The position numbers were made by a program, and so were the translations under genes. Shown here in pieces: positions 1 through 64,000 of a stretch of 64,000 nt of DNA. The notes below the pieces were generated by a model. That model searched no databases, was not told the origin of the DNA, and saw only the letters and a program-made list of their open reading frames with translations. The first letter of the stretch is position 1. Every line of letters starts with the position of its first letter. Source of the DNA: Blautia sp. (lineage in GTDB: Bacteria > Bacillota > Clostridia > Lachnospirales > Lachnospiraceae); NCBI GenBank assembly GCA_023667395.1, contig JAMPAC010000002.1, forward strand, positions 62,001 through 126,000, in the 5' to 3' direction.

Positions 1-95
1 TCCGCAGGAAGTACTGGCAAAAAGGCGATGGATGTGTTATGCTGTACTTATCCGGTATTATCGGTATGAGTTCGCGGTGAAAGGGGGCATTTACT

Positions 96-287
96 ATGGA
101 TATTGCTGGTCTGTCAATGAATCTGAGCGCGGTTTCCACCATGTCGAAAGTCGGTACGGCGGTGCTCAGCCAGACATTGGATACCAACGAAGCGCTGGGC
201 CAGGGGCTGGTGGAAATGATAGATGCGGCTGCCATGGAAAGGAGCGTCAATCCGGCAGTTGGGGCAAACTTCGATATGCGTGTCTGA
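96..287 (+). CDS. YjfB-like putative motility protein
   Basis: Small 63-residue protein that starts MDIAGLSMNLSAVS and contains an AVLSQTLDTNE segment, the pattern of the YjfB family of putative motility proteins, which are small proteins found in flagellated Firmicutes. Its biochemical role is unknown. A purine-rich ribosome binding site (gaaaggggg) lies about 9 bases before the ATG. A strong terminator follows at about 306-341, so it is probably a single gene or the last of its transcript. No signal peptide or membrane segment is visible. Family assignment is by pattern recognition. Confidence 0.75.
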   Translation: MDIAGLSMNLSAVSTMSKVGTAVLSQTLDTNEALGQGLVEMIDAAAMERSVNPAVGANFDMRV

Positions 288-305
288 TCGTGGGCAAAAG
301 ACATG

Positions 306-341
306 AAACTGCCTGAAGGTAAAGCTTTGGGCAGTTTTTTT
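306..341 (+). terminator. Rho-independent terminator after the YjfB-like gene
   Basis: The arms aaactgcc and ggcagttt form a hairpin with a loop of about 15 bases, followed directly by a run of T. It lies just after the YjfB-like gene and before the PucR-like regulator. Confidence 0.8.
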
Positions 342-441
342 GTGAAATTTCATAAAAACCTATTGCTTTTTTATGTCGTTTTTTGTACTCTTTATATGAA
401 AGCTTTTTTAAGAATACAAAAGCGGAGAAAGCGGGGGCGCC

Positions 442-1527
442 ATGATTTCAAATCAGATACTGCAGAACACCATAGAAGGACTCAAAGGAATAGCAAGGGT
501 AGAATTTTGTGTCATGGATACGGACGGCAAGAGCGTCGCGTCCACTACTGATATGAAAAACTGTTCCAAAGCCGCGGTGGAGTTTGCGGCGTCGCCTGCG
601 GATTCCCAGGAGATACAGGGCTATCAGTATTTTAAGATCTTTGACGAACAGCAGCTGGAGTATGTGCTGGTGGCTGCGGGGGTCGGGGAAGACGTCTATA
701 TGATAGGTAAGATGGCGGCGTTTCAGCTGCAGAATCTTCTGGTGGCGTACAAGGAGCGTTTTGACAAGGATAATTTTGTCAAGAACCTGCTGTTGGATAA
801 CCTTCTGCTGGTGGATATCTACAGCCGTTCCAAGAAGCTGCACATCCAGACCGATGCGCCCAGGGCGGTTCTGGTCATAGAATCCGGGAACGGTAAGGAT
901 AATAATGTGCTGGAACTGGCAAGGACGCATCTTGGCAGCAACAGCAAGGATTTCGTCACCGCTGTGGATGAAAATGATGTGATCGTGGTCAAGGAACTTT
1001 TGGACAGCGATCCCGCCAGGGAAATCGACAAGGCGGCGAAGTCGCTGGGACATTTTCTGGAAAAGGAAGGGATCCAGGATCTTCGGATCGCCTATGGCAC
1101 TGTGATCCAGGAGATCAAGGAGGTCAGCCGCTCCTATAAAGAGGCCAAGATGGCGCTGGATGTGGGTAAGATCTTTTTTGATGAGAGAGAGATCGTCGCC
1201 TACAGCGAACTGGGGATCGGCCGTCTGATCTACCAGCTTCCCATACCGTTGTGTAAGATGTTCATCAGGGAGATTTTTGGCGGCAAGAGTCCTGATGAAT
1301 TTGATGAGGAGACGCTGACTACCATCCATAAGTTTTTTGAGAACAGCCTGAATGTCTCGGAGACTTCCAGACAGCTGTTCATTCACAGAAATACGCTGGT
1401 ATACCGCCTGGACAAACTTCAGAAGAGTACCGGGCTGGATCTGCGCGTGTTTGAGGACGCCATCACTTTCAAGATCGCGCTGATGGTGGTGAAGTATATG
1501 AAGTATATGGAAAATACAGACTTTTAG
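442..1527 (+). CDS. PucR/CdaR-type helix-turn-helix regulator
   Basis: 361-residue putative transcription factor. The C terminus (about residues 290-350) carries the PucR-type HTH_30 pattern: FENSLNVSETSRQLFIHRNT followed by LVYRLDKLQ. This domain is shared with sugar-diacid and purine-catabolism regulators. The middle (about 200-285) resembles the GGDEF-like CdaR linker domain, including an RIAYGTVIQEIKEVSRSYKEA stretch. The N terminus (about 1-110) may be a sensor domain but is not recognised. The effector is unknown. It stands alone between a terminator and ftsE, 30 bases upstream of ftsE, so it could share a transcript with the division genes. Confidence 0.75.
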   Translation: MISNQILQNTIEGLKGIARVEFCVMDTDGKSVASTTDMKNCSKAAVEFAASPADSQEIQGYQYFKIFDEQQLEYVLVAAGVGEDVYMIGKMAAFQLQNLLVAYKERFDKDNFVKNLLLDNLLLVDIYSRSKKLHIQTDAPRAVLVIESGNGKDNNVLELARTHLGSNSKDFVTAVDENDVIVVKELLDSDPAREIDKAAKSLGHFLEKEGIQDLRIAYGTVIQEIKEVSRSYKEAKMALDVGKIFFDEREIVAYSELGIGRLIYQLPIPLCKMFIREIFGGKSPDEFDEETLTTIHKFFENSLNVSETSRQLFIHRNTLVYRLDKLQKSTGLDLRVFEDAITFKIALMVVKYMKYMENTDF

Positions 1528-1557
1528 GGAAACGGCTTATAACAGGAAAGGAATTAC

Positions 1558-2301
1558 ATGGCAAATAAAGTAATGCAGAAAAAACGGCGGGAACAGATGA
1601 TAGCGAGGAACGGTGTCATCTACTTGGACAATGTGAGTAAATCATATTCCACGGGATCGCCCGCCCTGAATGGGATATCATTGAGCATTGAGAGAGGAGA
1701 ATTTGTATTCATCGTCGGGGACAGCGGTTCCGGCAAATCCACACTGATCAAATTATTGCTGCGGGAACTGACCGCTACCAGCGGCAATGTCTATGTGCTG
1801 GGGCATGACCTGGGTCGGCTGCGCCACGGGCAGATCCCGAAATTCCGCAGGAACCTGGGAGTGGTATTCCAGGATTTCCGTCTGCTGAACGACAGGAACG
1901 TATATGAGAATGTGGCGTTCGCGCAGCGTATCGTGGAGACCCCGGGCAGCGAGATCAGGAGGAATGTGCCCGCGATCCTTGCCACGGTGGGGCTTGCGGG
2001 GAAATATAAGGCCAAGACAACCCAGCTTTCCGGCGGCGAGCAGCAGCGTGTGGCGCTGGCCAGGGCGCTGATCAACAATCCTTCCATCCTGCTGGCGGAC
2101 GAGCCCACGGGCAACCTGGATCCCAAGAATTCATGGGAGATCATGAAACTCCTGGAGGAGATCAACGAGAGCGGCACTACCATTGTGGTGGTGACCCATA
2201 ACAGGGAGATCGTCAATGCCATGCGCAAGCGTGTCGTCACCATGAAAAAGGGGATTATTGTCAGCGACGAAGAGGGAGGGGAGTATCTTGATGAAGATTA
2301 G
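1558..2301 (+). CDS. ftsE: Cell division ATP-binding protein FtsE
   Basis: 247-residue ABC ATPase that partners with FtsX and couples ATP use to activation of periplasmic or surface peptidoglycan hydrolases during division. Visible motifs are Walker A GDSGSGKST (about 54-62), signature LSGGEQQR (about 158-165) and Walker B LLADEPTGNLD (about 178-188). The N terminus is about 15 residues longer than usual; the ATG at 1597 is an alternative start, but the upstream ATG has a good aaagga site. The 3' end overlaps ftsX by 11 bases, so the two are translationally coupled. Confidence 0.97.
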   Translation: MANKVMQKKRREQMIARNGVIYLDNVSKSYSTGSPALNGISLSIERGEFVFIVGDSGSGKSTLIKLLLRELTATSGNVYVLGHDLGRLRHGQIPKFRRNLGVVFQDFRLLNDRNVYENVAFAQRIVETPGSEIRRNVPAILATVGLAGKYKAKTTQLSGGEQQRVALARALINNPSILLADEPTGNLDPKNSWEIMKLLEEINESGTTIVVVTHNREIVNAMRKRVVTMKKGIIVSDEEGGEYLDED

Positions 2302-3238
2302 CAGCTTGTTCTACACGATCAGACAGGGCTTTGCCAATATCTTCCGCAATAAATGGTATTCCCTTGCATCCATAGCGACGATTTCCGCCTGCCTGTTTTT
2401 GTTCGGCATCTTTTATGCCATCGTGGCAAATTTTGAGAGCATCGTGAAGACGGCGGAGGAAGGCGTGTCCGTGACGGTGTTTTTCCATTATGAAGGAGAC
2501 GGCATCGAATACGGAACGAACTGCAGTCCTGACCATATGATCGCTTCCGATCAGCGGATCGAGGAAATTGGGCAGATGATCGCCAACCGTGCGGAGGTGT
2601 CGGATGTGAACTTTATTTCCGATGAAGAAGCATGGGACAATTGGGCAACCCAGAGTTACGGTGAGGTCTACGCGGTAGGTTTTCCGGAGAATCCCCTGGC
2701 GGGGGAAAACAGTTATGAGGTCTTTCTCAGCGATGTGTCCATGCAGAGCGCGCTGGTGACCTGGCTGGAATCCATACCGGAAGTGCGCAGGGTCAATTAT
2801 TCGGAACTGACCGCCAATACGTTGAGTGGTGTGAACCTGCTGATCGCCTATGTTTCCGTGGGGATCATCTTCATACTGCTGGCGGTCAGCATCTTCCTGA
2901 TCAGCAATACGGTTGCCATCGGTATTTCTGTCCGTTCCACGGAGATCAATATCATGAAATATATCGGCGCCACGGACTTCTTTGTGCGGGCTCCTTTCGT
3001 GCTGGAGGGTATGTTGATTGGATTGATGGGGGCGGCTATTCCCTTGGGGATCATTTACAGTATATACAATTACGCACTGACCTATGTGTTGGAGCGGTTT
3101 GAGATACTCAGCAGTTTCCTGAATTTCCTGTCCGTGGACGAATTGTTCAGGATCCTCACGCCCGTGTCGCTTGCGGTGGGCGTGGGAATCGGATTCATGG
3201 GGAGTTTTTCAACCGTGCGCAAGCATCTTCATGTATAA
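2291..3238 (+). CDS. ftsX: Cell division permease-like protein FtsX
   Basis: 315-residue membrane partner of FtsE. It has the family layout: a cytoplasmic start (MKISSLFYTIRQGFANIFRN), one membrane segment near residues 22-45, an extracellular domain of about 130 residues, then three membrane segments with the FtsX/MacB pattern VRSTEINIMKYIGATDFFVR. The start at 2291 was chosen because the purine-rich aggggag site just upstream fits it and the family begins with the short cytoplasmic helix. A longer reading from 2258 lies inside ftsE and is unlikely. The next gene encodes the probable hydrolase partner. Confidence 0.96.
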   Translation: MKISSLFYTIRQGFANIFRNKWYSLASIATISACLFLFGIFYAIVANFESIVKTAEEGVSVTVFFHYEGDGIEYGTNCSPDHMIASDQRIEEIGQMIANRAEVSDVNFISDEEAWDNWATQSYGEVYAVGFPENPLAGENSYEVFLSDVSMQSALVTWLESIPEVRRVNYSELTANTLSGVNLLIAYVSVGIIFILLAVSIFLISNTVAIGISVRSTEINIMKYIGATDFFVRAPFVLEGMLIGLMGAAIPLGIIYSIYNYALTYVLERFEILSSFLNFLSVDELFRILTPVSLAVGVGIGFMGSFSTVRKHLHV

Positions 3239-3250
3239 AGCAGGGGACTT

Positions 3251-4474
3251 ATGAAGAAACGATTTTTCTGTATATGCATTGCCCTGTTTACGGGGCTTGT
3301 CATCAGTACGCGTATAACAGCATCAGCAGCCAATATGTCTTCTATCACTTCTGACAGCATCAGGGAGAAAGAAGAACAGATCGAGCAGGCGGAAAAGGAA
3401 AGGGAAGCGCTTCAGAATGGGCTTACCAACCTGCAGGCGATCAAGAAAGACCTGGAATCCCAGAAGGCGAATCTGAAAGAATATGTGGCTCAGCTGGATA
3501 ACAGCCTGAAAGAAATAGAAGAGAATATTGCCAGCCTGAATCAGCAGATCAGCGTCAAGGAGGAAGAGATCAGCCAGAATGAAGTGGAACTGGAAGCGGC
3601 CCTGGAGCGGGAAGAAAACCAGAAAGAATCCATGATCACCCGCATAAGATTTACGTATGAGACGGGAACGCCGCAGCTGACGGATCTGCTGTTGAGGGCT
3701 TCCGGTTTCGCGGATTTTCTGAACAAGGCGGATTATGCGGAAAAGGTGATGGCTTATGACCAGAAGATGCTGCAGGATTATGTGACCATACGGGAGTATG
3801 TGGAACTTTGCAGGGAAGAACTGGAGCTGGAGAAACAGATCCTGGATCAGGCAAAATATAATGTGGAACTGGAGCAGCAGAGCCTGGAGGAACTGATCGA
3901 CCAGAAATCAAGGGATATCATTAGTTATGAGACGGATATCAGCAACAAGGAAAATGCCATTAAGGAATATGAGGCGGAAATAGAAGCGCAGAATGCGGAG
4001 ATCGCGGCGCTGGAGGCGGCTATTGCCGAGGAGAAGAAAAGGATCATTGCCAGCAATGGCACGGTTCTGACCTATGACGGCGGCGTATTTAAGTTCCCTC
4101 TGGCAACTTATACCAGGATATCAGATGATTATGGGCCGCGGATCCATCCCACATTGGGGGTGGAGCAGTTTCACAATGGCGTGGACTTCGCGGCGCCGAA
4201 AGGAACCGCTATTTATGCGGCTTACGACGGAGTGGTGGTGGCGGCGACTTACAGCGGCAGCATGGGGAATTACGTGATGATCGACCATGGGGACGGGCTG
4301 TATACCGTGTATATGCACGCGTCCGCGCTCTATGTGGAAAAAGATGACATTGTGGTGAGGGGGGAGACCATTGCGGCAGTGGGAAGTACCGGAAGATCCA
4401 CCGGCAATCACCTGCATTTCAGCGTGAGGCTGAACGGAGCATACACTTCTCCGTGGAATTATTTGAGCGAATAA
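3251..4474 (+). CDS. Secreted coiled-coil M23 peptidase (EnvC/PcsB-like role)
   Basis: 407 residues. A signal peptide covers about 1-27 (lysine-rich start, hydrophobic core, TASAA cleavage region). A long Glu/Lys/Gln-rich coiled coil spans about 35-275, and an M23 (LytM) domain about 290-405. The M23 zinc-site residues appear intact: HNGVD early in the domain and HLHF near the end. It is therefore either an active endopeptidase or a metal-competent relative of EnvC. The position right after ftsEX suggests that FtsX acts on the coiled coil to control cell-wall cleavage, as known for EnvC, PcsB and CwlO; this is inference from context. Confidence 0.9.
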   Translation: MKKRFFCICIALFTGLVISTRITASAANMSSITSDSIREKEEQIEQAEKEREALQNGLTNLQAIKKDLESQKANLKEYVAQLDNSLKEIEENIASLNQQISVKEEEISQNEVELEAALEREENQKESMITRIRFTYETGTPQLTDLLLRASGFADFLNKADYAEKVMAYDQKMLQDYVTIREYVELCREELELEKQILDQAKYNVELEQQSLEELIDQKSRDIISYETDISNKENAIKEYEAEIEAQNAEIAALEAAIAEEKKRIIASNGTVLTYDGGVFKFPLATYTRISDDYGPRIHPTLGVEQFHNGVDFAAPKGTAIYAAYDGVVVAATYSGSMGNYVMIDHGDGLYTVYMHASALYVEKDDIVVRGETIAAVGSTGRSTGNHLHFSVRLNGAYTSPWNYLSE

Positions 4475-4490
4475 TGTGAAAGGAGTCATT

Positions 4491-5858
4491 ATGGACGAAA
4501 ATACAAGTTATTTTGACCATATTTCAACAAATGAGCCTGCTGCACCTATGGGTACTGAAGTTTATTCCGGGGCGCAGGTAAGCCGCAGCAAAGCGCGTAA
4601 AAAGCCGCGCAGAGAGTCGGAAGGCAGCGGAAAGGGATTGTTTTTTGGGGGTATGATCCTGGGACTGGCAGGCTCGCTTCTGATCTTTGCCATTGCCTAT
4701 ATCGCCTTTGGCATGCAGAATTCCATACAGCAGATGACCGGGCAGACCGTTCAGGCGGAACTGAAAGAAGGCTCTGCCATTACTTCGGAACTCATCGCCA
4801 AGCTGCAGGGGCTGGAGGAGACCATTGATAAATATTATTACCTGGGAGAAGTGACCAATGAGGAACTTCAGACAGGTATTTACAGGGGCATCATGGAGGC
4901 TCTGGGGGATCCGTATTCCGAGTATTATTCCGCAGAAGAACTGCAGGCGCTGATGGAGCAGACGGAAGGCGTTTATTATGGGATCGGCGCATACATCGGA
5001 CTGGATACGGAGACGTCCCTGCCCAAGATCAGCGGCGTCATTGCGGGAGCGCCCGCAGAGGCCGCCGACCTGCGTGCAAACGACCTGATCTATGAGGTGG
5101 ATGGGGAATCCACTTACGGGCTGACCCTGACAGAGGTGGTTGCCATGATCAAGGGACCGGAGGCAACGGATGTGGTCCTGACCATTGTCAGGGAGGGAGA
5201 GACCGGTTATCTGGATGTCACCGTGCCCCGGAAGAAAGTGGAGACACCCACCGTTTCCCTGAAGATGATGGAGGACGGGATGGCTTATATCCAGGTCACT
5301 GAATTTGACGAGGTGACGGTGGATCAGTTTGCGGACGCCCTGGCTACGGCCAGGGGGTCAGGCATGAAAGGAATGATCCTGGATCTGCGGGCAAATCCGG
5401 GAGGAAGCCTGAATTCGGTAGTGGAAATGGCCAGGATGCTTCTACCGGAGGGAATGATCGTATACACGGAGGATAAGAACGGTAAGCGTCAGGAATATAA
5501 ATGTGACGGCAAGAGGGAATTTGATCTGCCCATGGTAGTGCTGGTGGATATGAATTCTGCAAGCGCTTCCGAGATCATGGCGGGAGCCATCAAGGATTAT
5601 GGCATCGGCACGCTGGTGGGAACGACCACCTTTGGAAAGGGGATCGTGCAGTCGATCAAGCCTTTTAAAGACGGTTCCGCCGTGAAGATCACCATCAGTG
5701 CGTATTACACGCCCAACGGGAATAATATCCATGGCATTGGCATTGAGCCTGATGTGGTGGTGGAATTTGACGGCGAGGCGTACTATGGCAGCGAGGAGCG
5801 CCCGGACAATCAGCTGGAAAAGGCGAAAGAGGTGCTGTTGGAGATGATGGGGAAATAG
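4491..5858 (+). CDS. ctpA: S41-family C-terminal processing protease
   Basis: 455 residues with a lysine/arginine-rich cytoplasmic start, one membrane anchor (GLFFGGMILGLAGSLLIFAI, about 46-70), a PDZ domain (about 150-235) and an S41 tail-specific protease domain. Catalytic serine lies in NSASASEIMAG and the lysine in TTFGKGIVQ. The ATG at 4491 has the site aaaggag; a GTG at 4476 would overlap that site. Proteases of this family trim the C termini of envelope proteins. It is the last gene of the ftsEX-hydrolase group and may process the hydrolase, but no substrate is shown here. Confidence 0.92.
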   Translation: MDENTSYFDHISTNEPAAPMGTEVYSGAQVSRSKARKKPRRESEGSGKGLFFGGMILGLAGSLLIFAIAYIAFGMQNSIQQMTGQTVQAELKEGSAITSELIAKLQGLEETIDKYYYLGEVTNEELQTGIYRGIMEALGDPYSEYYSAEELQALMEQTEGVYYGIGAYIGLDTETSLPKISGVIAGAPAEAADLRANDLIYEVDGESTYGLTLTEVVAMIKGPEATDVVLTIVREGETGYLDVTVPRKKVETPTVSLKMMEDGMAYIQVTEFDEVTVDQFADALATARGSGMKGMILDLRANPGGSLNSVVEMARMLLPEGMIVYTEDKNGKRQEYKCDGKREFDLPMVVLVDMNSASASEIMAGAIKDYGIGTLVGTTTFGKGIVQSIKPFKDGSAVKITISAYYTPNGNNIHGIGIEPDVVVEFDGEAYYGSEERPDNQLEKAKEVLLEMMGK

Positions 5859-6024
5859 GGTAACGGTGATTTCAATGCGGCCGCATGGACTGGAGGTTCC
5901 AGTATGCGGTCGGTGTTTGATACAGAAGTGCTTCGGACAAAATTTGGCGATTGTAACAAGAGATTCCATTATTCATAAATATGACGTAAATACGGTTTGG
6001 TAATGATCGTGACAGGAGGAAAAA

Positions 6025-6345
6025 ATGACATATCAAGAGGTGTTTGAAACATTTAAGAATCAATTCAAGGATGCGGATGTAAGCAGTATTCAAGGTCATC
6101 TTGCTTATCAGTTTAACATTGTCGGAGATGGAGCCGGTGCGTTCTATGCAGAAGTAAATGAGGGCAGATTATCGATTGAGCCATACGAGTATTATGACAG
6201 GGATGTGCTGTTTACCTGTAAGGCGGATGTGCTCTTTAAGATCATTTCAGGGAAAACAGATCCGGTTGCTGCATTTACATTAGGGAAACTGAAAGTAGAG
6301 GGGAGCATCGAAAAGGCTCTGCTGTTGAAGAATATGATTAAGTAA
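6025..6345 (+). CDS. SCP2 sterol-carrier domain protein
   Basis: 106-residue cytosolic protein made of one SCP2-like domain: an amphipathic start, a beta-rich middle (LAYQFNIVGDGAGAFYAEVN) and the typical end in which a hydrophobic ligand pocket is closed (KIISGKTDPVAAFTLGKLKVEGS). Bacterial SCP2 proteins bind lipids or acyl groups, but the ligand of this one is unknown. It has a good site (aggagg) and ends before a strong terminator, so it is probably its own transcript or a tail to the previous one. Confidence 0.85.
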   Translation: MTYQEVFETFKNQFKDADVSSIQGHLAYQFNIVGDGAGAFYAEVNEGRLSIEPYEYYDRDVLFTCKADVLFKIISGKTDPVAAFTLGKLKVEGSIEKALLLKNMIK

Positions 6346-6384
6346 GTTTGTTATGTTTTGTATAAAATATATGGGATGATTGAA

Positions 6385-6422
6385 AAGGAGTGTTCCGGAT
6401 AAAAGGAATGCTCCTTATTTTT
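6385..6422 (+). terminator. Rho-independent terminator after the SCP2 gene
   Basis: A 12-base-pair stem (aaggagtgttcc with ggaatgctcctt, two G-U pairs) with an 8-base loop is followed by attttt. It separates the SCP2 gene from uvrB. Confidence 0.85.
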
Positions 6423-6451
6423 GCGCAGGGGATTATAAGAGAATGGGGAAA

Positions 6452-6463
6452 GAACAAAAGTTC
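6452..6463. promoter_or_regulatory. LexA (DinR-type) SOS box upstream of uvrB
   Basis: GAACaaaaGTTC is a perfect inverted repeat of the GAAC-N4-GTTC core used by LexA/DinR in Gram-positive bacteria. It sits about 80 bases before the uvrB start, after the upstream terminator, the expected place for SOS control of uvrB-uvrA. Confidence 0.8.
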
Positions 6464-6540
6464 GATTTTCTATCTATACAAATCCAGCGGTTTGTGGTAA
6501 GATAATAAGGCTTTGAGGAAAGCAGTGGGAGGGTCTGCTT

Positions 6541-8532
6541 ATGGATCATTTCAAACTTCATTCAGAATACCAGCCTACAGGCGACCAGCCGCAGGCGATA
6601 GAAGCCCTGGTAAAAGGCTTCCAGGAAGGCAATCAGTTCCAGACTCTGCTGGGTGTCACGGGATCAGGAAAAACTTTCACGATGGCAAACGTGATCCAGG
6701 CTCTTAACAAGCCGACTTTGGTCATAGCCCACAATAAAACCCTTGCCGGGCAGCTGTACGGGGAGTTCAGGGAATTTTTCCCTGAGAATGCGGTGGAATA
6801 TTTTGTGAGTTACTACGACTACTACCAGCCCGAGGCCTATGTGCCCTCCTCCGATACCTACATTGCCAAGGACTCCGCCATCAATGATGAGATTGACAAA
6901 CTGCGGCTCTCCGCCACCGTTTCCCTGACGGAGAGGCGGGATGTGATCGTGGTGGCCAGCGTGTCCTGTATTTATGGCCTGGGCAGCCCTGACGAGTATC
7001 AGGATATGGTGGTGTCCCTGCGTCCGGGAATGGTGAAAGACAGGGATCAGGTTCTGCGGGAACTGGTGGACATGCAGTACACCAGGAATGAGATGGATAT
7101 GCAGAGAGGATGCTTCCGGGTTCACGGGGATGTGGTGGAGGTATATCCTGCCCAGGGCGGCGATTACTTTATCCGCATTGAATTTTTCGGGGACGAGATC
7201 GACCGGATCGCGGAGGTGGAGCCTCTTTCCGGCAAAGTCCATGCGGAGTTGAAACATATCGCCATCTTTCCGGCGTCCCATTATGTGGTTTCCCAGGAGA
7301 AGATTAAAATTGCATGTGATAATATTGAGAAAGAAATGGAAGAGCGGGTGCGCTTTTTTAAGGGGGAGGACAAGCTGATCGAAGCGCAGCGCATTGCGGA
7401 GAGGACGAATTTTGATGTGGAGATGCTGCGGGAAACGGGCTTTTGTTCCGGCATTGAAAATTATTCCAGGCATCTGAACGGTTCGAAGCCCGGGGAGCCG
7501 CCCATGACGCTGATGGATTTCTTCCGGGATGATTTCCTGATCATCATAGACGAATCCCATATGACCATTCCCCAGATCAGGGGCATGTACGCAGGGGATC
7601 GTTCCCGCAAGAATACATTGGTGGAATATGGTTTCCGGCTGCCTTCGGCGCTGGATAACAGGCCCCTGAATTTCGAGGAATTTGAGGCGCATATCGACCA
7701 GATGATGTTTGTGTCGGCGACGCCCTCCGACTATGAGGAGGCTCATGAACTGCTCCGCACGGAACAGATCATCCGTCCCACCGGGCTTCTGGATCCGGAG
7801 GTGGACGTGCGGCCTGTGGAGGGACAGATCGATGACCTGATCGGGGAGATAAACAAGACCGTGGCGGCGCATAATAAAGTACTGATCACCACCCTGACAA
7901 AGCGCATGGCGGAGGATCTTACCGATTACATGAATGAGGTGGGCATCCGGGTAAAATATCTGCACTCCGATATCGACACGCTGGAGAGGGCGGAGATCAT
8001 CCGGGATATGCGTCTGGATGTGTTCGATGTGCTGGTGGGCATCAACCTGCTGCGGGAGGGTCTGGATATCCCGGAGATCGCGTTGGTGGCCATACTGGAT
8101 GCGGATAAGGAGGGTTTCCTGCGGAGCAGCACCTCCCTGATCCAGACTATTGGACGTGCGGCGCGGAATGCGGAGGGGCACGTGGTCATGTACGCAGATA
8201 CCGTTACGGATTCCATGCGGGTTGCGCTGGATGAGACGAACCGCCGCCGGGAGATCCAGATGAAATATAACGAGGAGCATGGGATCACTCCCCAGACCAT
8301 CCAGAAAGCTGTCCGCGACCTGATCAGTATTTCCAAGGCGGTGGCGAAGGAAGAGATGCAGTTTGAGAAGGATCCTGAATCCATGAGCCGGAAAGAATTG
8401 GAGAAGCTGATCGCGGAGGTGCAGAAGAAGATGCAGAGGGCTGCGTCGGATCTCAATTTTGAGGCTGCGGCGGAACTGCGCGACAAAATGATAGAGTTGA
8501 AGAAGAACCTGCAGCAGTTGAGCGAGGATTGA
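6541..8532 (+). CDS. uvrB: Excinuclease ABC subunit UvrB
   Basis: 663-residue damage-verifying helicase of nucleotide excision repair. Walker [15 protein letters not shown] lies near residue 40. The beta-hairpin region [13 protein letters not shown], the DESH box (IIIDESHMT) and the late helicase motif QTIGRAARN are all present. The last 40 residues form the UVR motif that binds UvrC. Length is normal for the family. A gggagg site precedes the ATG. With uvrA 44 bases downstream it forms a uvrBA operon behind the SOS box. Confidence 0.98.
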
Positions 8533-8576
8533 AAAGATAAATAAGAAACAAGAATCAGAAAAGGAAGATAAAAACG

Positions 8577-11444
8577 ATGGAAGAAGCAAAGAAGATGCGT
8601 CCCAGAAGTCAGGGAGCCGCAGGTTACATTAAAGTCCGGGGCGCCCGTGAAAATAATCTGAAAAGTATAGATGTGGATATCCCGCGAAACGAACTGGTGG
8701 TTCTGACAGGAATGTCAGGTTCAGGCAAGTCCTCCCTGGCTTTTGACACCATTTACGCGGAGGGACAGCGGCGCTATATGGAATCCCTTTCCTCCTATGC
8801 CAGAATGTTCCTGGGGCAGATGGAGAAGCCGGATGTGGAGAGGATCGACGGCCTTTCCCCCGCCATCTCCATCGACCAGAAGTCCACCAACCGGAACCCC
8901 CGTTCCACGGTGGGAACCGTGACGGAGATCTATGATTACTTCCGTCTGCTGTATGCCAGGATCGGAATCCCCCACTGTCCCAACTGCGGCAGGGAGATCG
9001 CAAAGCAGACCGTGGATCAGATGGTGGATCAGATCATGGCGCTGGGGCAGGGGACAAAGATCCAGCTGCTGGCGCCGGTGGTCAGGGGGCGCAAGGGCCA
9101 GCATGAAAAAGTGCTGGACCGGGCTAAAAAAAGCGGCTATGTCCGCGTGAGGATTGACGGAAGCCTGTATGAACTGACAGAGGAAATTTCCCTGGATAAA
9201 AATATCAAGCATAATATTGAGATCGTGGTGGACCGTCTGGTGGTGAAAGAGGGTATTGAGCGCCGTCTGGCGGATTCCATTGAAAACGTGCTGGCGCTGG
9301 CGGACGGACTTCTGCTGGCGGACGTGATCGGCGGGGAGCCGCTGACGTTCAGCCAGAGTTTTTCCTGCCCGGACTGCGGCATCGGCATCAGTGAGATCGA
9401 GCCCAGAAGCTTTTCCTTTAACAATCCTTTCGGGGCCTGCCCGGAGTGTGTCGGTCTGGGTTACAAGATGGAGTTTGACGAGGATCTTATGATTCCGGAC
9501 AAGCGCCTGAGTATCAACCAGGGCGCCATTGTGGTCACCGGCTGGCAGTCCTGCGCCGAGAAATCCAGCTTTACCAATGCCGTTCTGCAGGCATTGTGCA
9601 AGGAGTACCATTTTGACCTGGATACGCCTTTTGAGGATTATCCTGACAAGATCCGGAAGATACTGCTCTATGGCACCGACGGAAAGGAAGTGGAAGTCCA
9701 CTATCAGGGACAGCGGGGGCGGGGAATCTATCCGGTGGCCTTTGAGGGCCTGATCAAAAATGTGGAAAGAAAATACAAGGAAACGTTCTCCGAGACCATG
9801 AAGCAGGAGTACGAGAGTTTCATGCGGATCACTCCCTGCAAAGAGTGTAAGGGCATGCGTCTGAAAAAGGAATCCCTAGCGGTGACGGTGTGCGATAAAA
9901 ATATTTATGAGATCACTTCTTTTTCCATACGCGACCTGTACGACTTTCTGGGAAATATGAAACTGACGAACCAACAGCAGCTGATCGGGAAGCAGATATT
10001 AAAGGAAATACGCGCCAGGGTGGGATTCCTGGTGGATGTGGGATTGGAGTATCTGTCCCTGTCCAGGGCCACCGGTACTCTGTCCGGCGGCGAGAGCCAG
10101 AGGATCCGGCTGGCCACCCAGATCGGCTCCGGCCTGGTGGGGGTCTGCTATATCCTGGACGAGCCAAGCATCGGCCTGCACCAGCGGGATAATGACAAGC
10201 TGCTGAATACTTTGAAGAATCTCCGCGACCTGGGGAATACCCTGATCGTGGTGGAACATGACGAGGATACCATGCGGGCGGCGGATTATGTGGTGGATAT
10301 CGGTCCCGGCGCAGGCTCCCACGGCGGACAGGTGGTGGCCTGCGGCACGGCGGAGGAGATCATGGCGAATCCGGAATCCATCACAGGGAAATACCTCAGC
10401 GGCGAACTGACGATCCCTGTTCCGGCGAAACGCAGAAAGCCCACAGGCTGGCTGAAGGTGGTGGGCGCCCGGGAGAACAACCTGAAAAACATCGACGTGG
10501 AGTTCCCGCTGGGCATCATGACCTGCGTTACCGGCGTGTCCGGCTCCGGGAAAAGTTCCCTGGTCAACGAGATCATGTACAAGCATCTGGCAAGGGATCT
10601 GAACCGGGCAAGGTGCATTCCGGGCAAGCATAAGGCCATCGAGGGCATGGAGCAGCTGGACAAGGTGATCAATATAGACCAGTCCCCCATCGGGCGGACG
10701 CCCCGTTCCAATCCCGCCACTTATACGGGGGTCTTTGACCAGATCAGGGATCTGTTCGCGTCCACCGCCGACGCCAAGGCGAAGGGCTACACCAAGGGGC
10801 GTTTCAGCTTCAACGTAAAGGGTGGGCGGTGCGAGGCCTGCGGGGGGGACGGCATCATTAAGATAGAGATGCATTTCCTGCCGGATGTGTACGTGCCCTG
10901 CGAGGTCTGCGGAGGCAAGCGGTATAACAGGGAGACCCTGGATGTGAAATACAAGGGCAAGAGTATTTTTGACGTGCTGGATATGACCATAGAGGAAGCG
11001 CTGCCTTTTTTTGAGCATCTGCCCTCCATCCGTAACAAGATCCAGACATTGTATGACGTGGGTCTTTCTTACCTGAAGCTGGGACACCCCTCCACCTCGC
11101 TCTCAGGGGGCGAGGCGCAGCGGATCAAGCTTGCCACGGAACTGTCCCGGCGCAGCACGGGAAAGACCATCTATATCCTGGACGAACCCACCACGGGGCT
11201 GCATTTCGCGGATGTACACAAGCTGGTGGAGATCCTGCACAGGCTGGCTGACGGCGGCAATACGGTGGTGGTCATCGAGCATAACCTGGATGTGATCAAG
11301 ACGGCGGACTATATCCTGGATATCGGTCCCGAGGGCGGCGACCGGGGAGGAACGGTCATTGCCCGGGGTACGCCGGAGCAGGTGGCGGAAAATGAGAAAT
11401 CGTATACAGGCATGTATATTAAGAAAATGTTGGAAAGGAAATAG
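8577..11444 (+). CDS. uvrA: Excinuclease ABC subunit UvrA
   Basis: 955-residue damage-recognition ATPase with two ABC modules. The first Walker A is [14 protein letters not shown] and the second [14 protein letters not shown]. Signature motifs are [16 protein letters not shown] and [16 protein letters not shown]. Zinc-binding cysteine clusters are visible ([14 protein letters not shown] with CPECVG; CEACGG with CEVCGG). It forms the UvrA2-UvrB complex that scans DNA. About 10-15 residues longer than many homologues because of a short N-terminal extension. Co-transcribed with uvrB. Confidence 0.98.
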
Positions 11445-11453
11445 CGGATCAGG

Positions 11454-13013
11454 ATGGAACGGACAAAGAACAGGCTGATAACGTATGTGTTTGGCGCGGC
11501 GGCGTTTCTGAATCTTCTTTTGGTATTATGCTATGCGCCTTTTGCGGAGTACGCGAATAAGAGGCAGGCGGATCTGCCTTATATCGTGCTGCTGGCCGGA
11601 GCCGTGATAGCGCTGTTCCTTTTATACCTGCTGATTGGCAGGCTTCAGGACAGGCTGGCGGCAATGTTCGGAAAGGGATATGCGGCTACGGCTGTATTGT
11701 TTCTGGCTGAACTGTACTGGACCTGTAATGCTTATTTCAGAACCGGATGGGATGCGGGAGACTGTATGATGCCCTCTGCCATAGAGTTGTCATATGGGCT
11801 TCCGGTATCCAACGCAGCCTATTTTTCCATGTGTCCCAATAACATAGTATTGTTGTGGATCCAGTCCAGGGTACTGAAGATCGGATGGCGTTTCAGCATC
11901 CTGGACGGCGGGACGGGAGATATGTCGCTGGTTGTGTTTAACTGCCTGATTTCCGTGATCGCCGGCCTGCTGGTATATCGGATCGTGGATAAGCTGATCG
12001 ACCGCCGGACGGCGCTGTTTGCATGGGTGGTATACGCGCTCTATATGGGATTGTGCCCATGGCTTCTGATCTCTTATTCCGACAGCGTGGCATTGCTGTT
12101 TCCCGTCCTGGTGGTGTGGCTGTACCTTGGGAAAGACCGGAAACCCTGGCTGAAATGGTTTCTGATCGGCTTTTTTGGGTTTGGGGCATATTATGTCAAA
12201 CCACAGGCCTGTATCGTGTTGATTGCGGTGATATTGGTGGAACTGCTGGAAGCCTTTCATGCCCGGAACAAGAACTGGAAAGCATTTTTCCTGAAAGGGA
12301 TCGCGATAGGGCTGGCGGCGCTGACTGCCTATGGCATTCAGCTGCTGATCGTGCGCGATACCGGGCTGGAACCGGAAGAGGGGAGGGCTTTTGGGATTGC
12401 CCATTTCCTGATGATGGGTCTGAATGAGGAGACAAACGGAAGCTACTGGCAGAATGATCCCATTTTCTCCTATGACATTGCCGATCCGAAGGAGCGCAGC
12501 AGGGCAAACCTGCAGGTGGCGGGTCAGCGTGTCAGGGATTATGGCTTTACCGGCATGATCAGGCATCTGGCAAAGAAGCAGATGGTAAATTTTGGCGACG
12601 GGGCTTTCGCATGGGGAGATGAAGGCGGTTTTTGGGCTGCGGTTTACGACCGCAGGAATAATTATATGTCAGGCATGATCCGTTCCCTGTACTATGAGTT
12701 TGAGGAGAGCAATTTTCATGTGATGGAGACTTACATGCAGTTTTTCTGGGTGTGGGCGCTGTGCTTCATGAGTGTGGCCGCGCTGAAAAAACGCCATACC
12801 AGGGTGGAAGATATCTGTATGCTTTCCGTTGTGGGACTGATCCTGTTCCAGCTTTTGTTTGAGGCCAGGGCAAGGTATATCTACTGTTATGCGCCCCTCA
12901 TGCTGGTCCTGGCGGCGGTGGGATTTGCCGGGTTTGCGGAAAAAATGAAAAATGTTATAAAGAAATGCAGGAAACAGGACGATATAAATATATCGAATGG
13001 TATCCGTTTGTAA
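11454..13013 (+). CDS. Multi-pass membrane protein, GT-C glycosyltransferase-like
   Basis: 519 residues with about 10-12 hydrophobic segments. An acidic pair occurs in the first outer loop (YFRTGWDAGDCMMPSAIEL), the place where GT-C fold enzymes (ArnT/PMT type) have a catalytic aspartate. The second half has an outer domain of about 100 residues (NGSYWQNDPIFSYDIADPKE). The final cytoplasmic tail is lysine-rich. This suggests transfer of a sugar from a polyprenyl-phosphate donor to an outer acceptor, but donor and acceptor are unknown. It starts 10 bases after uvrA with a weak ribosome site and may be read through from that operon. Confidence 0.6.
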   Translation: MERTKNRLITYVFGAAAFLNLLLVLCYAPFAEYANKRQADLPYIVLLAGAVIALFLLYLLIGRLQDRLAAMFGKGYAATAVLFLAELYWTCNAYFRTGWDAGDCMMPSAIELSYGLPVSNAAYFSMCPNNIVLLWIQSRVLKIGWRFSILDGGTGDMSLVVFNCLISVIAGLLVYRIVDKLIDRRTALFAWVVYALYMGLCPWLLISYSDSVALLFPVLVVWLYLGKDRKPWLKWFLIGFFGFGAYYVKPQACIVLIAVILVELLEAFHARNKNWKAFFLKGIAIGLAALTAYGIQLLIVRDTGLEPEEGRAFGIAHFLMMGLNEETNGSYWQNDPIFSYDIADPKERSRANLQVAGQRVRDYGFTGMIRHLAKKQMVNFGDGAFAWGDEGGFWAAVYDRRNNYMSGMIRSLYYEFEESNFHVMETYMQFFWVWALCFMSVAALKKRHTRVEDICMLSVVGLILFQLLFEARARYIYCYAPLMLVLAAVGFAGFAEKMKNVIKKCRKQDDINISNGIRL

Positions 13014-13072
13014 AGTTTTGAAAAAAGTATTAAAAAATTATATTACCTCTATCAATTTGTAAAAAATTCGGT

Positions 13073-13078
13073 TATAAT
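13073..13078 (+). promoter_or_regulatory. Candidate -10 element for mbl
   Basis: A perfect TATAAT in the 155-base gap before mbl, within an AT-rich stretch. No good -35 lies 16-18 bases upstream, so this is a tentative promoter. Nothing else is recognised in the gap. Confidence 0.4.
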
Positions 13079-13168
13079 AAATACTGTATGGCTACGCTTA
13101 CTGACCGAGGAAGCATCGGATGAAATAAGACGAGGATAATAACAGACTATTGAAAGGGGTATATAGAC

Positions 13169-14161
13169 ATGCAGTGTACGGATATCGGTATCGATCTGGG
13201 TACAGCCAGCATTTTGGTATACATCAGAGGCAAAGGCGTTGTGTTGAAAGAGCCCTCTGTTGTGGCATTTGACAGAGATACGAATAAGATTAAGGCGATC
13301 GGGGAGGATGCCCGGCTGATGCTGGGGAGGACTCCCGGTAATATCATAGCAGTACGTCCTCTGAGACAGGGTGTGATCTCGGATTACACCGTGACAGAGA
13401 AGATGATGAAGTATTTTATTCAGAAAGCATTGGGAAAGAGGACTTTCCGGAAACCCCGCATTGCGGTCTGCGTACCCAGCGGTGTCACGGAAGTCGAGAA
13501 GAAAGCGGTGGAGGATGCAACCTACCAGGCAGGCGCCAGGGAAGTTGCCATTATTGAGGAGCCCATTGCGGCGGCTATCGGTGCGGGGATCGATATTGCC
13601 AAGCCCTGCGGCAATATGATCGTGGATATCGGCGGCGGCACTTCCGATATCGCGGTGATCTCCCTGGGAGGCACTGTGGTCAGCGCTTCCATCAAGATAG
13701 CGGGAGATGATTTTGACGAGGCCATTGTCCGTTATATGCGTAAGAAACATAATCTACTGATCGGCGAGAGATCCGCAGAGGATCTCAAGATCAAGATCGG
13801 TTCCGCGTATAAGCGTCCCGAAGTCGATTATATGGATGTGAGAGGACGTAATCTGGTCACCGGTCTGCCTAAGACGGTGAAAGTTTCCTCCGAGGAAACA
13901 GAAGAAGCGCTCCGTGAAACCACGTCCCAGATTGTAGAGACGATCCACAGCGTGCTGGAGAAGACGCCGCCCGAACTGGCCGCGGATATTGCTGACAGGG
14001 GTATTGTACTGACCGGCGGCGGAAGCCTGTTGAGGGGACTTGAGGATCTGATCTCCGCCAAGACAGGGATTAACACAATGACAGCCGAGGATCCAATGAC
14101 GGCTGTTGCGGTAGGAACAGGAAGATATGTGGAATTCCTGTCCGGTTACAGGGAGGAATAA
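13169..14161 (+). CDS. mbl: MreB/Mbl-type actin-like cell-shape protein
   Basis: 330-residue bacterial actin. The phosphate-1 loop IGIDLGTASILVYIRGKG, the central GGGTSDIAVISLGG and the adenosine motif TGGGSLLRGLEDLI are present. MreB-family filaments guide the cell-wall elongation machinery under the membrane. It is directly followed by two flagellar rod/hook-type genes, the same order as mbl-flhO-flhP in Bacillus, so Mbl is the likelier label than MreB. There is no mreC or mreD next to it. The start has an aaggggt site. Confidence 0.9.
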   Translation: MQCTDIGIDLGTASILVYIRGKGVVLKEPSVVAFDRDTNKIKAIGEDARLMLGRTPGNIIAVRPLRQGVISDYTVTEKMMKYFIQKALGKRTFRKPRIAVCVPSGVTEVEKKAVEDATYQAGAREVAIIEEPIAAAIGAGIDIAKPCGNMIVDIGGGTSDIAVISLGGTVVSASIKIAGDDFDEAIVRYMRKKHNLLIGERSAEDLKIKIGSAYKRPEVDYMDVRGRNLVTGLPKTVKVSSEETEEALRETTSQIVETIHSVLEKTPPELAADIADRGIVLTGGGSLLRGLEDLISAKTGINTMTAEDPMTAVAVGTGRYVEFLSGYREE

Positions 14162-14205
14162 GGGGAAGCCGGGGGAGGACCCGGGATACAGGGAGGAGTA
14201 ATTTC

Positions 14206-14988
14206 ATGCTGAAAGGGTTATATACCGCATATTCGGGGATGATCAACGAGCAGCACAGAATGGATACCATGACCAATAATCTGGCCAACGTCACCACGGT
14301 GGGCTTTAAAAAGGAAGGAGCCACCAGCCAGGCGTTCCGGGATATCCTGACAGTGAAGATAAAAGATGAGTCCATGGGGAGCACCCGCATTGTGCAGCCC
14401 CTGGGGTATGATAATCCCGGTGTCAAGATAGGGGAAAATTATACGGATTACACACAGGGTTCGTTCCGTATCACGGATAATACTTACGACCTGGCTTTGG
14501 CAGGAGACGGATTTTTTGTGATCGAGTACAGCAACAAGGCCAACGAGACGTCCACCCTGTTCACCAGGAACGGTCAGTTCACCCTGACCAGGGAGGGATA
14601 TCTGGTGACGGAGGACGGCGATTATGTGCTGGATACCCAGAACCGCCGGATCCAGCTGAATACATTGCTCGATGCCAGGATTACCGATAATGGTACGATC
14701 TATCAGAATGATGTGGCTGTGGCACAGATTCAGTTGGCGGATTTCGCCGATTATGATTATCTGGAAAAGTTCGGTGAGAATTATTACCGGCTTCTGGAAG
14801 GCGGACAACGGATCAATGCTGATGCGGAGATCAAGTCGGGCTATCTGGAGATGTCCAATGTCAATATAGTATCTGAGATGGTGAATCTGATCGCTATCAC
14901 GCGTCAGTATGAGAGTAATCAGAAGATTATCCAGTCTTATGACGAGTCGCTTGAGACCACGGTGACCCAGTTAGGCAGATTGCAATAG
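14206..14988 (+). CDS. flhO: Flagellar hook-basal body protein (FlhO/FlgF type)
   Basis: 260 residues. The N terminus MLKGLYTAYSGMINEQHRMD plus NNLANVTTVGFKK is the rod-protein motif of flagellar axial proteins. The C terminus EMSNVNIVSEMVNLIAITRQYESNQK is the matching helix for coiled-coil packing in the rod. No Sec signal is present, as expected for export by the flagellar apparatus. It is the first of a pair after mbl, matching FlhO. A strong gggaggag site precedes it. FlgF is the equivalent name elsewhere. Confidence 0.88.
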   Translation: MLKGLYTAYSGMINEQHRMDTMTNNLANVTTVGFKKEGATSQAFRDILTVKIKDESMGSTRIVQPLGYDNPGVKIGENYTDYTQGSFRITDNTYDLALAGDGFFVIEYSNKANETSTLFTRNGQFTLTREGYLVTEDGDYVLDTQNRRIQLNTLLDARITDNGTIYQNDVAVAQIQLADFADYDYLEKFGENYYRLLEGGQRINADAEIKSGYLEMSNVNIVSEMVNLIAITRQYESNQKIIQSYDESLETTVTQLGRLQ

Positions 14989-15052
14989 TTCTATGGTAAC
15001 ACCGCAGGATTGACATGATAGTATAAGGGGTAAGACAGAAGGGAGATACATA

Positions 15053-15868
15053 ATGGTACGCAGTTTATGGACGGCAGCAACGGGTATGATCGGACAGCAG
15101 ACCAATATTGATACTATCGCCAACAATCTGGCGAATGTCAATACGCAGGGGTATAAGACTCAGGTAAATGAGTTTAAATCGCTTCTGTATCAGACACTGC
15201 AGACGGAGACCACTTCTTCCAATGGGAATCCGAAGCCTACCAGCGCACAGGTGGGTCTGGGTGTCCGCAATTCGGCGATCACATCCATTTTCAGGGAAGG
15301 CAATCTGTATGCCTCCGAAAGCGATACGGCTTTTGCCATTGACGGAAAAGGCTTTTTTGCGGTAAGGGGCGAGGATGGCAATACCTACTATACCAGAAAC
15401 GGTGACCTGAAGTTTGTTCTGGCAGGTACTGGAAATATGCTGGCAGATTCTGACGGCAGGCCTGTGCTGAGCACGACGGGGCAGCCGATCATTTTGAACA
15501 ACCAATATATCGTGAGCAGTATTTCCGTGTCAAAAGACGGACAGCTCTGCTATCCTGATGAGAATAATAATCCTCAGCCCATGGGCATTACCATTGGCGT
15601 GTTCCAGTTCAACAATCCCAACGGTCTGTCCAAGGAAGGCGACAGTCTCTATGCCCAGACTGCAGCCAGCGGGCAGGCGCTGAATGAGGCGACGACTCCG
15701 AACCTGCAGCGGAGCGATGTGATCCAGGGATACCTGGAGGGCTCCAATGTGCAGGTAGTGGATGAGATGGTAAACATGATCGTGGCGCAGCGTGCGTATG
15801 AGTTGAATTCCAAGGCGATCACTGCGTCTGATGAAATGCTTCAGCAGGCAAATAACCTGAGACGATAG
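15053..15868 (+). CDS. flhP: Flagellar hook-basal body protein (FlhP/FlgG type)
   Basis: 271-residue distal-rod-like protein. It begins MVRSLWTAATGMIGQQTNID followed by NNLANVNTQGYKTQ, the signature of FlgG relatives, and ends in GSNVQVVDEMVNMIVAQRAYELNSKAI. It is the second of the pair after mbl, corresponding to FlhP. A 64-base gap separates it from the previous gene, with an agaagggaga site before the ATG. Together the two would form part of the rod through the thick cell wall. Confidence 0.9.
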   Translation: MVRSLWTAATGMIGQQTNIDTIANNLANVNTQGYKTQVNEFKSLLYQTLQTETTSSNGNPKPTSAQVGLGVRNSAITSIFREGNLYASESDTAFAIDGKGFFAVRGEDGNTYYTRNGDLKFVLAGTGNMLADSDGRPVLSTTGQPIILNNQYIVSSISVSKDGQLCYPDENNNPQPMGITIGVFQFNNPNGLSKEGDSLYAQTAASGQALNEATTPNLQRSDVIQGYLEGSNVQVVDEMVNMIVAQRAYELNSKAITASDEMLQQANNLRR

Positions 15869-15917
15869 TAAGGAACGGATGTCCCTGAGAAACTAAAGTT
15901 CCCAAGGAGGTTAGCAT

Positions 15918-16307
15918 ATGGATTTCAGTAATGTAACGGCAATGTATGCGGACACATACGCAAATGCGTCAAACCAGGCGGCTGACAGGCTGCAGAACAA
16001 ATGGAACGGAGCCGATTATACCAAGGCTACGGACGAGGAACTGATGGATGCCTGCAAGCAGTTCGAGGCATATTTTGTGGAGCAGATGTTCAAGGAGATG
16101 GTGAAGACGATCCCATCCGAATCCGAGGGATCCGGTTCCATGAACTCCATGCTGGATTACTACAAGGATCAGATGATACAGGGTATTGCAGAGGAAACCA
16201 CGAACCAGAACGGCGGTCTTGGACTGGCTCAGATGCTGTACGAGCAGATGCGCCGCAATTATGGACTGGATGGTGTCAGTGCGGAGACGGTTGCGGAACA
16301 GCTGTAA
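15918..16307 (+). CDS. Flagellar rod-binding protein (FlgJ N-terminal type)
   Basis: 129 residues. The central segment LMDACKQFEAYFVEQMFKEM plus VKTIP and MNSMLDYYKDQMIQGIAEETT matches the rod-binding domain of FlgJ. The muramidase domain found in proteobacterial FlgJ is absent, as is usual in Firmicutes. It probably helps rod assembly across the wall, with wall opening left to another enzyme. It has an aaggagg site and is followed by a terminator, closing the mbl-flagellar group. Confidence 0.85.
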   Translation: MDFSNVTAMYADTYANASNQAADRLQNKWNGADYTKATDEELMDACKQFEAYFVEQMFKEMVKTIPSESEGSGSMNSMLDYYKDQMIQGIAEETTNQNGGLGLAQMLYEQMRRNYGLDGVSAETVAEQL

Positions 16308-16349
16308 AAGTGTGCAAAGATTTTCCAGGAAATATTAACTTATATGATC

Positions 16350-16381
16350 GGGCTGCCATTATCCGGCAGCCTTTCTTTTTC
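16350..16381 (+). terminator. Rho-independent terminator after the rod-binding gene
   Basis: The stem gggctgcc/ggcagcc with a 7-base loop is followed by tttcttttt. It ends the mbl-flhO-flhP group before recD2. Confidence 0.88.
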
Positions 16382-16400
16382 TTGAGCAGGCGATGATTTT

Positions 16401-18641
16401 ATGGAAACGATCAGCGGGTATGTGGAACATATCATATTTCAGAACAGCGAAAACGGATATACGGTGATGAATCTGATGGCGGGGCAGGAGGAGATCACCT
16501 GTGTGGGTATGTGCCGGGGACTGACCCAGGGTGAAAATATTGAGGCCCAGGGGGATTACACGGAACATCCTGTCTATGGCAGGCAGTTTAAGTTGTCGGC
16601 CTTCCGTGTGGTAGCGCCTGAAGACAGCGCCAGTATGGAGCGGTATCTTGCGTCGGGGGCGGTCAAAGGCGTCGGCGCGGCGTTGGCAGCCAGGATTGTG
16701 AAGAGGTTCGGCGACGACACTTTCCGCATCATTGAGGAGGAGCCGGAACGCCTGGCGGAGATCAAAGGGATAAGCCAGCGCAAGGCTCAGGAGATCGCCG
16801 TGCAGATGGAGGAGAAAAAGGATCTGCGGGAAGCCCTGGTCTACCTGCAGCAGTTTGGCATCTCAAATACATTGGCCGTAAGGATCTATGACACTTATGG
16901 GATGCAGCTTTACGGTGTGATGAAAGAGAATCCCTATCGGCTGGCGGAGGATGTGCCGGGAATCGGTTTTAAAATGGCGGATGAACTGGCGGCGAAGATC
17001 GGTATTCACACAGATTCTGACTTCCGCATCAGGAGCGGTGTGTTTTACACGCTCATGCAGGCTGTGGGTGAGGGACATTGTTATCTTCCGATGGATAAGC
17101 TGCTGGGGAGGGCGCGTGTCCTGTTGAATGTGGATGAGGAATATATACGTCCGCAGCTGGATAATATGATGATGGATAAAAAACTTGTCATAAAGGGAGA
17201 TTGTGTGTTTGCCGCATCTTACTATTACGCGGAACTGAACTGTGCCAGAATGCTGACGGAACTCAATATTCCCATGATGGAAGCGGAGAACCTGCCATCC
17301 CAGGACGCGGCCCTGGAAAAGCAGTTGGAGCGGCTGGCGGGGGAACTGCAGATGGAGTTGGATCAATTGCAGCTTCAGGCGGTGATGAAGAGCATACAAA
17401 ATGGCCTGTTCATTCTGTCCGGCGGCCCCGGTACCGGTAAGACCACCACCATCAATATGATCATCCGTTATTTTGAGGCTGCAGGACTGGATATCTTTTT
17501 GGGGGCGCCCACGGGCCGCGCCGCCAAACGCATGACGGAGGCCACCGGGTTCGAGGCCAGGACGCTTCACCGTATGCTGGAACTGAACAGCGCCCTGTCC
17601 GATGATAACGCCAGGAAAGTCAGGTTTGAGCGGAATGAGGAGAATCCCCTGGAGGCGGATGTGATCATCATAGACGAGATGTCCATGGTGGATATCCAGC
17701 TGTTCCAGGCGTTGCTGCGCGCCGTCTCGCCGGGCACCCGGCTGATCCTGGTGGGCGATGTGAACCAGCTGCCCAGCGTGGGGCCGGGACAGGTGCTGCG
17801 GGATCTGATCGGAAGCGGCGCTTTTCCCATGATGGAACTGAAAAGGATCTTCCGGCAGGCGGAGAAAAGCGATATTGTGGTCAATGCCCATCGCATCAAT
17901 AACGGACAGCAGATATCCATGGACAATAAGTCCAGGGACTTCTTTGTGCTGGAGAGAAATGACGTTAATGTCATATATAAACATATGATTCAGCTGATCC
18001 GCGATAAGCTTCCCAAATATGTGAATGCTTCGCCTTTTGACATCCAGGTGCTGACGCCCATGCGGAAAGGCAGTCTGGGGTGCGAGACCCTGAACGGCAT
18101 ATTGCAGCGGTACCTCAATCCTCCTGACCCCGGCAAAAAAGAGCATATCAGCGGGGAGACCGTCTACCGGGAAGGAGACAAGGTCATGCAGGTGAGAAAC
18201 AATTATCAGCTTGAATGGGAGATCGTCAGCAGGTATCATATCCCTGTTGACAGAGGCGTTGGGATCTTTAACGGCGATATGGGGCGTATCCTGGAAATTA
18301 ATGAGAACGCTTCCACGCTGACAGTGGAGTACGATGAACAGCGGAGGGTGACTTATCCCTTTTCCCTGTTGGAGGAACTGGAACTCTCCTACGCGATCAC
18401 CATCCATAAATCCCAGGGCAGCGAGTATCCGGCGGTGATCCTGCCTCTGTTGTCCGGTCCCAGGATGCTGTTCAACCGGAATCTGCTCTATACGGGGATC
18501 ACCAGGGCTAGGAACTGCGTTACGATACTGGGAAGCGGCAGCACGGTACGGGAGATGATTGACAATATCAGCGATAACAGGCGTTATACGGCGTTGAGGG
18601 ACAGGATCCTGGAAATGCGCCCGGAGGGAATACAGGAATGA
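16401..18641 (+). CDS. recD2: RecD2-type ATP-dependent DNA helicase
   Basis: 746-residue superfamily 1B helicase. The N-terminal region holds an OB-like start and helix-hairpin-helix motifs (VKGVGAALAARIVKRFG; IKGISQRKAQEI; VPGIGFKMADELA) that mark RecD2 rather than RecBCD RecD. Walker A GGPGTGKTTT is near residue 340, the DE box is IIIDEMSMVD, and motif VI-type AITIHKSQGSEYPAVI lies near 660. No recB or recC is adjacent, as expected for RecD2. Its stop overlaps the comFC start by 4 bases (ATGA). Confidence 0.95.
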   Translation: METISGYVEHIIFQNSENGYTVMNLMAGQEEITCVGMCRGLTQGENIEAQGDYTEHPVYGRQFKLSAFRVVAPEDSASMERYLASGAVKGVGAALAARIVKRFGDDTFRIIEEEPERLAEIKGISQRKAQEIAVQMEEKKDLREALVYLQQFGISNTLAVRIYDTYGMQLYGVMKENPYRLAEDVPGIGFKMADELAAKIGIHTDSDFRIRSGVFYTLMQAVGEGHCYLPMDKLLGRARVLLNVDEEYIRPQLDNMMMDKKLVIKGDCVFAASYYYAELNCARMLTELNIPMMEAENLPSQDAALEKQLERLAGELQMELDQLQLQAVMKSIQNGLFILSGGPGTGKTTTINMIIRYFEAAGLDIFLGAPTGRAAKRMTEATGFEARTLHRMLELNSALSDDNARKVRFERNEENPLEADVIIIDEMSMVDIQLFQALLRAVSPGTRLILVGDVNQLPSVGPGQVLRDLIGSGAFPMMELKRIFRQAEKSDIVVNAHRINNGQQISMDNKSRDFFVLERNDVNVIYKHMIQLIRDKLPKYVNASPFDIQVLTPMRKGSLGCETLNGILQRYLNPPDPGKKEHISGETVYREGDKVMQVRNNYQLEWEIVSRYHIPVDRGVGIFNGDMGRILEINENASTLTVEYDEQRRVTYPFSLLEELELSYAITIHKSQGSEYPAVILPLLSGPRMLFNRNLLYTGITRARNCVTILGSGSTVREMIDNISDNRRYTALRDRILEMRPEGIQE

Positions 18642-19348
18642 TAAAACCGGTGAAATTTATGCTCCAGCTGCTTTTTCCGCTGAGATGTCCGGTCTGCGAC
18701 CGGATCGTGCGCCCGGCGGGGGAGAAGATCTGTACGGAATGCATGGGGAAATTAAAGCTTCTGACGCCGCCATGGTGTATGCGCTGCGGGAAGAAACTGA
18801 CGGAGGACGGGGAATTCTGCGCGGATTGCAGAAATAAAAAGCATGAATTTGTACGGGGAAGGGCACTCTATGAGTATAAGAGCGCCGCAGCCTCCATCTA
18901 CCGTTTTAAGTATGGGAAACGGCAGGAGTACGCCGACTTTTTCGGGGAGGAGATCGTCAGGTACCTGGGGGACTTTATCAGGGAAATACAGCCTGATGCG
19001 CTGATTCCCATACCGCTGCACAGAAAGCGTCTGGCAAAGAGGGGCTATAATCAGGCGGCATTGCTGGCGCGGGCCGTGGGACATTATTCCCGGGTGCCGG
19101 TCAACGAGAAAATGCTGGTCAGGGTGAAAAATACTGCGCCATTGAAATTACAAAATCCAGCCGAAAGGCAAAATAATTTGAAAAAAGCTTTTAATATAGG
19201 TGAAAATGATGTAAAATTAAATACAACTGTAATTATTGATGACATCTATACTACGGGCAGCACCATCAACGAGGCCGCAAGGGTCTTGAAAGCCGTCGGC
19301 GTGCAGAAGATTTATTTTATCACGCTGGCCTGCGGGGCGGGTCTGTAG
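18638..19348 (+). CDS. comFC: ComF-family phosphoribosyltransferase-like protein
   Basis: 236 residues. The N-terminal zinc-finger cysteines (CPVCDRIV, CTECMGK, CMRCGKK, CADCRNK) precede a phosphoribosyltransferase fold with the PRPP loop VIIDDIYTTGSTINEAA. ComFC-type proteins assist DNA uptake or processing in transformation. It is coupled to recD2 by an ATGA overlap and followed by yvyF, as in the Bacillus comF operon, but no comFA helicase is seen. Whether this organism is competent cannot be said from the window. Confidence 0.9.
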   Translation: MIKPVKFMLQLLFPLRCPVCDRIVRPAGEKICTECMGKLKLLTPPWCMRCGKKLTEDGEFCADCRNKKHEFVRGRALYEYKSAAASIYRFKYGKRQEYADFFGEEIVRYLGDFIREIQPDALIPIPLHRKRLAKRGYNQAALLARAVGHYSRVPVNEKMLVRVKNTAPLKLQNPAERQNNLKKAFNIGENDVKLNTTVIIDDIYTTGSTINEAARVLKAVGVQKIYFITLACGAGL

Positions 19349-19365
19349 TGGAAAGGAAGGATGCT

Positions 19366-19773
19366 ATGAACGTAAGGAATTGTAGGAATTGTGGGCGTAT
19401 TTTCAACTATATTGCGGGACCCCATATCTGCCCCAGCTGTCGTGAAAAGCAGGAGGAAAAGTTCCAGGAAGTGAAAGAATACATACGGAACCACAAGGGC
19501 GCCGGGATCAATGAGGTTGCAGAGGCGTGCGAAGTGGACGTGGGCCAGATCCATCAGTGGCTGCGGGAGGAACGCCTGGAAGTGACCGAGGACTCCCCTA
19601 TCCAGCTGACCTGCGAGAACTGCGGCGCTTTTATCAGGAGCGGCAGATTCTGTGACAAGTGTACCAATAGCGTGACGCAGGGTTTCCAGAGCGTGCTCAA
19701 TGCCAATGCGCCCAAGCAGCCCGAAATGAAGAAGAAGCCGGATAAGGATAACCCCAAGATGAGATTTTTATAA
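19366..19773 (+). CDS. yvyF: YvyF-type flagellar operon protein
   Basis: 135 residues with two zinc-ribbon-like cysteine pairs flanking a short HTH-like middle: CRNCGRIF with CPSCREK, then CENCGAFIRSGRFCDKC. This is the family called flagellar operon protein (TIGR03826), located between comFC and flgM in Bacillus. Its role in flagellar gene expression is not defined. The ATG at 19366 with ggaaagg upstream was preferred to a GTG at 19348, which overlaps the comFC stop. Here flgM does not follow. Confidence 0.85.
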   Translation: MNVRNCRNCGRIFNYIAGPHICPSCREKQEEKFQEVKEYIRNHKGAGINEVAEACEVDVGQIHQWLREERLEVTEDSPIQLTCENCGAFIRSGRFCDKCTNSVTQGFQSVLNANAPKQPEMKKKPDKDNPKMRFL

Positions 19774-19793
19774 AAGCAGCTTGGAGGATTTTC

Positions 19794-20180
19794 ATGTTAA
19801 ATGAAGAACGTATTATTTTGATGACGCATTTAGCGGCATATGAACAAAAAGAAGGCAAAAAGAATGTCAAGATCGATCACTATTTCCGCAGCGATTATGT
19901 TGCTGTCCAGGTCTTGAAATCCATTGTCAGTTCAACCATTGCTTTTGCGCTGGTGTTTGCCTTGTATATCTTTTATGATTTTGAAAATTTTATGCAGGAT
20001 CTGTACAAAATGGATCTTGTGGCTTTTGCCCGGGATGTGCTGATCCGGTATGGCGTTACGGTGGTGGCATATGGCGTGATCACTTACGTTGTCTGCACAT
20101 ACCGTTATTCCAGGGTGAAGAGAAGCCTGAGGAATTACTATCATAATTTAAAAAAGCTGAACTCCATGTACCGCGAATAG
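19794..20180 (+). CDS. Small two-helix membrane protein of unknown function
   Basis: 128 residues. There are two likely membrane helices (about 43-62, IVSSTIAFALVFALYIFYDF, and about 82-104, YGVTVVAYGVITYVVCTYRY), a charged cytoplasmic start and a basic tail (RYSRVKRSLRNYYHNLKKLN). The family is not recognised. A ttggagga site precedes it and it lies in a tight plus-strand run up to cdaA, suggesting a joint transcript with the next membrane protein. Confidence 0.7.
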   Translation: MLNEERIILMTHLAAYEQKEGKKNVKIDHYFRSDYVAVQVLKSIVSSTIAFALVFALYIFYDFENFMQDLYKMDLVAFARDVLIRYGVTVVAYGVITYVVCTYRYSRVKRSLRNYYHNLKKLNSMYRE

Positions 20181-20217
20181 CGTGGAAAGGATTCCGGGAG
20201 TTTGGCTGGAGGACAGA

Positions 20218-21345
20218 ATGACTGGTTTACTTGAATTCAGGGAAAAATTAAAGCGGATCTACATCAAAACGGAATTTATCCTTATTCCCTTTGTGAAATT
20301 CCTGCTGGCGTTTGTTGTGCTGCTGACGTTGAACGGGAAGCTGGGCTACATGACCCGGCTCGATAATATTGCCATCGTGCTGATCGTGTCGTTAATGTGC
20401 TCTTTCCTGCCCAACAGCTGCATCGTTTTGTTTGCGGCGCTGTTCAGCATGCTGCATATATATGCGTTATCCATGGAGGCGGCGATCGTAGGGCTCTGTG
20501 TGTATCTTGTGATGTTCCTGCTCTTCTTTCGCTTTACCCCGAAAGATTCGGTGGTGGTTGTCCTGACGCCGCTGCTCTGTGTGATGAAGATACCGTTTGT
20601 GATCCCCCTGGCGGTGGGGCTGGTCTGCGGACCTGCTTCCATCATATCCGTGGGGTGCGGCATCTGCGCGTATTATCTGCTGCATACGGTTGTCAGCAGC
20701 GCTCCTACCATCAATGCCATGGGGGAGGAGGAGACGACGGCGAAACTGCGGCTGGTTGTTGACGCCCTTCTGGACAATAAGGCCATGCTTGTGATGATCG
20801 CCGCTTTTGCCATTACCATATTGGTGGTATATCTGATACGCAGGATGTCTGTAGACCATTCATGGACCATCGCCATGGTGGCGGGTGTGCTAACGGATAT
20901 TGTGATCCTGCTGATCGGCGATCTGTTGTATGATACCAATCTATCCGTTGTCAGTGTGCTGTTGGGTTCCCTGTTGGCGCTGGCTGCGGGGAAAGTGATA
21001 GAGTTCTTCCGGTTCTGCGTAGATTACAGCCGCACGGAGAAAGTACAGTTTGAGGATGACGAGTACTACTATTATGTGAAGGCCGTTCCTAAGATGACGG
21101 TCTCCATGGCCACTAAGACAGTGAAAAAGATCAATTCACAGACCAGATCCCAGCCGACGCGGAACACATCCGGCAGGAATGTGGTTACGGAACGCACGGG
21201 AACCAGGGTTCCCAGGGCATCCGGAACATCCAGAACGTCAGGGAAACGTGGAAATTACCGCAGCGGCAGAAGTGTTACCATCAATGAACGGGGCGCGGGA
21301 ACCAGTCAGGACTTTGACGACGAGGATTTCGAGGAATTATTTTAG
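20218..21345 (+). CDS. Polytopic membrane protein of unknown function upstream of cdaA
   Basis: 375 residues with about 7-8 membrane segments in the first 270 residues, then a long polar, Arg/Thr/Ser-rich tail (about 305-375) that ends in an acidic DFDDEDFEELF. The tail is low in predicted structure. The family is not recognised. The ATG at 20218 with ggagga upstream was chosen over a GTG at 20182, which has no ribosome site. It stands between the small membrane protein and cdaA, so a role in the envelope or second-messenger control is possible but unproven. Confidence 0.7.
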   Translation: MTGLLEFREKLKRIYIKTEFILIPFVKFLLAFVVLLTLNGKLGYMTRLDNIAIVLIVSLMCSFLPNSCIVLFAALFSMLHIYALSMEAAIVGLCVYLVMFLLFFRFTPKDSVVVVLTPLLCVMKIPFVIPLAVGLVCGPASIISVGCGICAYYLLHTVVSSAPTINAMGEEETTAKLRLVVDALLDNKAMLVMIAAFAITILVVYLIRRMSVDHSWTIAMVAGVLTDIVILLIGDLLYDTNLSVVSVLLGSLLALAAGKVIEFFRFCVDYSRTEKVQFEDDEYYYYVKAVPKMTVSMATKTVKKINSQTRSQPTRNTSGRNVVTERTGTRVPRASGTSRTSGKRGNYRSGRSVTINERGAGTSQDFDDEDFEELF

Positions 21346-21377
21346 GAATGTTAAGTGAAGGGGCTCATTAAGGCGGC

Positions 21378-22256
21378 ATGGAGTGGTTGGAAAGAGTTAT
21401 TAATTATTTTAAGGGTGTTGGGATATATGGTACAACAATGAGCCTGGGCGATATCCTTGAGATATTGATCGTTGCGTTCTTGTTGTACTATGTCTTAGTA
21501 TGGATGAAAAACACCAGGGCATGGCTGTTGATGAGAGGCCTTATCATGATCTGTGTCTTTCTGGTGGTGGCATATCTGCTGGATATGAGTACTATTATGT
21601 GGATGGCCCGCAATATCCTTGGGTTTGCGGTGACAGCCATCATCGTGGTCATGCAGCCGGAACTGCGTCACGCGCTGGAGGAACTGGGCAAGAAAGCGTT
21701 CCTGCCTACCGGCGGCTCCAGGGATCAGGGTAATTTCACTGAAAAGACCATTAATGAGATTACCAAAGCGTGTGTGGAAATGGGAAAAGTGAAGACCGGC
21801 GCCCTGATCGTTATCGAGCAGAAAGAAACGCTGAAAGACTATGAACGCACAGGCATTGAAGTGGACGGCCTGGTCACCAGCCAGCTGCTGATCAATATTT
21901 TTGAGCATAATACGCCGCTCCATGACGGCGCGGCGATCATAAGGGGTAACCGTGTGACATCCGCCACCTGTTATCTGCCCCTGTCCGATAATCTGAGCCT
22001 GAGTAAGGAACTGGGAACCCGGCATCGGGCAGGCGTGGGTATTTCCGAGGTGACTGATTCCCTGACCGTCATCGTTTCGGAGGAGACCGGCAAGATCAGT
22101 GTGGCCTGCGAGGGCAAACTGGAACGCGGGCTGGACGGATCGGCTTTGAAGAACAGGCTGGAAAAACTTCTGAACGATACTGACGGGGAAAATAAGAGCA
22201 GGCGGAAATGGAAGGGAAGGAGCAGGCGCAAAGATGAGAAAAAAGATATTTCATAA
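21378..22256 (+). CDS. cdaA: Diadenylate cyclase CdaA
   Basis: 292-residue membrane enzyme that makes cyclic di-AMP from two ATP. Three N-terminal membrane helices (about 17-85) precede a DAC domain with the catalytic motifs LHDGAAIIRG and GTRHRAGVG. A lysine/arginine-rich tail follows. Its end overlaps the next gene by 23 bases. The order cdaA-cdaR-glmM is the well-known Firmicute operon in which CdaR and GlmM modulate the cyclase, linking c-di-AMP to wall precursor supply. Confidence 0.97.
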   Translation: MEWLERVINYFKGVGIYGTTMSLGDILEILIVAFLLYYVLVWMKNTRAWLLMRGLIMICVFLVVAYLLDMSTIMWMARNILGFAVTAIIVVMQPELRHALEELGKKAFLPTGGSRDQGNFTEKTINEITKACVEMGKVKTGALIVIEQKETLKDYERTGIEVDGLVTSQLLINIFEHNTPLHDGAAIIRGNRVTSATCYLPLSDNLSLSKELGTRHRAGVGISEVTDSLTVIVSEETGKISVACEGKLERGLDGSALKNRLEKLLNDTDGENKSRRKWKGRSRRKDEKKDIS

Positions 22257-23511
22257 CTGGGGCCTGAAGCTTGCTTCCCTGCTGTTGGCCGCAATTCTGT
22301 GGTTCCTGGTGGTCCAGCTGGACGATCCGAAGAAATCCCAGACATTTTATAATATTCCGGTAACCCTGGTCCATACGGAACTTCTGGAGCAGGAGGATAA
22401 GTTTTACGAAGTTCTGGATAATACGGATTCGGTGCGGGTGACAGTGACGGCGCCTACCAGCATCATCGGGCAGCTGCGCGCCACGGATGTCGTGGCGGAA
22501 GCGGATGTGAGCCGCCTGACAGACATTAATACGATTCCCATCACATATTCTATTTTGAATGTAGGGATCGATTCCGGTTCTGTCAGGGGGGATCATGATA
22601 TGGTGCGCCTGAACATCGAGCAGAATGCGACCCGCTGGGTAAAGGTACAATATACCACCGCAGGCGAAGTGGCGGAGGGATATATTGTTGCAAGCGCTTC
22701 CGCGGATCAGACCATGATCAGGGTCAGCGGCCCCAAATCCGTGGTGGATCGGATCGATCATGCGGGAGTGGAGATTGACGTGTCAGGCGCTACCAGCAGC
22801 CTGTCCGCCAATGTGGAAGTGCTTTTTTATGACAGTGATGATGTGCCCTTGGAATCTTCCAACCTGGTAATGGATGTGAATTATGTCCATATGTCGGTGG
22901 AAGTGCTGGCTGCGAAACCCGTGCCTGTGGAAGTCAACGTTTCCGGGACACCTGCGGCAGGGTTCCTGGCTACGGGAGAAATACAGTGCGATCCCTCCAT
23001 GGTGAAAGTTGCGGGAACCACATATGCCCTGAACAATTTCAGCAGGATTGTGATCCCTGAGGAACAGGTGAACCTGGATGGGGCGGAAGGCAATGTGATC
23101 AATGTGATCAATATCCGGGAATTGCTGCCCGACAATATCAGACTTGCCGACAGTGATTTCAACGGGCGCGTGACCGTCACGGCGTTTGTGGAACCGGAGG
23201 CGGAGCGCACCCTGCGGATCCCCGCGAGGAATATAGCAGTCGTTAACGTACCTGAGACATTGACGGCGGAACTGTCCGAGGTGGAGGAATATTATGAGGT
23301 GAAAATTTCGGGGCTTGAGGCAGCGGTATCCCCTGCAGACCAGAACACGATAACGGGAACGGTGGACATACAGGCGTGGATGGAAGCGGAGGAGATCGAT
23401 CAGCTGACTCCCGGAACCCATGAGATACCCATCAGTTTCGATCTATCAAATGAAATTAAAATAGACGGCGAGGTAACCGCAAGAGTTACCTTTGTCAGAG
23501 TGGAGGAATAG
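22234..23511 (+). CDS. cdaR: YbbR-domain regulator of CdaA (CdaR)
   Basis: 425 residues. One N-terminal membrane anchor (LKLASLLLAAILWFLVVQLD, about 10-29) is followed by about four YbbR repeats outside the membrane, seen as recurring beta-rich units with V-x-V-x-G/A-P starts (TVTAPTSIIGQL, RVSGPKSVVDRI, KVAGTTYALNNF). CdaR binds and tunes CdaA in other Firmicutes. It starts inside cdaA and ends 5 bases before glmM. Confidence 0.93.
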   Translation: MRKKIFHNWGLKLASLLLAAILWFLVVQLDDPKKSQTFYNIPVTLVHTELLEQEDKFYEVLDNTDSVRVTVTAPTSIIGQLRATDVVAEADVSRLTDINTIPITYSILNVGIDSGSVRGDHDMVRLNIEQNATRWVKVQYTTAGEVAEGYIVASASADQTMIRVSGPKSVVDRIDHAGVEIDVSGATSSLSANVEVLFYDSDDVPLESSNLVMDVNYVHMSVEVLAAKPVPVEVNVSGTPAAGFLATGEIQCDPSMVKVAGTTYALNNFSRIVIPEEQVNLDGAEGNVINVINIRELLPDNIRLADSDFNGRVTVTAFVEPEAERTLRIPARNIAVVNVPETLTAELSEVEEYYEVKISGLEAAVSPADQNTITGTVDIQAWMEAEEIDQLTPGTHEIPISFDLSNEIKIDGEVTARVTFVRVEE

Positions 23512-23516
23512 GAAAT

Positions 23517-24866
23517 ATGGGCAGATTATTTGGTACGGACGGCGTGAGAGGGGTTGCCAATGAGGAACTGACTCCCACACTGGCAATGCAGCTGGGGCAG
23601 GCAGGCGCATATGTGCTTACGAAAGAGAAAGAGCATAAGCCTACCATCATGGTGGGATGTGATACCCGCATTTCCGGCGACATGCTTGCCAATGCGCTGA
23701 TGGCGGGAGCATGCTCAGTGGGAGCGAACTGTATCTATGTGGGAGTGATCCCTACACCGGCGGTAGCATACCTGACGCAGAAGTACAGGGTGGATGCGGG
23801 TGTGGTCATTTCCGCATCCCATAATCCCGTGGAGTTCAACGGCATTAAATTCTTTGATGAGAACGGCTATAAGCTGCCGGATGAACTGGAGGACGAGATC
23901 GACACACTGATCCAGGAAAACATGACGGGCATCAAATTCCCCATCGGACCGGGCGTAGGCAAGATAAAATACCGTACTGACGCCAGGGAGGAATATATCA
24001 ACAATGCCCTCCGCGCCGTCCCGGTCAACCTGGATGGAATGAAGATCGTGGTGGACTGCGCCGAAGGGGCATCTTATTACACATCCGTGGAGACGCTGAA
24101 AGAACTGGGGGCAAATGTGGTCGCCATACATAATAACCCGGACGGCACGAATATTAATGCCAACTGCGGTTCCACCCATATGGAGGAACTGCAGGCCAGG
24201 GTGGTATATGAGAAAGCGAAAGTGGGGCTTGCCTTTGACGGTGACGCGGACAGGATGCTGGCAGTGGACGAAAACGGCAAGGTCGTGGACGGGGATCAGA
24301 TCATGGCCATCGTGGGGAACCATATGAAGTCCCAGGGAAAACTGCATGGGAATACCATCGTGACCACCGTTATGAGTAATCTCGGGTTCCAGCTGATGTG
24401 CAAAGGGAACGGTATCACCATGGAACAGACCAAGGTGGGAGACCGTTACGTGCTGGAGCGCATGAAAGAGATCGGGGCGAGCCTGGGCGGAGAACAGTCG
24501 GGGCACATTATCTTCTTGGATGAGAACACCACGGGAGACGGCCTGCTCAGCGCCCTGCACCTGCTTCAGGTCATGATGGACACGGGGAAGAACCTGTCGG
24601 AGCTTGCGCAGATCATGGAGGTGCTGCCCCAGGCGCTGGTAAACGCCAAAGTGGCGAACCATAAAAAGGATAAGTATATGGAATATCCTGAGATTGCGGA
24701 CGCTATTAAGGAACTGGAAACCAAATTTGCAGGAGAGGGCAGGGTGTTGATCCGTCCCTCCGGCACGGAACCGCTGGTGCGCGTCATGATCGAGGGCAAG
24801 GATCAGCAGGCCATCCAGGAGGACGCGCAGAAGCTCGCAAACCTGATACAGGACACCATGTTCTAG
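23517..24866 (+). CDS. glmM: Phosphoglucosamine mutase GlmM
   Basis: 449 residues. It converts glucosamine-6-phosphate to glucosamine-1-phosphate on the way to UDP-GlcNAc. The N-terminal MGRLFGTDGVRGVAN, the active-site serine loop VISASHNPVEFNGIK (about residue 100), the metal loop AFDGDADRMLAVD and the phosphate-binding end RPSGTEPLVRVM are all present. Length is normal. Last gene of the cdaA operon. Confidence 0.98.
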   Translation: MGRLFGTDGVRGVANEELTPTLAMQLGQAGAYVLTKEKEHKPTIMVGCDTRISGDMLANALMAGACSVGANCIYVGVIPTPAVAYLTQKYRVDAGVVISASHNPVEFNGIKFFDENGYKLPDELEDEIDTLIQENMTGIKFPIGPGVGKIKYRTDAREEYINNALRAVPVNLDGMKIVVDCAEGASYYTSVETLKELGANVVAIHNNPDGTNINANCGSTHMEELQARVVYEKAKVGLAFDGDADRMLAVDENGKVVDGDQIMAIVGNHMKSQGKLHGNTIVTTVMSNLGFQLMCKGNGITMEQTKVGDRYVLERMKEIGASLGGEQSGHIIFLDENTTGDGLLSALHLLQVMMDTGKNLSELAQIMEVLPQALVNAKVANHKKDKYMEYPEIADAIKELETKFAGEGRVLIRPSGTEPLVRVMIEGKDQQAIQEDAQKLANLIQDTMF

Positions 24867-24880
24867 TATCCAAAAATCTC

Positions 24881-24909
24881 TTGAGATTGACAGGCAATCA
24901 TGCTATAGT
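24881..24909 (+). promoter_or_regulatory. Sigma-A-type promoter for the HPr gene
   Basis: TTGAGA, a 17-base spacer and TATAGT, ending about 36 bases before the HPr start codon. A small inverted repeat (aatctc-tt-gagatt) overlaps the -35. Confidence 0.75.
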
Positions 24910-24944
24910 TAAACAAAGCAGTAATTGGAATTGGAGGGAAGGTT

Positions 24945-25208
24945 ATGGTAAGTCAAAAAGTAGTGATCAAGAATCCTACAGGCTTGCATCTGAGACCGGC
25001 GGGTATCCTTTGTAAAGAAGCAATGCAGTTCAAGTCATTGATCACTTTTTCTTTCAGGGATAGTACGGCAAACGCAAAGAGCGTATTGAGCGTGCTGGGA
25101 GCATGTGTCAAGTGTGGGGATGAGATCGAATTCGTCTGTGAGGGGGAGGACGAAGAGGAGGCTCTTAAGACGCTTGTCCAGGCGGTGGAAAGTGGATTAG
25201 GGGAGTAG
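24945..25208 (+). CDS. ptsH: HPr-family phosphocarrier protein
   Basis: 87 residues, normal HPr size. The phosphoryl-accepting histidine lies in NPTGLHLRPAGI (His at about 15), and the regulatory serine region is NAKSVLSVLGA (Ser at about 46). The C-terminal half ends in the acidic GEDEEEALKTLVQAVESG. The histidine argues against Crh, which lacks it. It stands alone without ptsI in the window, so it could be the general HPr or a specialised paralogue. It has its own promoter and a ggaggga site. Confidence 0.88.
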   Translation: MVSQKVVIKNPTGLHLRPAGILCKEAMQFKSLITFSFRDSTANAKSVLSVLGACVKCGDEIEFVCEGEDEEEALKTLVQAVESGLGE

Positions 25209-25246
25209 ATTGAAATTCGCGGATTGTGGAAAGGCAGGAATAAGTT

Positions 25247-26926
25247 GTGTTAAATTACAAAAAGTATCAGAAGAATCCTGTGGTGGATTATCCGGAGAGG
25301 GAATGGCCGAATAAGGAGATCGTCAAGGCTCCCGTATGGTGCAGCGTGGATCTGCGCGACGGGAACCAGGCATTGATCGATCCCATGCTGGTGAATGAGA
25401 AGATCGAGATGTTCCAGTTCCTGATCGACCTGGGATTCAAGGAGATTGAGATCGGGTTTCCGGCGGCAAGCCAGATCGAGTATGATTTCCTGCGCCAGCT
25501 GGTGGAGAGAAAGCTGATCCCGGACGACGTGGTGGTGCAGGTGCTGACCCAGTGCCGTGAGGAGCAGATCGACAGGACCTTTGAGTCGATCCAGGGCTGT
25601 AAGCAGGCCATCGTCCATATCTATAATTCCACCTCCACCCTGCAGCGCGACGTGGTATTCCATATGGACAGGGAACATATCACGGAAATCGCGGTAAAGG
25701 CAACGCGGATGGTGAAAGAGAGGGCGGCTGAGTTCCCCGGCAAGATCATCCTGGAATATTCCCCTGAAAGCTTTACCGGAACGGAACTGGATTATGCACT
25801 GGAGATCTGCAACGCGGTTTCCGGCACATGGCAGCCTACTCCGGAGGATCCCATGATCATCAATCTGCCTTCCACGGTGGAGATGAACACGCCCAATGTG
25901 TATGCGGATCAGATCGAGTGGATGATCAAACATCTGGATCGCCGTGACAGCATCATTGTCAGCGTCCATCCCCACAATGACCGGGGAACCGGCGTGGCAA
26001 GCGCGGAACTGGCGCTGCTGGCGGGTGCGGATCGTGTGGAGGGCACCCTGTTCGGCAACGGGGAGCGAACCGGCAATGTGGATATCGTCAATATTGCCTA
26101 TAATATGTTTTCCCAGGGAATCGATCCCGAATTGAACCTGGAACATGTGAATGACCTGATAGAAATTTATGAGCGCTGCTGTAAGCTGCCCATCCATCCC
26201 AGGCATCCCTATGCCGGGAAGCTGGTGTTTACCGCTTTCTCCGGTTCCCATCAGGACGCCATCAATAAGGGTGTGCAAGCCATGAAAGAGCGGAAGAGTG
26301 AGATCTGGCAGGTGCCTTACCTGCCCATCGATCCGTCGGATATCGGTCGCGAGTACGAGCCCATTGTGCGCATCAACTCACAGTCCGGCAAGGGCGGGGT
26401 TGCGTTCATCATGGATACCTATTTCGGATTTAAGCTGCCCAAGGCGATGCACAAGGAATTTGCCAATGTAATCCAGGAAATTTCCGAGAAACAGGGTGAA
26501 GTGTCTCCTGAACAGATTATGGCGGCGTTCAGGGAGACCTATCTCGACAGAAAGGAACCCGTTCATTTCCGCAGGCTGCATGTCTATGACATCAGCGGGG
26601 CGGTGAAGACGGAATTTGACACCAAGGTAGAGGTGGAATATACCGAACGCGGTGTGGCGAAAAGCTTTGAGGCTGTGGGGAATGGACCCATCGATGCGGT
26701 GCAGCGCGGGCTGAACAATGAACTGGGGCTGTCGATCAAGGTTCTGGATTATGAGGAACATGCCCTGCAGAGCGGCGCAAACTCCCAGGCGGCTGCCTAT
26801 ATCCACCTGCTGGACGGCGAGACAGGCAGGGTGACTTACGGGGTGGGCGTCAGTTCCAATATTACCAGGGCTTCCGTGAGAGCGATCTTTTCCGCAGTAA
26901 ACCGGCTGGAACTGGTGAAAGAGTAA
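25247..26926 (+). CDS. leuA: 2-Isopropylmalate synthase
   Basis: 559 residues. First committed step of leucine synthesis (acetyl-CoA plus 2-oxoisovalerate). The CSVDLRDGNQALID start of the TIM barrel, the metal-binding SVHPHNDRGTG and GTLFGNGERTGNVD are present, with a C-terminal regulatory domain (about 430-559) for leucine feedback. The length and the N terminus NYKKYQKNP fit the long LeuA type. The likely start is a GTG with aggcagga upstream. No other leu genes follow, and no T-box is visible in the short upstream gap. Confidence 0.95.
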   Translation: MLNYKKYQKNPVVDYPEREWPNKEIVKAPVWCSVDLRDGNQALIDPMLVNEKIEMFQFLIDLGFKEIEIGFPAASQIEYDFLRQLVERKLIPDDVVVQVLTQCREEQIDRTFESIQGCKQAIVHIYNSTSTLQRDVVFHMDREHITEIAVKATRMVKERAAEFPGKIILEYSPESFTGTELDYALEICNAVSGTWQPTPEDPMIINLPSTVEMNTPNVYADQIEWMIKHLDRRDSIIVSVHPHNDRGTGVASAELALLAGADRVEGTLFGNGERTGNVDIVNIAYNMFSQGIDPELNLEHVNDLIEIYERCCKLPIHPRHPYAGKLVFTAFSGSHQDAINKGVQAMKERKSEIWQVPYLPIDPSDIGREYEPIVRINSQSGKGGVAFIMDTYFGFKLPKAMHKEFANVIQEISEKQGEVSPEQIMAAFRETYLDRKEPVHFRRLHVYDISGAVKTEFDTKVEVEYTERGVAKSFEAVGNGPIDAVQRGLNNELGLSIKVLDYEEHALQSGANSQAAAYIHLLDGETGRVTYGVGVSSNITRASVRAIFSAVNRLELVKE

Positions 26927-26940
26927 AGAGTGACCAAAAT

Positions 26941-26975
26941 AAAAAGAGTGTTTCCTGTGTGGGAAGCACTCTTTT
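26941..26975. terminator. Bidirectional terminator between leuA and the DUF3048 gene
   Basis: A 14-15 base-pair hairpin (aaaagagtg-t-ttcc with ggaa-g-cactctttt) has A-rich and T-rich flanks, so it can end transcription from both convergent genes. Confidence 0.85.
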
Positions 26976-26983
26976 CATCATAT

Positions 26984-28135
26984 TCAGCGGTAGGTGAAAG
27001 AATCGTCCTCTTCCACAATGCAGATCATGGTCTTGCCTGTGTTCATCAGGATCTCGTTTCCGTAATCATCGTAATATCTGGTAGCGCCGTAATCGGAAGT
27101 CTTCTCCCAGTTGATATGGATCCCTTTTCCGTTGGTAAAGTACCAGCCGTCCCGGGTGGTGTCATGACACTGGAAGACCAGGTATCCATCAGCCAGTTCC
27201 TCATATTTCACATACTGCACGATGATGTTTTTAAAGGAAAGCTGTTCGTTATTGGAGCCGTCGAGATGCGGGCCGTCCGTGCTGCCGGAAAGGTGCTGGG
27301 AACGATAATACAGTCCGTCGTTCTCATTGTATTCAAAATAGCAGCGGGTCAGGGGATAACAGCCTGACATATCGATGTATGTAGCGTTCTGGGCGTCGCT
27401 GCCATACTGGGTCAGCGCATTGGGGCTGGACTTTGTGGTAAAGTTATAATGGTAGCTGTCAGTGAGCCCCCTGTAAGAAAGAGGATACCCTTTCTGCCGG
27501 ATCACATTTACCAGTCCGGCGCCGGTGGCATAGCCGTTGTGGGGCACGGACCGGCTGGAATCCCGGTAGAAAGCGCCGCTGTCGCTGCTCAGATTGCCAT
27601 CTATGTGCTGTGTGGTGGATTCCGCCATCAGGTCATTGATAAAGTAAGGTCCGCCGTAGTGGACGATGAACGCATCCCACTCAAAGGCCCAGTAGGCGTA
27701 ATAAGTACGGAGGCTGCGGATATTGCCAATCTTGCTCAGGTTCTGCCAGTCTTCATAAATCGCCATCATCCTTGACATACGGCCTTCCACGTTTGCCTCA
27801 TAAATAACAGATGCTTCGGAAAGACTGTAATGGGGGATAGCCGCACTCTCGTTGGGTATCATGACCGCGATGGGGCGGGTATCCGCCACACTGGCGTCAA
27901 CCCATTCGTTGGTAAGCCGGCTGCGCACCATACCTGCGCGGGGCGGCTGGGAGTCATCCTCCGTTATGATGTTGGGAGGAATGGTTTCAGGTGTTACGTT
28001 TACAGGCTGGGTGGTCTGGGTCGGGGCAGGGGTCGGATCGTCTTCAACGATGACGGGACTGTCCACATCCTCACCACAGGCACACAACATAAGGACAGCT
28101 GCTGCGGCCGCCAGCCACATTTTTGTTTTTTTCAT
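26984..28135 (-). CDS. DUF3048 lipoprotein (YerB-like)
   Basis: 383 residues on the minus strand. A lipoprotein signal peptide (lysine-rich start, hydrophobic core, lipobox LMLCAC with cysteine at about 20) is followed by a proline/threonine-rich linker and the DUF3048 region: RPIAVMIPNESAAIPHYSLS, VIYEANVEGRMSRMMAIYED and IGNIRSLRTYYAYWA. The C-terminal part has the matching lobe with ITWEK-like TSDYG and YDDYGNEILMNTGKTMI. The start was set at the ATG with taggaga upstream; a longer reading to 28216 lacks such a site. Function is unknown; it is anchored on the outer face of the membrane. Confidence 0.9.
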   Translation of the reverse strand: MKKTKMWLAAAAAVLMLCACGEDVDSPVIVEDDPTPAPTQTTQPVNVTPETIPPNIITEDDSQPPRAGMVRSRLTNEWVDASVADTRPIAVMIPNESAAIPHYSLSEASVIYEANVEGRMSRMMAIYEDWQNLSKIGNIRSLRTYYAYWAFEWDAFIVHYGGPYFINDLMAESTTQHIDGNLSSDSGAFYRDSSRSVPHNGYATGAGLVNVIRQKGYPLSYRGLTDSYHYNFTTKSSPNALTQYGSDAQNATYIDMSGCYPLTRCYFEYNENDGLYYRSQHLSGSTDGPHLDGSNNEQLSFKNIIVQYVKYEELADGYLVFQCHDTTRDGWYFTNGKGIHINWEKTSDYGATRYYDDYGNEILMNTGKTMICIVEEDDSFTYR

Positions 28136-28250
28136 GGTAATTCTCCTATGTCCATGGGCAGAACTGAGAATACTGCCCTTTTTCAACAGTATATCACAAA
28201 AAGGGCAAAACGTCATTAAATGACAGGAAAATTAAGAAATAGGTTTTCAC

Positions 28251-28279
28251 TTGCGTAATACAGGGGAGAATAGTATACT
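28251..28279 (+). promoter_or_regulatory. Sigma-A-type promoter for the GtrB-like gene
   Basis: TTGCGT, a 17-base spacer and TATACT lie about 34 bases before the start codon at 28313. Confidence 0.7.
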
Positions 28280-28312
28280 GTTAATAGACTGAAAGAAAGC
28301 GATGGGTAAGAT

Positions 28313-29242
28313 ATGAGTCTGCTGAGCGTGATCGTCCCCTGCTATAATGAAGAGGAAAACATAAAACTGTTTTACACGGAGCTCATAAAAAACGATCCGT
28401 TTTTTGAAAAAGAGGGCATAGAACTGGAACTGCTGTATGTGGATGACGGATCCAGGGACGGCACGGTGAAAGAAGTCAAGAAACTGATCGAGCGGGATCA
28501 AAGGGTGCATCTTGTTTCCTTTTCCAGAAATTTCGGGAAAGAGGCCGCCATGTACGCAGGCCTTGAGAATGCGGCGGGGGATCATGTGGTGCTGATGGAT
28601 GTGGATCTCCAGGATCCGCCGTCCCTCCTGCCGGAAATGCTTTCTTATATAAAGGAGGGGTATGATTCCGTCGCCACCAGGCGGGTCAATCGGAAAGGCG
28701 AGCCGCCGGTGAGGAGTTTCTTTGCCAGGATGTTCTACCGCCTGATGAAAAGGATCTCAAAGACCGAGATCGTGGACGGCGCCAGGGATTACCGGCTGAT
28801 GACCAGGCAGATGGTGGACGCGATCCTGTCAATGCAGGAATACAACCGCTTTACCAAGGGAATATTCGGCTGGGTGGGATTTAACACAAAATGGCTGGAA
28901 TATGAAAATATAGAGCGGGCAAAGGGAGAGACAAAGTGGAATTTCTGGAAACTGCTGGTCTATTCGGTGGAAGGCATTACCGCATTTTCCACGGTGCCGC
29001 TGCTTCTGGCGGCCGGATTGGGCGTGCTGTTCTGTTTCCTGGCATTTTTCATGATTATTTTTGTGATCGTGCGGAAGCTGATTTTCGGCGACCCGGTGTC
29101 CGGCTGGGCGTCCCAGGTGTGTATTATGCTGCTGATCGGCGGGGTGCAGTTTTTCTGTACAGGGATCCTGGGGGAATATCTTGCCAAAACATATATGGAA
29201 GTGAAGAAAAGACCCATATATCTAGTGAAAGAAAAAATATGA
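28313..29242 (+). CDS. GtrB-type polyprenyl-phosphate glycosyltransferase
   Basis: 309 residues. A GT2 domain (about 1-225) has the start LLSVIVPCYNEEENI, VDDGSRDGTV, LMDVDLQDPP (DXD-like) and the acceptor loop ARDYRLMTRQMVDAI. Two C-terminal membrane helices (about 228-255 and 265-290) match the GtrB/DPM1 type that loads glucose or another hexose onto undecaprenyl phosphate. The GtrII-type and GT-C-like genes downstream are its likely users, a three-part surface modification scheme known from phage-type gtr operons. Confidence 0.88.
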   Translation: MSLLSVIVPCYNEEENIKLFYTELIKNDPFFEKEGIELELLYVDDGSRDGTVKEVKKLIERDQRVHLVSFSRNFGKEAAMYAGLENAAGDHVVLMDVDLQDPPSLLPEMLSYIKEGYDSVATRRVNRKGEPPVRSFFARMFYRLMKRISKTEIVDGARDYRLMTRQMVDAILSMQEYNRFTKGIFGWVGFNTKWLEYENIERAKGETKWNFWKLLVYSVEGITAFSTVPLLLAAGLGVLFCFLAFFMIIFVIVRKLIFGDPVSGWASQVCIMLLIGGVQFFCTGILGEYLAKTYMEVKKRPIYLVKEKI

Positions 29243-29367
29243 CCACAACATATCGTATCTTAACGGAATCTTAGCGGGCAGAAAACTATTCAGATGCAGT
29301 ATGATATGGTAAAATTATCCTGCAATCGCAGTAAGGGGCGGCAATCGACATAGAAAGGGGAAGACAC

Positions 29368-29745
29368 ATGGAGATTAATGCCGTTAAAGATTGTGATTTG
29401 GAGAGATACATTACTGATATCATGTTAGACATAGGGGTGCCTGCACATTTAAAAGGATATCAATATCTTAGGGATGCGATTATGCTGTCAGGCAGGGACA
29501 TGGAGGTAGTCAGCAGGGTTACGAAACTGCTTTATCCCACTGTGGCCAGGCACTTCCGAACCACGGATCAGAAAGTGGAACGCGCGATACGAAATGCTAT
29601 TGAAGTATCATGGACGAGAGGCAATACTGATACATTTGAGAAAATGTTTGGCTATTCTGTCTGTTCAGGCAGGACAAGACCTACGAACAGTGAATATATA
29701 GCCCGTATCGCCGACAAAGTTCGCCTGGACATTAAAGCAATGTAA
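29368..29745 (+). CDS. Stand-alone Spo0A C-terminal DNA-binding domain protein
   Basis: 125 residues, essentially one Spo0A effector domain: HLKGYQYLRDAIML, VTKLLYPTVARHFRTTDQKV, ERAIRNAIEVSWTRGN and FGYSVCSGRTRPTNSEYIAR closely follow the Spo0A pattern, including the recognition-helix region. The phospho-receiver domain is absent, so control cannot be by phosphorelay. It may act as a regulator that reads 0A-box-like sites, possibly of the adjacent surface genes. A gaaagggga site precedes it. No frameshifted receiver is seen in the 125 bases upstream. Confidence 0.88.
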   Translation: MEINAVKDCDLERYITDIMLDIGVPAHLKGYQYLRDAIMLSGRDMEVVSRVTKLLYPTVARHFRTTDQKVERAIRNAIEVSWTRGNTDTFEKMFGYSVCSGRTRPTNSEYIARIADKVRLDIKAM

Positions 29746-29805
29746 GGAAACCGGATGTAGGGAGAAAGGTGTTAGTCTTGCCCTGTTACTGCGATTGGAG
29801 TCAAT

Positions 29806-30798
29806 ATGGATTTTGTTCAGGCATTATTGTTGGCACTGGTTGTTTTGTGTCTGTGCGGCTTTCTGGGAAGCGGCGCATTGATCCTTATATACAAGGGGCA
29901 GAGACCTGGAGGGGCGGACGCGCTGCTCACAGGCGAATTGATCCTGACAGGACTGGCGGTAACGGCGCATGTGGCAGCCGTGTTTACCGGACAGTCTTTT
30001 TCTCGTTGCACGATATTTTTCGTAAGCCTTCTGGGAGCGGCGCTGCTCTTTGCGGCAGTCCTGATCCTTTTTTATGGCGTTTCCCGTAAACAAAAGAGAA
30101 AGGAAGGGAAGGGATCTGCGGCAAGTGAGCCAAAGAAACCGGATTCCGTGGAGAAGTTCCTGCTGCTCCTGTTTGGAGTCCTTGTGCTGATACAGCTGTT
30201 CTGCCTTTTACGGAATGCAGGTGTGTATATAAAAAGCGATATGACTGTGGAGACTGTGGGGAGTTTTCTGCGGACGGACGGCCTGTATCAGGTGGATCCA
30301 ATGACGGGACAGGCTTATACGGAAGGAATCCCTGCCCGGCTAAAGATTTTATGTCTGCCAGCGTTGTACGGCTTTCTGTGCAGGCTGTCAGGGCTGACGC
30401 CGGAGACCGTGGTGACAGTGGCCGTGCCGGTATGGACTTTTATAGCCAGTTATGCGGCTTTTTCCTGCGTTGGGACGGGGCTATTCCCGGAAAGCCGGAA
30501 GAAGAGGATATGCTTTTTAATAACAATAGTTATAATTATGTGGGCGGGATGCAGTCTTTACAGTCTGGATGGATTTGACCTGTTGTATTGCGGATATCGC
30601 GGCGTGACGATCCGCAACCTGGTGCTGCTGCCCTATCTGATCTCGCTCTGTCTCAGGAAAAGATGGAGAATGGTCATCCTGTGTGTCCTGGCGGAGGCGT
30701 GCATTGTGTGGACTTTCTATGGTCTGGGAGCCTGTCTGCTGACAGCCGCAGGTCTTTTTCTCACGGAAAGGAGGCGGCGCAATGACGGAACTTCTTAG
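29806..30798 (+). CDS. Polytopic membrane protein, first of an overlapping pair
   Basis: 330 residues with about 8-9 membrane segments and a short outer loop containing TVETVGSFLRTDGLYQVDPM. It resembles the N-terminal half of large clostridial GT-C-like membrane proteins (a DUF6077-like layout is possible). It ends in a charged RRRRNDGTS tail and overlaps the next gene by 17 bases. The pair may be a natural split of one protein or two subunits. Function not recognised; surface glycosylation is inferred from the neighbours. Confidence 0.6.
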   Translation: MDFVQALLLALVVLCLCGFLGSGALILIYKGQRPGGADALLTGELILTGLAVTAHVAAVFTGQSFSRCTIFFVSLLGAALLFAAVLILFYGVSRKQKRKEGKGSAASEPKKPDSVEKFLLLLFGVLVLIQLFCLLRNAGVYIKSDMTVETVGSFLRTDGLYQVDPMTGQAYTEGIPARLKILCLPALYGFLCRLSGLTPETVVTVAVPVWTFIASYAAFSCVGTGLFPESRKKRICFLITIVIIMWAGCSLYSLDGFDLLYCGYRGVTIRNLVLLPYLISLCLRKRWRMVILCVLAEACIVWTFYGLGACLLTAAGLFLTERRRRNDGTS

Positions 30799-31648
30799 GA
30801 ATGCGTGGCAGGGCTGGTTCCGGGTCACGGGGGACGGGAAGGTCATGGCTCTTTTTCTGGTATCCCTGCTGTTTCTCTGGCTCGGCCATAAACAGGAGAA
30901 ACAGAAAGCGTTTCTGCGCTACGGAACCGTTTCGGCATTGTGCTGTATCGTGCCGGTGACTGCGGCGGCGCTGATGCTGTATCAGACCAGGTTTTATGAT
31001 TACGAATGGATCTGGAGCATTGTGCCGGTGACGATCGTAACCGCCTATGCAGGGACTAAGGCGCTGGCGGAATACTGGCAGGGTTTTCGCAGGGAGGCCT
31101 GGCGGACGGGGTTGCCTGTGACGGCGGGGCTGCTGGCGGCTGCGTTCCTGTGCGGGGGTTTGAGCGGCGCGGATATTGACCGGAAAGGCGAGAGGGCATG
31201 GCGGGAACGGACGGAAAATATCCTGGAGGCCGTGGGCACGGGAACGGAAGCAGACCCTGTCTGTATGTGGGCTCCCCGGAAGATCATGGAGTACGCCCGT
31301 CGTCTGGACGGCAGTGTCTTGCTGCCTTATGGACGGAATATGTGGGAGGAAGCCCTGGGAGCATATTCCTATGACATTTATCCTGAAGAAATCCAAAAGA
31401 TGTATCAATGGATGAGCCTTGTGGAGGAGACATGCGTTGAAGGCGATCTTGACATCACATATCTTGTGACCGAGAAGATGGAGGAGCAGAAGCTTTCCAC
31501 CGCAGAATGCCTGGATACGGCAAGGCGGGCAGGTGTGGGGTTCCTGATCCTGCCCGAGAATACAAACCATATGTTATTGAATGAAGTGACAGATGTTACC
31601 GGCGTCCAGCCGGAACCGAGCCAGGGATATTATGTCTTTCGGTTATAG
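30782..31648 (+). CDS. Membrane protein with outer C-terminal domain, second of an overlapping pair
   Basis: 288 residues. Four hydrophobic segments in the first 130 residues are followed by a polar domain (about 135-288) with GSVLLPYGRNMWEEALGAYS and AGVGFLILPENTNHML, similar in style to the soluble tails of GT-C-like proteins. The ATG is preceded by a strong aaggagg site inside the previous gene, which favours a genuine restart over a sequencing frameshift. Together with the previous gene it would give about 620 residues, a usual size for a single GT-C protein. Confidence 0.55.
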   Translation: MTELLRNAWQGWFRVTGDGKVMALFLVSLLFLWLGHKQEKQKAFLRYGTVSALCCIVPVTAAALMLYQTRFYDYEWIWSIVPVTIVTAYAGTKALAEYWQGFRREAWRTGLPVTAGLLAAAFLCGGLSGADIDRKGERAWRERTENILEAVGTGTEADPVCMWAPRKIMEYARRLDGSVLLPYGRNMWEEALGAYSYDIYPEEIQKMYQWMSLVEETCVEGDLDITYLVTEKMEEQKLSTAECLDTARRAGVGFLILPENTNHMLLNEVTDVTGVQPEPSQGYYVFRL

Positions 31649-31677
31649 GGAATACAGGGAAAGGGACTGTGGGTAAT

Positions 31678-32436
31678 ATGGGCGATCTGGTCAGCGTAAT
31701 CGTACCGGTATATAATGTGGAGAAATTCATAGAGGAGACCATGGATTGTGTGCTGGCGCAGACATATCCTGACTGGGAGCTTCTGTTGGTGGAGGACTGT
31801 AGTAATGACAGTACTGTCACTTTGATATGCCAGTATATGGAAAGAACCGGAGACGCCAGGATACGGCTGATCAGGCAGCCCTCCAATATGGGGGCGGCGA
31901 GGGCCCGGAACCGGGGACTGAAAGAGGCAAAAGGGCGCTATATCTCCTATCTGGACGCAGACGATCTCTGGATGCCGGAAAAGCTGGAGAGAGAACTGGC
32001 GTTCATGAGGGAAAAAGACGCGGCCTTTGCCTTTACCGGATATGAGTTTGCGGACGAGACCGGAAAAGGCCTGGGGAAAGTGGTACATGTGCCGGAACGC
32101 CTGACCTACAGGCAGGCCCTGAGTAATACCACCATTTTCACAACAACCGTTATGTTTGACCTGGGGAAACTGTCGAAGGAGCAGCTTGAGATGCCGGTCA
32201 TGAAAAGCGAGGATACGGCGTTATGGTTCAGGGTGCTCCGCAGCGGGGTGACGGCATACGGACTGGACGAAAACCTGGTCAAATACCGCAGACCGGGGAA
32301 ATCCCTGTCCTCCAACAAACTGGAGGCGCTGCGCAGGATCTGGTTCCTGTATCGCAAGGCGGAAGGCATGAATGTCATAAGCAGCGCATGGCATTTCTGT
32401 TTCTGGGCGCTGCGTGCCGTGAAGAGGAGAATTTAA
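31678..32436 (+). CDS. Family 2 glycosyltransferase
   Basis: 252-residue GT-A fold enzyme: LVSVIVPVYNVEKFIEETMD, VEDCSNDSTV, GAARARNRGLKEAKGRYISY and the metal-binding LDADDLW. The acceptor half includes MKSEDTALWFRVLRSG. It is cytosolic and probably adds one sugar to a lipid-linked glycan. The ATG at 31678 was preferred to a GTG at 31669, which is too close to the aaggga site. Substrates cannot be told from sequence. Confidence 0.88.
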   Translation: MGDLVSVIVPVYNVEKFIEETMDCVLAQTYPDWELLLVEDCSNDSTVTLICQYMERTGDARIRLIRQPSNMGAARARNRGLKEAKGRYISYLDADDLWMPEKLERELAFMREKDAAFAFTGYEFADETGKGLGKVVHVPERLTYRQALSNTTIFTTTVMFDLGKLSKEQLEMPVMKSEDTALWFRVLRSGVTAYGLDENLVKYRRPGKSLSSNKLEALRRIWFLYRKAEGMNVISSAWHFCFWALRAVKRRI

Positions 32437-32452
32437 TTCCGGGAGTTATTTT

Positions 32453-34486
32453 ATGAGGACACTATTTGGGAAAAACAGGTTTATATATGCTGTCATACTG
32501 TTTTTCAGCGTCTTTACTGTTTTTATGACATGTGTGTCTCCGGCCTCCATGTGGCAGGGGCTTGGTTTCCTTGCCTACCAGCTTCTGGCAGTCCTTTTGC
32601 CGGGGATGGCGTTGGTGTATGCGCTCCGGCTTCCTGTGCTCCGCGATATGGAAGTGGTCGCATGGGGATATGGCCTGGGGCAGGCGCTGAGTGTGGCACA
32701 GTATTTCCTGCTGGCTGCAGCAGGCCGCCTGGATCTGGCTTTTGCGCTGCAGTGCATGATCGTACTGGGGGGGGGAGTTTACCTGCTGTTTGTCTGCATC
32801 CGGCGGAAGCTTCCGCCGGTGGAGAGGACGTCAGGCAGGGAGACGCTGACGGTTCTGGGGTTTGCGGCACTAAGCCTGACGATCCGTTTTTTTACGTATT
32901 ACAGCCGGAATCTGCTGCCGGAACCGGGGCATGACGTGGTATTCCCTAACCAGGATATCCTGTTTTACATCGGAAACGCGATCAGCGCTGGAAAGGGCTT
33001 CCCGGTACAGGAATTCCGATTCGCGGGGCAGCAGTTCAGATATCATTATTTCGGAAGCCTGATGCTGGAGATGGCCTCCAAGACAACGGGCATTCCGGAA
33101 CTGACGCTGGAATTCTGTTTTTCCTGGATACAGGCGCCGTTTCTGCTGGTCACCGGTTTCTGGTGCCTGATGCGGCGGATGCGCGTTTCAGGGAAATGGT
33201 GCGCGCTGGGGGAATTTCTGCTGCTGTTTACTACGGGCTGGGAACTGATTGTCTATATTGCCTTTCAGGAGAAAATGTATGTCTCGCCTTTTGGCTATGA
33301 CGTGGGTCTTGCGTTTGCGGTATTGACGGTTACATTCATGCTGGTGCAGTGTGATCTGGAGCGGATGCATTTTGGCGTATGGGCGTCGGTTCTTCTTGCC
33401 TTTACACTATGTACCGGAGCCAAGGCGCCGGTTGCCGTTGTGATCCTGGTGTTCCTGGGCGGGGTATGTGCCCTCTGGCTGTTCGGGCAAAGAAAAGCGG
33501 GTCAGGCCCTGGCCTATGGGATTCCCCTTGTGGCGGTCTTCGTGTTCCTGTTCTTTACGGTGGTTTCCGAGGGAATGTCCACAGTGTCACACAACCAGAC
33601 GGGGCTGTTTTTTTCCCTCACCGGTCATCTGTATGAGTGCGGTCTGGGAAGAGCCTATTATGATATGGTGGAAAAGGGAATGCCGGGGATTTTGGGAAAA
33701 ATATTGATCATACTGGCTTACTTTTTCGGGGCGAATCCCGTTATTTACGGTCTGTTTTACCCAGCCCTGTTCTGCCGGGTCAGAAGAGAGGGGCGGAAAG
33801 CGCTGTTTTCCGTCGATGGTTCCCTGGTGGCATCCGTGGCGGCGGGAATGCTGTTGACGCTGTTTACGAAGCAGTCGGGAAATTCCCAGATGTACTTTGC
33901 CATGACAGCGATGCCTTTCGCGGCCGCATATGACATGCGCTGGCTGACGGACAGGCGGAGAGGGAAAAGCGGTGCGGAGATCATTTTCCGGGGCGCGGTG
34001 GCAGCGGCGCTGCTGGCATCCGTGGGATGCTGGTTCCATATCCTCTGGGTTCATCTGGAGGAAGGCTGTGTGAAACTGGCCCGCCAGGATGTCTTTGAGG
34101 ACGTTAACAACAGCATTACCTGGGAAGAGTATGAGGCTTTCCTCTGGATCAGGGATCATACGGAGGAGGACGCGGTGATGCTCTGCAATACGGCAATGCA
34201 TGACCAGCTGTATGAGAATTTTATCGTAGGGGTCTGTACGGAAAGGCAGATGTGGATAGAGGGCTGGCGTTATGTGGCGGGATATCTGGACCAGGAGAGC
34301 ATTCAGGAGCGCCGGGATATGATCGGGGCCGCATATGCGGAGGGAAAAGCGCTGGAGACAGCGGAGCGCGCGGGAGCGGAATACGTCATCTGGATCCGGC
34401 GGCTGGATCCCCAGGCACTGCTTTCCCCGCTGGAAGACAGGAAGATCTACGACAATGAAAGCGTTGCGGTCTATCAGATCGATTAA
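32453..34486 (+). CDS. Large GT-C-like polytopic membrane protein
   Basis: 677 residues with about 12-14 membrane segments and a soluble C-terminal domain (about 540-677). The first large outer loop has PGHDVVFPNQDILFYIGNAI and FRFAGQQFRYHYFGSLMLE, acidic/aromatic-rich as in polyprenyl-sugar-dependent GT-C enzymes. The tail (EYEAFLWIRDHTEEDAVMLC, FIVGVCTERQMWIEGWRY) resembles the outer domain of YfhO/DUF2298-like proteins. It probably transfers a sugar outside the membrane. Sits in a plus-strand run with the GT2 gene 16 bases upstream. Confidence 0.6.
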   Translation: MRTLFGKNRFIYAVILFFSVFTVFMTCVSPASMWQGLGFLAYQLLAVLLPGMALVYALRLPVLRDMEVVAWGYGLGQALSVAQYFLLAAAGRLDLAFALQCMIVLGGGVYLLFVCIRRKLPPVERTSGRETLTVLGFAALSLTIRFFTYYSRNLLPEPGHDVVFPNQDILFYIGNAISAGKGFPVQEFRFAGQQFRYHYFGSLMLEMASKTTGIPELTLEFCFSWIQAPFLLVTGFWCLMRRMRVSGKWCALGEFLLLFTTGWELIVYIAFQEKMYVSPFGYDVGLAFAVLTVTFMLVQCDLERMHFGVWASVLLAFTLCTGAKAPVAVVILVFLGGVCALWLFGQRKAGQALAYGIPLVAVFVFLFFTVVSEGMSTVSHNQTGLFFSLTGHLYECGLGRAYYDMVEKGMPGILGKILIILAYFFGANPVIYGLFYPALFCRVRREGRKALFSVDGSLVASVAAGMLLTLFTKQSGNSQMYFAMTAMPFAAAYDMRWLTDRRRGKSGAEIIFRGAVAAALLASVGCWFHILWVHLEEGCVKLARQDVFEDVNNSITWEEYEAFLWIRDHTEEDAVMLCNTAMHDQLYENFIVGVCTERQMWIEGWRYVAGYLDQESIQERRDMIGAAYAEGKALETAERAGAEYVIWIRRLDPQALLSPLEDRKIYDNESVAVYQID

Positions 34487-34500
34487 GGAGAGTGGCAGGA

Positions 34501-36147
34501 ATGAAAGCGTTTTGGGAGGATATCAGGTATTTCTGGTCGGATAAATTTTATGCCATAACGGTATCCCTGGCAGCAGTGTGCAGTTATGGCTTTAAGATTT
34601 CCCATGAGACGATAGGTATCGACGATACCTGTATCCCCCTGTATTTCGAGGATGGACTGGCTCCCGCGGTGGGAAGATGGACATTGTATCTCCTCAATAA
34701 ATTCTTTCATATATCGGATTTTGCCCCGTGGATGACGGAACTAGCGGGAGTGCTGCTGCTGCTCTTCGCTGCCACGGCCTGGTGCGTGGTGTTCTCCCGG
34801 ATCCTGGGCAGGGAAAAATATATGGCAGGATATACTTTCTTTGCGGCTCTATTCCTCTCCTGCCCATTGATCAGCGAGATATATGTATATTACCTGCATA
34901 ACGGCATCAGTCTGGCCTACGCGCTGACAGCCATCGGGCTGCTCCTGCTGCTGAATGCCATGGAGGCGGGGACGGACGGGAAAAAGAGGCTGATCCGGAT
35001 TGTGGCGGCGGCCGCCGGACTGACAGTGGCGCTGGGCTGTTATGAATCTTTTATGATCGTATTTGCCATGGGCGCCGTAATGATATTTATTCTGGTCAGG
35101 GGATTTGGGAATCAGGAACGGGGATATTGTTCGTCCCCCTGGGCATGGCTGGGGGCGTTGGCAGCCACGGCAACGCTGGCCATAGGGTTCCGGTGGCTGG
35201 TATTAAAACTGATCCTGGGGATTTTCCGGATTGGGATTCCGGAAAGCTTCCGGGTGGAGTACCGGAGCGTGTTTTCATTTACGGAAATGAGCGCGGCGGA
35301 GTTCTTCATGATCCTGAAGCGGCATTGGGTCAAATATTACCTGAATGCGTTCGCTTACCGGCCTGTTACCGTGCTGGTACTGGGCATTCTGACGCTGCTG
35401 GTTGTCTGCGTTATCATGGGCATTCGGAAAAAGGATATTTTCCTGCCGCTGGCGGCGCTGGCGGCGCCCATCCTGCCGGTATGCATGGTGCTCATTGAAG
35501 GGAAAGATACCTACTACCGGGCGGCCCAGTATGTGCCGCTGGTGGGGGCTTTTGCGGTATTCCTCCTGCTGAAGCTGGCGAAAGAGCATCTTCCCGGATT
35601 CTGCATGAAACTGGGAATGGCGCTGGCTTTTATCCTTTTATGGAATCAGTGTGCGGAGATGAATCAATGGTTTTATGTGGATTACATGAAATATCAGGAT
35701 GCCAGGAACGTGATGGAGCAGGTGGCTTACGACCTGGAAAGGGAGTATGATACCGGGAAACCCGTGGTATTCAGGGGCGCGTATTTTGTACCTTATGGGA
35801 TCGTGGAAAACGCGTACCTGGAGTGTGACTCCAGGGAATATGGCTGGATCCGCAGGATCGGCGATATGGTGGATCCGCACCTGGTGGAAAAGTATAACGC
35901 CGAAGACGGGCATGGCTATGACTTTGCCGAAACTCCCGTAAATTCTGCCCTGAGGTGGGGAGCCACCGCCTTTGACGGCACGGGGACCCAGCTGGGGAAT
36001 TTCATGCGGATGCTGGGGCATGATTTTGAGATTGAGACAGACCTTTTGAAGATAGAAGAGGCGCAGGAACTTGCGGAGGATATGCCTGAATTCCCGAAAA
36101 CGGGCTATATTATGGAGTGTGAGGAGTATATTATCGTGAATTTATAA
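34501..36147 (+). CDS. GtrII-type glucosyltransferase family membrane protein
   Basis: 548 residues with about 10-11 membrane segments. The start pattern SHETIGIDDTCIPLYFEDGL followed by APAVGRWTLYLLNKFFH fits the GtrII family (PF14264), which transfers glucose from undecaprenyl-phosphate-glucose to surface glycans. A soluble domain fills about 400-548. The ATG at 34501 is preferred to GTG at 34492, which abuts the aaggag site. The donor maker would be the GtrB-like gene at 28313. Confidence 0.8.
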   Translation: MKAFWEDIRYFWSDKFYAITVSLAAVCSYGFKISHETIGIDDTCIPLYFEDGLAPAVGRWTLYLLNKFFHISDFAPWMTELAGVLLLLFAATAWCVVFSRILGREKYMAGYTFFAALFLSCPLISEIYVYYLHNGISLAYALTAIGLLLLLNAMEAGTDGKKRLIRIVAAAAGLTVALGCYESFMIVFAMGAVMIFILVRGFGNQERGYCSSPWAWLGALAATATLAIGFRWLVLKLILGIFRIGIPESFRVEYRSVFSFTEMSAAEFFMILKRHWVKYYLNAFAYRPVTVLVLGILTLLVVCVIMGIRKKDIFLPLAALAAPILPVCMVLIEGKDTYYRAAQYVPLVGAFAVFLLLKLAKEHLPGFCMKLGMALAFILLWNQCAEMNQWFYVDYMKYQDARNVMEQVAYDLEREYDTGKPVVFRGAYFVPYGIVENAYLECDSREYGWIRRIGDMVDPHLVEKYNAEDGHGYDFAETPVNSALRWGATAFDGTGTQLGNFMRMLGHDFEIETDLLKIEEAQELAEDMPEFPKTGYIMECEEYIIVNL

Positions 36148-36190
36148 AAAGAAAGAATTTTCAGGATTTCTGTACGAATGTGGGAAAATG

Positions 36191-36199
36191 TGGTATACT
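36191..36199 (+). promoter_or_regulatory. Extended -10 promoter for the polysaccharide operon
   Basis: TGgTATACT (extended -10) lies about 45 bases before the sugar transferase start. No convincing -35 is present, as is often the case with an extended -10. It marks the start of the second surface-polysaccharide operon. Confidence 0.6.
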
Positions 36200-36244
36200 A
36201 ACTAAATATATGTTTATACCGAAAATAATCGGAGGAAATAGATC

Positions 36245-37717
36245 TTGAGTGCGGTTACCAACGAAGAAAAGCTAAAAAGACTGGAAAAATATAAGCGGTT
36301 GATCAATCTTGCACTGGTGATGGTCTGCCTGGCCCTGGAGGTAGGGGATTTCGCCTATCACTGGCTGGTTCATTTTCAGTACAGCGTGGTGGAACAGCTG
36401 CAGGATTTCTGGAGGATGGGGCATGTGGCGGAGGTCAGCTTTTACGCCCTTGTGCTCATTTCCCTTTCCAACATGTATGGGGGAATGCGCCTGGGATACC
36501 TGAAAAATGTGGAATTGATCTTTTCGCAGGTGTTTTCCACCATCCTGGCCAATATCATCATATATTTTGAACTTTCCATCATGGCGCATCAGGCCTTTGT
36601 TCCCAAGGTATTCCTGATGATGATGACGGAACAGACCCTGATCGTGATCGTATATATCAATGTGGCGAACCGCATCTATAAATCCATCTTTCCGCCCCGG
36701 AAACTGTTTCTGATCCACGGTTACAGACCGGCTGAGAGTATCTGCGGCAAGTTTGAGAGCCGGAAGGACAAGTATGAGATCACCAGGACAGCCCATATCA
36801 GGGAGGGTTATAAAAAGATCTGCGAAATGATAGAAGAAGCCTACGGAAATGAGGAATGCAATGCGGTGGTGATCGGGGATATGTCCGTGGAGAACAGGAA
36901 CCTTTTGCTGAAATTCTGTTATGGAAAAGGCATCCGCGTGTATCTGCTTCCTAAAATTACAGATGTTATTTTGATGGGGGCGGAGGAACTTCATATATTT
37001 GACACCCCGATCCTGTTGACAAGGGAATACTGTCTGACCATGGAACAGAGGTTTATAAAGCGCATGCTGGATATTGTATGCGCTTTGATTCTGTTGACCA
37101 TTGCCTCTCCTTTTATGATCCTGACGGCCATCGCCATCAAGTTGTATGACGGCGGCCCCGTGTTGTACAGACAGGTCCGCTGTACCCTGGGCTGCAGGGA
37201 ATTTCAGATCATGAAATTCCGGAGTATGCGGACAGACGCGGAAAAAGACGGCGTGGCAAGGCTGGCGAAGAAGAATGACGACCGCATCACGCCCATCGGG
37301 AAATTTATCCGTAAATGCAGGATAGACGAGCTTCCCCAGCTTTTCAACATCCTGAAAGGGGATATGTCCTTTATCGGTCCCAGGCCGGAACGTCCGGAGA
37401 TCATCGAGCAGTATCTGGAAGTGATGCCGGAATTTGCCTATCGCATGAAAGTCAAGGCCGGGCTTGCCGGTTTTGCGCAGGTTTATGGGAAATACAATAC
37501 TTCTCCTTACGACAAACTGAAGCTGGATCTGACTTATATTGAAAATTATTCCCTGTGGATGGATCTTAAGTTGATGATGCTGACGTTGAAGGTGCTTTTT
37601 TGGCCGGACAGCACGGAAGGCGTGGAAACCGAGCAGATCACCGCGCTTCGGGAGGAGAAAGAATGGAGGGAGAGCGAATGTGGGAAGGAAGTTATGGAAA
37701 AGAACCATTTGACTTGA
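36245..37717 (+). CDS. Polyprenyl glycosylphosphotransferase (initiating sugar transferase)
   Basis: 490 residues. Four membrane helices and a nucleotide-binding-like middle domain (about 155-270) precede the bacterial sugar transferase domain (about 275-475): a reentrant helix RMLDIVCALILLTIASPFM, then YRQVRCTLGCREFQIMKFRS, GKFIRKCRIDELPQLFNILK, GDMSFIGPRPERP and YGKYNTSPYDKLKLDLTYIE. It starts glycan assembly by moving a sugar-1-phosphate to undecaprenyl phosphate. The start is a TTG with ggagga eight bases upstream. It overlaps the next gene. Confidence 0.92.
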   Translation: MSAVTNEEKLKRLEKYKRLINLALVMVCLALEVGDFAYHWLVHFQYSVVEQLQDFWRMGHVAEVSFYALVLISLSNMYGGMRLGYLKNVELIFSQVFSTILANIIIYFELSIMAHQAFVPKVFLMMMTEQTLIVIVYINVANRIYKSIFPPRKLFLIHGYRPAESICGKFESRKDKYEITRTAHIREGYKKICEMIEEAYGNEECNAVVIGDMSVENRNLLLKFCYGKGIRVYLLPKITDVILMGAEELHIFDTPILLTREYCLTMEQRFIKRMLDIVCALILLTIASPFMILTAIAIKLYDGGPVLYRQVRCTLGCREFQIMKFRSMRTDAEKDGVARLAKKNDDRITPIGKFIRKCRIDELPQLFNILKGDMSFIGPRPERPEIIEQYLEVMPEFAYRMKVKAGLAGFAQVYGKYNTSPYDKLKLDLTYIENYSLWMDLKLMMLTLKVLFWPDSTEGVETEQITALREEKEWRESECGKEVMEKNHLT

Positions 37718-38766
37718 GGCTGACGGTACTCCGCCTGATCGCCAGCCTGGATAAGGTGCTGGTGTTCACGCTGGCGGGGACCCTGCTGTTTGGCGGGGGA
37801 TATTATGTGAAAAATATTCTCTTTCACCCTGAAAAGCAATATGGCGTTACCTCCGTATATTATGTGGAATATACTGTGGAGGAAGAAAAGGATGTGATAG
37901 GCGTCTATATCAATGAGATGACCTGGAACACCTATCTTCAATCTCAGGAGTTCATGGATGTACTGATGGAGAACATAAAAGAAAACAGCCGTTATATGGA
38001 CAGCGACTGGGCGGATGATATCAGTGAGGAACAGGTGTCGGAATCACTGACCGCCTATCTGGCATCGAATCTGCGCATGCCTTCCACTACCGTGATCACT
38101 GACAGCGAGGCAGTGAGCCTGTTCATTGCCAGGGCAGTGGAACAGACCATGACGGAGGACTTCCCGGAGAAGATCGGGGAGATATCCGGGATCCGTGTGG
38201 TTGACGCGCCGGAAACTGCGGAGGAAGTGACGCCGGTGGTTCGTCCGGGCAGGGCGTTCGCGTTAAGCGCGATCCTCAGCTGTTTCTTTACCGTAGTGAT
38301 CCTGCTCCTGAAAGAGACAGGGGATGACAATATCTGGCTTCCTGCCACTATCAGGAAGCGATATGGCATAAGGATCCTGGGTACGCTGGCGAGCCCCGAA
38401 CTGTCTGAAAACCTGCGTTATTTTTATGAGGGAAAGAAAAAGGTTGCGGTCTGCGGGGTGCAGGCGGAGACCGACCCGGCGGAAATACTTGCCGCTGTCC
38501 GTGAAAAATGCGGGGAAAGCCTGGAAGAATGGTTTGCCGTACCGTCTCCCGCGGTCTGTCCGGAGAGCAGCAGGATCCTGCGGGAGGCGGAAGGCATCCT
38601 GCTGGCGGTACAGGCGGGGGCACATGCGGGAAAACAACTGGAACACTGCCTGGAATACCTGAAGCAGCAGGATTGCAAAGTAACAGCTGCTATTTTATGG
38701 GATGCAGATGAAAAGCTGATCAGGGCATATTATTTTGGTCATCGTTCCGCCCCGGATAAGCGATAG
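37663..38766 (+). CDS. Wzz-type chain-length protein with a kinase-like tail lacking a P-loop
   Basis: 367 residues. Two membrane helices flank an outer domain (about 45-180), the Wzz/CpsC layout, with the second helix near 190-215. The cytoplasmic tail (about 225-365) starts with RKRYGIRILGTLASPELSEN and contains SRILREAEGILLAVQAGAHA and LEYLKQQDCKVTAAILWDAD, a pattern like a CpsD/BY-kinase fold, but no Walker A GxxGxGKS/T and no tyrosine cluster are visible. It overlaps the sugar transferase by 55 bases. The ATG at 37678 is an alternative start. Confidence 0.75.
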   Translation: MEGERMWEGSYGKEPFDLRLTVLRLIASLDKVLVFTLAGTLLFGGGYYVKNILFHPEKQYGVTSVYYVEYTVEEEKDVIGVYINEMTWNTYLQSQEFMDVLMENIKENSRYMDSDWADDISEEQVSESLTAYLASNLRMPSTTVITDSEAVSLFIARAVEQTMTEDFPEKIGEISGIRVVDAPETAEEVTPVVRPGRAFALSAILSCFFTVVILLLKETGDDNIWLPATIRKRYGIRILGTLASPELSENLRYFYEGKKKVAVCGVQAETDPAEILAAVREKCGESLEEWFAVPSPAVCPESSRILREAEGILLAVQAGAHAGKQLEHCLEYLKQQDCKVTAAILWDADEKLIRAYYFGHRSAPDKR

Positions 38767-38807
38767 TCCGTCTGTAGTGCCGCCTGTGCGGCGGAATGAG
38801 AGGAATT

Positions 38808-39593
38808 ATGAGAGTTCAGGTACTGGCGTCTGTCATGAATGAAACCATGGAAAACATTGTGGAGCGTATGAATCTGGATTCCGACGCCGTGATCATCAAC
38901 CAATGTGAGAGCCTGGGAATGCAGGAGACAGAGCGCAACGGATGCAGAGTGCGGTTTTATTCTTTCCCTGACAGGGGAGTGGGCCGGAGCCGCAATGAGG
39001 CAATCATGAGGGCGGATGGGGATATCTGCCTGTTCGCGGATGGGGATATCACGTATGAGCCGGGCTACGCGGAGGCTATTGCCGCTGAGTTTGAGAAGAA
39101 TCCCAGGGCGGATATGATCCTGTTCAATATCGAGGTGGAGGAAGCCAGAAGAACATACCATATTGAGGAGCGGAAGAGGGTGCACTGGTATAACTGCGGA
39201 AGATATGGGGCGGTCAGCTTCGCGGTACGGCGGGAGAGTCTTTTGAAAGCAGGTGTTACTTTTTCCCTGCTTTTTGGCGGGGGCGCGAAATACAGCAACG
39301 GGGAGGACAGTTTGTTCCTGAAAGAATTTATGGGCAAAGGTTTCCGGGTATACACGGCGCCCGTTACCATCGGCAGGGAAGAAGCCGGAGCATCCACCTG
39401 GTTCGCGGGATATCATGAGAAGTTTTTCGTGGACAGGGGTGTGTTGTATCACTTTCTGTATGGCAGGCTGGCCTGGGTCATGAGCCTGCGTTTCCTGCTG
39501 GCACACAGGGGGATATTCTGTAAGGAAGTAAGCGTAACACAGGCGTATGCCTGGATGAAACAGGGAATACGGGAGGGCAGAGATGGAACGTAG
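38808..39593 (+). CDS. Family 2-like glycosyltransferase
   Basis: 261 residues. It is a GT-A style protein with a short start (VQVLASVMNET), GVGRSRNEAIMRADGDICLF and the metal-binding ADGDITYEPGYAEAI, then GGGAKYSNGEDSLFLKEFMG as the catalytic-acid region. No membrane segment. The start was set at 38808 with an agagga site. It overlaps the EpsG gene by 11 bases. Sugar unknown. Confidence 0.82.
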   Translation: MRVQVLASVMNETMENIVERMNLDSDAVIINQCESLGMQETERNGCRVRFYSFPDRGVGRSRNEAIMRADGDICLFADGDITYEPGYAEAIAAEFEKNPRADMILFNIEVEEARRTYHIEERKRVHWYNCGRYGAVSFAVRRESLLKAGVTFSLLFGGGAKYSNGEDSLFLKEFMGKGFRVYTAPVTIGREEAGASTWFAGYHEKFFVDRGVLYHFLYGRLAWVMSLRFLLAHRGIFCKEVSVTQAYAWMKQGIREGRDGT

Positions 39594-40704
39594 CGCGCTT
39601 GTATATGTCCTGCTGACTGCGGTGACAGTTTTGCTGGGACTTTGTGTGGATAATCGGAAATATGTACCCGGCTATATCAGCGGCAGGCGCAATGCCCTGA
39701 CAGACCGCAGGCAGGCCAGGAACCATATTGCCGTGTTTGCCGTGTTCTGCCTGATGGCGGGAGTGTCCGCATGCCGTATTGCGGTGGGAAACGATTACTG
39801 GGTTTACAGGGATAATTTCAAGCTGATCGCACAGGGAAGGTATGTGTCTTATGAGCCGGGCTTCAACCTGATCGTAAAATGGATACAGCAGCTTTTCGGA
39901 TACGACCACTATCTGCCTGTATTTGGATTTTTTTCCATTGTGACAGTATTCTTTTTTGTGAAAGCGCTGGAGGATCAGGGAAGAAATTTTGCGGTCTCGC
40001 TTTTCCTGCTGATGACAGGGGGATATTATTTCAACAGTTTAAATACCGTCCGTTATTATCTTGCCCTTGCCATAGCGCTCTATGCCATGAAATATGTCCT
40101 GCGGGGCGAATATGGAAAATTCATCCTGTGGATCCTGGGGGGAGCGCTGTTCCACAAGTCCATCCTGCTGGTGATACCGGTATATCTGCTGGCAAGGTTC
40201 CTGGCGGCGGTAAAGCTGAAAAAATGGCATTACATTACAGGTGGAATTTTGGTTGCCAGCCTGATCTTCTGTCAAAGTTTTTATCAGGAGATCATTTTCT
40301 ATTTTTATCCGTACTATAGGAATTCCGTATTTGACGCGGGACAGCTTTCCTATGTGAATATTGCCAAATGTGTCTGTGTGCTGGCATTGTGCGGGATCTG
40401 CTATAAGAGGAGCCTGGCATCGGATATAAATAACAGATTTTATTTTTTCCTGAATGTAGCGGGGCTGGTGGTATACTGCTGCGGTTCTTTCATCCCCGAA
40501 GTATCCAGGGTGGGATATTATGTGATTGTTTCCCAGATATTCCTGCTTCCGGGACTTTTGGAAGATATGCGGGAAGGAATGCTGAAAAAGCTGTGCTGTA
40601 CCGGCGTGATCGTTGGATTTACACTGTATTTCCTGTTTTTGCTGAGAGGGATGTACGCCGTGGATGTGCGGCTGCTTCCTTATTTAAACTGGATCTTCAA
40701 CTGA
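39583..40704 (+). CDS. EpsG-family polysaccharide polymerase (first copy)
   Basis: 373 residues with about 9-10 membrane helices. The EpsG-type pattern is seen in GNDYWVYRDNFKLI, YEPGFNLIVKWIQQLFGYDH, GGYYFNSLNTVRYYLALAIA and GGALFHKSILLVIPVYLL. It probably polymerises repeat units on the outer side of the membrane in a Wzy-like role. A ggagggcag site precedes the ATG. A second EpsG-type gene lies at 59181. Confidence 0.88.
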   Translation: MERSALVYVLLTAVTVLLGLCVDNRKYVPGYISGRRNALTDRRQARNHIAVFAVFCLMAGVSACRIAVGNDYWVYRDNFKLIAQGRYVSYEPGFNLIVKWIQQLFGYDHYLPVFGFFSIVTVFFFVKALEDQGRNFAVSLFLLMTGGYYFNSLNTVRYYLALAIALYAMKYVLRGEYGKFILWILGGALFHKSILLVIPVYLLARFLAAVKLKKWHYITGGILVASLIFCQSFYQEIIFYFYPYYRNSVFDAGQLSYVNIAKCVCVLALCGICYKRSLASDINNRFYFFLNVAGLVVYCCGSFIPEVSRVGYYVIVSQIFLLPGLLEDMREGMLKKLCCTGVIVGFTLYFLFLLRGMYAVDVRLLPYLNWIFN

Positions 40705-40743
40705 TCCATACAGGCCAAAAGGACAGAAAGGAAGAAAGTTTGC

Positions 40744-42123
40744 ATGAGGATTCTGTGGCTCTGTAATGTAATGATCCCCGTCGTTGCGAAGCGCCTGAAT
40801 ATGGAGGCAACGAACAAGGAGGGCTGGATCAGCGGCCTTGCGGGTGTGGCGCTGGAGAAACGCATTGAAAATGACATAGAACTGGCGGTCGCTTTTCCCG
40901 GCTCCAGATCCATGTTTTCCGGCGAACGTGAAATCCGCAGGGAGAAAGTGCCCATGGAGCAGGGTGACCTGATCTGCTATGGATTTTATGAAGACACAAC
41001 GCGGCCCGACCTCTATGACGAGGGATTGGAGGAACGCCTGCGGGAGATCGTAAACGACTTCCGGCCCGATATCGTCCATTGCTTTGGCACGGAATATCCG
41101 CATACGCTGGCCATGTGCAGGATATTTCCCCATAAGGACAGGATCCTGCTGGGAATCCAGGGATTATGCGCGGTCTACGCAAACGCCTATTTTGCCGATA
41201 TGCCGGATCATGTGATAAACAGAGCCACGCTGAGAGACCGGCTGAAGAGAGACGACCTGAAAGAGCAGCAGAAGAAATTTGCCCGCCGCGGCGCCATGGA
41301 GATGGAGGCGGTGAAACTTGCGGGCAATGTGACGGGACGCACGGAATGGGATCGCTTCTATACGGGAGAATGGAACAAAAACGCATGTTATTATAAAATG
41401 AACGAGACATTACGGCCGGAATTTTATCAGGAAGAATGGAGTGAGGAAAGATGCGAGGCACACTCCATCTTCCTGAGCCAGGGCGATTATCCGGTGAAAG
41501 GACTGCATTATGTGCTGACTGCCCTGCCTGCGATACGGCAAAAATATCCTGACGTCAAAGTGTATGTGGCGGGACAGGATCTGACCCGGTATGATACTTT
41601 GAAGCAAAAGTTGAAAATATCCGGTTATGGGAGATATCTTCGCCAACTGATCAAGGACAATGACATAAGGGAACAGGTGATATTCATGGGAAGACTGGAT
41701 TCCCGACAGATGCGGGATCAATATCTGAAATGCAGTCTTTTCGTATGTCCCTCGTCCATTGAAAATTCTCCTAATTCGCTGGGTGAGGCGATGCTGCTGG
41801 GTATGCCCTGCGTCAGTGCGGATGTGGGCGGGATCCCCAGTATCTTTACGGCGGGGGAAGACGGTATCCTGTATAAAGGATTCAGAAGCGCCGAAAACAG
41901 ATTTGATAACACAGATAATCTAAAGGATGATCGGGACAGACAGCTGGAATTGATTTCCGGGCGGCTTGCCAGGGCGGTTGTGGAGATGTGGTCAAACAGG
42001 GAGAAAAGGATCGAATATTGTAAAAATGCAAGAAATCATGCAGAAAAAACGCATGACCGCCAGCAGAATTATAAGAAAATGATAGAAATTTATTCAGACA
42101 TCATGACACGGAACAGGGATTGA
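40744..42123 (+). CDS. Family 4 glycosyltransferase
   Basis: 459 residues with a GT-B fold. The N-terminal half has a Rossmann start (MRILWLCNVMIP) and FRPDIVHCFGTEYPHTLAMC; the C-terminal half has SQGDYPVKGLHYVLTALPAI, then CPSSIENSPNSLGEAMLLGM and the donor-site glutamates of GT4 enzymes. Cytosolic or membrane-associated, it probably adds a sugar to the lipid-linked repeat unit. The gene follows EpsG after 40 bases and is nearly fused to the next GT4 gene. Confidence 0.9.
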   Translation: MRILWLCNVMIPVVAKRLNMEATNKEGWISGLAGVALEKRIENDIELAVAFPGSRSMFSGEREIRREKVPMEQGDLICYGFYEDTTRPDLYDEGLEERLREIVNDFRPDIVHCFGTEYPHTLAMCRIFPHKDRILLGIQGLCAVYANAYFADMPDHVINRATLRDRLKRDDLKEQQKKFARRGAMEMEAVKLAGNVTGRTEWDRFYTGEWNKNACYYKMNETLRPEFYQEEWSEERCEAHSIFLSQGDYPVKGLHYVLTALPAIRQKYPDVKVYVAGQDLTRYDTLKQKLKISGYGRYLRQLIKDNDIREQVIFMGRLDSRQMRDQYLKCSLFVCPSSIENSPNSLGEAMLLGMPCVSADVGGIPSIFTAGEDGILYKGFRSAENRFDNTDNLKDDRDRQLELISGRLARAVVEMWSNREKRIEYCKNARNHAEKTHDRQQNYKKMIEIYSDIMTRNRD

Positions 42124-42124
42124 T

Positions 42125-43339
42125 ATGGAAAACACAGTTAAATTTGTATTCGTATCCAATTATTTAAATCATCATCAGATTCCGTTCTGCAATGCGGTGT
42201 ATGAACTGCTGTCGGGAAGCTTCGTTTTCATCCAGACGGAGCCCATGGAACAGGAGCGGGTCAGGATGGGATGGCGGGAAAGGACGGATATCCCTTATCT
42301 GAGAAAATACTATGAGGAGCCGGACAACTGCAGGGGACTGATCGATTTCGCCAGGGTGGTCTTTTTCGGGGGGAGCGACGAGGAAAGCTACATTGAAGCC
42401 AGGCTGCAGGCGGGCAGGCCGGTGATCCGTTACAGTGAGCGCCTGTACAAGACAGGCCAGTGGAAAGCCGTTTCTCCCAGGGGACTGAGAAAGAAATATC
42501 ATGATCACACCCGTTACCGCAAGGCTCCCGTTTATCTGTGCTGCGCCGGGGCCTATGTGCCCAGCGACTTTCATCTGGTGGGCGCTTATCCCGGGAAAAT
42601 GCTGAAATGGGGATATTTTCCTGAGGAAAAGGAATATGACGCCGACCGGCTGATGGAGTCCAAGCAGCCGGGCAGGATACTCTGGGCGGCCAGGTTCCTG
42701 GACTGGAAGCATCCCGAACTGCCCATAAAGACGGCGGCTTACCTGAGGGAAAAAGGATATTCCTTTCACCTGGATGTGGTGGGCGGCGGCGAAATGGAAA
42801 AACATGTGTTTTCTTTGGCGGAGGAATTGAAGCTGCAGAACCTTGTCACATTCCATGGTTATTGCCCTCCGGAACAGGTTCGCGGTATGATGGAACAGTC
42901 GAATATCTATCTGGCCACCAGCGACCGTCAGGAAGGCTGGGGAGCCGTTGTCAACGAAGCCATGAACAGCGGCTGCGCCGTGGTGGGAAGCAGCATGATG
43001 GGAGCAGTGCCCTATCTGATACGGCATGGAGAAAATGGCATGATCTACCGTGACGGCTCGGAAGACTCCCTGTTCCGGTTGACAGAACAGCTGTTACAGG
43101 ACAGAAAACTCTGCAGGCGGCTGGGCGGAAACGCCCTGCGGACGATCGCCCGGGAATGGAATGCGGAAACTGCGGCGGAACGGCTGCTGGGCTTCTGTAT
43201 CCGGCAGGATTTCCTGGAAGCGGGGGATGTCCCGGCGACGATGGACTGGAAGACGCAGCCAGAGTCAGGACCTATTTCAAAAGCACCTGTTATTTCGGAA
43301 AGGAATATGTATCCCGCATTGATGAAACATGCGTTATGA
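42125..43339 (+). CDS. Family 4 glycosyltransferase
   Basis: 404 residues. Short N-terminal half; C-terminal GT4 domain with ILWAARFLDWKHPELPIKTA, LVTFHGYCPPEQVRGMMEQS and TSDRQEGWGAVVNEAMNSGC, which holds the donor-binding E-x7-E region. Only one base separates it from the previous stop, so translation is coupled. The exact sugar cannot be told. C-terminal 35 residues are polar and variable. Confidence 0.9.
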   Translation: MENTVKFVFVSNYLNHHQIPFCNAVYELLSGSFVFIQTEPMEQERVRMGWRERTDIPYLRKYYEEPDNCRGLIDFARVVFFGGSDEESYIEARLQAGRPVIRYSERLYKTGQWKAVSPRGLRKKYHDHTRYRKAPVYLCCAGAYVPSDFHLVGAYPGKMLKWGYFPEEKEYDADRLMESKQPGRILWAARFLDWKHPELPIKTAAYLREKGYSFHLDVVGGGEMEKHVFSLAEELKLQNLVTFHGYCPPEQVRGMMEQSNIYLATSDRQEGWGAVVNEAMNSGCAVVGSSMMGAVPYLIRHGENGMIYRDGSEDSLFRLTEQLLQDRKLCRRLGGNALRTIAREWNAETAAERLLGFCIRQDFLEAGDVPATMDWKTQPESGPISKAPVISERNMYPALMKHAL

Positions 43340-43447
43340 ATTCTGCGGGCAATGAGCCAAGCGGATGCGTTGGTATCCATTTGGCGAATGCCATATACCC
43401 CATATGCCTGCATGGGGGATGGCCTTAGGCCAGAAGAGGTTGCCGTG

Positions 43448-44464
43448 ATGGATTATCCTTTGATCAGTGTTATTGTCCCGGTATATAATATAGAAGAATA
43501 CCTGCCCAGGTGTGTGAGGTCGCTGCAAAGCCAGACCTATCCGCACCTGGAGATCCTGTTGGTGGATGACGGTTCCACAGAAACAACCGGTGCGCTTTGC
43601 GACCGTTTGGCGGAAGAGGATCCGCGCATCCGTGTTTTCCATAAGGAAAACGGCGGATCTTCCTCCGCCAGGAACCTGGGTATCATGGAGGCAAAGGGTG
43701 TATACCTGGGTTTTGTGGACGGCGATGATTATGTGGAACCGTTTATGTATGAAAAACTCTACGCTGCCATAACACAGTATGGCGTGCCTGCAGCCCAGAT
43801 TGGCCGGGATGAGATCGATCCCGACGGCAACAGGCTGCCTGATATCTGCGTCCCGCCCAAGGAATCGGTCTGCATCGAAGCGGAAGATTTCCTGAGAGAA
43901 CTGCTGATGCACCGTGGGGACTGCTCTTTCTGTACCAAGCTGGTCAGGAAGAACGTGCTGGAGGCCATGGAATTTCCCACAGGCGTGCTGAATGAAGACT
44001 TTCATCTGCTGGTACGGCTCCTGGGGGAGGAGAGGATCCACAGGATGGCATCCATTCCAGACAGGGGCTACCATGTTTTTTACCGTGTGGGCAGCAATTC
44101 CAGAAAAGCGGATAAGGAAAGTTTCTCCCGGGTGTATGCCGATAATATCGACAATGCGGATATGGTCTGCGGCATCGTACAGCGTAGATACCCTGACCTG
44201 CAGGATATTGCGTTCCGTTTTGGTATTTTCCAGCGGATCGACTATATGCTGCACATCCCCATTTCCCGGATGAACAGGAATAATGATTTTTACCGGGGCG
44301 TGGTGGGGTATCTGCGGAAAAACTGGTGGAGATCCATGAAAAATCCCATCCTGACGGGGAAGAATAAAGTGTATCACACATTGTTCGCCATTGCGCCCAA
44401 AGGAATCCGGATCCTGCACAGGAAGCTGAAGGGCGGAAGCGGTCTGCCTGTAACAATTTTGTAA
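43448..44464 (+). CDS. Family 2 glycosyltransferase
   Basis: 338 residues. ISVIVPVYNIEEYLPRCVRS, LLVDDGSTE, KENGGSSSARNLGIMEAKG and GFVDGDDYVEPFMYEKLY are the GT-A start and DXD region. The C-terminal part is helical (FQRIDYMLHIPISRMNRNND). The start at 43448 was chosen because the family starts directly with this motif and agagg lies upstream; a longer reading from 43352 has a poor start. It is the last gene before a new promoter. Confidence 0.88.
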   Translation: MDYPLISVIVPVYNIEEYLPRCVRSLQSQTYPHLEILLVDDGSTETTGALCDRLAEEDPRIRVFHKENGGSSSARNLGIMEAKGVYLGFVDGDDYVEPFMYEKLYAAITQYGVPAAQIGRDEIDPDGNRLPDICVPPKESVCIEAEDFLRELLMHRGDCSFCTKLVRKNVLEAMEFPTGVLNEDFHLLVRLLGEERIHRMASIPDRGYHVFYRVGSNSRKADKESFSRVYADNIDNADMVCGIVQRRYPDLQDIAFRFGIFQRIDYMLHIPISRMNRNNDFYRGVVGYLRKNWWRSMKNPILTGKNKVYHTLFAIAPKGIRILHRKLKGGSGLPVTIL

Positions 44465-44470
44465 TAATAA

Positions 44471-44499
44471 TTGTTATTAAAGCGCGAGTGTGATATGAT
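44471..44499 (+). promoter_or_regulatory. Sigma-A-type promoter for the 4,6-dehydratase gene
   Basis: TTGTTA, a 17-base spacer and TATGAT, about 75 bases before the start codon at 44575. Confidence 0.65.
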
Positions 44500-44574
44500 G
44501 ATTCTGCTGACGTGCAAGTAAAAGCCGGGTGGATATCCATCCGAGGCGAGCGACATAAAGAGAAGGAATCTGAT

Positions 44575-46440
44575 ATGAGAAAAACAGGAAGATTTATAGA
44601 CATTCCCACGAATCGGATCATTGCGTTGATCCTGATGGATATTATGGCGGTCATAGTGGCGTCGTTCGGGGCGCTGTATATCCGGTTTGAATTCAGCTTT
44701 GCAAATATTCCTGGAGAGTATATTACCAAGTTTGAACATATCATCCTGATCAATATTGTTGTTGCCCTGGCGTTTTTCGCGCTGTGGAAGCTGTATAAAA
44801 GTGTGTGGCGGTATGCCAGCGCCAATGAACTGATCAATATCATATTTGCCACCACATGCGCGGCAATTACCCAGACAACGCTGTGTTACGTGCTGGACCA
44901 GAAGATGCCCAGGAGTTATTATGTGCTTTACTGGTTCCTGCTGACAGTGCTGATCACCTGTATCCGTTTCGGATACCGTATCCTGAGGATCCTGAACAAT
45001 AAGAGGAACGACCTGACGGGCAGGAACAAAGGGGTCAATGTCATGCTGATCGGCGCTGGCGCCGCCGCCAACATGATCCTGAAAGAAATTGAGAACAGTT
45101 CTTATCTGAACCTGCGGGCAAAATGCATTGTGGATGACCAGGAGGGCTGCCATGGGAAACTGCTCCGCGGGGTGCCCATCGTCGGCGGCAGGGATAAGAT
45201 CATGGAAGCGGTAAAGGAGTATGGGATCGATGAGATCATATATGCGATCCCCTCGGCGGATGCCAGAACCAGACGGGAATTCCTGGATATCTGTAAGGAG
45301 ACGGGCTGTAAGATGCGCGCCCTGCCCGGCATGTACCAGCTAATTAACGGGGACGTATCTGTTGCCACGTTAAAAGAAGTTGAGATAGAAGACCTGCTGG
45401 GCAGGGAACCGATCCCCATCAATACGGAGGAAGTGCTGGGTTATGTCAGCGGAAAAGTAGTCATGGTCACAGGCGGGGGCGGCTCCATCGGAAGCGAATT
45501 GTGCAGGCAGATCGCGAACCATCGGCCCAAGCAGTTGATCATAGTGGATATCTATGAGAACAACGCCTATGATATCCAACAGGAACTGCTCTGGAAATAT
45601 CCTGCATTAGACCTGCAGGTACTGATCGCGTCTGTCAGGAATACGAACCGCATGAACAATATCTTTGAAAAATACAGGCCTGATATCGTATACCATGCCG
45701 CCGCCCATAAGCATGTGCCCCTGATGGAGACAAGCCCCAACGAGGCGATCAAGAACAACGTCATGGGAACTTACAAGACAGCGCAGGCGGCGGATAAATA
45801 CGGCGCGGAGAAATTTGTACTCATATCCACGGACAAAGCGGTAAATCCTACAAATATCATGGGAGCCTCCAAGAGGATCTGTGAGATGGTGATCCAGCTG
45901 ATGAACCAGAAATCCAGAACCAACTTTGTGGCAGTGCGGTTTGGGAATGTATTGGGAAGCAATGGCAGTGTGATCCCCCTGTTTAAGAAACAGATCGCGG
46001 AGGGAGGACCCGTGACAGTCACCCATCCAGATATCATACGTTATTTTATGACGATCTCGGAAGCTGTTTCCCTGGTGCTGCAGGCAGGGGCCTACGCAAA
46101 AGGCGGCGAGATTTTTGTGTTGGATATGGGTGAACCCGTGAAGATCCTGGATCTGGCAACCAATCTGATCAAGCTTTCCGGATATAAGGTCGGGGAAGAC
46201 ATAGAGATCAGGTTTACCGGACTGCGCCCCGGGGAAAAGATGTATGAAGAACTGCTGATGAATGAGGAAGGACTGAAAAAGACTGCCAATAAGATGATCT
46301 TTATTGGAAAGCCTATCGAATTTGATACGGAACTCTTTGAGAAACAGCTTAAGAAGCTGGGTGAGGACGCGAAGAAAGAGTCGGCGGATATCAGGAAGAA
46401 TGTGCGGGAGATCGTGCCTACTTATCATTATGAAGGGTAG
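44575..46440 (+). CDS. Membrane UDP-sugar 4,6-dehydratase (CapD/WbpM/PglF type)
   Basis: 621 residues. Four N-terminal membrane helices, a CoA-binding-like domain (about 150-260) and an extended SDR domain: nucleotide loop VTGGGGSIGSELCRQIANHR, STDKAVNPTNIMGASKRICE. The usual catalytic YxxxK is MGASK, as in WbpM/PglF relatives. It probably turns UDP-GlcNAc into the 4-keto-6-deoxy sugar needed for QuiNAc/FucNAc-type sugars. The ATG at 44575 has gagaagga. The following sugar transferase starts 10 bases downstream. Confidence 0.9.
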   Translation: MRKTGRFIDIPTNRIIALILMDIMAVIVASFGALYIRFEFSFANIPGEYITKFEHIILINIVVALAFFALWKLYKSVWRYASANELINIIFATTCAAITQTTLCYVLDQKMPRSYYVLYWFLLTVLITCIRFGYRILRILNNKRNDLTGRNKGVNVMLIGAGAAANMILKEIENSSYLNLRAKCIVDDQEGCHGKLLRGVPIVGGRDKIMEAVKEYGIDEIIYAIPSADARTRREFLDICKETGCKMRALPGMYQLINGDVSVATLKEVEIEDLLGREPIPINTEEVLGYVSGKVVMVTGGGGSIGSELCRQIANHRPKQLIIVDIYENNAYDIQQELLWKYPALDLQVLIASVRNTNRMNNIFEKYRPDIVYHAAAHKHVPLMETSPNEAIKNNVMGTYKTAQAADKYGAEKFVLISTDKAVNPTNIMGASKRICEMVIQLMNQKSRTNFVAVRFGNVLGSNGSVIPLFKKQIAEGGPVTVTHPDIIRYFMTISEAVSLVLQAGAYAKGGEIFVLDMGEPVKILDLATNLIKLSGYKVGEDIEIRFTGLRPGEKMYEELLMNEEGLKKTANKMIFIGKPIEFDTELFEKQLKKLGEDAKKESADIRKNVREIVPTYHYEG

Positions 46441-46450
46441 AGGAATGCGT

Positions 46451-47065
46451 ATGTATACAACTGTAAAAAGCATAGTGGACAGGCTCCTGGCGCTGATCGG
46501 CCTCGTTGTATTATCCCCGCTGCTCCTGCTCCTGGTCATTGCCATAAAACTGGATTCCAAAGGCCCCGTCCTGTTTCAGCAGAAAAGGGTGGGGATCCGC
46601 AAAACACATTTTCATATCCTGAAATTCAGGACCATGCGGGTGGATACGCCGAAAGACACTCCCACTCATCTGCTCCGGAATCCTGAGCAGTATATCACCA
46701 GGGTTGGAAAGTTCCTCCGCAGGACCAGCCTGGATGAACTGCCGCAGATCATAAATATCATCAAGGGAGACATGGCCATTGTGGGACCCAGGCCAGCCCT
46801 GTGGAACCAATATGACCTGATCGCGGAACGGGACAAGTATGGGGCAAACGATATCCTGCCGGGGCTCACCGGCTGGGCGCAGATCAATGGCAGGGATGAG
46901 CTTCCCATAGAGGTGAAAGCGAAACTGGACGGCGAATACGTGCGGAAAATGGGGCTAGGGATGGATATACGCTGCATCCTGGGAACCGTAGTCTCCGTGC
47001 TCCGCCATGAAGGCGTGGTGGAAGGCGGCACGGGCGCGATGGACAAAAATGTGGGGAAATCATGA
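46451..47065 (+). CDS. Initiating sugar transferase, intact copy A
   Basis: 204 residues. N-terminal reentrant helix (YTTVKSIVDRLLALIGLVVL) and the transferase motifs FQQKRVGIRKTHFHILKFRT, GKFLRRTSLDELPQIINIIK, GDMAIVGPRPALWNQ and ILPGLTGWAQINGRDELP. It resembles small WcaJ/WbaP-like phosphoglycosyltransferases. The start at 46451 has a gagga site; 46445 is possible. It is a close duplicate of the frameshifted copy at 55136. After its stop only scars of the epimerase and glycosyltransferase remain. Confidence 0.92.
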   Translation: MYTTVKSIVDRLLALIGLVVLSPLLLLLVIAIKLDSKGPVLFQQKRVGIRKTHFHILKFRTMRVDTPKDTPTHLLRNPEQYITRVGKFLRRTSLDELPQIINIIKGDMAIVGPRPALWNQYDLIAERDKYGANDILPGLTGWAQINGRDELPIEVKAKLDGEYVRKMGLGMDIRCILGTVVSVLRHEGVVEGGTGAMDKNVGKS

Positions 47066-47204
47066 TGAAAAGTTTCAGAAGAACAAAAGCAGATGTACTA
47101 TAAAGTCAATTCGCAGCTGACTGTGGAAAATGGGGGACTGCACAGCGCTGGCGGAGGGGATAGAACGTTGGATGAGATGGAGCGGTATGTGGGGTAGGAC
47201 AAGT
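47062..47204 (+). pseudogene. Deletion scar of epimerase plus WbuB-like glycosyltransferase genes
   Basis: About 140 bases made of three short blocks. Position 47067-47127 matches 55928-55988 inside the epimerase gene, 47127-47166 matches 57686-57725 and 47167-47204 matches 57814-57848 near the end of the WbuB-like gene. Missing DNA is about 185, 1700 and 88 bases. The first junction shares the bases gaaaag with both parents. Only a 13-codon start (MMKSFRRTKADVL) remains, so no functional product is expected. Confidence 0.85.
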
Positions 47205-47211
47205 AGTTCTT

Positions 47212-50019
47212 TTATTTGTTGGCATTATGTGTTTTATACAAGCTGTTGAACTTGATTACGAGAATCCTAATTTCATCGATTATGTCAGAATCGACTTGCG
47301 TCTTGGAAGAATTTTGGCATACTTTATCAGCCAGTTGATTTATTTGTTGTAGAAGAATGCCTGTCTCTGTGATGCCATCGTTAAACCATGCCGGATTTTG
47401 TTCGTATAATTCGACCAGGCGATGCATTATGTTCGAGAAAATGTATGTTAATTTAGGAGCGAAAGAGTTATTGTTTCCCGCAGATGAATAGACTAAAATA
47501 TTTAATGCTTCTGACAGAGTACCTGTGTTGTCAAATATGCTGTTTTTGGGGGTGGGGTCTCCCTGAAAATTGAAGTATTTTATATAGGGATTTGCGGAAT
47601 CGGTTATCTGACTTAAGGATTGTATGGTGTGTTCCCAAAATTTGTATATTTCCAAAGAAAGAGTAATTTTTTGAAAGTAAGTTTCGGTAGACGTATTTGC
47701 TTTCTTTAACTCCATTTTCATATTGCGATAAAATAACTCCACTTTTTGCATAGCGCTTTCGTGGTCAGGTTGTACGATAAACTTGCTATTTGTATCAATT
47801 TCACACAACACAATAAATAGGCTGTCAATGTCGATAATTTCGTGCTTTTGCCAGACGGTATCAACCAGGATATTATTAAAAAACAAATAAAGTAGACTCT
47901 TAAACGAGGGAAGACTTTCCAATATAGCTTTCCGCATAATTTTTTCCCCTTCTGTAATGCAGAACTGTCTTTGATATTCTGTCCATAGATCCATGGTCAG
48001 CACCTTGATTAACTTACGGGAAAATTCCAGAAATTCAGGGGTATTTGCTTTTAGGGAAGTGAAAGGAGCAGAAAGCTTGTCCATCAGTACTTCTATAAAA
48101 GTATTTTTTTCACTTTCCGTTTTATAATTTGTTTTAGCGTATGCGTTTAAGATTTCTTCATAATCCTCATAGGATTGAGTTATTTCACAATAAGCCTTTA
48201 CATGGTTTAAAATAATATTTTTTTCCAATAGTTCCTTGCGATATCTTCGTTCAAGTGCTTTCCTTTCAGAAAAATCCAGAGTATCCAACCGAAACATAAT
48301 ATAATTCAGTATTTCTGCACGTCTGCCTGGCATGGACGGTTTACAGGGAGAGATTTCCATGATAGCATTGATAATGACATCGTTATTTTTTTGAAAATAA
48401 GTATATATGTCCGTACAGGACTGCACATGGGAGTATCTTTCCGGCAATATATTTTTCAAAAATGATACGGTAAAGACCGCATTCATCCAGTCCTCTCTCA
48501 AATATTCCATACTGATCTGAGAAATTCCGGAACTGAGTTTCCTTAGATTTCGCTTAATGTCTTTAAAGTAGTTTTTCACTTTCCTGGGATTTGTCAGATT
48601 GTTTTGTATTTGTGAGGTGATTGCTGCTATGTCTTCCAAAGGCAGTTTTTGATTTTCCTTTTGGTAATTTAAATTGTGCAGCACATTCTGTGGGAATAAA
48701 TGAACCTGACTCCGGACTGCCACGGGGGATCTACCGTTTAAAATCAAGTCCGAAAATTCCATGACGGCTGCTTCGGTGAAAATTTCAGATAAATAAAAGT
48801 CGGAAATTTCATCATAACTGACAGGATGCAGATATAAGGTATAACTGATATATTTCTCCATGTAATCAAAAGGAAAGTCTTCTGTGGAGGAATCAGTTTT
48901 ATCTGTATGAAAAAGAGTCTTGTCTGCCAGAAAAAGTGTTTTGCAGTTAACCAGGTCGGTGCTTTCTCTAATTACTTTAAACATTTTTGACCGATATTCT
49001 GGTTCGCATCTGTCCAGGTCATCTATGATCAAATAGATTGTGCTGTTCAGTTTTTTTAATTTGTTGTTGAGGTACTGTTGGTTTCTGGCGTTTCTCTCGG
49101 ATCCAATACCCAGCATATGTGAAACTTTTCCCCACAATTCAACCCCGGCCTCTTCAAGTAACCCTGAGAAAGCAAGAAAATAGTTTTCTATGGAATGTTC
49201 CTTTTCTATAAAAATGTTGTTTTCACGTAAAATCTTTATTATTTGTTCGGAGATTTCCAGCATGATTTCCGATACGGATTTTTCGCTCCCTGCCATTATC
49301 CATACAAAATGATCTTTGGACATTCGATAGTCCAGTGCCAAGGCCTTTACAAAACTACTTTTACCCATTCCCCATTCGGCGGAAATCATCAGGGAATAGG
49401 GCTCGTCTTTCTGCTGCTTTAAAATGGGGATAAAACAATCCAGCTGCCTGCATCTGGTAGGAAACAGGTCAATATTGGGGAAATCAGATTCTTTTGTATG
49501 ATTGTTATTCTGTTTTTTTTCTTGCTTTTTTTGCCACTTTTCAAATAACAGGAGTATCATTTCAATGGCATCAATGGATATGATGCAGACAATGCCCTCC
49601 GCTATTTCCAATCGATCTGTTATTGCAAGCAAAAGCAACTCCAGAAAAAGGGCATACTGGAAATGTTTAAAAAATTGCATTGCCGGTTCAAATCTATTTC
49701 GGAATATAATGCACTGTATGCAGCCACATAGAAATAGGAAACCGCCGACGATTGTAAATACCATGGCATTAAAATAGCGATAATCAATTTTTAACTGTAT
49801 ACCCATGAGGTAAAGGAAGTTTCCAGCCCAAGCAATTCCTGTGGCATATAATGATTTATGTAACAGTTTATTTATGGCGTATCTTCGTTGGCCTGTCAAC
49901 AAAAGAATACTACATATGATTATAAGTAAAAAAATAAGTACACAGATTATAAATAGGGTGGACTTGTATGGATAATATTTTTCTATTATTAATTCGAAAA
50001 TACGTCTGAGGTTATGCAT
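47212..50019 (-). CDS. Membrane KAP-family P-loop NTPase
   Basis: 935 residues on the minus strand. About four to five membrane helices in the first 165 residues, then a linker of asparagine and lysine. A P-loop domain starts near 185: Walker A SAEWGMGKSSFVKAL (about 213-227) and Walker B with the KAP hallmark IYLIIDDLDRCE (about 328-339). The rest (about 450-935) is helical with no known domain. KAP NTPases are membrane-associated STAND-like ATPases; one member, PifA, excludes phage. Has its own promoter. An unrelated function is equally possible. Low GC compared with the flanks. Confidence 0.85.
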   Translation of the reverse strand: MHNLRRIFELIIEKYYPYKSTLFIICVLIFLLIIICSILLLTGQRRYAINKLLHKSLYATGIAWAGNFLYLMGIQLKIDYRYFNAMVFTIVGGFLFLCGCIQCIIFRNRFEPAMQFFKHFQYALFLELLLLAITDRLEIAEGIVCIISIDAIEMILLLFEKWQKKQEKKQNNNHTKESDFPNIDLFPTRCRQLDCFIPILKQQKDEPYSLMISAEWGMGKSSFVKALALDYRMSKDHFVWIMAGSEKSVSEIMLEISEQIIKILRENNIFIEKEHSIENYFLAFSGLLEEAGVELWGKVSHMLGIGSERNARNQQYLNNKLKKLNSTIYLIIDDLDRCEPEYRSKMFKVIRESTDLVNCKTLFLADKTLFHTDKTDSSTEDFPFDYMEKYISYTLYLHPVSYDEISDFYLSEIFTEAAVMEFSDLILNGRSPVAVRSQVHLFPQNVLHNLNYQKENQKLPLEDIAAITSQIQNNLTNPRKVKNYFKDIKRNLRKLSSGISQISMEYLREDWMNAVFTVSFLKNILPERYSHVQSCTDIYTYFQKNNDVIINAIMEISPCKPSMPGRRAEILNYIMFRLDTLDFSERKALERRYRKELLEKNIILNHVKAYCEITQSYEDYEEILNAYAKTNYKTESEKNTFIEVLMDKLSAPFTSLKANTPEFLEFSRKLIKVLTMDLWTEYQRQFCITEGEKIMRKAILESLPSFKSLLYLFFNNILVDTVWQKHEIIDIDSLFIVLCEIDTNSKFIVQPDHESAMQKVELFYRNMKMELKKANTSTETYFQKITLSLEIYKFWEHTIQSLSQITDSANPYIKYFNFQGDPTPKNSIFDNTGTLSEALNILVYSSAGNNNSFAPKLTYIFSNIMHRLVELYEQNPAWFNDGITETGILLQQINQLADKVCQNSSKTQVDSDIIDEIRILVIKFNSLYKTHNANK

Positions 50020-50081
50020 ATTATTTCACCATTTGTATCTGATTGTGGGTTGCTGTAAGATTATAAATACCTTGATAGGTT

Positions 50082-50111
50082 ATTATACCAAAATACAGCC
50101 AAAAACTTCAA
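50082..50111 (-). promoter_or_regulatory. Sigma-A-type promoter for the KAP NTPase gene
   Basis: On the minus strand, TTGAAG at 50111-50106, an 18-base spacer and a perfect TATAAT at 50087-50082, about 60 bases before the start codon. Confidence 0.7.
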
Positions 50112-50135
50112 GAGAAATTCCTGACTGTATTTTGG
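50088..50135 (-). terminator. Perfect 11-bp inverted repeat between the two minus-strand genes
   Basis: Arms ccaaaatacag (50088-50098) and ctgtattttgg (50125-50135) with a 26-base loop. It follows the stop codon of the DUF2971-like gene by a few bases and overlaps the promoter of the NTPase gene. Without a T tract it is a weak terminator; a regulator site is the alternative. Confidence 0.4.
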
Positions 50136-50143
50136 GGAACTGC

Positions 50144-53100
50144 TTAAAGCCTGTTCAATCCTGACCAGAGTACCTGCTTTACTCTGCCGGTACTTTTCGC
50201 CCAGACGGACAATTCCCTGACTTGAGATAATTCTACTTTACTGCCCAGAATCAGGGTCAGGTTGTCCAACTTCTTCTCTACATTGATGTAAAGCCATGGA
50301 ATGGGACTGGAAGCGGTATTGTCCACTTCCGGATTCTGGGAACAGCGGAGCATCCGTACTTCTTCCTCATACTCGTAGTTTGCGGACTTGAACAGGAAGC
50401 GGATTTCATTCAAACGATCCACAATGAAAGCCCTGACCACTCCGGCGGCTTCCGGAGCAATCTGATTATCCTCTTCCAACAGTATTGTTTCGATTCTTGT
50501 AAGTTTCTGCAGAATATTAGGAATGCATGTTTTGATCGTATTTACATCATTGATTGAACTTCCTTTTGTATCTTCAGCTTTGAAACTTTTGAACATACAA
50601 TCTTCTTTTCCCGCAGACAACTGGCGCTCGTCCACATAGACAATTCGATATAATGCATTTTCCTCTGCTTCATCGTCAAGGATAGAATAGTAGTTCTTGT
50701 CCACAAGGTCAAAGAAAGTTTGATCAAACCCAATGATACAGCCTTTTTCCTTATCGGCATAATTACTCCACAGACCGAAATTATTTTTGTTCATGGAGAA
50801 GCTTGCGATATAGACATCACTGTCAAAGGAGGAAATATCGTCAATGTCTCTGTAACCGGCACTATTATCAATATATTTTCTAATAACTTCGTTATATGTC
50901 TGGGAGTTGATCGCAGTTCCCGACTTATCTGAAGAGTTATCAAAGCTGAAAATATTCTCACATATTTTTTTAAACATTGTTCCTTCGCTTGCATCGTTCA
51001 TGCGGGCGGCATTGGACATGCGGAATCGGGGCTCCCCTGCTTCTCCTGCGTCCCCTGCTGTTTTGGGGAGAATGCCTTTCAGGGTGCTTAACCGGGTGTA
51101 TTGACATATAATGGGTTTCGCGTTATTTGTGGTTTTGTCTTTTGGTTCCCTGTTTTCGAAATCAGCAAGATTAGCGTAGGTGACGCGTAACTGCGTTTTC
51201 ACTCGCAGGATGTCGCCATACAGTTCCACAATAGTAGCCAGCAGTTTTGCCCGGGTGGACAGCTTGATGGAGTGGAAGCTTTGGTTGACCATGAGTTTCA
51301 TGAATGCCTGATTTGTACCGTTTTCAAGCAGGCGCACATGGCAGAACAGTTCCAGAAAAGCCCGTTCCAGTTCATAATCAATATTTTTGCTGGCATCAAG
51401 CAAGTTCTCCTCCTGAGCCAGTATGATCCGCGCTACTTCGATATAACTTTTCATTGTAATTGGCGTAGTAGAAGACACAAGGCCTAACAGCAGCTGCCTT
51501 TTTTGCTGTATGAACTCTGGCGATGATTTGGTGAACTGCATGCAGTAATTCACTTTGCTGATTACCCAACAACTGTATGTCAGATAATCCATGGGACGGC
51601 TTTCCAATATTTTACCGAAAGAGTTACTTAGGTTCTTCCACTTTTCACGTATGGCGTTTTCGTCATCCTGCCTGAATCCTCGCTTGATCTGGTTCATATT
51701 TCGCAGGTTTTCCAAAAATTGCATATAAATATCAGAGTTGTTATTTAAGGCACATATCTCCCGGATCAAATCTGATATCTCGCAGGAATACGTTTCCGGA
51801 CTATCTATCTGCAGATAAGTCCAGCAATCATACAGGTTGTGAAGAATTCTTTTCTGCACGAGACTGTTGACAGCATGCCATTTTACAGTATAGGGAGGTG
51901 TTATTTTGGTATCAGGTTTCAACCTGGAGTTGATGATTGTTTTTAACTGTGTTAAGGCCATGTGTATATTGGCAGTCAGTTCTCCAGGGGAATCGATTTC
52001 TGCTGTCGCTTTAATTTGAATAGGGGTCTTTTCATCCTGTACTAAATATGTCAGCAGATCTATGTAAACATTCAGAGCCTCCTTATATCGGTCTTCTACG
52101 ATCAGACACCAGCCAAGGTCTACCTCCGTGCGGATTTCATGCTGTCTCTTTGATCTCTCATTATCCAGTTTTAGCAGAGACTTGTGAATATTGGTCAGGC
52201 TGTCGATAGCAGCCAGATATTTTCCGCGTTTGATCTGACACTGGGCTTCCAGATATGCGGCTTTCAACTCCAGACTATCCCACTGTATGGCTCTGCTGCT
52301 TCTGATATGGGAAAATAATTTTTCTGCTTCCTCATATTTTTCCTGGGTAAATAAGTATCTGGCATACAGAAACAGCCATTTATAGTTGGATTTCTCAGGC
52401 TCGTCAGGGTATATATAGGCAGAATCCTGGTTTGGTGTATAACAGTATTGGGTGATACTTTCCGCCTGTTCTGCCAGCCCCGATTCCAGATAGCATTTAT
52501 ATTGATTGTATTCGGCAAATTTGTTCCCTTTCAGGGTTTCGCCCGTCAAAATGGAAATAGAGGCATTATGGTAATTCGGTTTCTTCAGACAGACGGCAAG
52601 ATTATTTTGTGCGTCCGCGTTTTTTAATGCAATGTTTCCTGTTTCGGATTTAGTGCATACATCATGAATCTGTCCGATCAGCGATTGGGGTACATCCATG
52701 GAATTTGGTTCCAGTTCGAGCAAATCAGTCAGGGAATGTTCTATTTCCTCTGTGGGTGCGTCTTTTTCGTGATCCTTAATGCGGTCGATGATACCCAATA
52801 CCAGGAAAACGCCGACTGCACGCCGCACCCAGAAATTCCCATCCAACGAACCGTTAAAATCCACGCGATCCCTGCAGGAAATGCCGGCCTGGAGCAGAGC
52901 CTGTAATATGTAATCTTCAAACAAATGATCGACCATGTTCCGGTCATTTTGTGAAAACAATTTCACGGAGAACCCCTTTATTTGATTCGTGTAATCCATT
53001 TGAGGCAGCTGCCCCACGAAATGCCTGACCATATTTTTTTCCTTAGCATTGTCTAATGAGTTAATGCAGAAGCCTATAAGATCCGCGCATTCCCGGGCGG

Positions 53101-53812
53101 CCAGTTCATATTCCCGCTGAAAACGGTATATCTGTGCGATATTGAGCCAGGCACTGGCATAGATGCGTGCCAGGATACCGTCTATGGGCGCCTTTTTATC
53201 ATGTAAGGTCTCTATTGCCTTTTTAATCTCCTGGAACAGCATAATAGCCCGCCAATAGGTGGCGTCCACTCTTAAAGGATCTTTTTCTGCAATATCCCGG
53301 AAATATTTTGCCTTATTCAGCAGGAACAGGAACATGATCACAAAATCTTCTGTTTGGTCGATAACATTTTCCAGGTTGGTCAATTCAAAATAGGCAGTAT
53401 CCTGTTCCAGATAATATTTTGCTTTCTCGTGTTCGGCATCTGCAGACAGATAACGTTCTGTCCTAAATTGTCCCAGACGCCGGTAAGCGCTTCCCAGGAC
53501 TAAGTCCCTCAGCTTTTTGTCTTGGCCTTGGCAGGTCTTATACTTTTCTTCTTGTTCGACTTTTCCAATCAGAGCTTTGAGGTATTGCTCTATTTGGGCA
53601 TTGCTTTCACGGAAATGATCATGATAAAAAATTTGAATGAACGCGTAAAAACTCTTTAACTCTGTCCTGATCTGGTTAGAATCAGTTTCCTGATACAGGG
53701 AATTGTTAAACCACCAATTCTGAATCTTATTTTTCCATAAGTTGCTTTCCAACCAGCAGTCCAGTTCCACAGCAGGGTTGGGGGCGTTTTCTTTAGTATT
53801 TGTTTGTACCAT
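50144..53812 (-). CDS. Large TPR-like protein with DUF2971-like C-terminal domain
   Basis: 1222 residues, no signal peptide or membrane segment. Residues about 1-890 are helical with TPR-like stretches (YLFTQEKYEEAEKLFSHI, LGWCLIVEDRYKEALNVYID). Residues about 898-1222 resemble DUF2971: ICQYTRLSTLKGIL, a NAARMNDASEG loop, IASFSMNKNNFGLWSNYAD, KEKGCIIGFD and late YEYEEEVRML. DUF2971 is an uncharacterised domain. A good aaggaga site precedes the ATG. The KAP NTPase starts 125 bases downstream on the same strand, so the two form a pair. The combination suggests a sensor (TPR) with an unknown effector, an inference only. Confidence 0.75.
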   Translation of the reverse strand: MVQTNTKENAPNPAVELDCWLESNLWKNKIQNWWFNNSLYQETDSNQIRTELKSFYAFIQIFYHDHFRESNAQIEQYLKALIGKVEQEEKYKTCQGQDKKLRDLVLGSAYRRLGQFRTERYLSADAEHEKAKYYLEQDTAYFELTNLENVIDQTEDFVIMFLFLLNKAKYFRDIAEKDPLRVDATYWRAIMLFQEIKKAIETLHDKKAPIDGILARIYASAWLNIAQIYRFQREYELAARECADLIGFCINSLDNAKEKNMVRHFVGQLPQMDYTNQIKGFSVKLFSQNDRNMVDHLFEDYILQALLQAGISCRDRVDFNGSLDGNFWVRRAVGVFLVLGIIDRIKDHEKDAPTEEIEHSLTDLLELEPNSMDVPQSLIGQIHDVCTKSETGNIALKNADAQNNLAVCLKKPNYHNASISILTGETLKGNKFAEYNQYKCYLESGLAEQAESITQYCYTPNQDSAYIYPDEPEKSNYKWLFLYARYLFTQEKYEEAEKLFSHIRSSRAIQWDSLELKAAYLEAQCQIKRGKYLAAIDSLTNIHKSLLKLDNERSKRQHEIRTEVDLGWCLIVEDRYKEALNVYIDLLTYLVQDEKTPIQIKATAEIDSPGELTANIHMALTQLKTIINSRLKPDTKITPPYTVKWHAVNSLVQKRILHNLYDCWTYLQIDSPETYSCEISDLIREICALNNNSDIYMQFLENLRNMNQIKRGFRQDDENAIREKWKNLSNSFGKILESRPMDYLTYSCWVISKVNYCMQFTKSSPEFIQQKRQLLLGLVSSTTPITMKSYIEVARIILAQEENLLDASKNIDYELERAFLELFCHVRLLENGTNQAFMKLMVNQSFHSIKLSTRAKLLATIVELYGDILRVKTQLRVTYANLADFENREPKDKTTNNAKPIICQYTRLSTLKGILPKTAGDAGEAGEPRFRMSNAARMNDASEGTMFKKICENIFSFDNSSDKSGTAINSQTYNEVIRKYIDNSAGYRDIDDISSFDSDVYIASFSMNKNNFGLWSNYADKEKGCIIGFDQTFFDLVDKNYYSILDDEAEENALYRIVYVDERQLSAGKEDCMFKSFKAEDTKGSSINDVNTIKTCIPNILQKLTRIETILLEEDNQIAPEAAGVVRAFIVDRLNEIRFLFKSANYEYEEEVRMLRCSQNPEVDNTASSPIPWLYINVEKKLDNLTLILGSKVELSQVRELSVWAKSTGRVKQVLWSGLNRL

Positions 53813-53852
53813 CTCTATCTCCTTTAAAACGTTATTTGTTAACTATAATAAT

Positions 53853-53858
53853 ATTATA
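53853..53858 (-). promoter_or_regulatory. Candidate -10 for the DUF2971-like gene
   Basis: TATAAT on the minus strand about 40 bases before the start codon. A matching -35 is not clear. Confidence 0.45.
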
Positions 53859-53868
53859 CAACTGATTA

Positions 53869-54102
53869 AAACGCAAGAACTTTACAGAAAGAGTTTTTCA
53901 ATGAAAATGGTCAATTCCGTTTTGAGGGATGCCGGGAGTATCTGACTGCAGAAAGCATTTATGATCAATTGAGCGGTATGCCGGGTGAGAAGCCTGGGCA
54001 GACAGAAAAGCTTTTGGGCGGTATAGATGGCAATGTTGTTAGGCGGCTGATTGAAATTACGGCACAAAAGTGTTGTGGTAACCGCACATGGTTAATCCCA
54101 TG
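53869..54102 (+). pseudogene. Possible gene remnant without start codon
   Basis: An open frame of about 77 codons on the plus strand, read as QKEFFNENGQFRFEGCREYL, TAESIYDQLSGMPGEKPGQT, EKLLGGIDGNVVRRLIEITA and QKCCGNRTWLIP, then TGA. It has a protein-like composition but no start codon at its beginning and no recognised family. It may be the 3' end of a gene lost during the rearrangement of this region, or chance. Confidence 0.3.
54075..54096. promoter_or_regulatory. Dyad site a (weak member)
   Basis: tggtaaccgc-ac-atggttaatc has the same 10-2-10 layout as the two stronger sites. Half-site symmetry is 5 of 10. It lies upstream of the DUF2971-like gene. Its right part continues into a stretch repeated at 54960-54994. 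Confidence 0.5.
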
Positions 54103-54120
54103 AAATGATAGCACCGAAAT
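54087..54120 (+). repeat. Direct repeat, left copy
   Basis: About 34 bases here recur at 54960-54994 in the same orientation; the best-kept part reads atgaaatgatagcacc here and atgaaacgatagcacc there. The two copies bracket the XRE pseudogene. Confidence 0.6.
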
Positions 54121-54153
54121 TGATATACCCCAAAGAACACCAAGACAAGCAGT

Positions 54154-54175
54154 GGTTAACCGTACACGGTTTACC
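54154..54175. promoter_or_regulatory. Dyad site b (operator-like palindrome)
   Basis: ggttaaccgt-ac-acggtttacc has arms matching at 9 of 10 positions. It sits about 340 bases upstream of the DUF2971-like gene and about 35 bases after the end of the XRE pseudogene. Confidence 0.6.
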
Positions 54176-54209
54176 GCGGTAATATTTCAGACTGTTTGGC
54201 AATCTGTGT

Positions 54210-54923
54210 TTATCTTTTCTGTACCCGTACAAGATCATATCCATCCCTTAAAATTCGGATCATACTCTCCCTGGCTGCCTCTTCCAGTAGCCCTAATACG
54301 TAATTCAGTTCCCTCCGCAGCCCCTTAGAGCCTTTCAGGATAAAGGCAGACGATATACGGAATTGATGGTACATTTTCCACAGGCTCTCGCTGTCCGGAA
54401 GCTGTCGTCCCATTTCCGGGTTTCGCAGCTTCTTGATATCCATTTCCCCAACAAACCAGCTATTTTTGCTTGGGTATATCCATGATGATGCTGCAGACAG
54501 TAAAAAATATCTGGATGGACTTTGGCGTTTTCAGATAGATATTGCAGGCATTCCAGTTGTCTGCCAGCCTGCTCAAAGGAGGAGTCGCAGGAATTTCGGG
54601 AAAAGATGCGATTGTAGAGCCGGGCAGAATCGAAGGGATAGATACGACACTTAAAAGATATAATAATGCTTCATAAACGTACTTGAAAGGTTCTGGAAAG
54701 TCCAGTATATCGTAGGGCTGTCTCCGGTAAATACATAGTAGACATACATATCGGTTGTGCAAAGATATTTAAGTTTAGAATACGGAAGACATATGTATCC
54801 TGTTTCTGCCCTGTTCAAAGCGTTTTGTGGTGTTTTTAAGCAGCGGCAAAGCTGCTGTGTCAGACCACATCGTATGCGTTTCTCCTTTAATCTCAGTGTG
54901 AAGTTTCTGTAATTACTGTTCAT
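54210..54923 (-). pseudogene. Decayed XRE-type regulator gene
   Basis: On the minus strand the frame from 54923 starts MNSNYRNFTLRLKEKRIRCG and LTQQLCRCLKTPQNALNRAE, an XRE HTH domain, then KLKYLCTT and VFTGDSP. Downstream sequence jumps frames: FKYVYEALLYLLSV in another frame, then YTQAKIAGLLG, then DIKKLRNPEMGRQLPDSESL and YHQFRISSAFIL, which looks like a second HTH. Several frameshifts are needed to join them, so the gene is most likely dead. It may once have controlled the adjacent module through the palindromes. The N-terminal 90 residues are still open and could be made. Confidence 0.6.
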
Positions 54924-54940
54924 GGGAATTCTCCGTTTGA

Positions 54941-54976
54941 TTCATAGAGTTAATTGTGCACGGTTAACTCTATGAA
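54941..54976. promoter_or_regulatory. Dyad site c: long perfect palindrome before the XRE gene
   Basis: Arms ttcatagagttaa and ttaactctatgaa are exact reverse complements of 13 bases around a 10-base centre, and the core shares the ggttaac/gtgcac pattern with sites a and b. It is only about 18 bases upstream of the XRE start codon on the minus strand, the place of an autoregulatory operator. Confidence 0.7.
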
Positions 54977-54994
54977 ACGATAGCACCAGAAATT
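54960..54994 (+). repeat. Direct repeat, right copy
   Basis: Same-orientation partner of 54087-54120, differing at several transitions and one inserted base. It includes the right arm of dyad site c. Confidence 0.6.
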
Positions 54995-55051
54995 CAGTGT
55001 TTTAGCATCTGTTTATGGCAAAAGTTCTGGATTTTATATTTCAGTTTCTCG

Positions 55052-55080
55052 TTGTAATATGGCAGGATGCGTGGTAAACT
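55052..55080 (+). promoter_or_regulatory. Sigma-A-type promoter for the copy B operon
   Basis: TTGTAA, a 17-base spacer and TAAACT with an extended TGg, 55 bases before the frameshifted sugar transferase. It would drive the intact epimerase and glycosyltransferase genes. Confidence 0.6.
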
Positions 55081-55135
55081 AAAGAAATGGGAAGAAATGT
55101 TGCCTGCAAGCGATATCATATTTTGAGGAATGCCT

Positions 55136-55741
55136 ATGTACACAACCATAAAGAGTATCATAGACAGAGTTTTGGCAGTGACAGGTCTGATCCTGTTATC
55201 CCCGTTGTCCCTGTCCTTGGCCATTGCCATAAAACTGGATTCCAAAAGCCCCGTCCTAAAAGGGTGGAGATCTGCAAAACATATTTTTATATCCTGAAAT
55301 TCAGGACTATGCGGGTGGATACGCCGAAAGACATTCCCATTCATCTGCTCCGGAATCCTGAGCAGCATATCACCAGGGGTGGGAAAGTTCCTCCGCAAGA
55401 CCAGCTTGGACGAACTGCCGCAGATCATAAATATCATCAAGGGAGACATGGGCATTGTGGGATCCAGGCCGGCTCTGTGGAACCAATATGACCTGATCGC
55501 GGAACGGGACAAGTATGGGGCAAACGATATCCTGCCGGGGCTCACCGGCTGGGCGCAGATCAATGGCAGGGATGAGCTTCCCATAGAGGTGAAAGCGAAA
55601 CTGGATGGCGATTATGTGTGGAAAATGGGGTTGGGGATGGATATACGCTGCATCCTGGGAACCGTAGTCTCCGTGCTCCGCCATGACGGCGTGGTGGAAG
55701 GCGGCACAGGCGCCATGGACAAAAATGTGGGGAAATCATGA
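55136..55741 (+). pseudogene. Initiating sugar transferase, frameshifted copy B
   Basis: The same gene as copy A. A 10-base deletion after AIKLDSKSPVL (about 55247, the bases gtttcagcag of copy A are missing) puts the reading into another frame, which meets a TGA about 40 bases on. One inserted G near 55379 restores the frame, so VGKFLRKTSLDELPQIINII and the rest to the stop are again readable. The lost segment holds FQQKRVGIR and the catalytic region. GPRP has become GSRP. The last 120 residues are open from a GTG at 55379, but they lack the membrane helix. Confidence 0.88.
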
Positions 55742-56625
55742 TGAAAAAAGTGCTGATCACAGGCGCCAACAGCTATATAGGCACCTCCTTTGAAAACTGG
55801 ATAAAAGAAAACTGCGGCGAGATTGCCATCGATACATGGGATATGAAGGGCGATGCATGGAAAGAAAAGTCCTTTCATGGTTTTGACGCGGTGTTCCATG
55901 TGGCGGGGATCGCCCATGCGGACGTGGGAAAAGTTTCAGAAGAACAAAAGCAGATGTACTATAAAGTCAATTCGCAGCTGACTGTGGACTGTGCCCGGAA
56001 AGCCAAAGAAGAGGGTGTCGGGCAGTTTGTTTTCATGAGCAGCATCATCGTGTATGGAGAGAGCGCCGGAATCGGGCAGCCCAGGGTGATCGCGAAGGAT
56101 ACGCCTCTCGCTCCGGCCAATTTTTATGGGGACAGTAAGGTGAAAGCAGAAGAAGGCCTGCAGAAACTGGCGGACAGCCACTTCAAGGTTGTGATCCTGC
56201 GGCCTCCCATGATCTATGGCAAGGGTTCCAGGGGAAATTATCCCCTGTTGGCTAAGATGGCTCGTAAACTCCCTGTTTTTCCTGAGGTCAGGAATGAGAG
56301 GAGCATGTTATATATAGGGAATCTGTGCAAATTTATCAGCCTTATGGTCTTAAATGAAGAGGCTGGGGTCTTCTTCCCACAGAACAGGGAATATGTGAGG
56401 ACCAGCGAGATGGTAACCCATATCGCCGGGGCGCACCGGAAGAAAATACATTTGACAAAGGCCTTCAATCCGATTTTGAAGTTGATGGGAAAAATGGGAG
56501 GAAAACCGGGAGGATTGGTGAACAAAGCTTTCGGCAATATGGTGTATGAAAAATCCATGAGCGAATACAAGGAAGAATATCAATTGTATGACCTGCAGGA
56601 ATCTGTCCGGCTGACCGAACAATAG
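55738..56625 (+). CDS. NAD-dependent sugar epimerase/reductase (SDR family)
   Basis: 295 residues. Nucleotide loop KKVLITGANSYIGTSFENWI at the start, VFHVAGIAHADVG and the catalytic FYGDSKVKAEEGLQK with YxxxK. The substrate is probably a UDP-4-keto sugar made by the dehydratase at 44575, as such enzymes sit next to WbuB-like transferases in QuiNAc/FucNAc clusters. Its ATG overlaps the transferase stop by 4 bases. It is the only intact copy; copy A has only a scar. Confidence 0.9.
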   Translation: MMKKVLITGANSYIGTSFENWIKENCGEIAIDTWDMKGDAWKEKSFHGFDAVFHVAGIAHADVGKVSEEQKQMYYKVNSQLTVDCARKAKEEGVGQFVFMSSIIVYGESAGIGQPRVIAKDTPLAPANFYGDSKVKAEEGLQKLADSHFKVVILRPPMIYGKGSRGNYPLLAKMARKLPVFPEVRNERSMLYIGNLCKFISLMVLNEEAGVFFPQNREYVRTSEMVTHIAGAHRKKIHLTKAFNPILKLMGKMGGKPGGLVNKAFGNMVYEKSMSEYKEEYQLYDLQESVRLTEQ

Positions 56626-56635
56626 AGGTGCGATA

Positions 56636-57844
56636 ATGGGAAAACATATACTGGTCATTTCCCAGTATTTTTATCCGGAAGAGTTCCGGATAAACGATAT
56701 ATGTGAGGAATGGGTAAAAAGAGGATACGAAGTCACGGTCGTGACAGGGATCCCCAATTATCCGCAGGGAAGATTCTTTGACGGATATGGGTGGGGAAAG
56801 AAGAGAAAAGAAGTCTATAAAGGCATCCGCATTGTCAGGCTGCCCATTATTCCACGGGGAGAGCGGGCAGCGACCCTGATCCTGAACTATTTTTCCTTTG
56901 TGGCATCCGGTTTTTTCTGGAAAGTTTTCACCGGGATACGGGCGGATAAGGTGTTTGTTTTTGAAGTTTCCCCCATGACCCAGGCGCTGCCGGGCGTGTG
57001 GTATGCCCGGAAACGGAAAATTCCATGTTATATCTATGTGCAGGATCTGTGGCCGGAAAATGTGGAGTTTGTTGCAGGCATCCACAACAGACGGGTCATC
57101 GGAGCCATTGATAAGATGGTGAATTATATTTACCGGAACTGTACCGGAATATTTGCCACATCGCCAAGCTTTGTGAGGAAAATTGAGGAACGGGGCAGCG
57201 CATGGAACGGGAAGAACAGTAAGGTAGTGTACTGGCCGCAGTATGCGGAAGAATTTTACCGTCCCATGGGGAAAAAAGTCCTGGAAAAAGACGCCTGCTT
57301 TCAGGTGGTTTTTACCGGAAACATAGGATATGCGCAGGGATTGGATATTCTCCCTGCCACGGCGGAAATCCTGAAAAAGAAAGGGATCGGCTGCAGATTC
57401 ATGATCGTGGGGGACGGAAGATACAGGGAGGAACTGGAGCGTGAAATCGCATCCCGAAATGTGGCTGACATGTTCCTTATGCCGGGAAGAAAGCCGCCCC
57501 GGGAGATTCCGGAAATTCTTGCGGGGAGCGATGTGGCATATATTTCCTTTGCCAACAATCTTTTATTTGAGAATACGATCCCGGCGAAACTACAGTCCTA
57601 TATGGCATGCGGGATTCCCATACTGGCTTCCGCAACGGGCGAAACGAAACGGATCATTGACGAGGCACGCTGCGGCATAGCCTGTAAAATGGGGGACTGT
57701 GTAGCGCTGGCGGAGGGGATAGAACATTTTATGGAGATGCCCTGGGAGGAACGTTCCCGGATGGGACAGAATGCGTTGGGGTATTCGGAGAGACACTTTA
57801 ATAAGAGGAAGCTGTTGGATGAGATGGAGCGGTATGTGGGGTAG
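56636..57844 (+). CDS. WbuB-like family 4 glycosyltransferase
   Basis: 402 residues. The start HILVISQYFYPEEFRINDIC plus YEVTVVTGIPNYPQGRFFDG is typical of WbuB, a proposed N-acetylfucosamine transferase. The GT4 C-terminal half has VFTGNIGYAQGLDILPATAE, MPGRKPPREIPEILAGSDVA and YMACGIPILASATGETKRII. It would add the second sugar of the unit. It ends six bases before the stub of the NTPase gene. Copy A holds only two short pieces. Confidence 0.9.
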   Translation: MGKHILVISQYFYPEEFRINDICEEWVKRGYEVTVVTGIPNYPQGRFFDGYGWGKKRKEVYKGIRIVRLPIIPRGERAATLILNYFSFVASGFFWKVFTGIRADKVFVFEVSPMTQALPGVWYARKRKIPCYIYVQDLWPENVEFVAGIHNRRVIGAIDKMVNYIYRNCTGIFATSPSFVRKIEERGSAWNGKNSKVVYWPQYAEEFYRPMGKKVLEKDACFQVVFTGNIGYAQGLDILPATAEILKKKGIGCRFMIVGDGRYREELEREIASRNVADMFLMPGRKPPREIPEILAGSDVAYISFANNLLFENTIPAKLQSYMACGIPILASATGETKRIIDEARCGIACKMGDCVALAEGIEHFMEMPWEERSRMGQNALGYSERHFNKRKLLDEMERYVG

Positions 57845-57858
57845 GACAATTAACTCTT

Positions 57859-57950
57859 TTATCTGTTGGCATTATGTTCAAGAAAGTGTATGATAATTTA
57901 GGGGGCAAAGGGTTATTCCCTTTTGTGGATGAATAGGTTAAAATTTTTAG
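57859..57950 (-). pseudogene. 3' stub of the KAP NTPase gene
   Basis: On the minus strand this reads KILTYSSTKGNNPLPPKLSY and TFLNIM, matching residues about 840-870 of the intact NTPase (NILVYSSAGNNNSFAPKLTY, IFSNIM), and then jumps to the NAN-R end. The junction lies in gcattatg, which occurs twice in the intact gene (47222 and 47424), so about 202 bases were lost by recombination between 8-base repeats. Nothing upstream of the stub is left. Confidence 0.85.
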
Positions 57951-57975
57951 TTTATTTTGATGAAATTGGCGTTTA

Positions 57976-58004
57976 TTGACAGAGAATAGAATGTGTGCTA
58001 TAGT
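57976..58004 (+). promoter_or_regulatory. Strong sigma-A-type promoter for the second cassette
   Basis: TTGACA, a 17-base spacer and TATAGT, 38 bases before the start codon at 58042. It starts the low-GC glycan cassette. Confidence 0.82.
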
Positions 58005-58041
58005 GAGATGGTTAATTCGGGGGTGTGAAAGAATAATTTAA

Positions 58042-59160
58042 ATGAAAATTCTTGAAATTAATTCCGTTTGTGGAATAGGAAGCACAGGCAGGATAGCCGT
58101 AGAGATTGCGAAAGAGTATGAACAGAGCGGAAACAAGGTGGTAATTGCATACGGAAGGGGACAGACGTCTGCGGAAGGGGAAAAATATGCATACCATATT
58201 GGAAATGAAGTGGATGTCAGAATACATGGCATGATCTCCAGGCTTTTTGATCTGCATGGCTTTGCGTCAAAAAGGGCAACAAAGCAGTTCTTAAAATGGG
58301 CCGACCAGTATGACCCGGATTTGCTATGGCTTCATAACATACATGGTTATTATATCAATATCGGACTTTTGTTTCAATGGATAAAAAGCAGACCACAGAT
58401 GCAGGTACAATGGACTTTGCATGATTGTTGGGCATTTACGGGACATTGTGCTCATTTTACGTTTGCGCAGTGCGGCAAGTGGAAAAAGCAATGTGAACAT
58501 TGTCCGCAAAAAAGAAGTTATCCTAAAAGCTTCCTGATAGATTGCAGTTTGAAAAACTATAATAAGAAACGGGAACTATTTTGTGGCGTAAAGAATATGA
58601 CGCTGATCACTCCTTCCCAGTGGCTTGCAGATCTTGTGAAAGAAAGCTTTTTAGGAGAGTATCCTGTAGAAGTCAGATATAATATTGTTGATACCACTGT
58701 ATTCAAGCCAACAGACAGCAGCTTCCGACGCGATCATGGACTTGAGGGCAAGATAGTTATTCTTGGTGTGGCCAGTGTATGGAACGAACAGAAAGGCTTG
58801 CAGGACTTTATTGCATTATCCAGAATGTTAGATGAACGGTATATTATTGTGCTTATTGGGTTGAACAGCAAACAGATTAAAGCTTTGCCGGAATCCATTA
58901 TAGGTTTAGGTAAGATGAATGATATGACCCAGCTGGCGGCGGCTTATTCCGCTGCTGATTTTTTTGTAAATCCCAGCAGGGAGGAAACATTCGGATTAAC
59001 TACTGTAGAAGCGTGTGCTTGCGGGACAACAAGTATTGTATACCAAGGGAGTGCGAGTGAAGAAGTTGCAATGAAATATGGTGGGAAAACAATACCTGCA
59101 GGAGTGGAATACATTTATGAGGCAGTGACAGGAAGAAAGTATATGGCTGTGGGAGTCTGA
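58042..59160 (+). CDS. Family 4 glycosyltransferase
   Basis: 372 residues. The N-terminal half starts MKILEINSVCGIGSTGRIAV and has WTLHDCWAFTGHCAHFTFAQ; the C-terminal half has VILGVASVWNEQKGLQDFIA and PSREETFGLTTVEACACGTT. It is a GT4 enzyme of the cassette behind the strong promoter. The ribosome site is weak (gaaagaa). The gene is AT-rich compared with the polysaccharide genes before 47 kb. Confidence 0.9.
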   Translation: MKILEINSVCGIGSTGRIAVEIAKEYEQSGNKVVIAYGRGQTSAEGEKYAYHIGNEVDVRIHGMISRLFDLHGFASKRATKQFLKWADQYDPDLLWLHNIHGYYINIGLLFQWIKSRPQMQVQWTLHDCWAFTGHCAHFTFAQCGKWKKQCEHCPQKRSYPKSFLIDCSLKNYNKKRELFCGVKNMTLITPSQWLADLVKESFLGEYPVEVRYNIVDTTVFKPTDSSFRRDHGLEGKIVILGVASVWNEQKGLQDFIALSRMLDERYIIVLIGLNSKQIKALPESIIGLGKMNDMTQLAAAYSAADFFVNPSREETFGLTTVEACACGTTSIVYQGSASEEVAMKYGGKTIPAGVEYIYEAVTGRKYMAVGV

Positions 59161-59180
59161 TTGGGAGGATTATTTATATA

Positions 59181-60266
59181 ATGTATTATATTCCTTTGCT
59201 TTTACTTATTTTTTTTTCCTGGATAGAGCAATATATAAAGGCCAGGCATAAAACGGTATTGTTTCATATTGCTTTTTGTGTGTTGCTTGCTATGTTGTGC
59301 CTGCGATATGGGCAGGGAACGGATTATTTTGGATATAGAAAAAATTTTTATATGATAGACGAGCACAATGAAGTCGGATTTGTATTTGTGGAGCACTTGT
59401 TTCGTTATTTTAATCTTGACTTTGAGTTATTTGTTTTTGCGGTATCGGTTTTTCAAATGATTTGTATGTATAGGGCAGTTAAGATTTTCAGCCCATACAA
59501 ATGCCTGAGTCTATTGTTGTTTTATCCAACAGTATATTTAACATATATGTTTGGTATACGTCAAGGGATTGTAATAGCTTTTTTCCTGGGATTTATGTTG
59601 AAATGGCTGGTAGAGAAAAAATGGAAAAGGTATTTTGCTGCATGCCTGCTTGCGATGACAATACATAGTGTATCTATCGTTTTCGTTTTACCTCTGTTTT
59701 TATTGGTAAAGAAATGGGAGATTAAATATTTTTATGCAGGAATTTTTGTCGCCCTGTGGGGTGGGATTTTTATATATTTTGCTCCGCTATCGTGGTTTTC
59801 GGCTGTTGATATCGGCTCTTTTCAGTTCTATCTGGAAGAAAACCAATTTTCTGTCAGTCCGTTAGGGCTGTTGGAAAGGGTCGTAATGGTTATTATTATA
59901 ATAGTATTGTGGAATACACTTAGTGAAGAGGGTAAGGGAAATTATCCTGAGAACCGTTTAATGTATCAGATTTACTTAATCGGCTTTGCAATCTCGCTTT
60001 TATTCTTTCCGTGGTCAATACTGAGTTCCAGGTTGGCAGCAGCATTTAAGGCGGTAGAGATTATTTTAATCCCTGGTTTGATTAGACAGAATAAGAAATG
60101 GCGTCAGGTATTATTATTTTTTATCATATGTTATACCCTGTTGATGACAACCAAAAATATTATGTCCTATATTGAGCAGGGGGGCTATGAAGGCTGCAAT
60201 GTTTTGACGTATCCGTATATTTCAATATTTACTAAAGAACTCATTGAACTTCGACAGGGCGGCTAA
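59181..60266 (+). CDS. EpsG-family polysaccharide polymerase (second copy)
   Basis: 361 residues with about 10 membrane segments. EpsG-type elements are YGQGTDYFGYRKNFYMIDEH, FGIRQGIVIAFFLGFMLKWL and SVSIVFVLPLFLLV. It is diverged from the copy at 39583, so it is not a recent duplicate. A gggagga site precedes it. It would polymerise the glycan made by this cassette. Confidence 0.85.
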   Translation: MYYIPLLLLIFFSWIEQYIKARHKTVLFHIAFCVLLAMLCLRYGQGTDYFGYRKNFYMIDEHNEVGFVFVEHLFRYFNLDFELFVFAVSVFQMICMYRAVKIFSPYKCLSLLLFYPTVYLTYMFGIRQGIVIAFFLGFMLKWLVEKKWKRYFAACLLAMTIHSVSIVFVLPLFLLVKKWEIKYFYAGIFVALWGGIFIYFAPLSWFSAVDIGSFQFYLEENQFSVSPLGLLERVVMVIIIIVLWNTLSEEGKGNYPENRLMYQIYLIGFAISLLFFPWSILSSRLAAAFKAVEIILIPGLIRQNKKWRQVLLFFIICYTLLMTTKNIMSYIEQGGYEGCNVLTYPYISIFTKELIELRQGG

Positions 60267-61420
60267 TGAGCAGGTTTGATTTTGAGGGAGAAAAGGTGAG
60301 ATATATATTTTGTTGTACTATGGTACCAATAGAGTATGAGATGGAAATTGCTGACATTTCAAATGCAAGTAATAGATTTCTGCATAATTTGTGCACTCGG
60401 CTTATGAATCTGCAGGAAATAAATATTATGTCGTATTTGGGAATCCCCGTTATGCCTGAAGTAAGAAAAAAGTTATATGATTTTTCAAAGCAGACAGGAA
60501 ATTTTTTCTTGTTTTACAAATCAAGGATGATGTTGGGAGGTGTTTGGAAATATGGAAAGGCATTGCAAAAACAGCTAAGATTCTGTGATGGGGTCATTGC
60601 GTATAATGTGTTGTATGTATGGTTGAGAGTCCCTGATTATGCAAAAAAACTGGGAAAGAAATCCATATTGATTTTAGCGGATTATTCCCCGCCAGATTCC
60701 TATAAAAGCAAAGTGCGCAAAGCGTATGCGCATATGCAGTTAAAATCTATTCGAAAGTATGAATGTGTCATAGGGCTGTCAGAGAACGTAAAGCAATATT
60801 TAAGGCCCACTCAAAGGTTTATGTGTATGGAGGGCGGGATAAACAGGGAAGTTTATGATTACTTTGTGAAGTATAAAACGCCTGATAAAAAGCATATTAA
60901 GGTCATGTATGCAGGGATATTGGAAAAAGTAACAGGCATAGACTTGTTGATTCGGGCATTTGAGACGTTGTGTATGGAAAATGTGCAGCTGATTATCAGC
61001 GGAAAAGGATCCTTGGCAGAGTGGCTCAGGGCAAAAACAGAACAAAATCAGGCAATTATTTATCTGGGATGTGTCCCCTATGAAGAATATATTTATAATC
61101 TAAGTGAGGCAGATATATTAGTAAATCCCAGAAATATGGCTTTGTTGGAAAATGCATATAATTTTCCGTCTAAGATTATGGAGTATCTTGCAACGGGGAA
61201 ACCTATTGTTTCAACAAGATTTCCAGGATGGCAGAAATATGATAGGTATATTTCTTTTTGCGGAAGTACTGTAAAGGATATACAAGAGGCTGTATTTCAA
61301 GCGGTTGAAAATATAGAAAAGTGGGATGCGGAGAAATACAGAAAGAACAGAGAGTTTGCAAAGAATTTTATTTGGGACAAGCAGGTAGAAACGATTGCAA
61401 AATTTATGGAAGAACACTAA
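60266..61420 (+). CDS. Family 4-like glycosyltransferase
   Basis: 384 residues. C-terminal GT4-style part: VMYAGILEKVTGIDLLIRAF, SGKGSLAEWLRAKTEQNQAI and SEADILVNPRNMALLENAYN, FPSKIMEYLATGKPIVSTRF. The N-terminal half is less typical. Its ATG shares a base with the stop of the polymerase gene, so translation is coupled. The low GC matches the neighbours. Confidence 0.85.
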   Translation: MSRFDFEGEKVRYIFCCTMVPIEYEMEIADISNASNRFLHNLCTRLMNLQEINIMSYLGIPVMPEVRKKLYDFSKQTGNFFLFYKSRMMLGGVWKYGKALQKQLRFCDGVIAYNVLYVWLRVPDYAKKLGKKSILILADYSPPDSYKSKVRKAYAHMQLKSIRKYECVIGLSENVKQYLRPTQRFMCMEGGINREVYDYFVKYKTPDKKHIKVMYAGILEKVTGIDLLIRAFETLCMENVQLIISGKGSLAEWLRAKTEQNQAIIYLGCVPYEEYIYNLSEADILVNPRNMALLENAYNFPSKIMEYLATGKPIVSTRFPGWQKYDRYISFCGSTVKDIQEAVFQAVENIEKWDAEKYRKNREFAKNFIWDKQVETIAKFMEEH

Positions 61421-61442
61421 CTGGTAAAGAAAGAAGGCTGGA

Positions 61443-62558
61443 ATGAAAATTCTTTATATTACAAATATTCCTTCTCCATATCGTGTGGCTTATTTTAATA
61501 AATTAGGAGAATTCGTTGACCTGACTGTAATATTTGAGAGAGGTGGTTCTACAGAACGGGATAGCAGCTGGCTGAATTACGAATGTAAGAATTTCCGGGA
61601 AATTATTTGCAAAGGAAAGCGAATAGGGGTAGACAGTGCTCTGTCATTGGCTCCTGTTAAACATTTAAGTAGGTATAAGTATGATTGGCTTATTTTGGGA
61701 AATGCAATGTCCGTCAGTGGTATTCTGGAAATAATATATTTGAAAATGAAGAGAATCCCTTACTGGATAGAAGGGGATGGTGCATTCCTGCCGACAGGGA
61801 GGGAAGGAGTTAAGTTTTTTATAAAAAAGTTTATATTGTCAGGGGCTAAAGGATATCTGAGCACGTGTAAAAACCATGACAAATATTACATGCATTATGG
61901 AGTAAATAAGGAGTTGATATTCAGGTATCCATTTAGTTCGCTTATGGAAAAGGATATTTTAAAAAGCCCGGTTACAATGGACGAGAAACGTATATTGAGG
62001 GAAAAACTGGGAATGAAAGAGAAATATATTGTTGTAACGGTGGGGCAGTTTATATACCGGAAAGGTTTTGATCTGTTGGTTAAGGCGGGGGAAAAATTAG
62101 GCAGAGAAGTAGGAATCTATTTTATAGGCGGGGAGCGGTCAGGGATTCTTGCCGACCAGGAACAGTTACATTCAATTCCTTTTCAGCTGCCGGAAGCATT
62201 AAAGGATTATTACGATGCCGCAGATGTTTTTGTATTACCCACAAGGGAAGATATATGGGGACTGGTTGTAAATGAAGCAATGGCGAGGGGGCTGCCTGTG
62301 GTTACAACCATACGGTGTAATGCGGGAGTGGAGATGATACGAAACGGTGAAAATGGGTATACTATTCCTGTGGAGAATGTTGAAGAACTTGTTTCTAAAA
62401 TAACTATTGTTTTAAAAGATCCGGAACGCGAAAAAATGGGACAAACTGCGTTGGAGACTATAAGAAGATACACAATTGAAACAATGGCGGAAAGACATAT
62501 TCGTATATTTTCGGATTTGGAATGTAAGGGTAATGAGGGCAGAAAAGATGGGATATAG
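61443..62558 (+). CDS. Family 4 glycosyltransferase
   Basis: 371 residues. Start MKILYITNIPSPYRVAYFNK, a pattern of fungal- and bacterial-type GT4 enzymes; C-terminal VVTVGQFIYRKGFDLLVKAG and LPTREDIWGLVVNEAMARGL, then PVVTTIRCNAGVEMI. Adds a sugar to the lipid-linked unit. It overlaps the LicD-type gene by 11 bases. Confidence 0.9.
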   Translation: MKILYITNIPSPYRVAYFNKLGEFVDLTVIFERGGSTERDSSWLNYECKNFREIICKGKRIGVDSALSLAPVKHLSRYKYDWLILGNAMSVSGILEIIYLKMKRIPYWIEGDGAFLPTGREGVKFFIKKFILSGAKGYLSTCKNHDKYYMHYGVNKELIFRYPFSSLMEKDILKSPVTMDEKRILREKLGMKEKYIVVTVGQFIYRKGFDLLVKAGEKLGREVGIYFIGGERSGILADQEQLHSIPFQLPEALKDYYDAADVFVLPTREDIWGLVVNEAMARGLPVVTTIRCNAGVEMIRNGENGYTIPVENVEELVSKITIVLKDPEREKMGQTALETIRRYTIETMAERHIRIFSDLECKGNEGRKDGI

Positions 62559-63471
62559 TTATGAAGCAGAATATAGGGATGAATATTTGGTTGATGAGAC
62601 GCATAAACGCATTTGGGCAATAGAAATCAACATTTTAAAAGAAATTATGCGCATTTGTGAAAAACATAATATACCTTATTTCGTTTACGGGGGAACACTT
62701 TTGGGGGCGGCGCGTCATAGGGGATTTATCCCCTGGGATGATGATATGGATGTCGCAATGCTTCGTAAGGACTATGAGTTGTTTCTTGAAAAGGCAGATG
62801 CAGAACTTGATCAAGGTAGATTTTGCCTGCAGAAATCAGAAGTTTATGGGGAAATCTATGAAGGGTTTTCAAGGATAAGGGATAATAATTCGACAGCTAT
62901 TATTTACAGGGATAGAAATAAGCAATGTAATCATGGAATTTTTGTTGATATTTTCCCTCTGGATAATATACCTGAACAATTATGGAAACAGAAAATACAA
63001 TTCTTAAAAATTAAGATCCTGAACGCATTGATATTTTATCATGTATACGCAGAAGAAGATTTAAATCATTTAATGTTAAAGAAACTAGTTGGCAGCATTA
63101 GAAATGTGAAAGTCTGGAAAGGAGTAATACGTAAATTAAAAAAGGAATGTATGCGTTATAATAAATGTGGATGCAGTATTGTTGGAATATTATCATGCGC
63201 TCCATATGATAAGACATGTTACTGGTATTTGTCAGATATTGAGCAGACTATGGATATGGAGTTTGAAGACCTTTATGTAAAAGTACCTGTGGGTTATGAC
63301 AGATGTCTTACAATAGCGTATGGGAATTGGCGTGAGTTTCCACCCGTGGAAGAAAGGGGCAAATGGCATCAGAATATATACTTTGATCCATATAAACCTT
63401 ATACAGTATATGCTGATGGTGAGAATATGGATGAGTTGTTTGAAAAGGGGGACGGTCATGTTCCAAGATAA
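62548..63471 (+). CDS. LicD-family phosphotransferase
   Basis: 307 residues. The LicD hallmark is complete: YFVYGGTLLGAARHRGFIPW followed by DDDMDVAMLRKDYELFL. LicD proteins transfer phosphocholine or other phospho-groups (for example phosphoribitol or glycerol phosphate) onto glycans. No licA-C choline genes are in the window, so the donor is open. The start at 62548 has gaggg eight bases upstream; 62533 is an alternative. It overlaps the next gene by 14 bases. Confidence 0.9.
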   Translation: MGYSYEAEYRDEYLVDETHKRIWAIEINILKEIMRICEKHNIPYFVYGGTLLGAARHRGFIPWDDDMDVAMLRKDYELFLEKADAELDQGRFCLQKSEVYGEIYEGFSRIRDNNSTAIIYRDRNKQCNHGIFVDIFPLDNIPEQLWKQKIQFLKIKILNALIFYHVYAEEDLNHLMLKKLVGSIRNVKVWKGVIRKLKKECMRYNKCGCSIVGILSCAPYDKTCYWYLSDIEQTMDMEFEDLYVKVPVGYDRCLTIAYGNWREFPPVEERGKWHQNIYFDPYKPYTVYADGENMDELFEKGDGHVPR

Positions 63472-64000
63472 ATTTCCTATTCCCGTAGTGTTGTTTACAT
63501 TTAATAGACCACAATTAGTGTCTATGCAGATTGAAATTTTGAAAAAGGTGAAACCGTGTAAAATTTTTTTCGTGTCTGATGCTGCTAGAAATGGTAGAGA
63601 AGAAGAGAAAAAATTAGTTCTGCAGACACGACAACTGATTGATAGAGTGGATTGGGATTGTGAAATAAACAGATATTTTGCAGAAAGAAATATGGGATGT
63701 GATTCGATCATAGTAAGCGCATTAAATGATATTTTTTCCAAGGTTGATAAAGCAATTATCTTGGAGGATGATTGCATTCCCTGTATTAGCTTTTTTACAT
63801 TTTGCATGGAGATGTTAGACAGATACGTAAATAATTCTGAAATAATGTATGTTTCAGGAACTAAATGGGTTCCGCAGTATTCAATGAGGTATAGTTATGG
63901 ATTTTCGTATAATACTGGAACATGGGGATGGGCGACTTGGAAAAGGGCATGGAAAGAATGGCATTGGGATATAAGAGAATGGGAAGAAAAGAAAAATGAT
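63458..64000 (+). CDS. Glycosyltransferase-like protein, cut by the window end
   Basis: At least 181 residues, 3' end missing. FPIPVVLFTFNRPQLVSMQI, RNMGCDSIIVSALNDIF, and AIILEDDCIPCISFFTFCME form a GT-A start with an acidic EDD metal site, then YNTGTWGWATWKRAWKEWHW. This is a family 2-like transferase often found in polysaccharide clusters. An aaaaggggga site precedes the ATG inside the LicD gene. Confidence 0.82.
   Translation, partial: MFQDKFPIPVVLFTFNRPQLVSMQIEILKKVKPCKIFFVSDAARNGREEEKKLVLQTRQLIDRVDWDCEINRYFAERNMGCDSIIVSALNDIFSKVDKAIILEDDCIPCISFFTFCMEMLDRYVNNSEIMYVSGTKWVPQYSMRYSYGFSYNTGTWGWATWKRAWKEWHWDIREWEEKKND

Follow-up and report, generated by a model that had tools for sequence, protein, structure and literature searches.

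Genes of the insert and their polysaccharide context

A Lachnospiraceae genome carries, on the minus strand within a locus for exopolysaccharide (EPS), two intact genes, each with an ATG start and an open frame (Table 1; positions are those of the window, the whole 64,000-nucleotide stretch analyzed). A sequence-only reading had noted two large minus-strand genes here, and both lie at its coordinates, with frames of 935 and 1222 aa. The two genes, P0001 and P0002, run opposite to the EPS operon with a gap of 124 nt between them, and they are the sole KAP_NTPase and the sole DUF2971 match in the draft genome (E 0.001). By the gene order of a relative (L250), in which PS2 precedes T and a relative of g58042 directly follows GT, the polysaccharide genes to the left and right form one EPS operon divided by the insert. 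The earlier view of a cassette with a polysaccharide block on each side holds as to the variable polysaccharide locus, but the two blocks are one operon, split by the insert and partly duplicated. In the list of open reading frames T starts at 46304, overlapping PS2. Intact relatives of the broken HTH regulator, 231–246 aa long, were read at four loci, one of them in the same genome.

Table 1. Features of the insert and its flanks
Feature	Position	Strand	Remarks
PS2, Polysacc_synt_2 nucleotide-sugar enzyme, EPS operon, left flank	44512..46440	+	Pfam PF02719, E 1.4e-124
T, EPS sugar transferase, intact copy	46440..47065	+	Pfam PF02397, E 1e-58
Relic of epimerase gene	47067..47127	+	61 nt identical to 55928-55988
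Relic of glycosyltransferase 3′ end and following sequence	47128..47230	+	86-94% identical to pieces at 57683-57877
P0001, KAP gene, 935 aa	47212..50019	-	Hydrophobic N-terminal segments, KAP P-loop NTPase aa 199-489, long C-terminal region
Hairpin between the genes	50088..50135	-	22 pairs, 4-nt loop; only occurrence in window
P0002, TPR-like/DUF2971 gene, 1222 aa	50144..53812	-	DUF2971-type domain taken as about aa 880-1222
HTH regulator, broken copy	54210..54923	-	XRE-type by weak HTH_3 match (E 0.046)
T′, decayed second sugar transferase copy	55125..55741	+	Two gap runs against T
E, NAD-dependent epimerase, intact copy	55738..56625	+	Pfam PF01370
GT, glycosyltransferase group 1, intact copy	56636..57844	+	Pfam PF00534
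Relic of second KAP gene	57859..57949	-	Stop region and aa 839-865, meeting at a short repeat
g58042, next EPS gene	58042..59160	+	L250 relative (46% identity) directly after GT

The GC content of the two genes is 36% and 43%, against mostly 49–56% to the left. The lower GC remarked on earlier stands for that side, but three EPS genes read at 59.2–62.6 kb are equally AT-rich (35.5–38.9% GC), so low GC is not distinctive for the pair and was discarded as the mark of a cassette.

P0001 matches Pfam KAP_NTPase (PF07693) at E 5.9e-24 and 85.3 bits (cut-off 20), covering profile positions 11–287 of 293, which places it in the family. Walker A (AEWGMGKS, aa 214) and Walker B (YLIIDDLDR, aa 329) were both found; Walker A opens with alanine, at a position occupied by glycine in four of five relatives. 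Hydropathy peaks over 1.5 are confined to aa 31–150, and by hydropathy alone all peaks precede Walker A in P0001 and in five relatives. The Pfam scan gave no match above cut-off in the long C-terminal region. P0001 is probably a membrane-anchored KAP NTPase, and the first description is confirmed as to a KAP NTPase with hydrophobic segments and both Walker motifs.

P0002 matches DUF2971 (PF11185) at aa 1014–1154 with E 2.3e-6 and 29.3 bits (cut-off 22), bearing out the description of a 1222-residue protein that ends in a DUF2971-like domain. Its C-terminal domain also carries the residues that are invariant in 33 viral-contig sequences (alignment A6, built from all but two of the 35 DUF2971 ORFs of viral origin, the exceptions being those of L074 and L100), namely D940, W1015, Y1018, G1024, K1142 and E1149-x-E1151-x-R1153; with the Pfam score, this set of D, W, Y, G, K and E-x-E-x-R establishes membership in the family. 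These residues look catalytic or ligand-binding. The TPR label is less secure, because every TPR-type Pfam match falls below its own cut-off (ANAPC3 0.0017, the best; TPR_7 0.013; TPR_2 and others); the N-terminal part is likely TPR-like. In the literature searched DUF2971 is barely named and PF11185 was not found, and searches of solved structures gave nothing useful and no PDB match.

Apparent tandem duplication around the insert

T is 89% identical to 55125–55747, and gene relics lie on both sides of the insert: epimerase and glycosyltransferase on the left, transferase and the KAP 3′ end on the right. The glycosyltransferase relic extends into the KAP stop region, and the second KAP relic is 59% identical to P0001 over 27 amino acid residues. 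In three relatives (L250, L251 and L253) the transferase-epimerase-glycosyltransferase unit is contiguous, without this KAP gene and the insert. This unit apparently was duplicated in tandem around the insert, with reciprocal decay of the copies. Insertion after GT would have come first, then tandem duplication of T-E-GT-KAP, then loss of one copy of each, a history based on one draft assembly, in which repeats can mislead. Both insert genes have stayed open against the decay of their duplicated neighbors; the locus shows large accessory genes settling in a surface-polysaccharide operon and remaining open through the apparent duplication and decay.

Distribution and neighborhoods

Both genes are patchily distributed. 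KAP relatives were found in 6 of 146 related genomes and 14 of 397 genomes of the family, P0002 relatives in 4 and 18 respectively (own genome and weak matches counted). Counting the own genome, DUF2971 itself occurs at 78 places, spread over 67 of 319 Lachnospiraceae genomes. Relatives of the domain were also met on plasmids of Streptococcus, in one satellite phage and at 34 viral loci. In viral scans the queries P0002, A1, A4 and a DarT protein returned no relatives, and A5 returned one. No match to P0002, its domain or the L066 domain was found in the phage collection.

We examined whether the two genes keep company elsewhere. No KAP gene was found around any of the other 77 DUF2971 places in the fetched surroundings from the 319 Lachnospiraceae genomes, by an HMM built from the P0001 KAP and weaker matches rather than Pfam's; the 72 stretches fetched often end at contig ends, and three of them, lacking a DUF2971 ORF by our own HMM, were still counted for KAP. 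Conversely, DUF2971 was near none of five other full-length P0001 relatives (four Lachnospiraceae, one Priestia plasmid), nor do the two pair at any of seven TPR-DUF2971 relatives or at two plasmid loci of streptococci. Co-occurrence at 0/77 and 0/5 in these loci speaks against KAP plus DUF2971 as a conserved system, and the two-gene module proposed from the sequence alone is not supported under the refuting test that was set out with it.

Between the genes, the hairpin (−35.5 kcal/mol, z −7.8, reached by 0 of 200 shuffles) is overlapped by a promoter-like TTGAAG-18-TATAAT at 50111–50082; such sites number 33 in the region against 22.3 expected. With the same strand and a 124 nt gap, co-transcription of P0001 and P0002 is possible.

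The neighbors of relatives were scanned with PADLOC as mechanical ORFs of at least 120 aa, which matched 214 and 54 families in the two neighbor sets; those named here are among the first 25 of each. For P0002 relatives (65 of 77 ORFs, leaving out seven DUF2971 ORFs and five already scanned) these include AbiE, type II methyltransferase and restriction endonuclease, and PDC-S05; the relative at L066 has an AbiE pair 4.4 kb upstream. For KAP relatives (51 of 67 ORFs, leaving out four KAP ORFs and 12 of L015/L016) they include type I-C Cas, WYL, PD-T4-4_A and HEC-02A; the cas genes were placed in L058, and PD-T4-4_A in L057, by protein length and domain. As a control, 41 other genes of the window were scanned, and these too matched 14 families, including RecD, mads, PsyrT, NsnB and a number of PDC models; such family counts are not gene counts, because one gene can match many models. 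Relatives at L060, L061 and L014 sit among metabolic genes, with GH20, glutamate synthase and carbamoyl-phosphate synthase within two genes. A defence role is plausible, given the defence models matched among neighbors and the plasmids and viral contigs that carry relatives.

Interpretation and closest known systems

We put at about even odds that the two genes are associated by proximity, as candidate anti-phage genes that spread independently of each other and lie here in an EPS locus prone to recombination. P0001 would, like PifA or Tmn, answer infection at the membrane by ATP-driven assembly or membrane disturbance. P0002 would be a one-protein sensor-effector: its long helical, TPR-like part would detect a sign of infection and release the C-terminal DUF2971 domain, with an abortive outcome.

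As to that domain, DUF2971 may be ADP-ribosyltransferase (ART)-like. In HHalign comparison with six targets DarT was the best, with an alignment that lies at the beginning of both domains and a probability of only 2.8%; none of 200 column shuffles reached its score, and an unrelated KAP control scored almost as high and also beat all of its 40 shuffles. An FRG-type ART drew no support from profile comparison of DUF2971 with FRG, in a test without power, because DarT and FRG, both ART, likewise failed to match (the two FRG shuffle tests kept 52 of 60 and 54 of 60 shuffles, those without output being left out). That P0002 is a one-gene immune sensor-effector with DUF2971 as an unrecognized DarT-like NAD-dependent ADP-ribosyltransferase or NADase is a tentative proposal that we consider doubtful. 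If true, this widespread, little-studied family would represent a novel class of effectors, and the EPS locus would be a hotspot of recombination in which such genes gather; the list of invariant residues makes the activity directly testable.

Among other explanations, leftover mobile-element cargo with no present function is unlikely. Relics all around the insert would fit it, as would the integrase adjoining one KAP relative (G288) and the xerS adjoining streptococcal DUF2971 genes, yet the 935- and 1222-codon frames are open, with Walker motifs and DUF2971 invariants kept while neighboring duplicates decayed, and five ORFs scanned in the insert region (P0001, P0002, T and two of the regulator relic) hold no mobile-element domain. 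Slightly less likely is a true two-gene defence module, with the TPR/DUF2971 protein sensing and acting and the KAP NTPase gating or powering it at the membrane. The arrangement and uniqueness of the two open genes argue for it, as do KAP and DUF2971 genes within a few kb at two of the 34 viral DUF2971 loci and a gene for FRG, described as an ART-superfamily domain (PMC9503650), beside the Priestia plasmid KAP relative. Against it stand the co-occurrence counts, the viral KAPs, which are much shorter (493 and 498 aa) and separated from DUF2971 by a resolvase gene, the hairpin and promoter-like site that separate the genes, and the lack of a profile match of DUF2971 to FRG. The least likely, by a small margin, is a polysaccharide-linked membrane function, in which the KAP NTPase, alone or together with P0002, would act on the assembly or export of EPS or on the display of phage receptors: this is conceivable because P0001 lies inside the EPS locus, with a KAP relic after a second copy of the same glycosyltransferase, and because in another genus (G493, L057) a KAP gene starts 42 nt after a gene for a PMT_2-type glycosyltransferase, a GtrII-type gene also preceding, yet the unit does without KAP in three relatives, EPS unit DNA is matched in part by 79 of 146 relatives against the few, some weak, for KAP, the KAP strand is opposite to the operon, and KAP genes elsewhere lie beside ABC-transporter-like genes (G028 and G066, read from sequence), a WYL regulator (G005) or an integrase.

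P0001 resembles PifA of plasmid F and Tmn as a KAP-family P-loop NTPase with membrane segments, and matches the PADLOC models PifA (4.6e-9, aa 200–358) and PDC-S20 (1.5e-8). Tmn is described as a KAP NTPase that has two unusual transmembrane domains and inhibits several phages (PMC11846954). P0001 appears to differ in that its hydrophobic segments are N-terminal, ahead of Walker A, and its C-terminal region is long. It shares a KAP NTPase domain with QatA of qatABCD and has weak PADLOC and NCBIfam matches to it; QatA is predicted to be a KAP NTPase, and mutating or deleting it is reported to affect defence only to a limited extent (PMC12424860). At 15.2 bits against an NCBIfam cut-off of 600, and with no Qat model among the 14 families matched by the other window genes (E 1e-10), P0001 was rejected as a member of that system. 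The C-terminal domain of P0002 matches, besides DUF2971, the PADLOC candidate PDC-S31 (4.8e-10, model positions 54–145 of 259 alone) and phrog_1762. Most of the 78 DUF2971 places are open frames of roughly 220–480 aa, from which P0002 and a few relatives (about 720–1220 aa) are set apart by an additional, long N-terminal part.

The KAP and DUF2971 genes across genomes

The KAP and DUF2971 genes are not a conserved two-gene system among the loci sampled. Both large open reading frames noticed inside the polysaccharide region are present as the sequence-only reading described them. P0001, the KAP gene product, has the Pfam match and recognizable Walker motifs of a KAP NTPase, and hydropathy and motif reading places hydrophobic segments at its N-terminal end. 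P0002, the product of the other gene, carries DUF2971 at its C-terminal end above Pfam's cut-off, while the TPR assignment falls below it. Searched at E 0.001 with the two Pfam profiles, the draft genome gives no further match to either family.

With P0001 as query, 6/146 relatives were matched, and a three-sequence KAP profile matched 14/397 family genomes, mostly weakly and to other KAPs; P0002 gave 4/146 and 18/397. For full-length relatives of KAP, five stretches were read, four from Lachnospiraceae (L012, L013, L057, and L058) and one from a Priestia plasmid (L071), and none of them contains DUF2971. KAP was likewise absent at seven P0002 relatives (L014, L060, L061, L062, L063, L066, and L017) and at two streptococcal plasmid DUF2971 loci (L069 and L070). 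A search with PF11185, the DUF2971 profile, found 78 places in 67 of 319 Lachnospiraceae genomes: the window's own, five already read, and 72 stretches of about 12 kb, shorter at contig ends. Our own KAP HMM found KAP near none of the other 77 within such stretches. Viral-contig loci had a DUF2971 ORF in 34 of 39 cases; two of the 34 (L093 and L097) also have a KAP of 493–498 aa, with a resolvase gene between the two.

Various other neighbors were seen. At L062 (8553–19901) a DUF2971 protein of 769 aa adjoins Hsp70-like, GrpE-like and HD/CYTH-domain genes, and at L064 and L065 proteins of 1112 and 1114 aa are paired with genes resembling that Hsp70-like gene. The Streptococcus plasmids encode DUF2971 proteins of 1223 aa (L069, 5229–8900) and 783 aa (L070, 6573–8924) directly before xerS, preceded by three hypothetical genes whose lengths agree between the two plasmids. 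Another relative lies near the record end of streptococcal satellite phage Javan305 (MK448418.1, 12686–13477), and one viral contig stretch (L091) has two different DUF2971 ORFs, one on each strand (5649–6320 and 7755–8723). On the Priestia plasmid (6531–10319) the KAP relative, of 960 aa, adjoins an oppositely oriented FRG-domain gene.

History of the exopolysaccharide locus

Features of the locus, in window coordinates
Feature	Coordinates	Strand	Remark
T, intact sugar transferase	46440–47065		second copy decayed
P0001, KAP	47212–50019	−	935 aa
Hairpin	50088–50135		between the two genes
P0002, DUF2971	50144–53812	−	1222 aa
Broken helix-turn-helix regulator	54210–54923		DNA similarity and intact relatives
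T', decayed transferase copy	55125–55741		aligned against T
Apparent tandem duplication	46440–58042		exopolysaccharide (EPS) operon segment; reciprocal decay, each gene with one intact copy

The local history of the locus is interpretable. T and T' share 560 of 616 aligned bases, with 97% identity over the last 272 nt. Left of KAP are an epimerase piece (61 nt, 100% identity) and pieces of the glycosyltransferase region (86–94%); a KAP 3′-end relic (27 residues, 59% identity) lies beyond the intact glycosyltransferase on the right, and a short repeat marks where it meets the stop region. Some part of the DNA of the transferase-epimerase-glycosyltransferase unit is matched in 79/146 relatives. 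At L250 the unit comes after a Polysacc_synt_2 gene and before a gene related to the next EPS gene; the unit is contiguous at L251 and L253, gene order differs at L252, and KAP and P0002 matches are absent from all four loci. The simplest account we infer is that a KAP-containing stretch inserted after the glycosyltransferase, that the unit plus KAP was then duplicated in tandem, and that one copy of each gene was lost. It is possible that the apparent duplicated flanks are instead an assembly error.

Regulator-like DNA occurs in 6/146 genomes, all of the same genus as this one; four intact relatives were read (231–246 aa), one in this genome on contig C111. At L057 (7857–17536) 42 nt separate the KAP relative from a PMT_2-type gene before it. 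A GtrII-type glycosyltransferase lies farther in the upstream direction, and an AAA_15 ATPase is on the downstream side; the locus is another link between P0001-type KAP and surface-sugar genes.

The 124-nt gap between the two genes holds a strong 22-pair hairpin (−35.5 kcal/mol, z −7.8). It looks local to this locus, since predictions for the 130 nt preceding KAP in four relatives gave nothing comparable. The gap also has a promoter-like site, weak evidence alone because 10 kb contains 33 such sites against 22.3 expected.

The DUF2971 domain and possible defense role

In an alignment of the P0002 domain with 33 domains from viral contigs (34 sequences), D940, W1015, Y1018, G1024, K1142, E1149, E1151, R1153 and G1190 are invariant, and N939, A1019, K1023, G1028, F1029 and Y1059 nearly so. 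DUF2971 matched no solved structure at E 10. By HHalign, DarT was the top of six targets (22.2, reached by 0/200 shuffles), followed by KAP, an unrelated family (20.8, 0/40), three EPS families (15.7–16.1, 3–9 of 60) and FRG (11.7, 10/54); the relationship of DarT to FRG, both ART, was not recovered. Because unrelated KAP scored nearly as high and the DarT-FRG comparison failed, an ART identity for DUF2971 may serve as a lead only.

PADLOC family counts, inflated by overlapping models, were 214 for 65 neighbor ORFs at seven P0002-relative loci and 54 for 51 neighbor ORFs at KAP loci. The 25 families listed of the 214 include AbiEi and AbiEii (two members apiece), PDC-S05, and both a methyltransferase and a restriction enzyme of type II; among the 25 listed of the 54 were type I-C Cas3, Cas5c, WYL, PD-T4-4_A, HEC-02A and mads_3. 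L066, a P0002-relative locus, has one AbiE pair, by a scan that gave no hit for 8/10 proteins. AbiE, restriction-modification and Cas models match among the neighbors, but 41 other window genes, as control, also matched 14 families, including mads, RecD, PsyrT, NsnB and PDC models. The neighborhoods lean towards defense. Both genes are real, and judged from sequence a defense role is plausible.

In the literature searched DUF2971 turns up in a single paper, and PF11185 and PDC-S31 are never mentioned. PifA, for comparison, blocks phage. Tmn, QatA, other KAP contexts, ART domains and PDC genes are treated in parts of PMC11846954, PMC12424860, PMC10907252, PMC10853773, PMC9503650 and PMC11514479.
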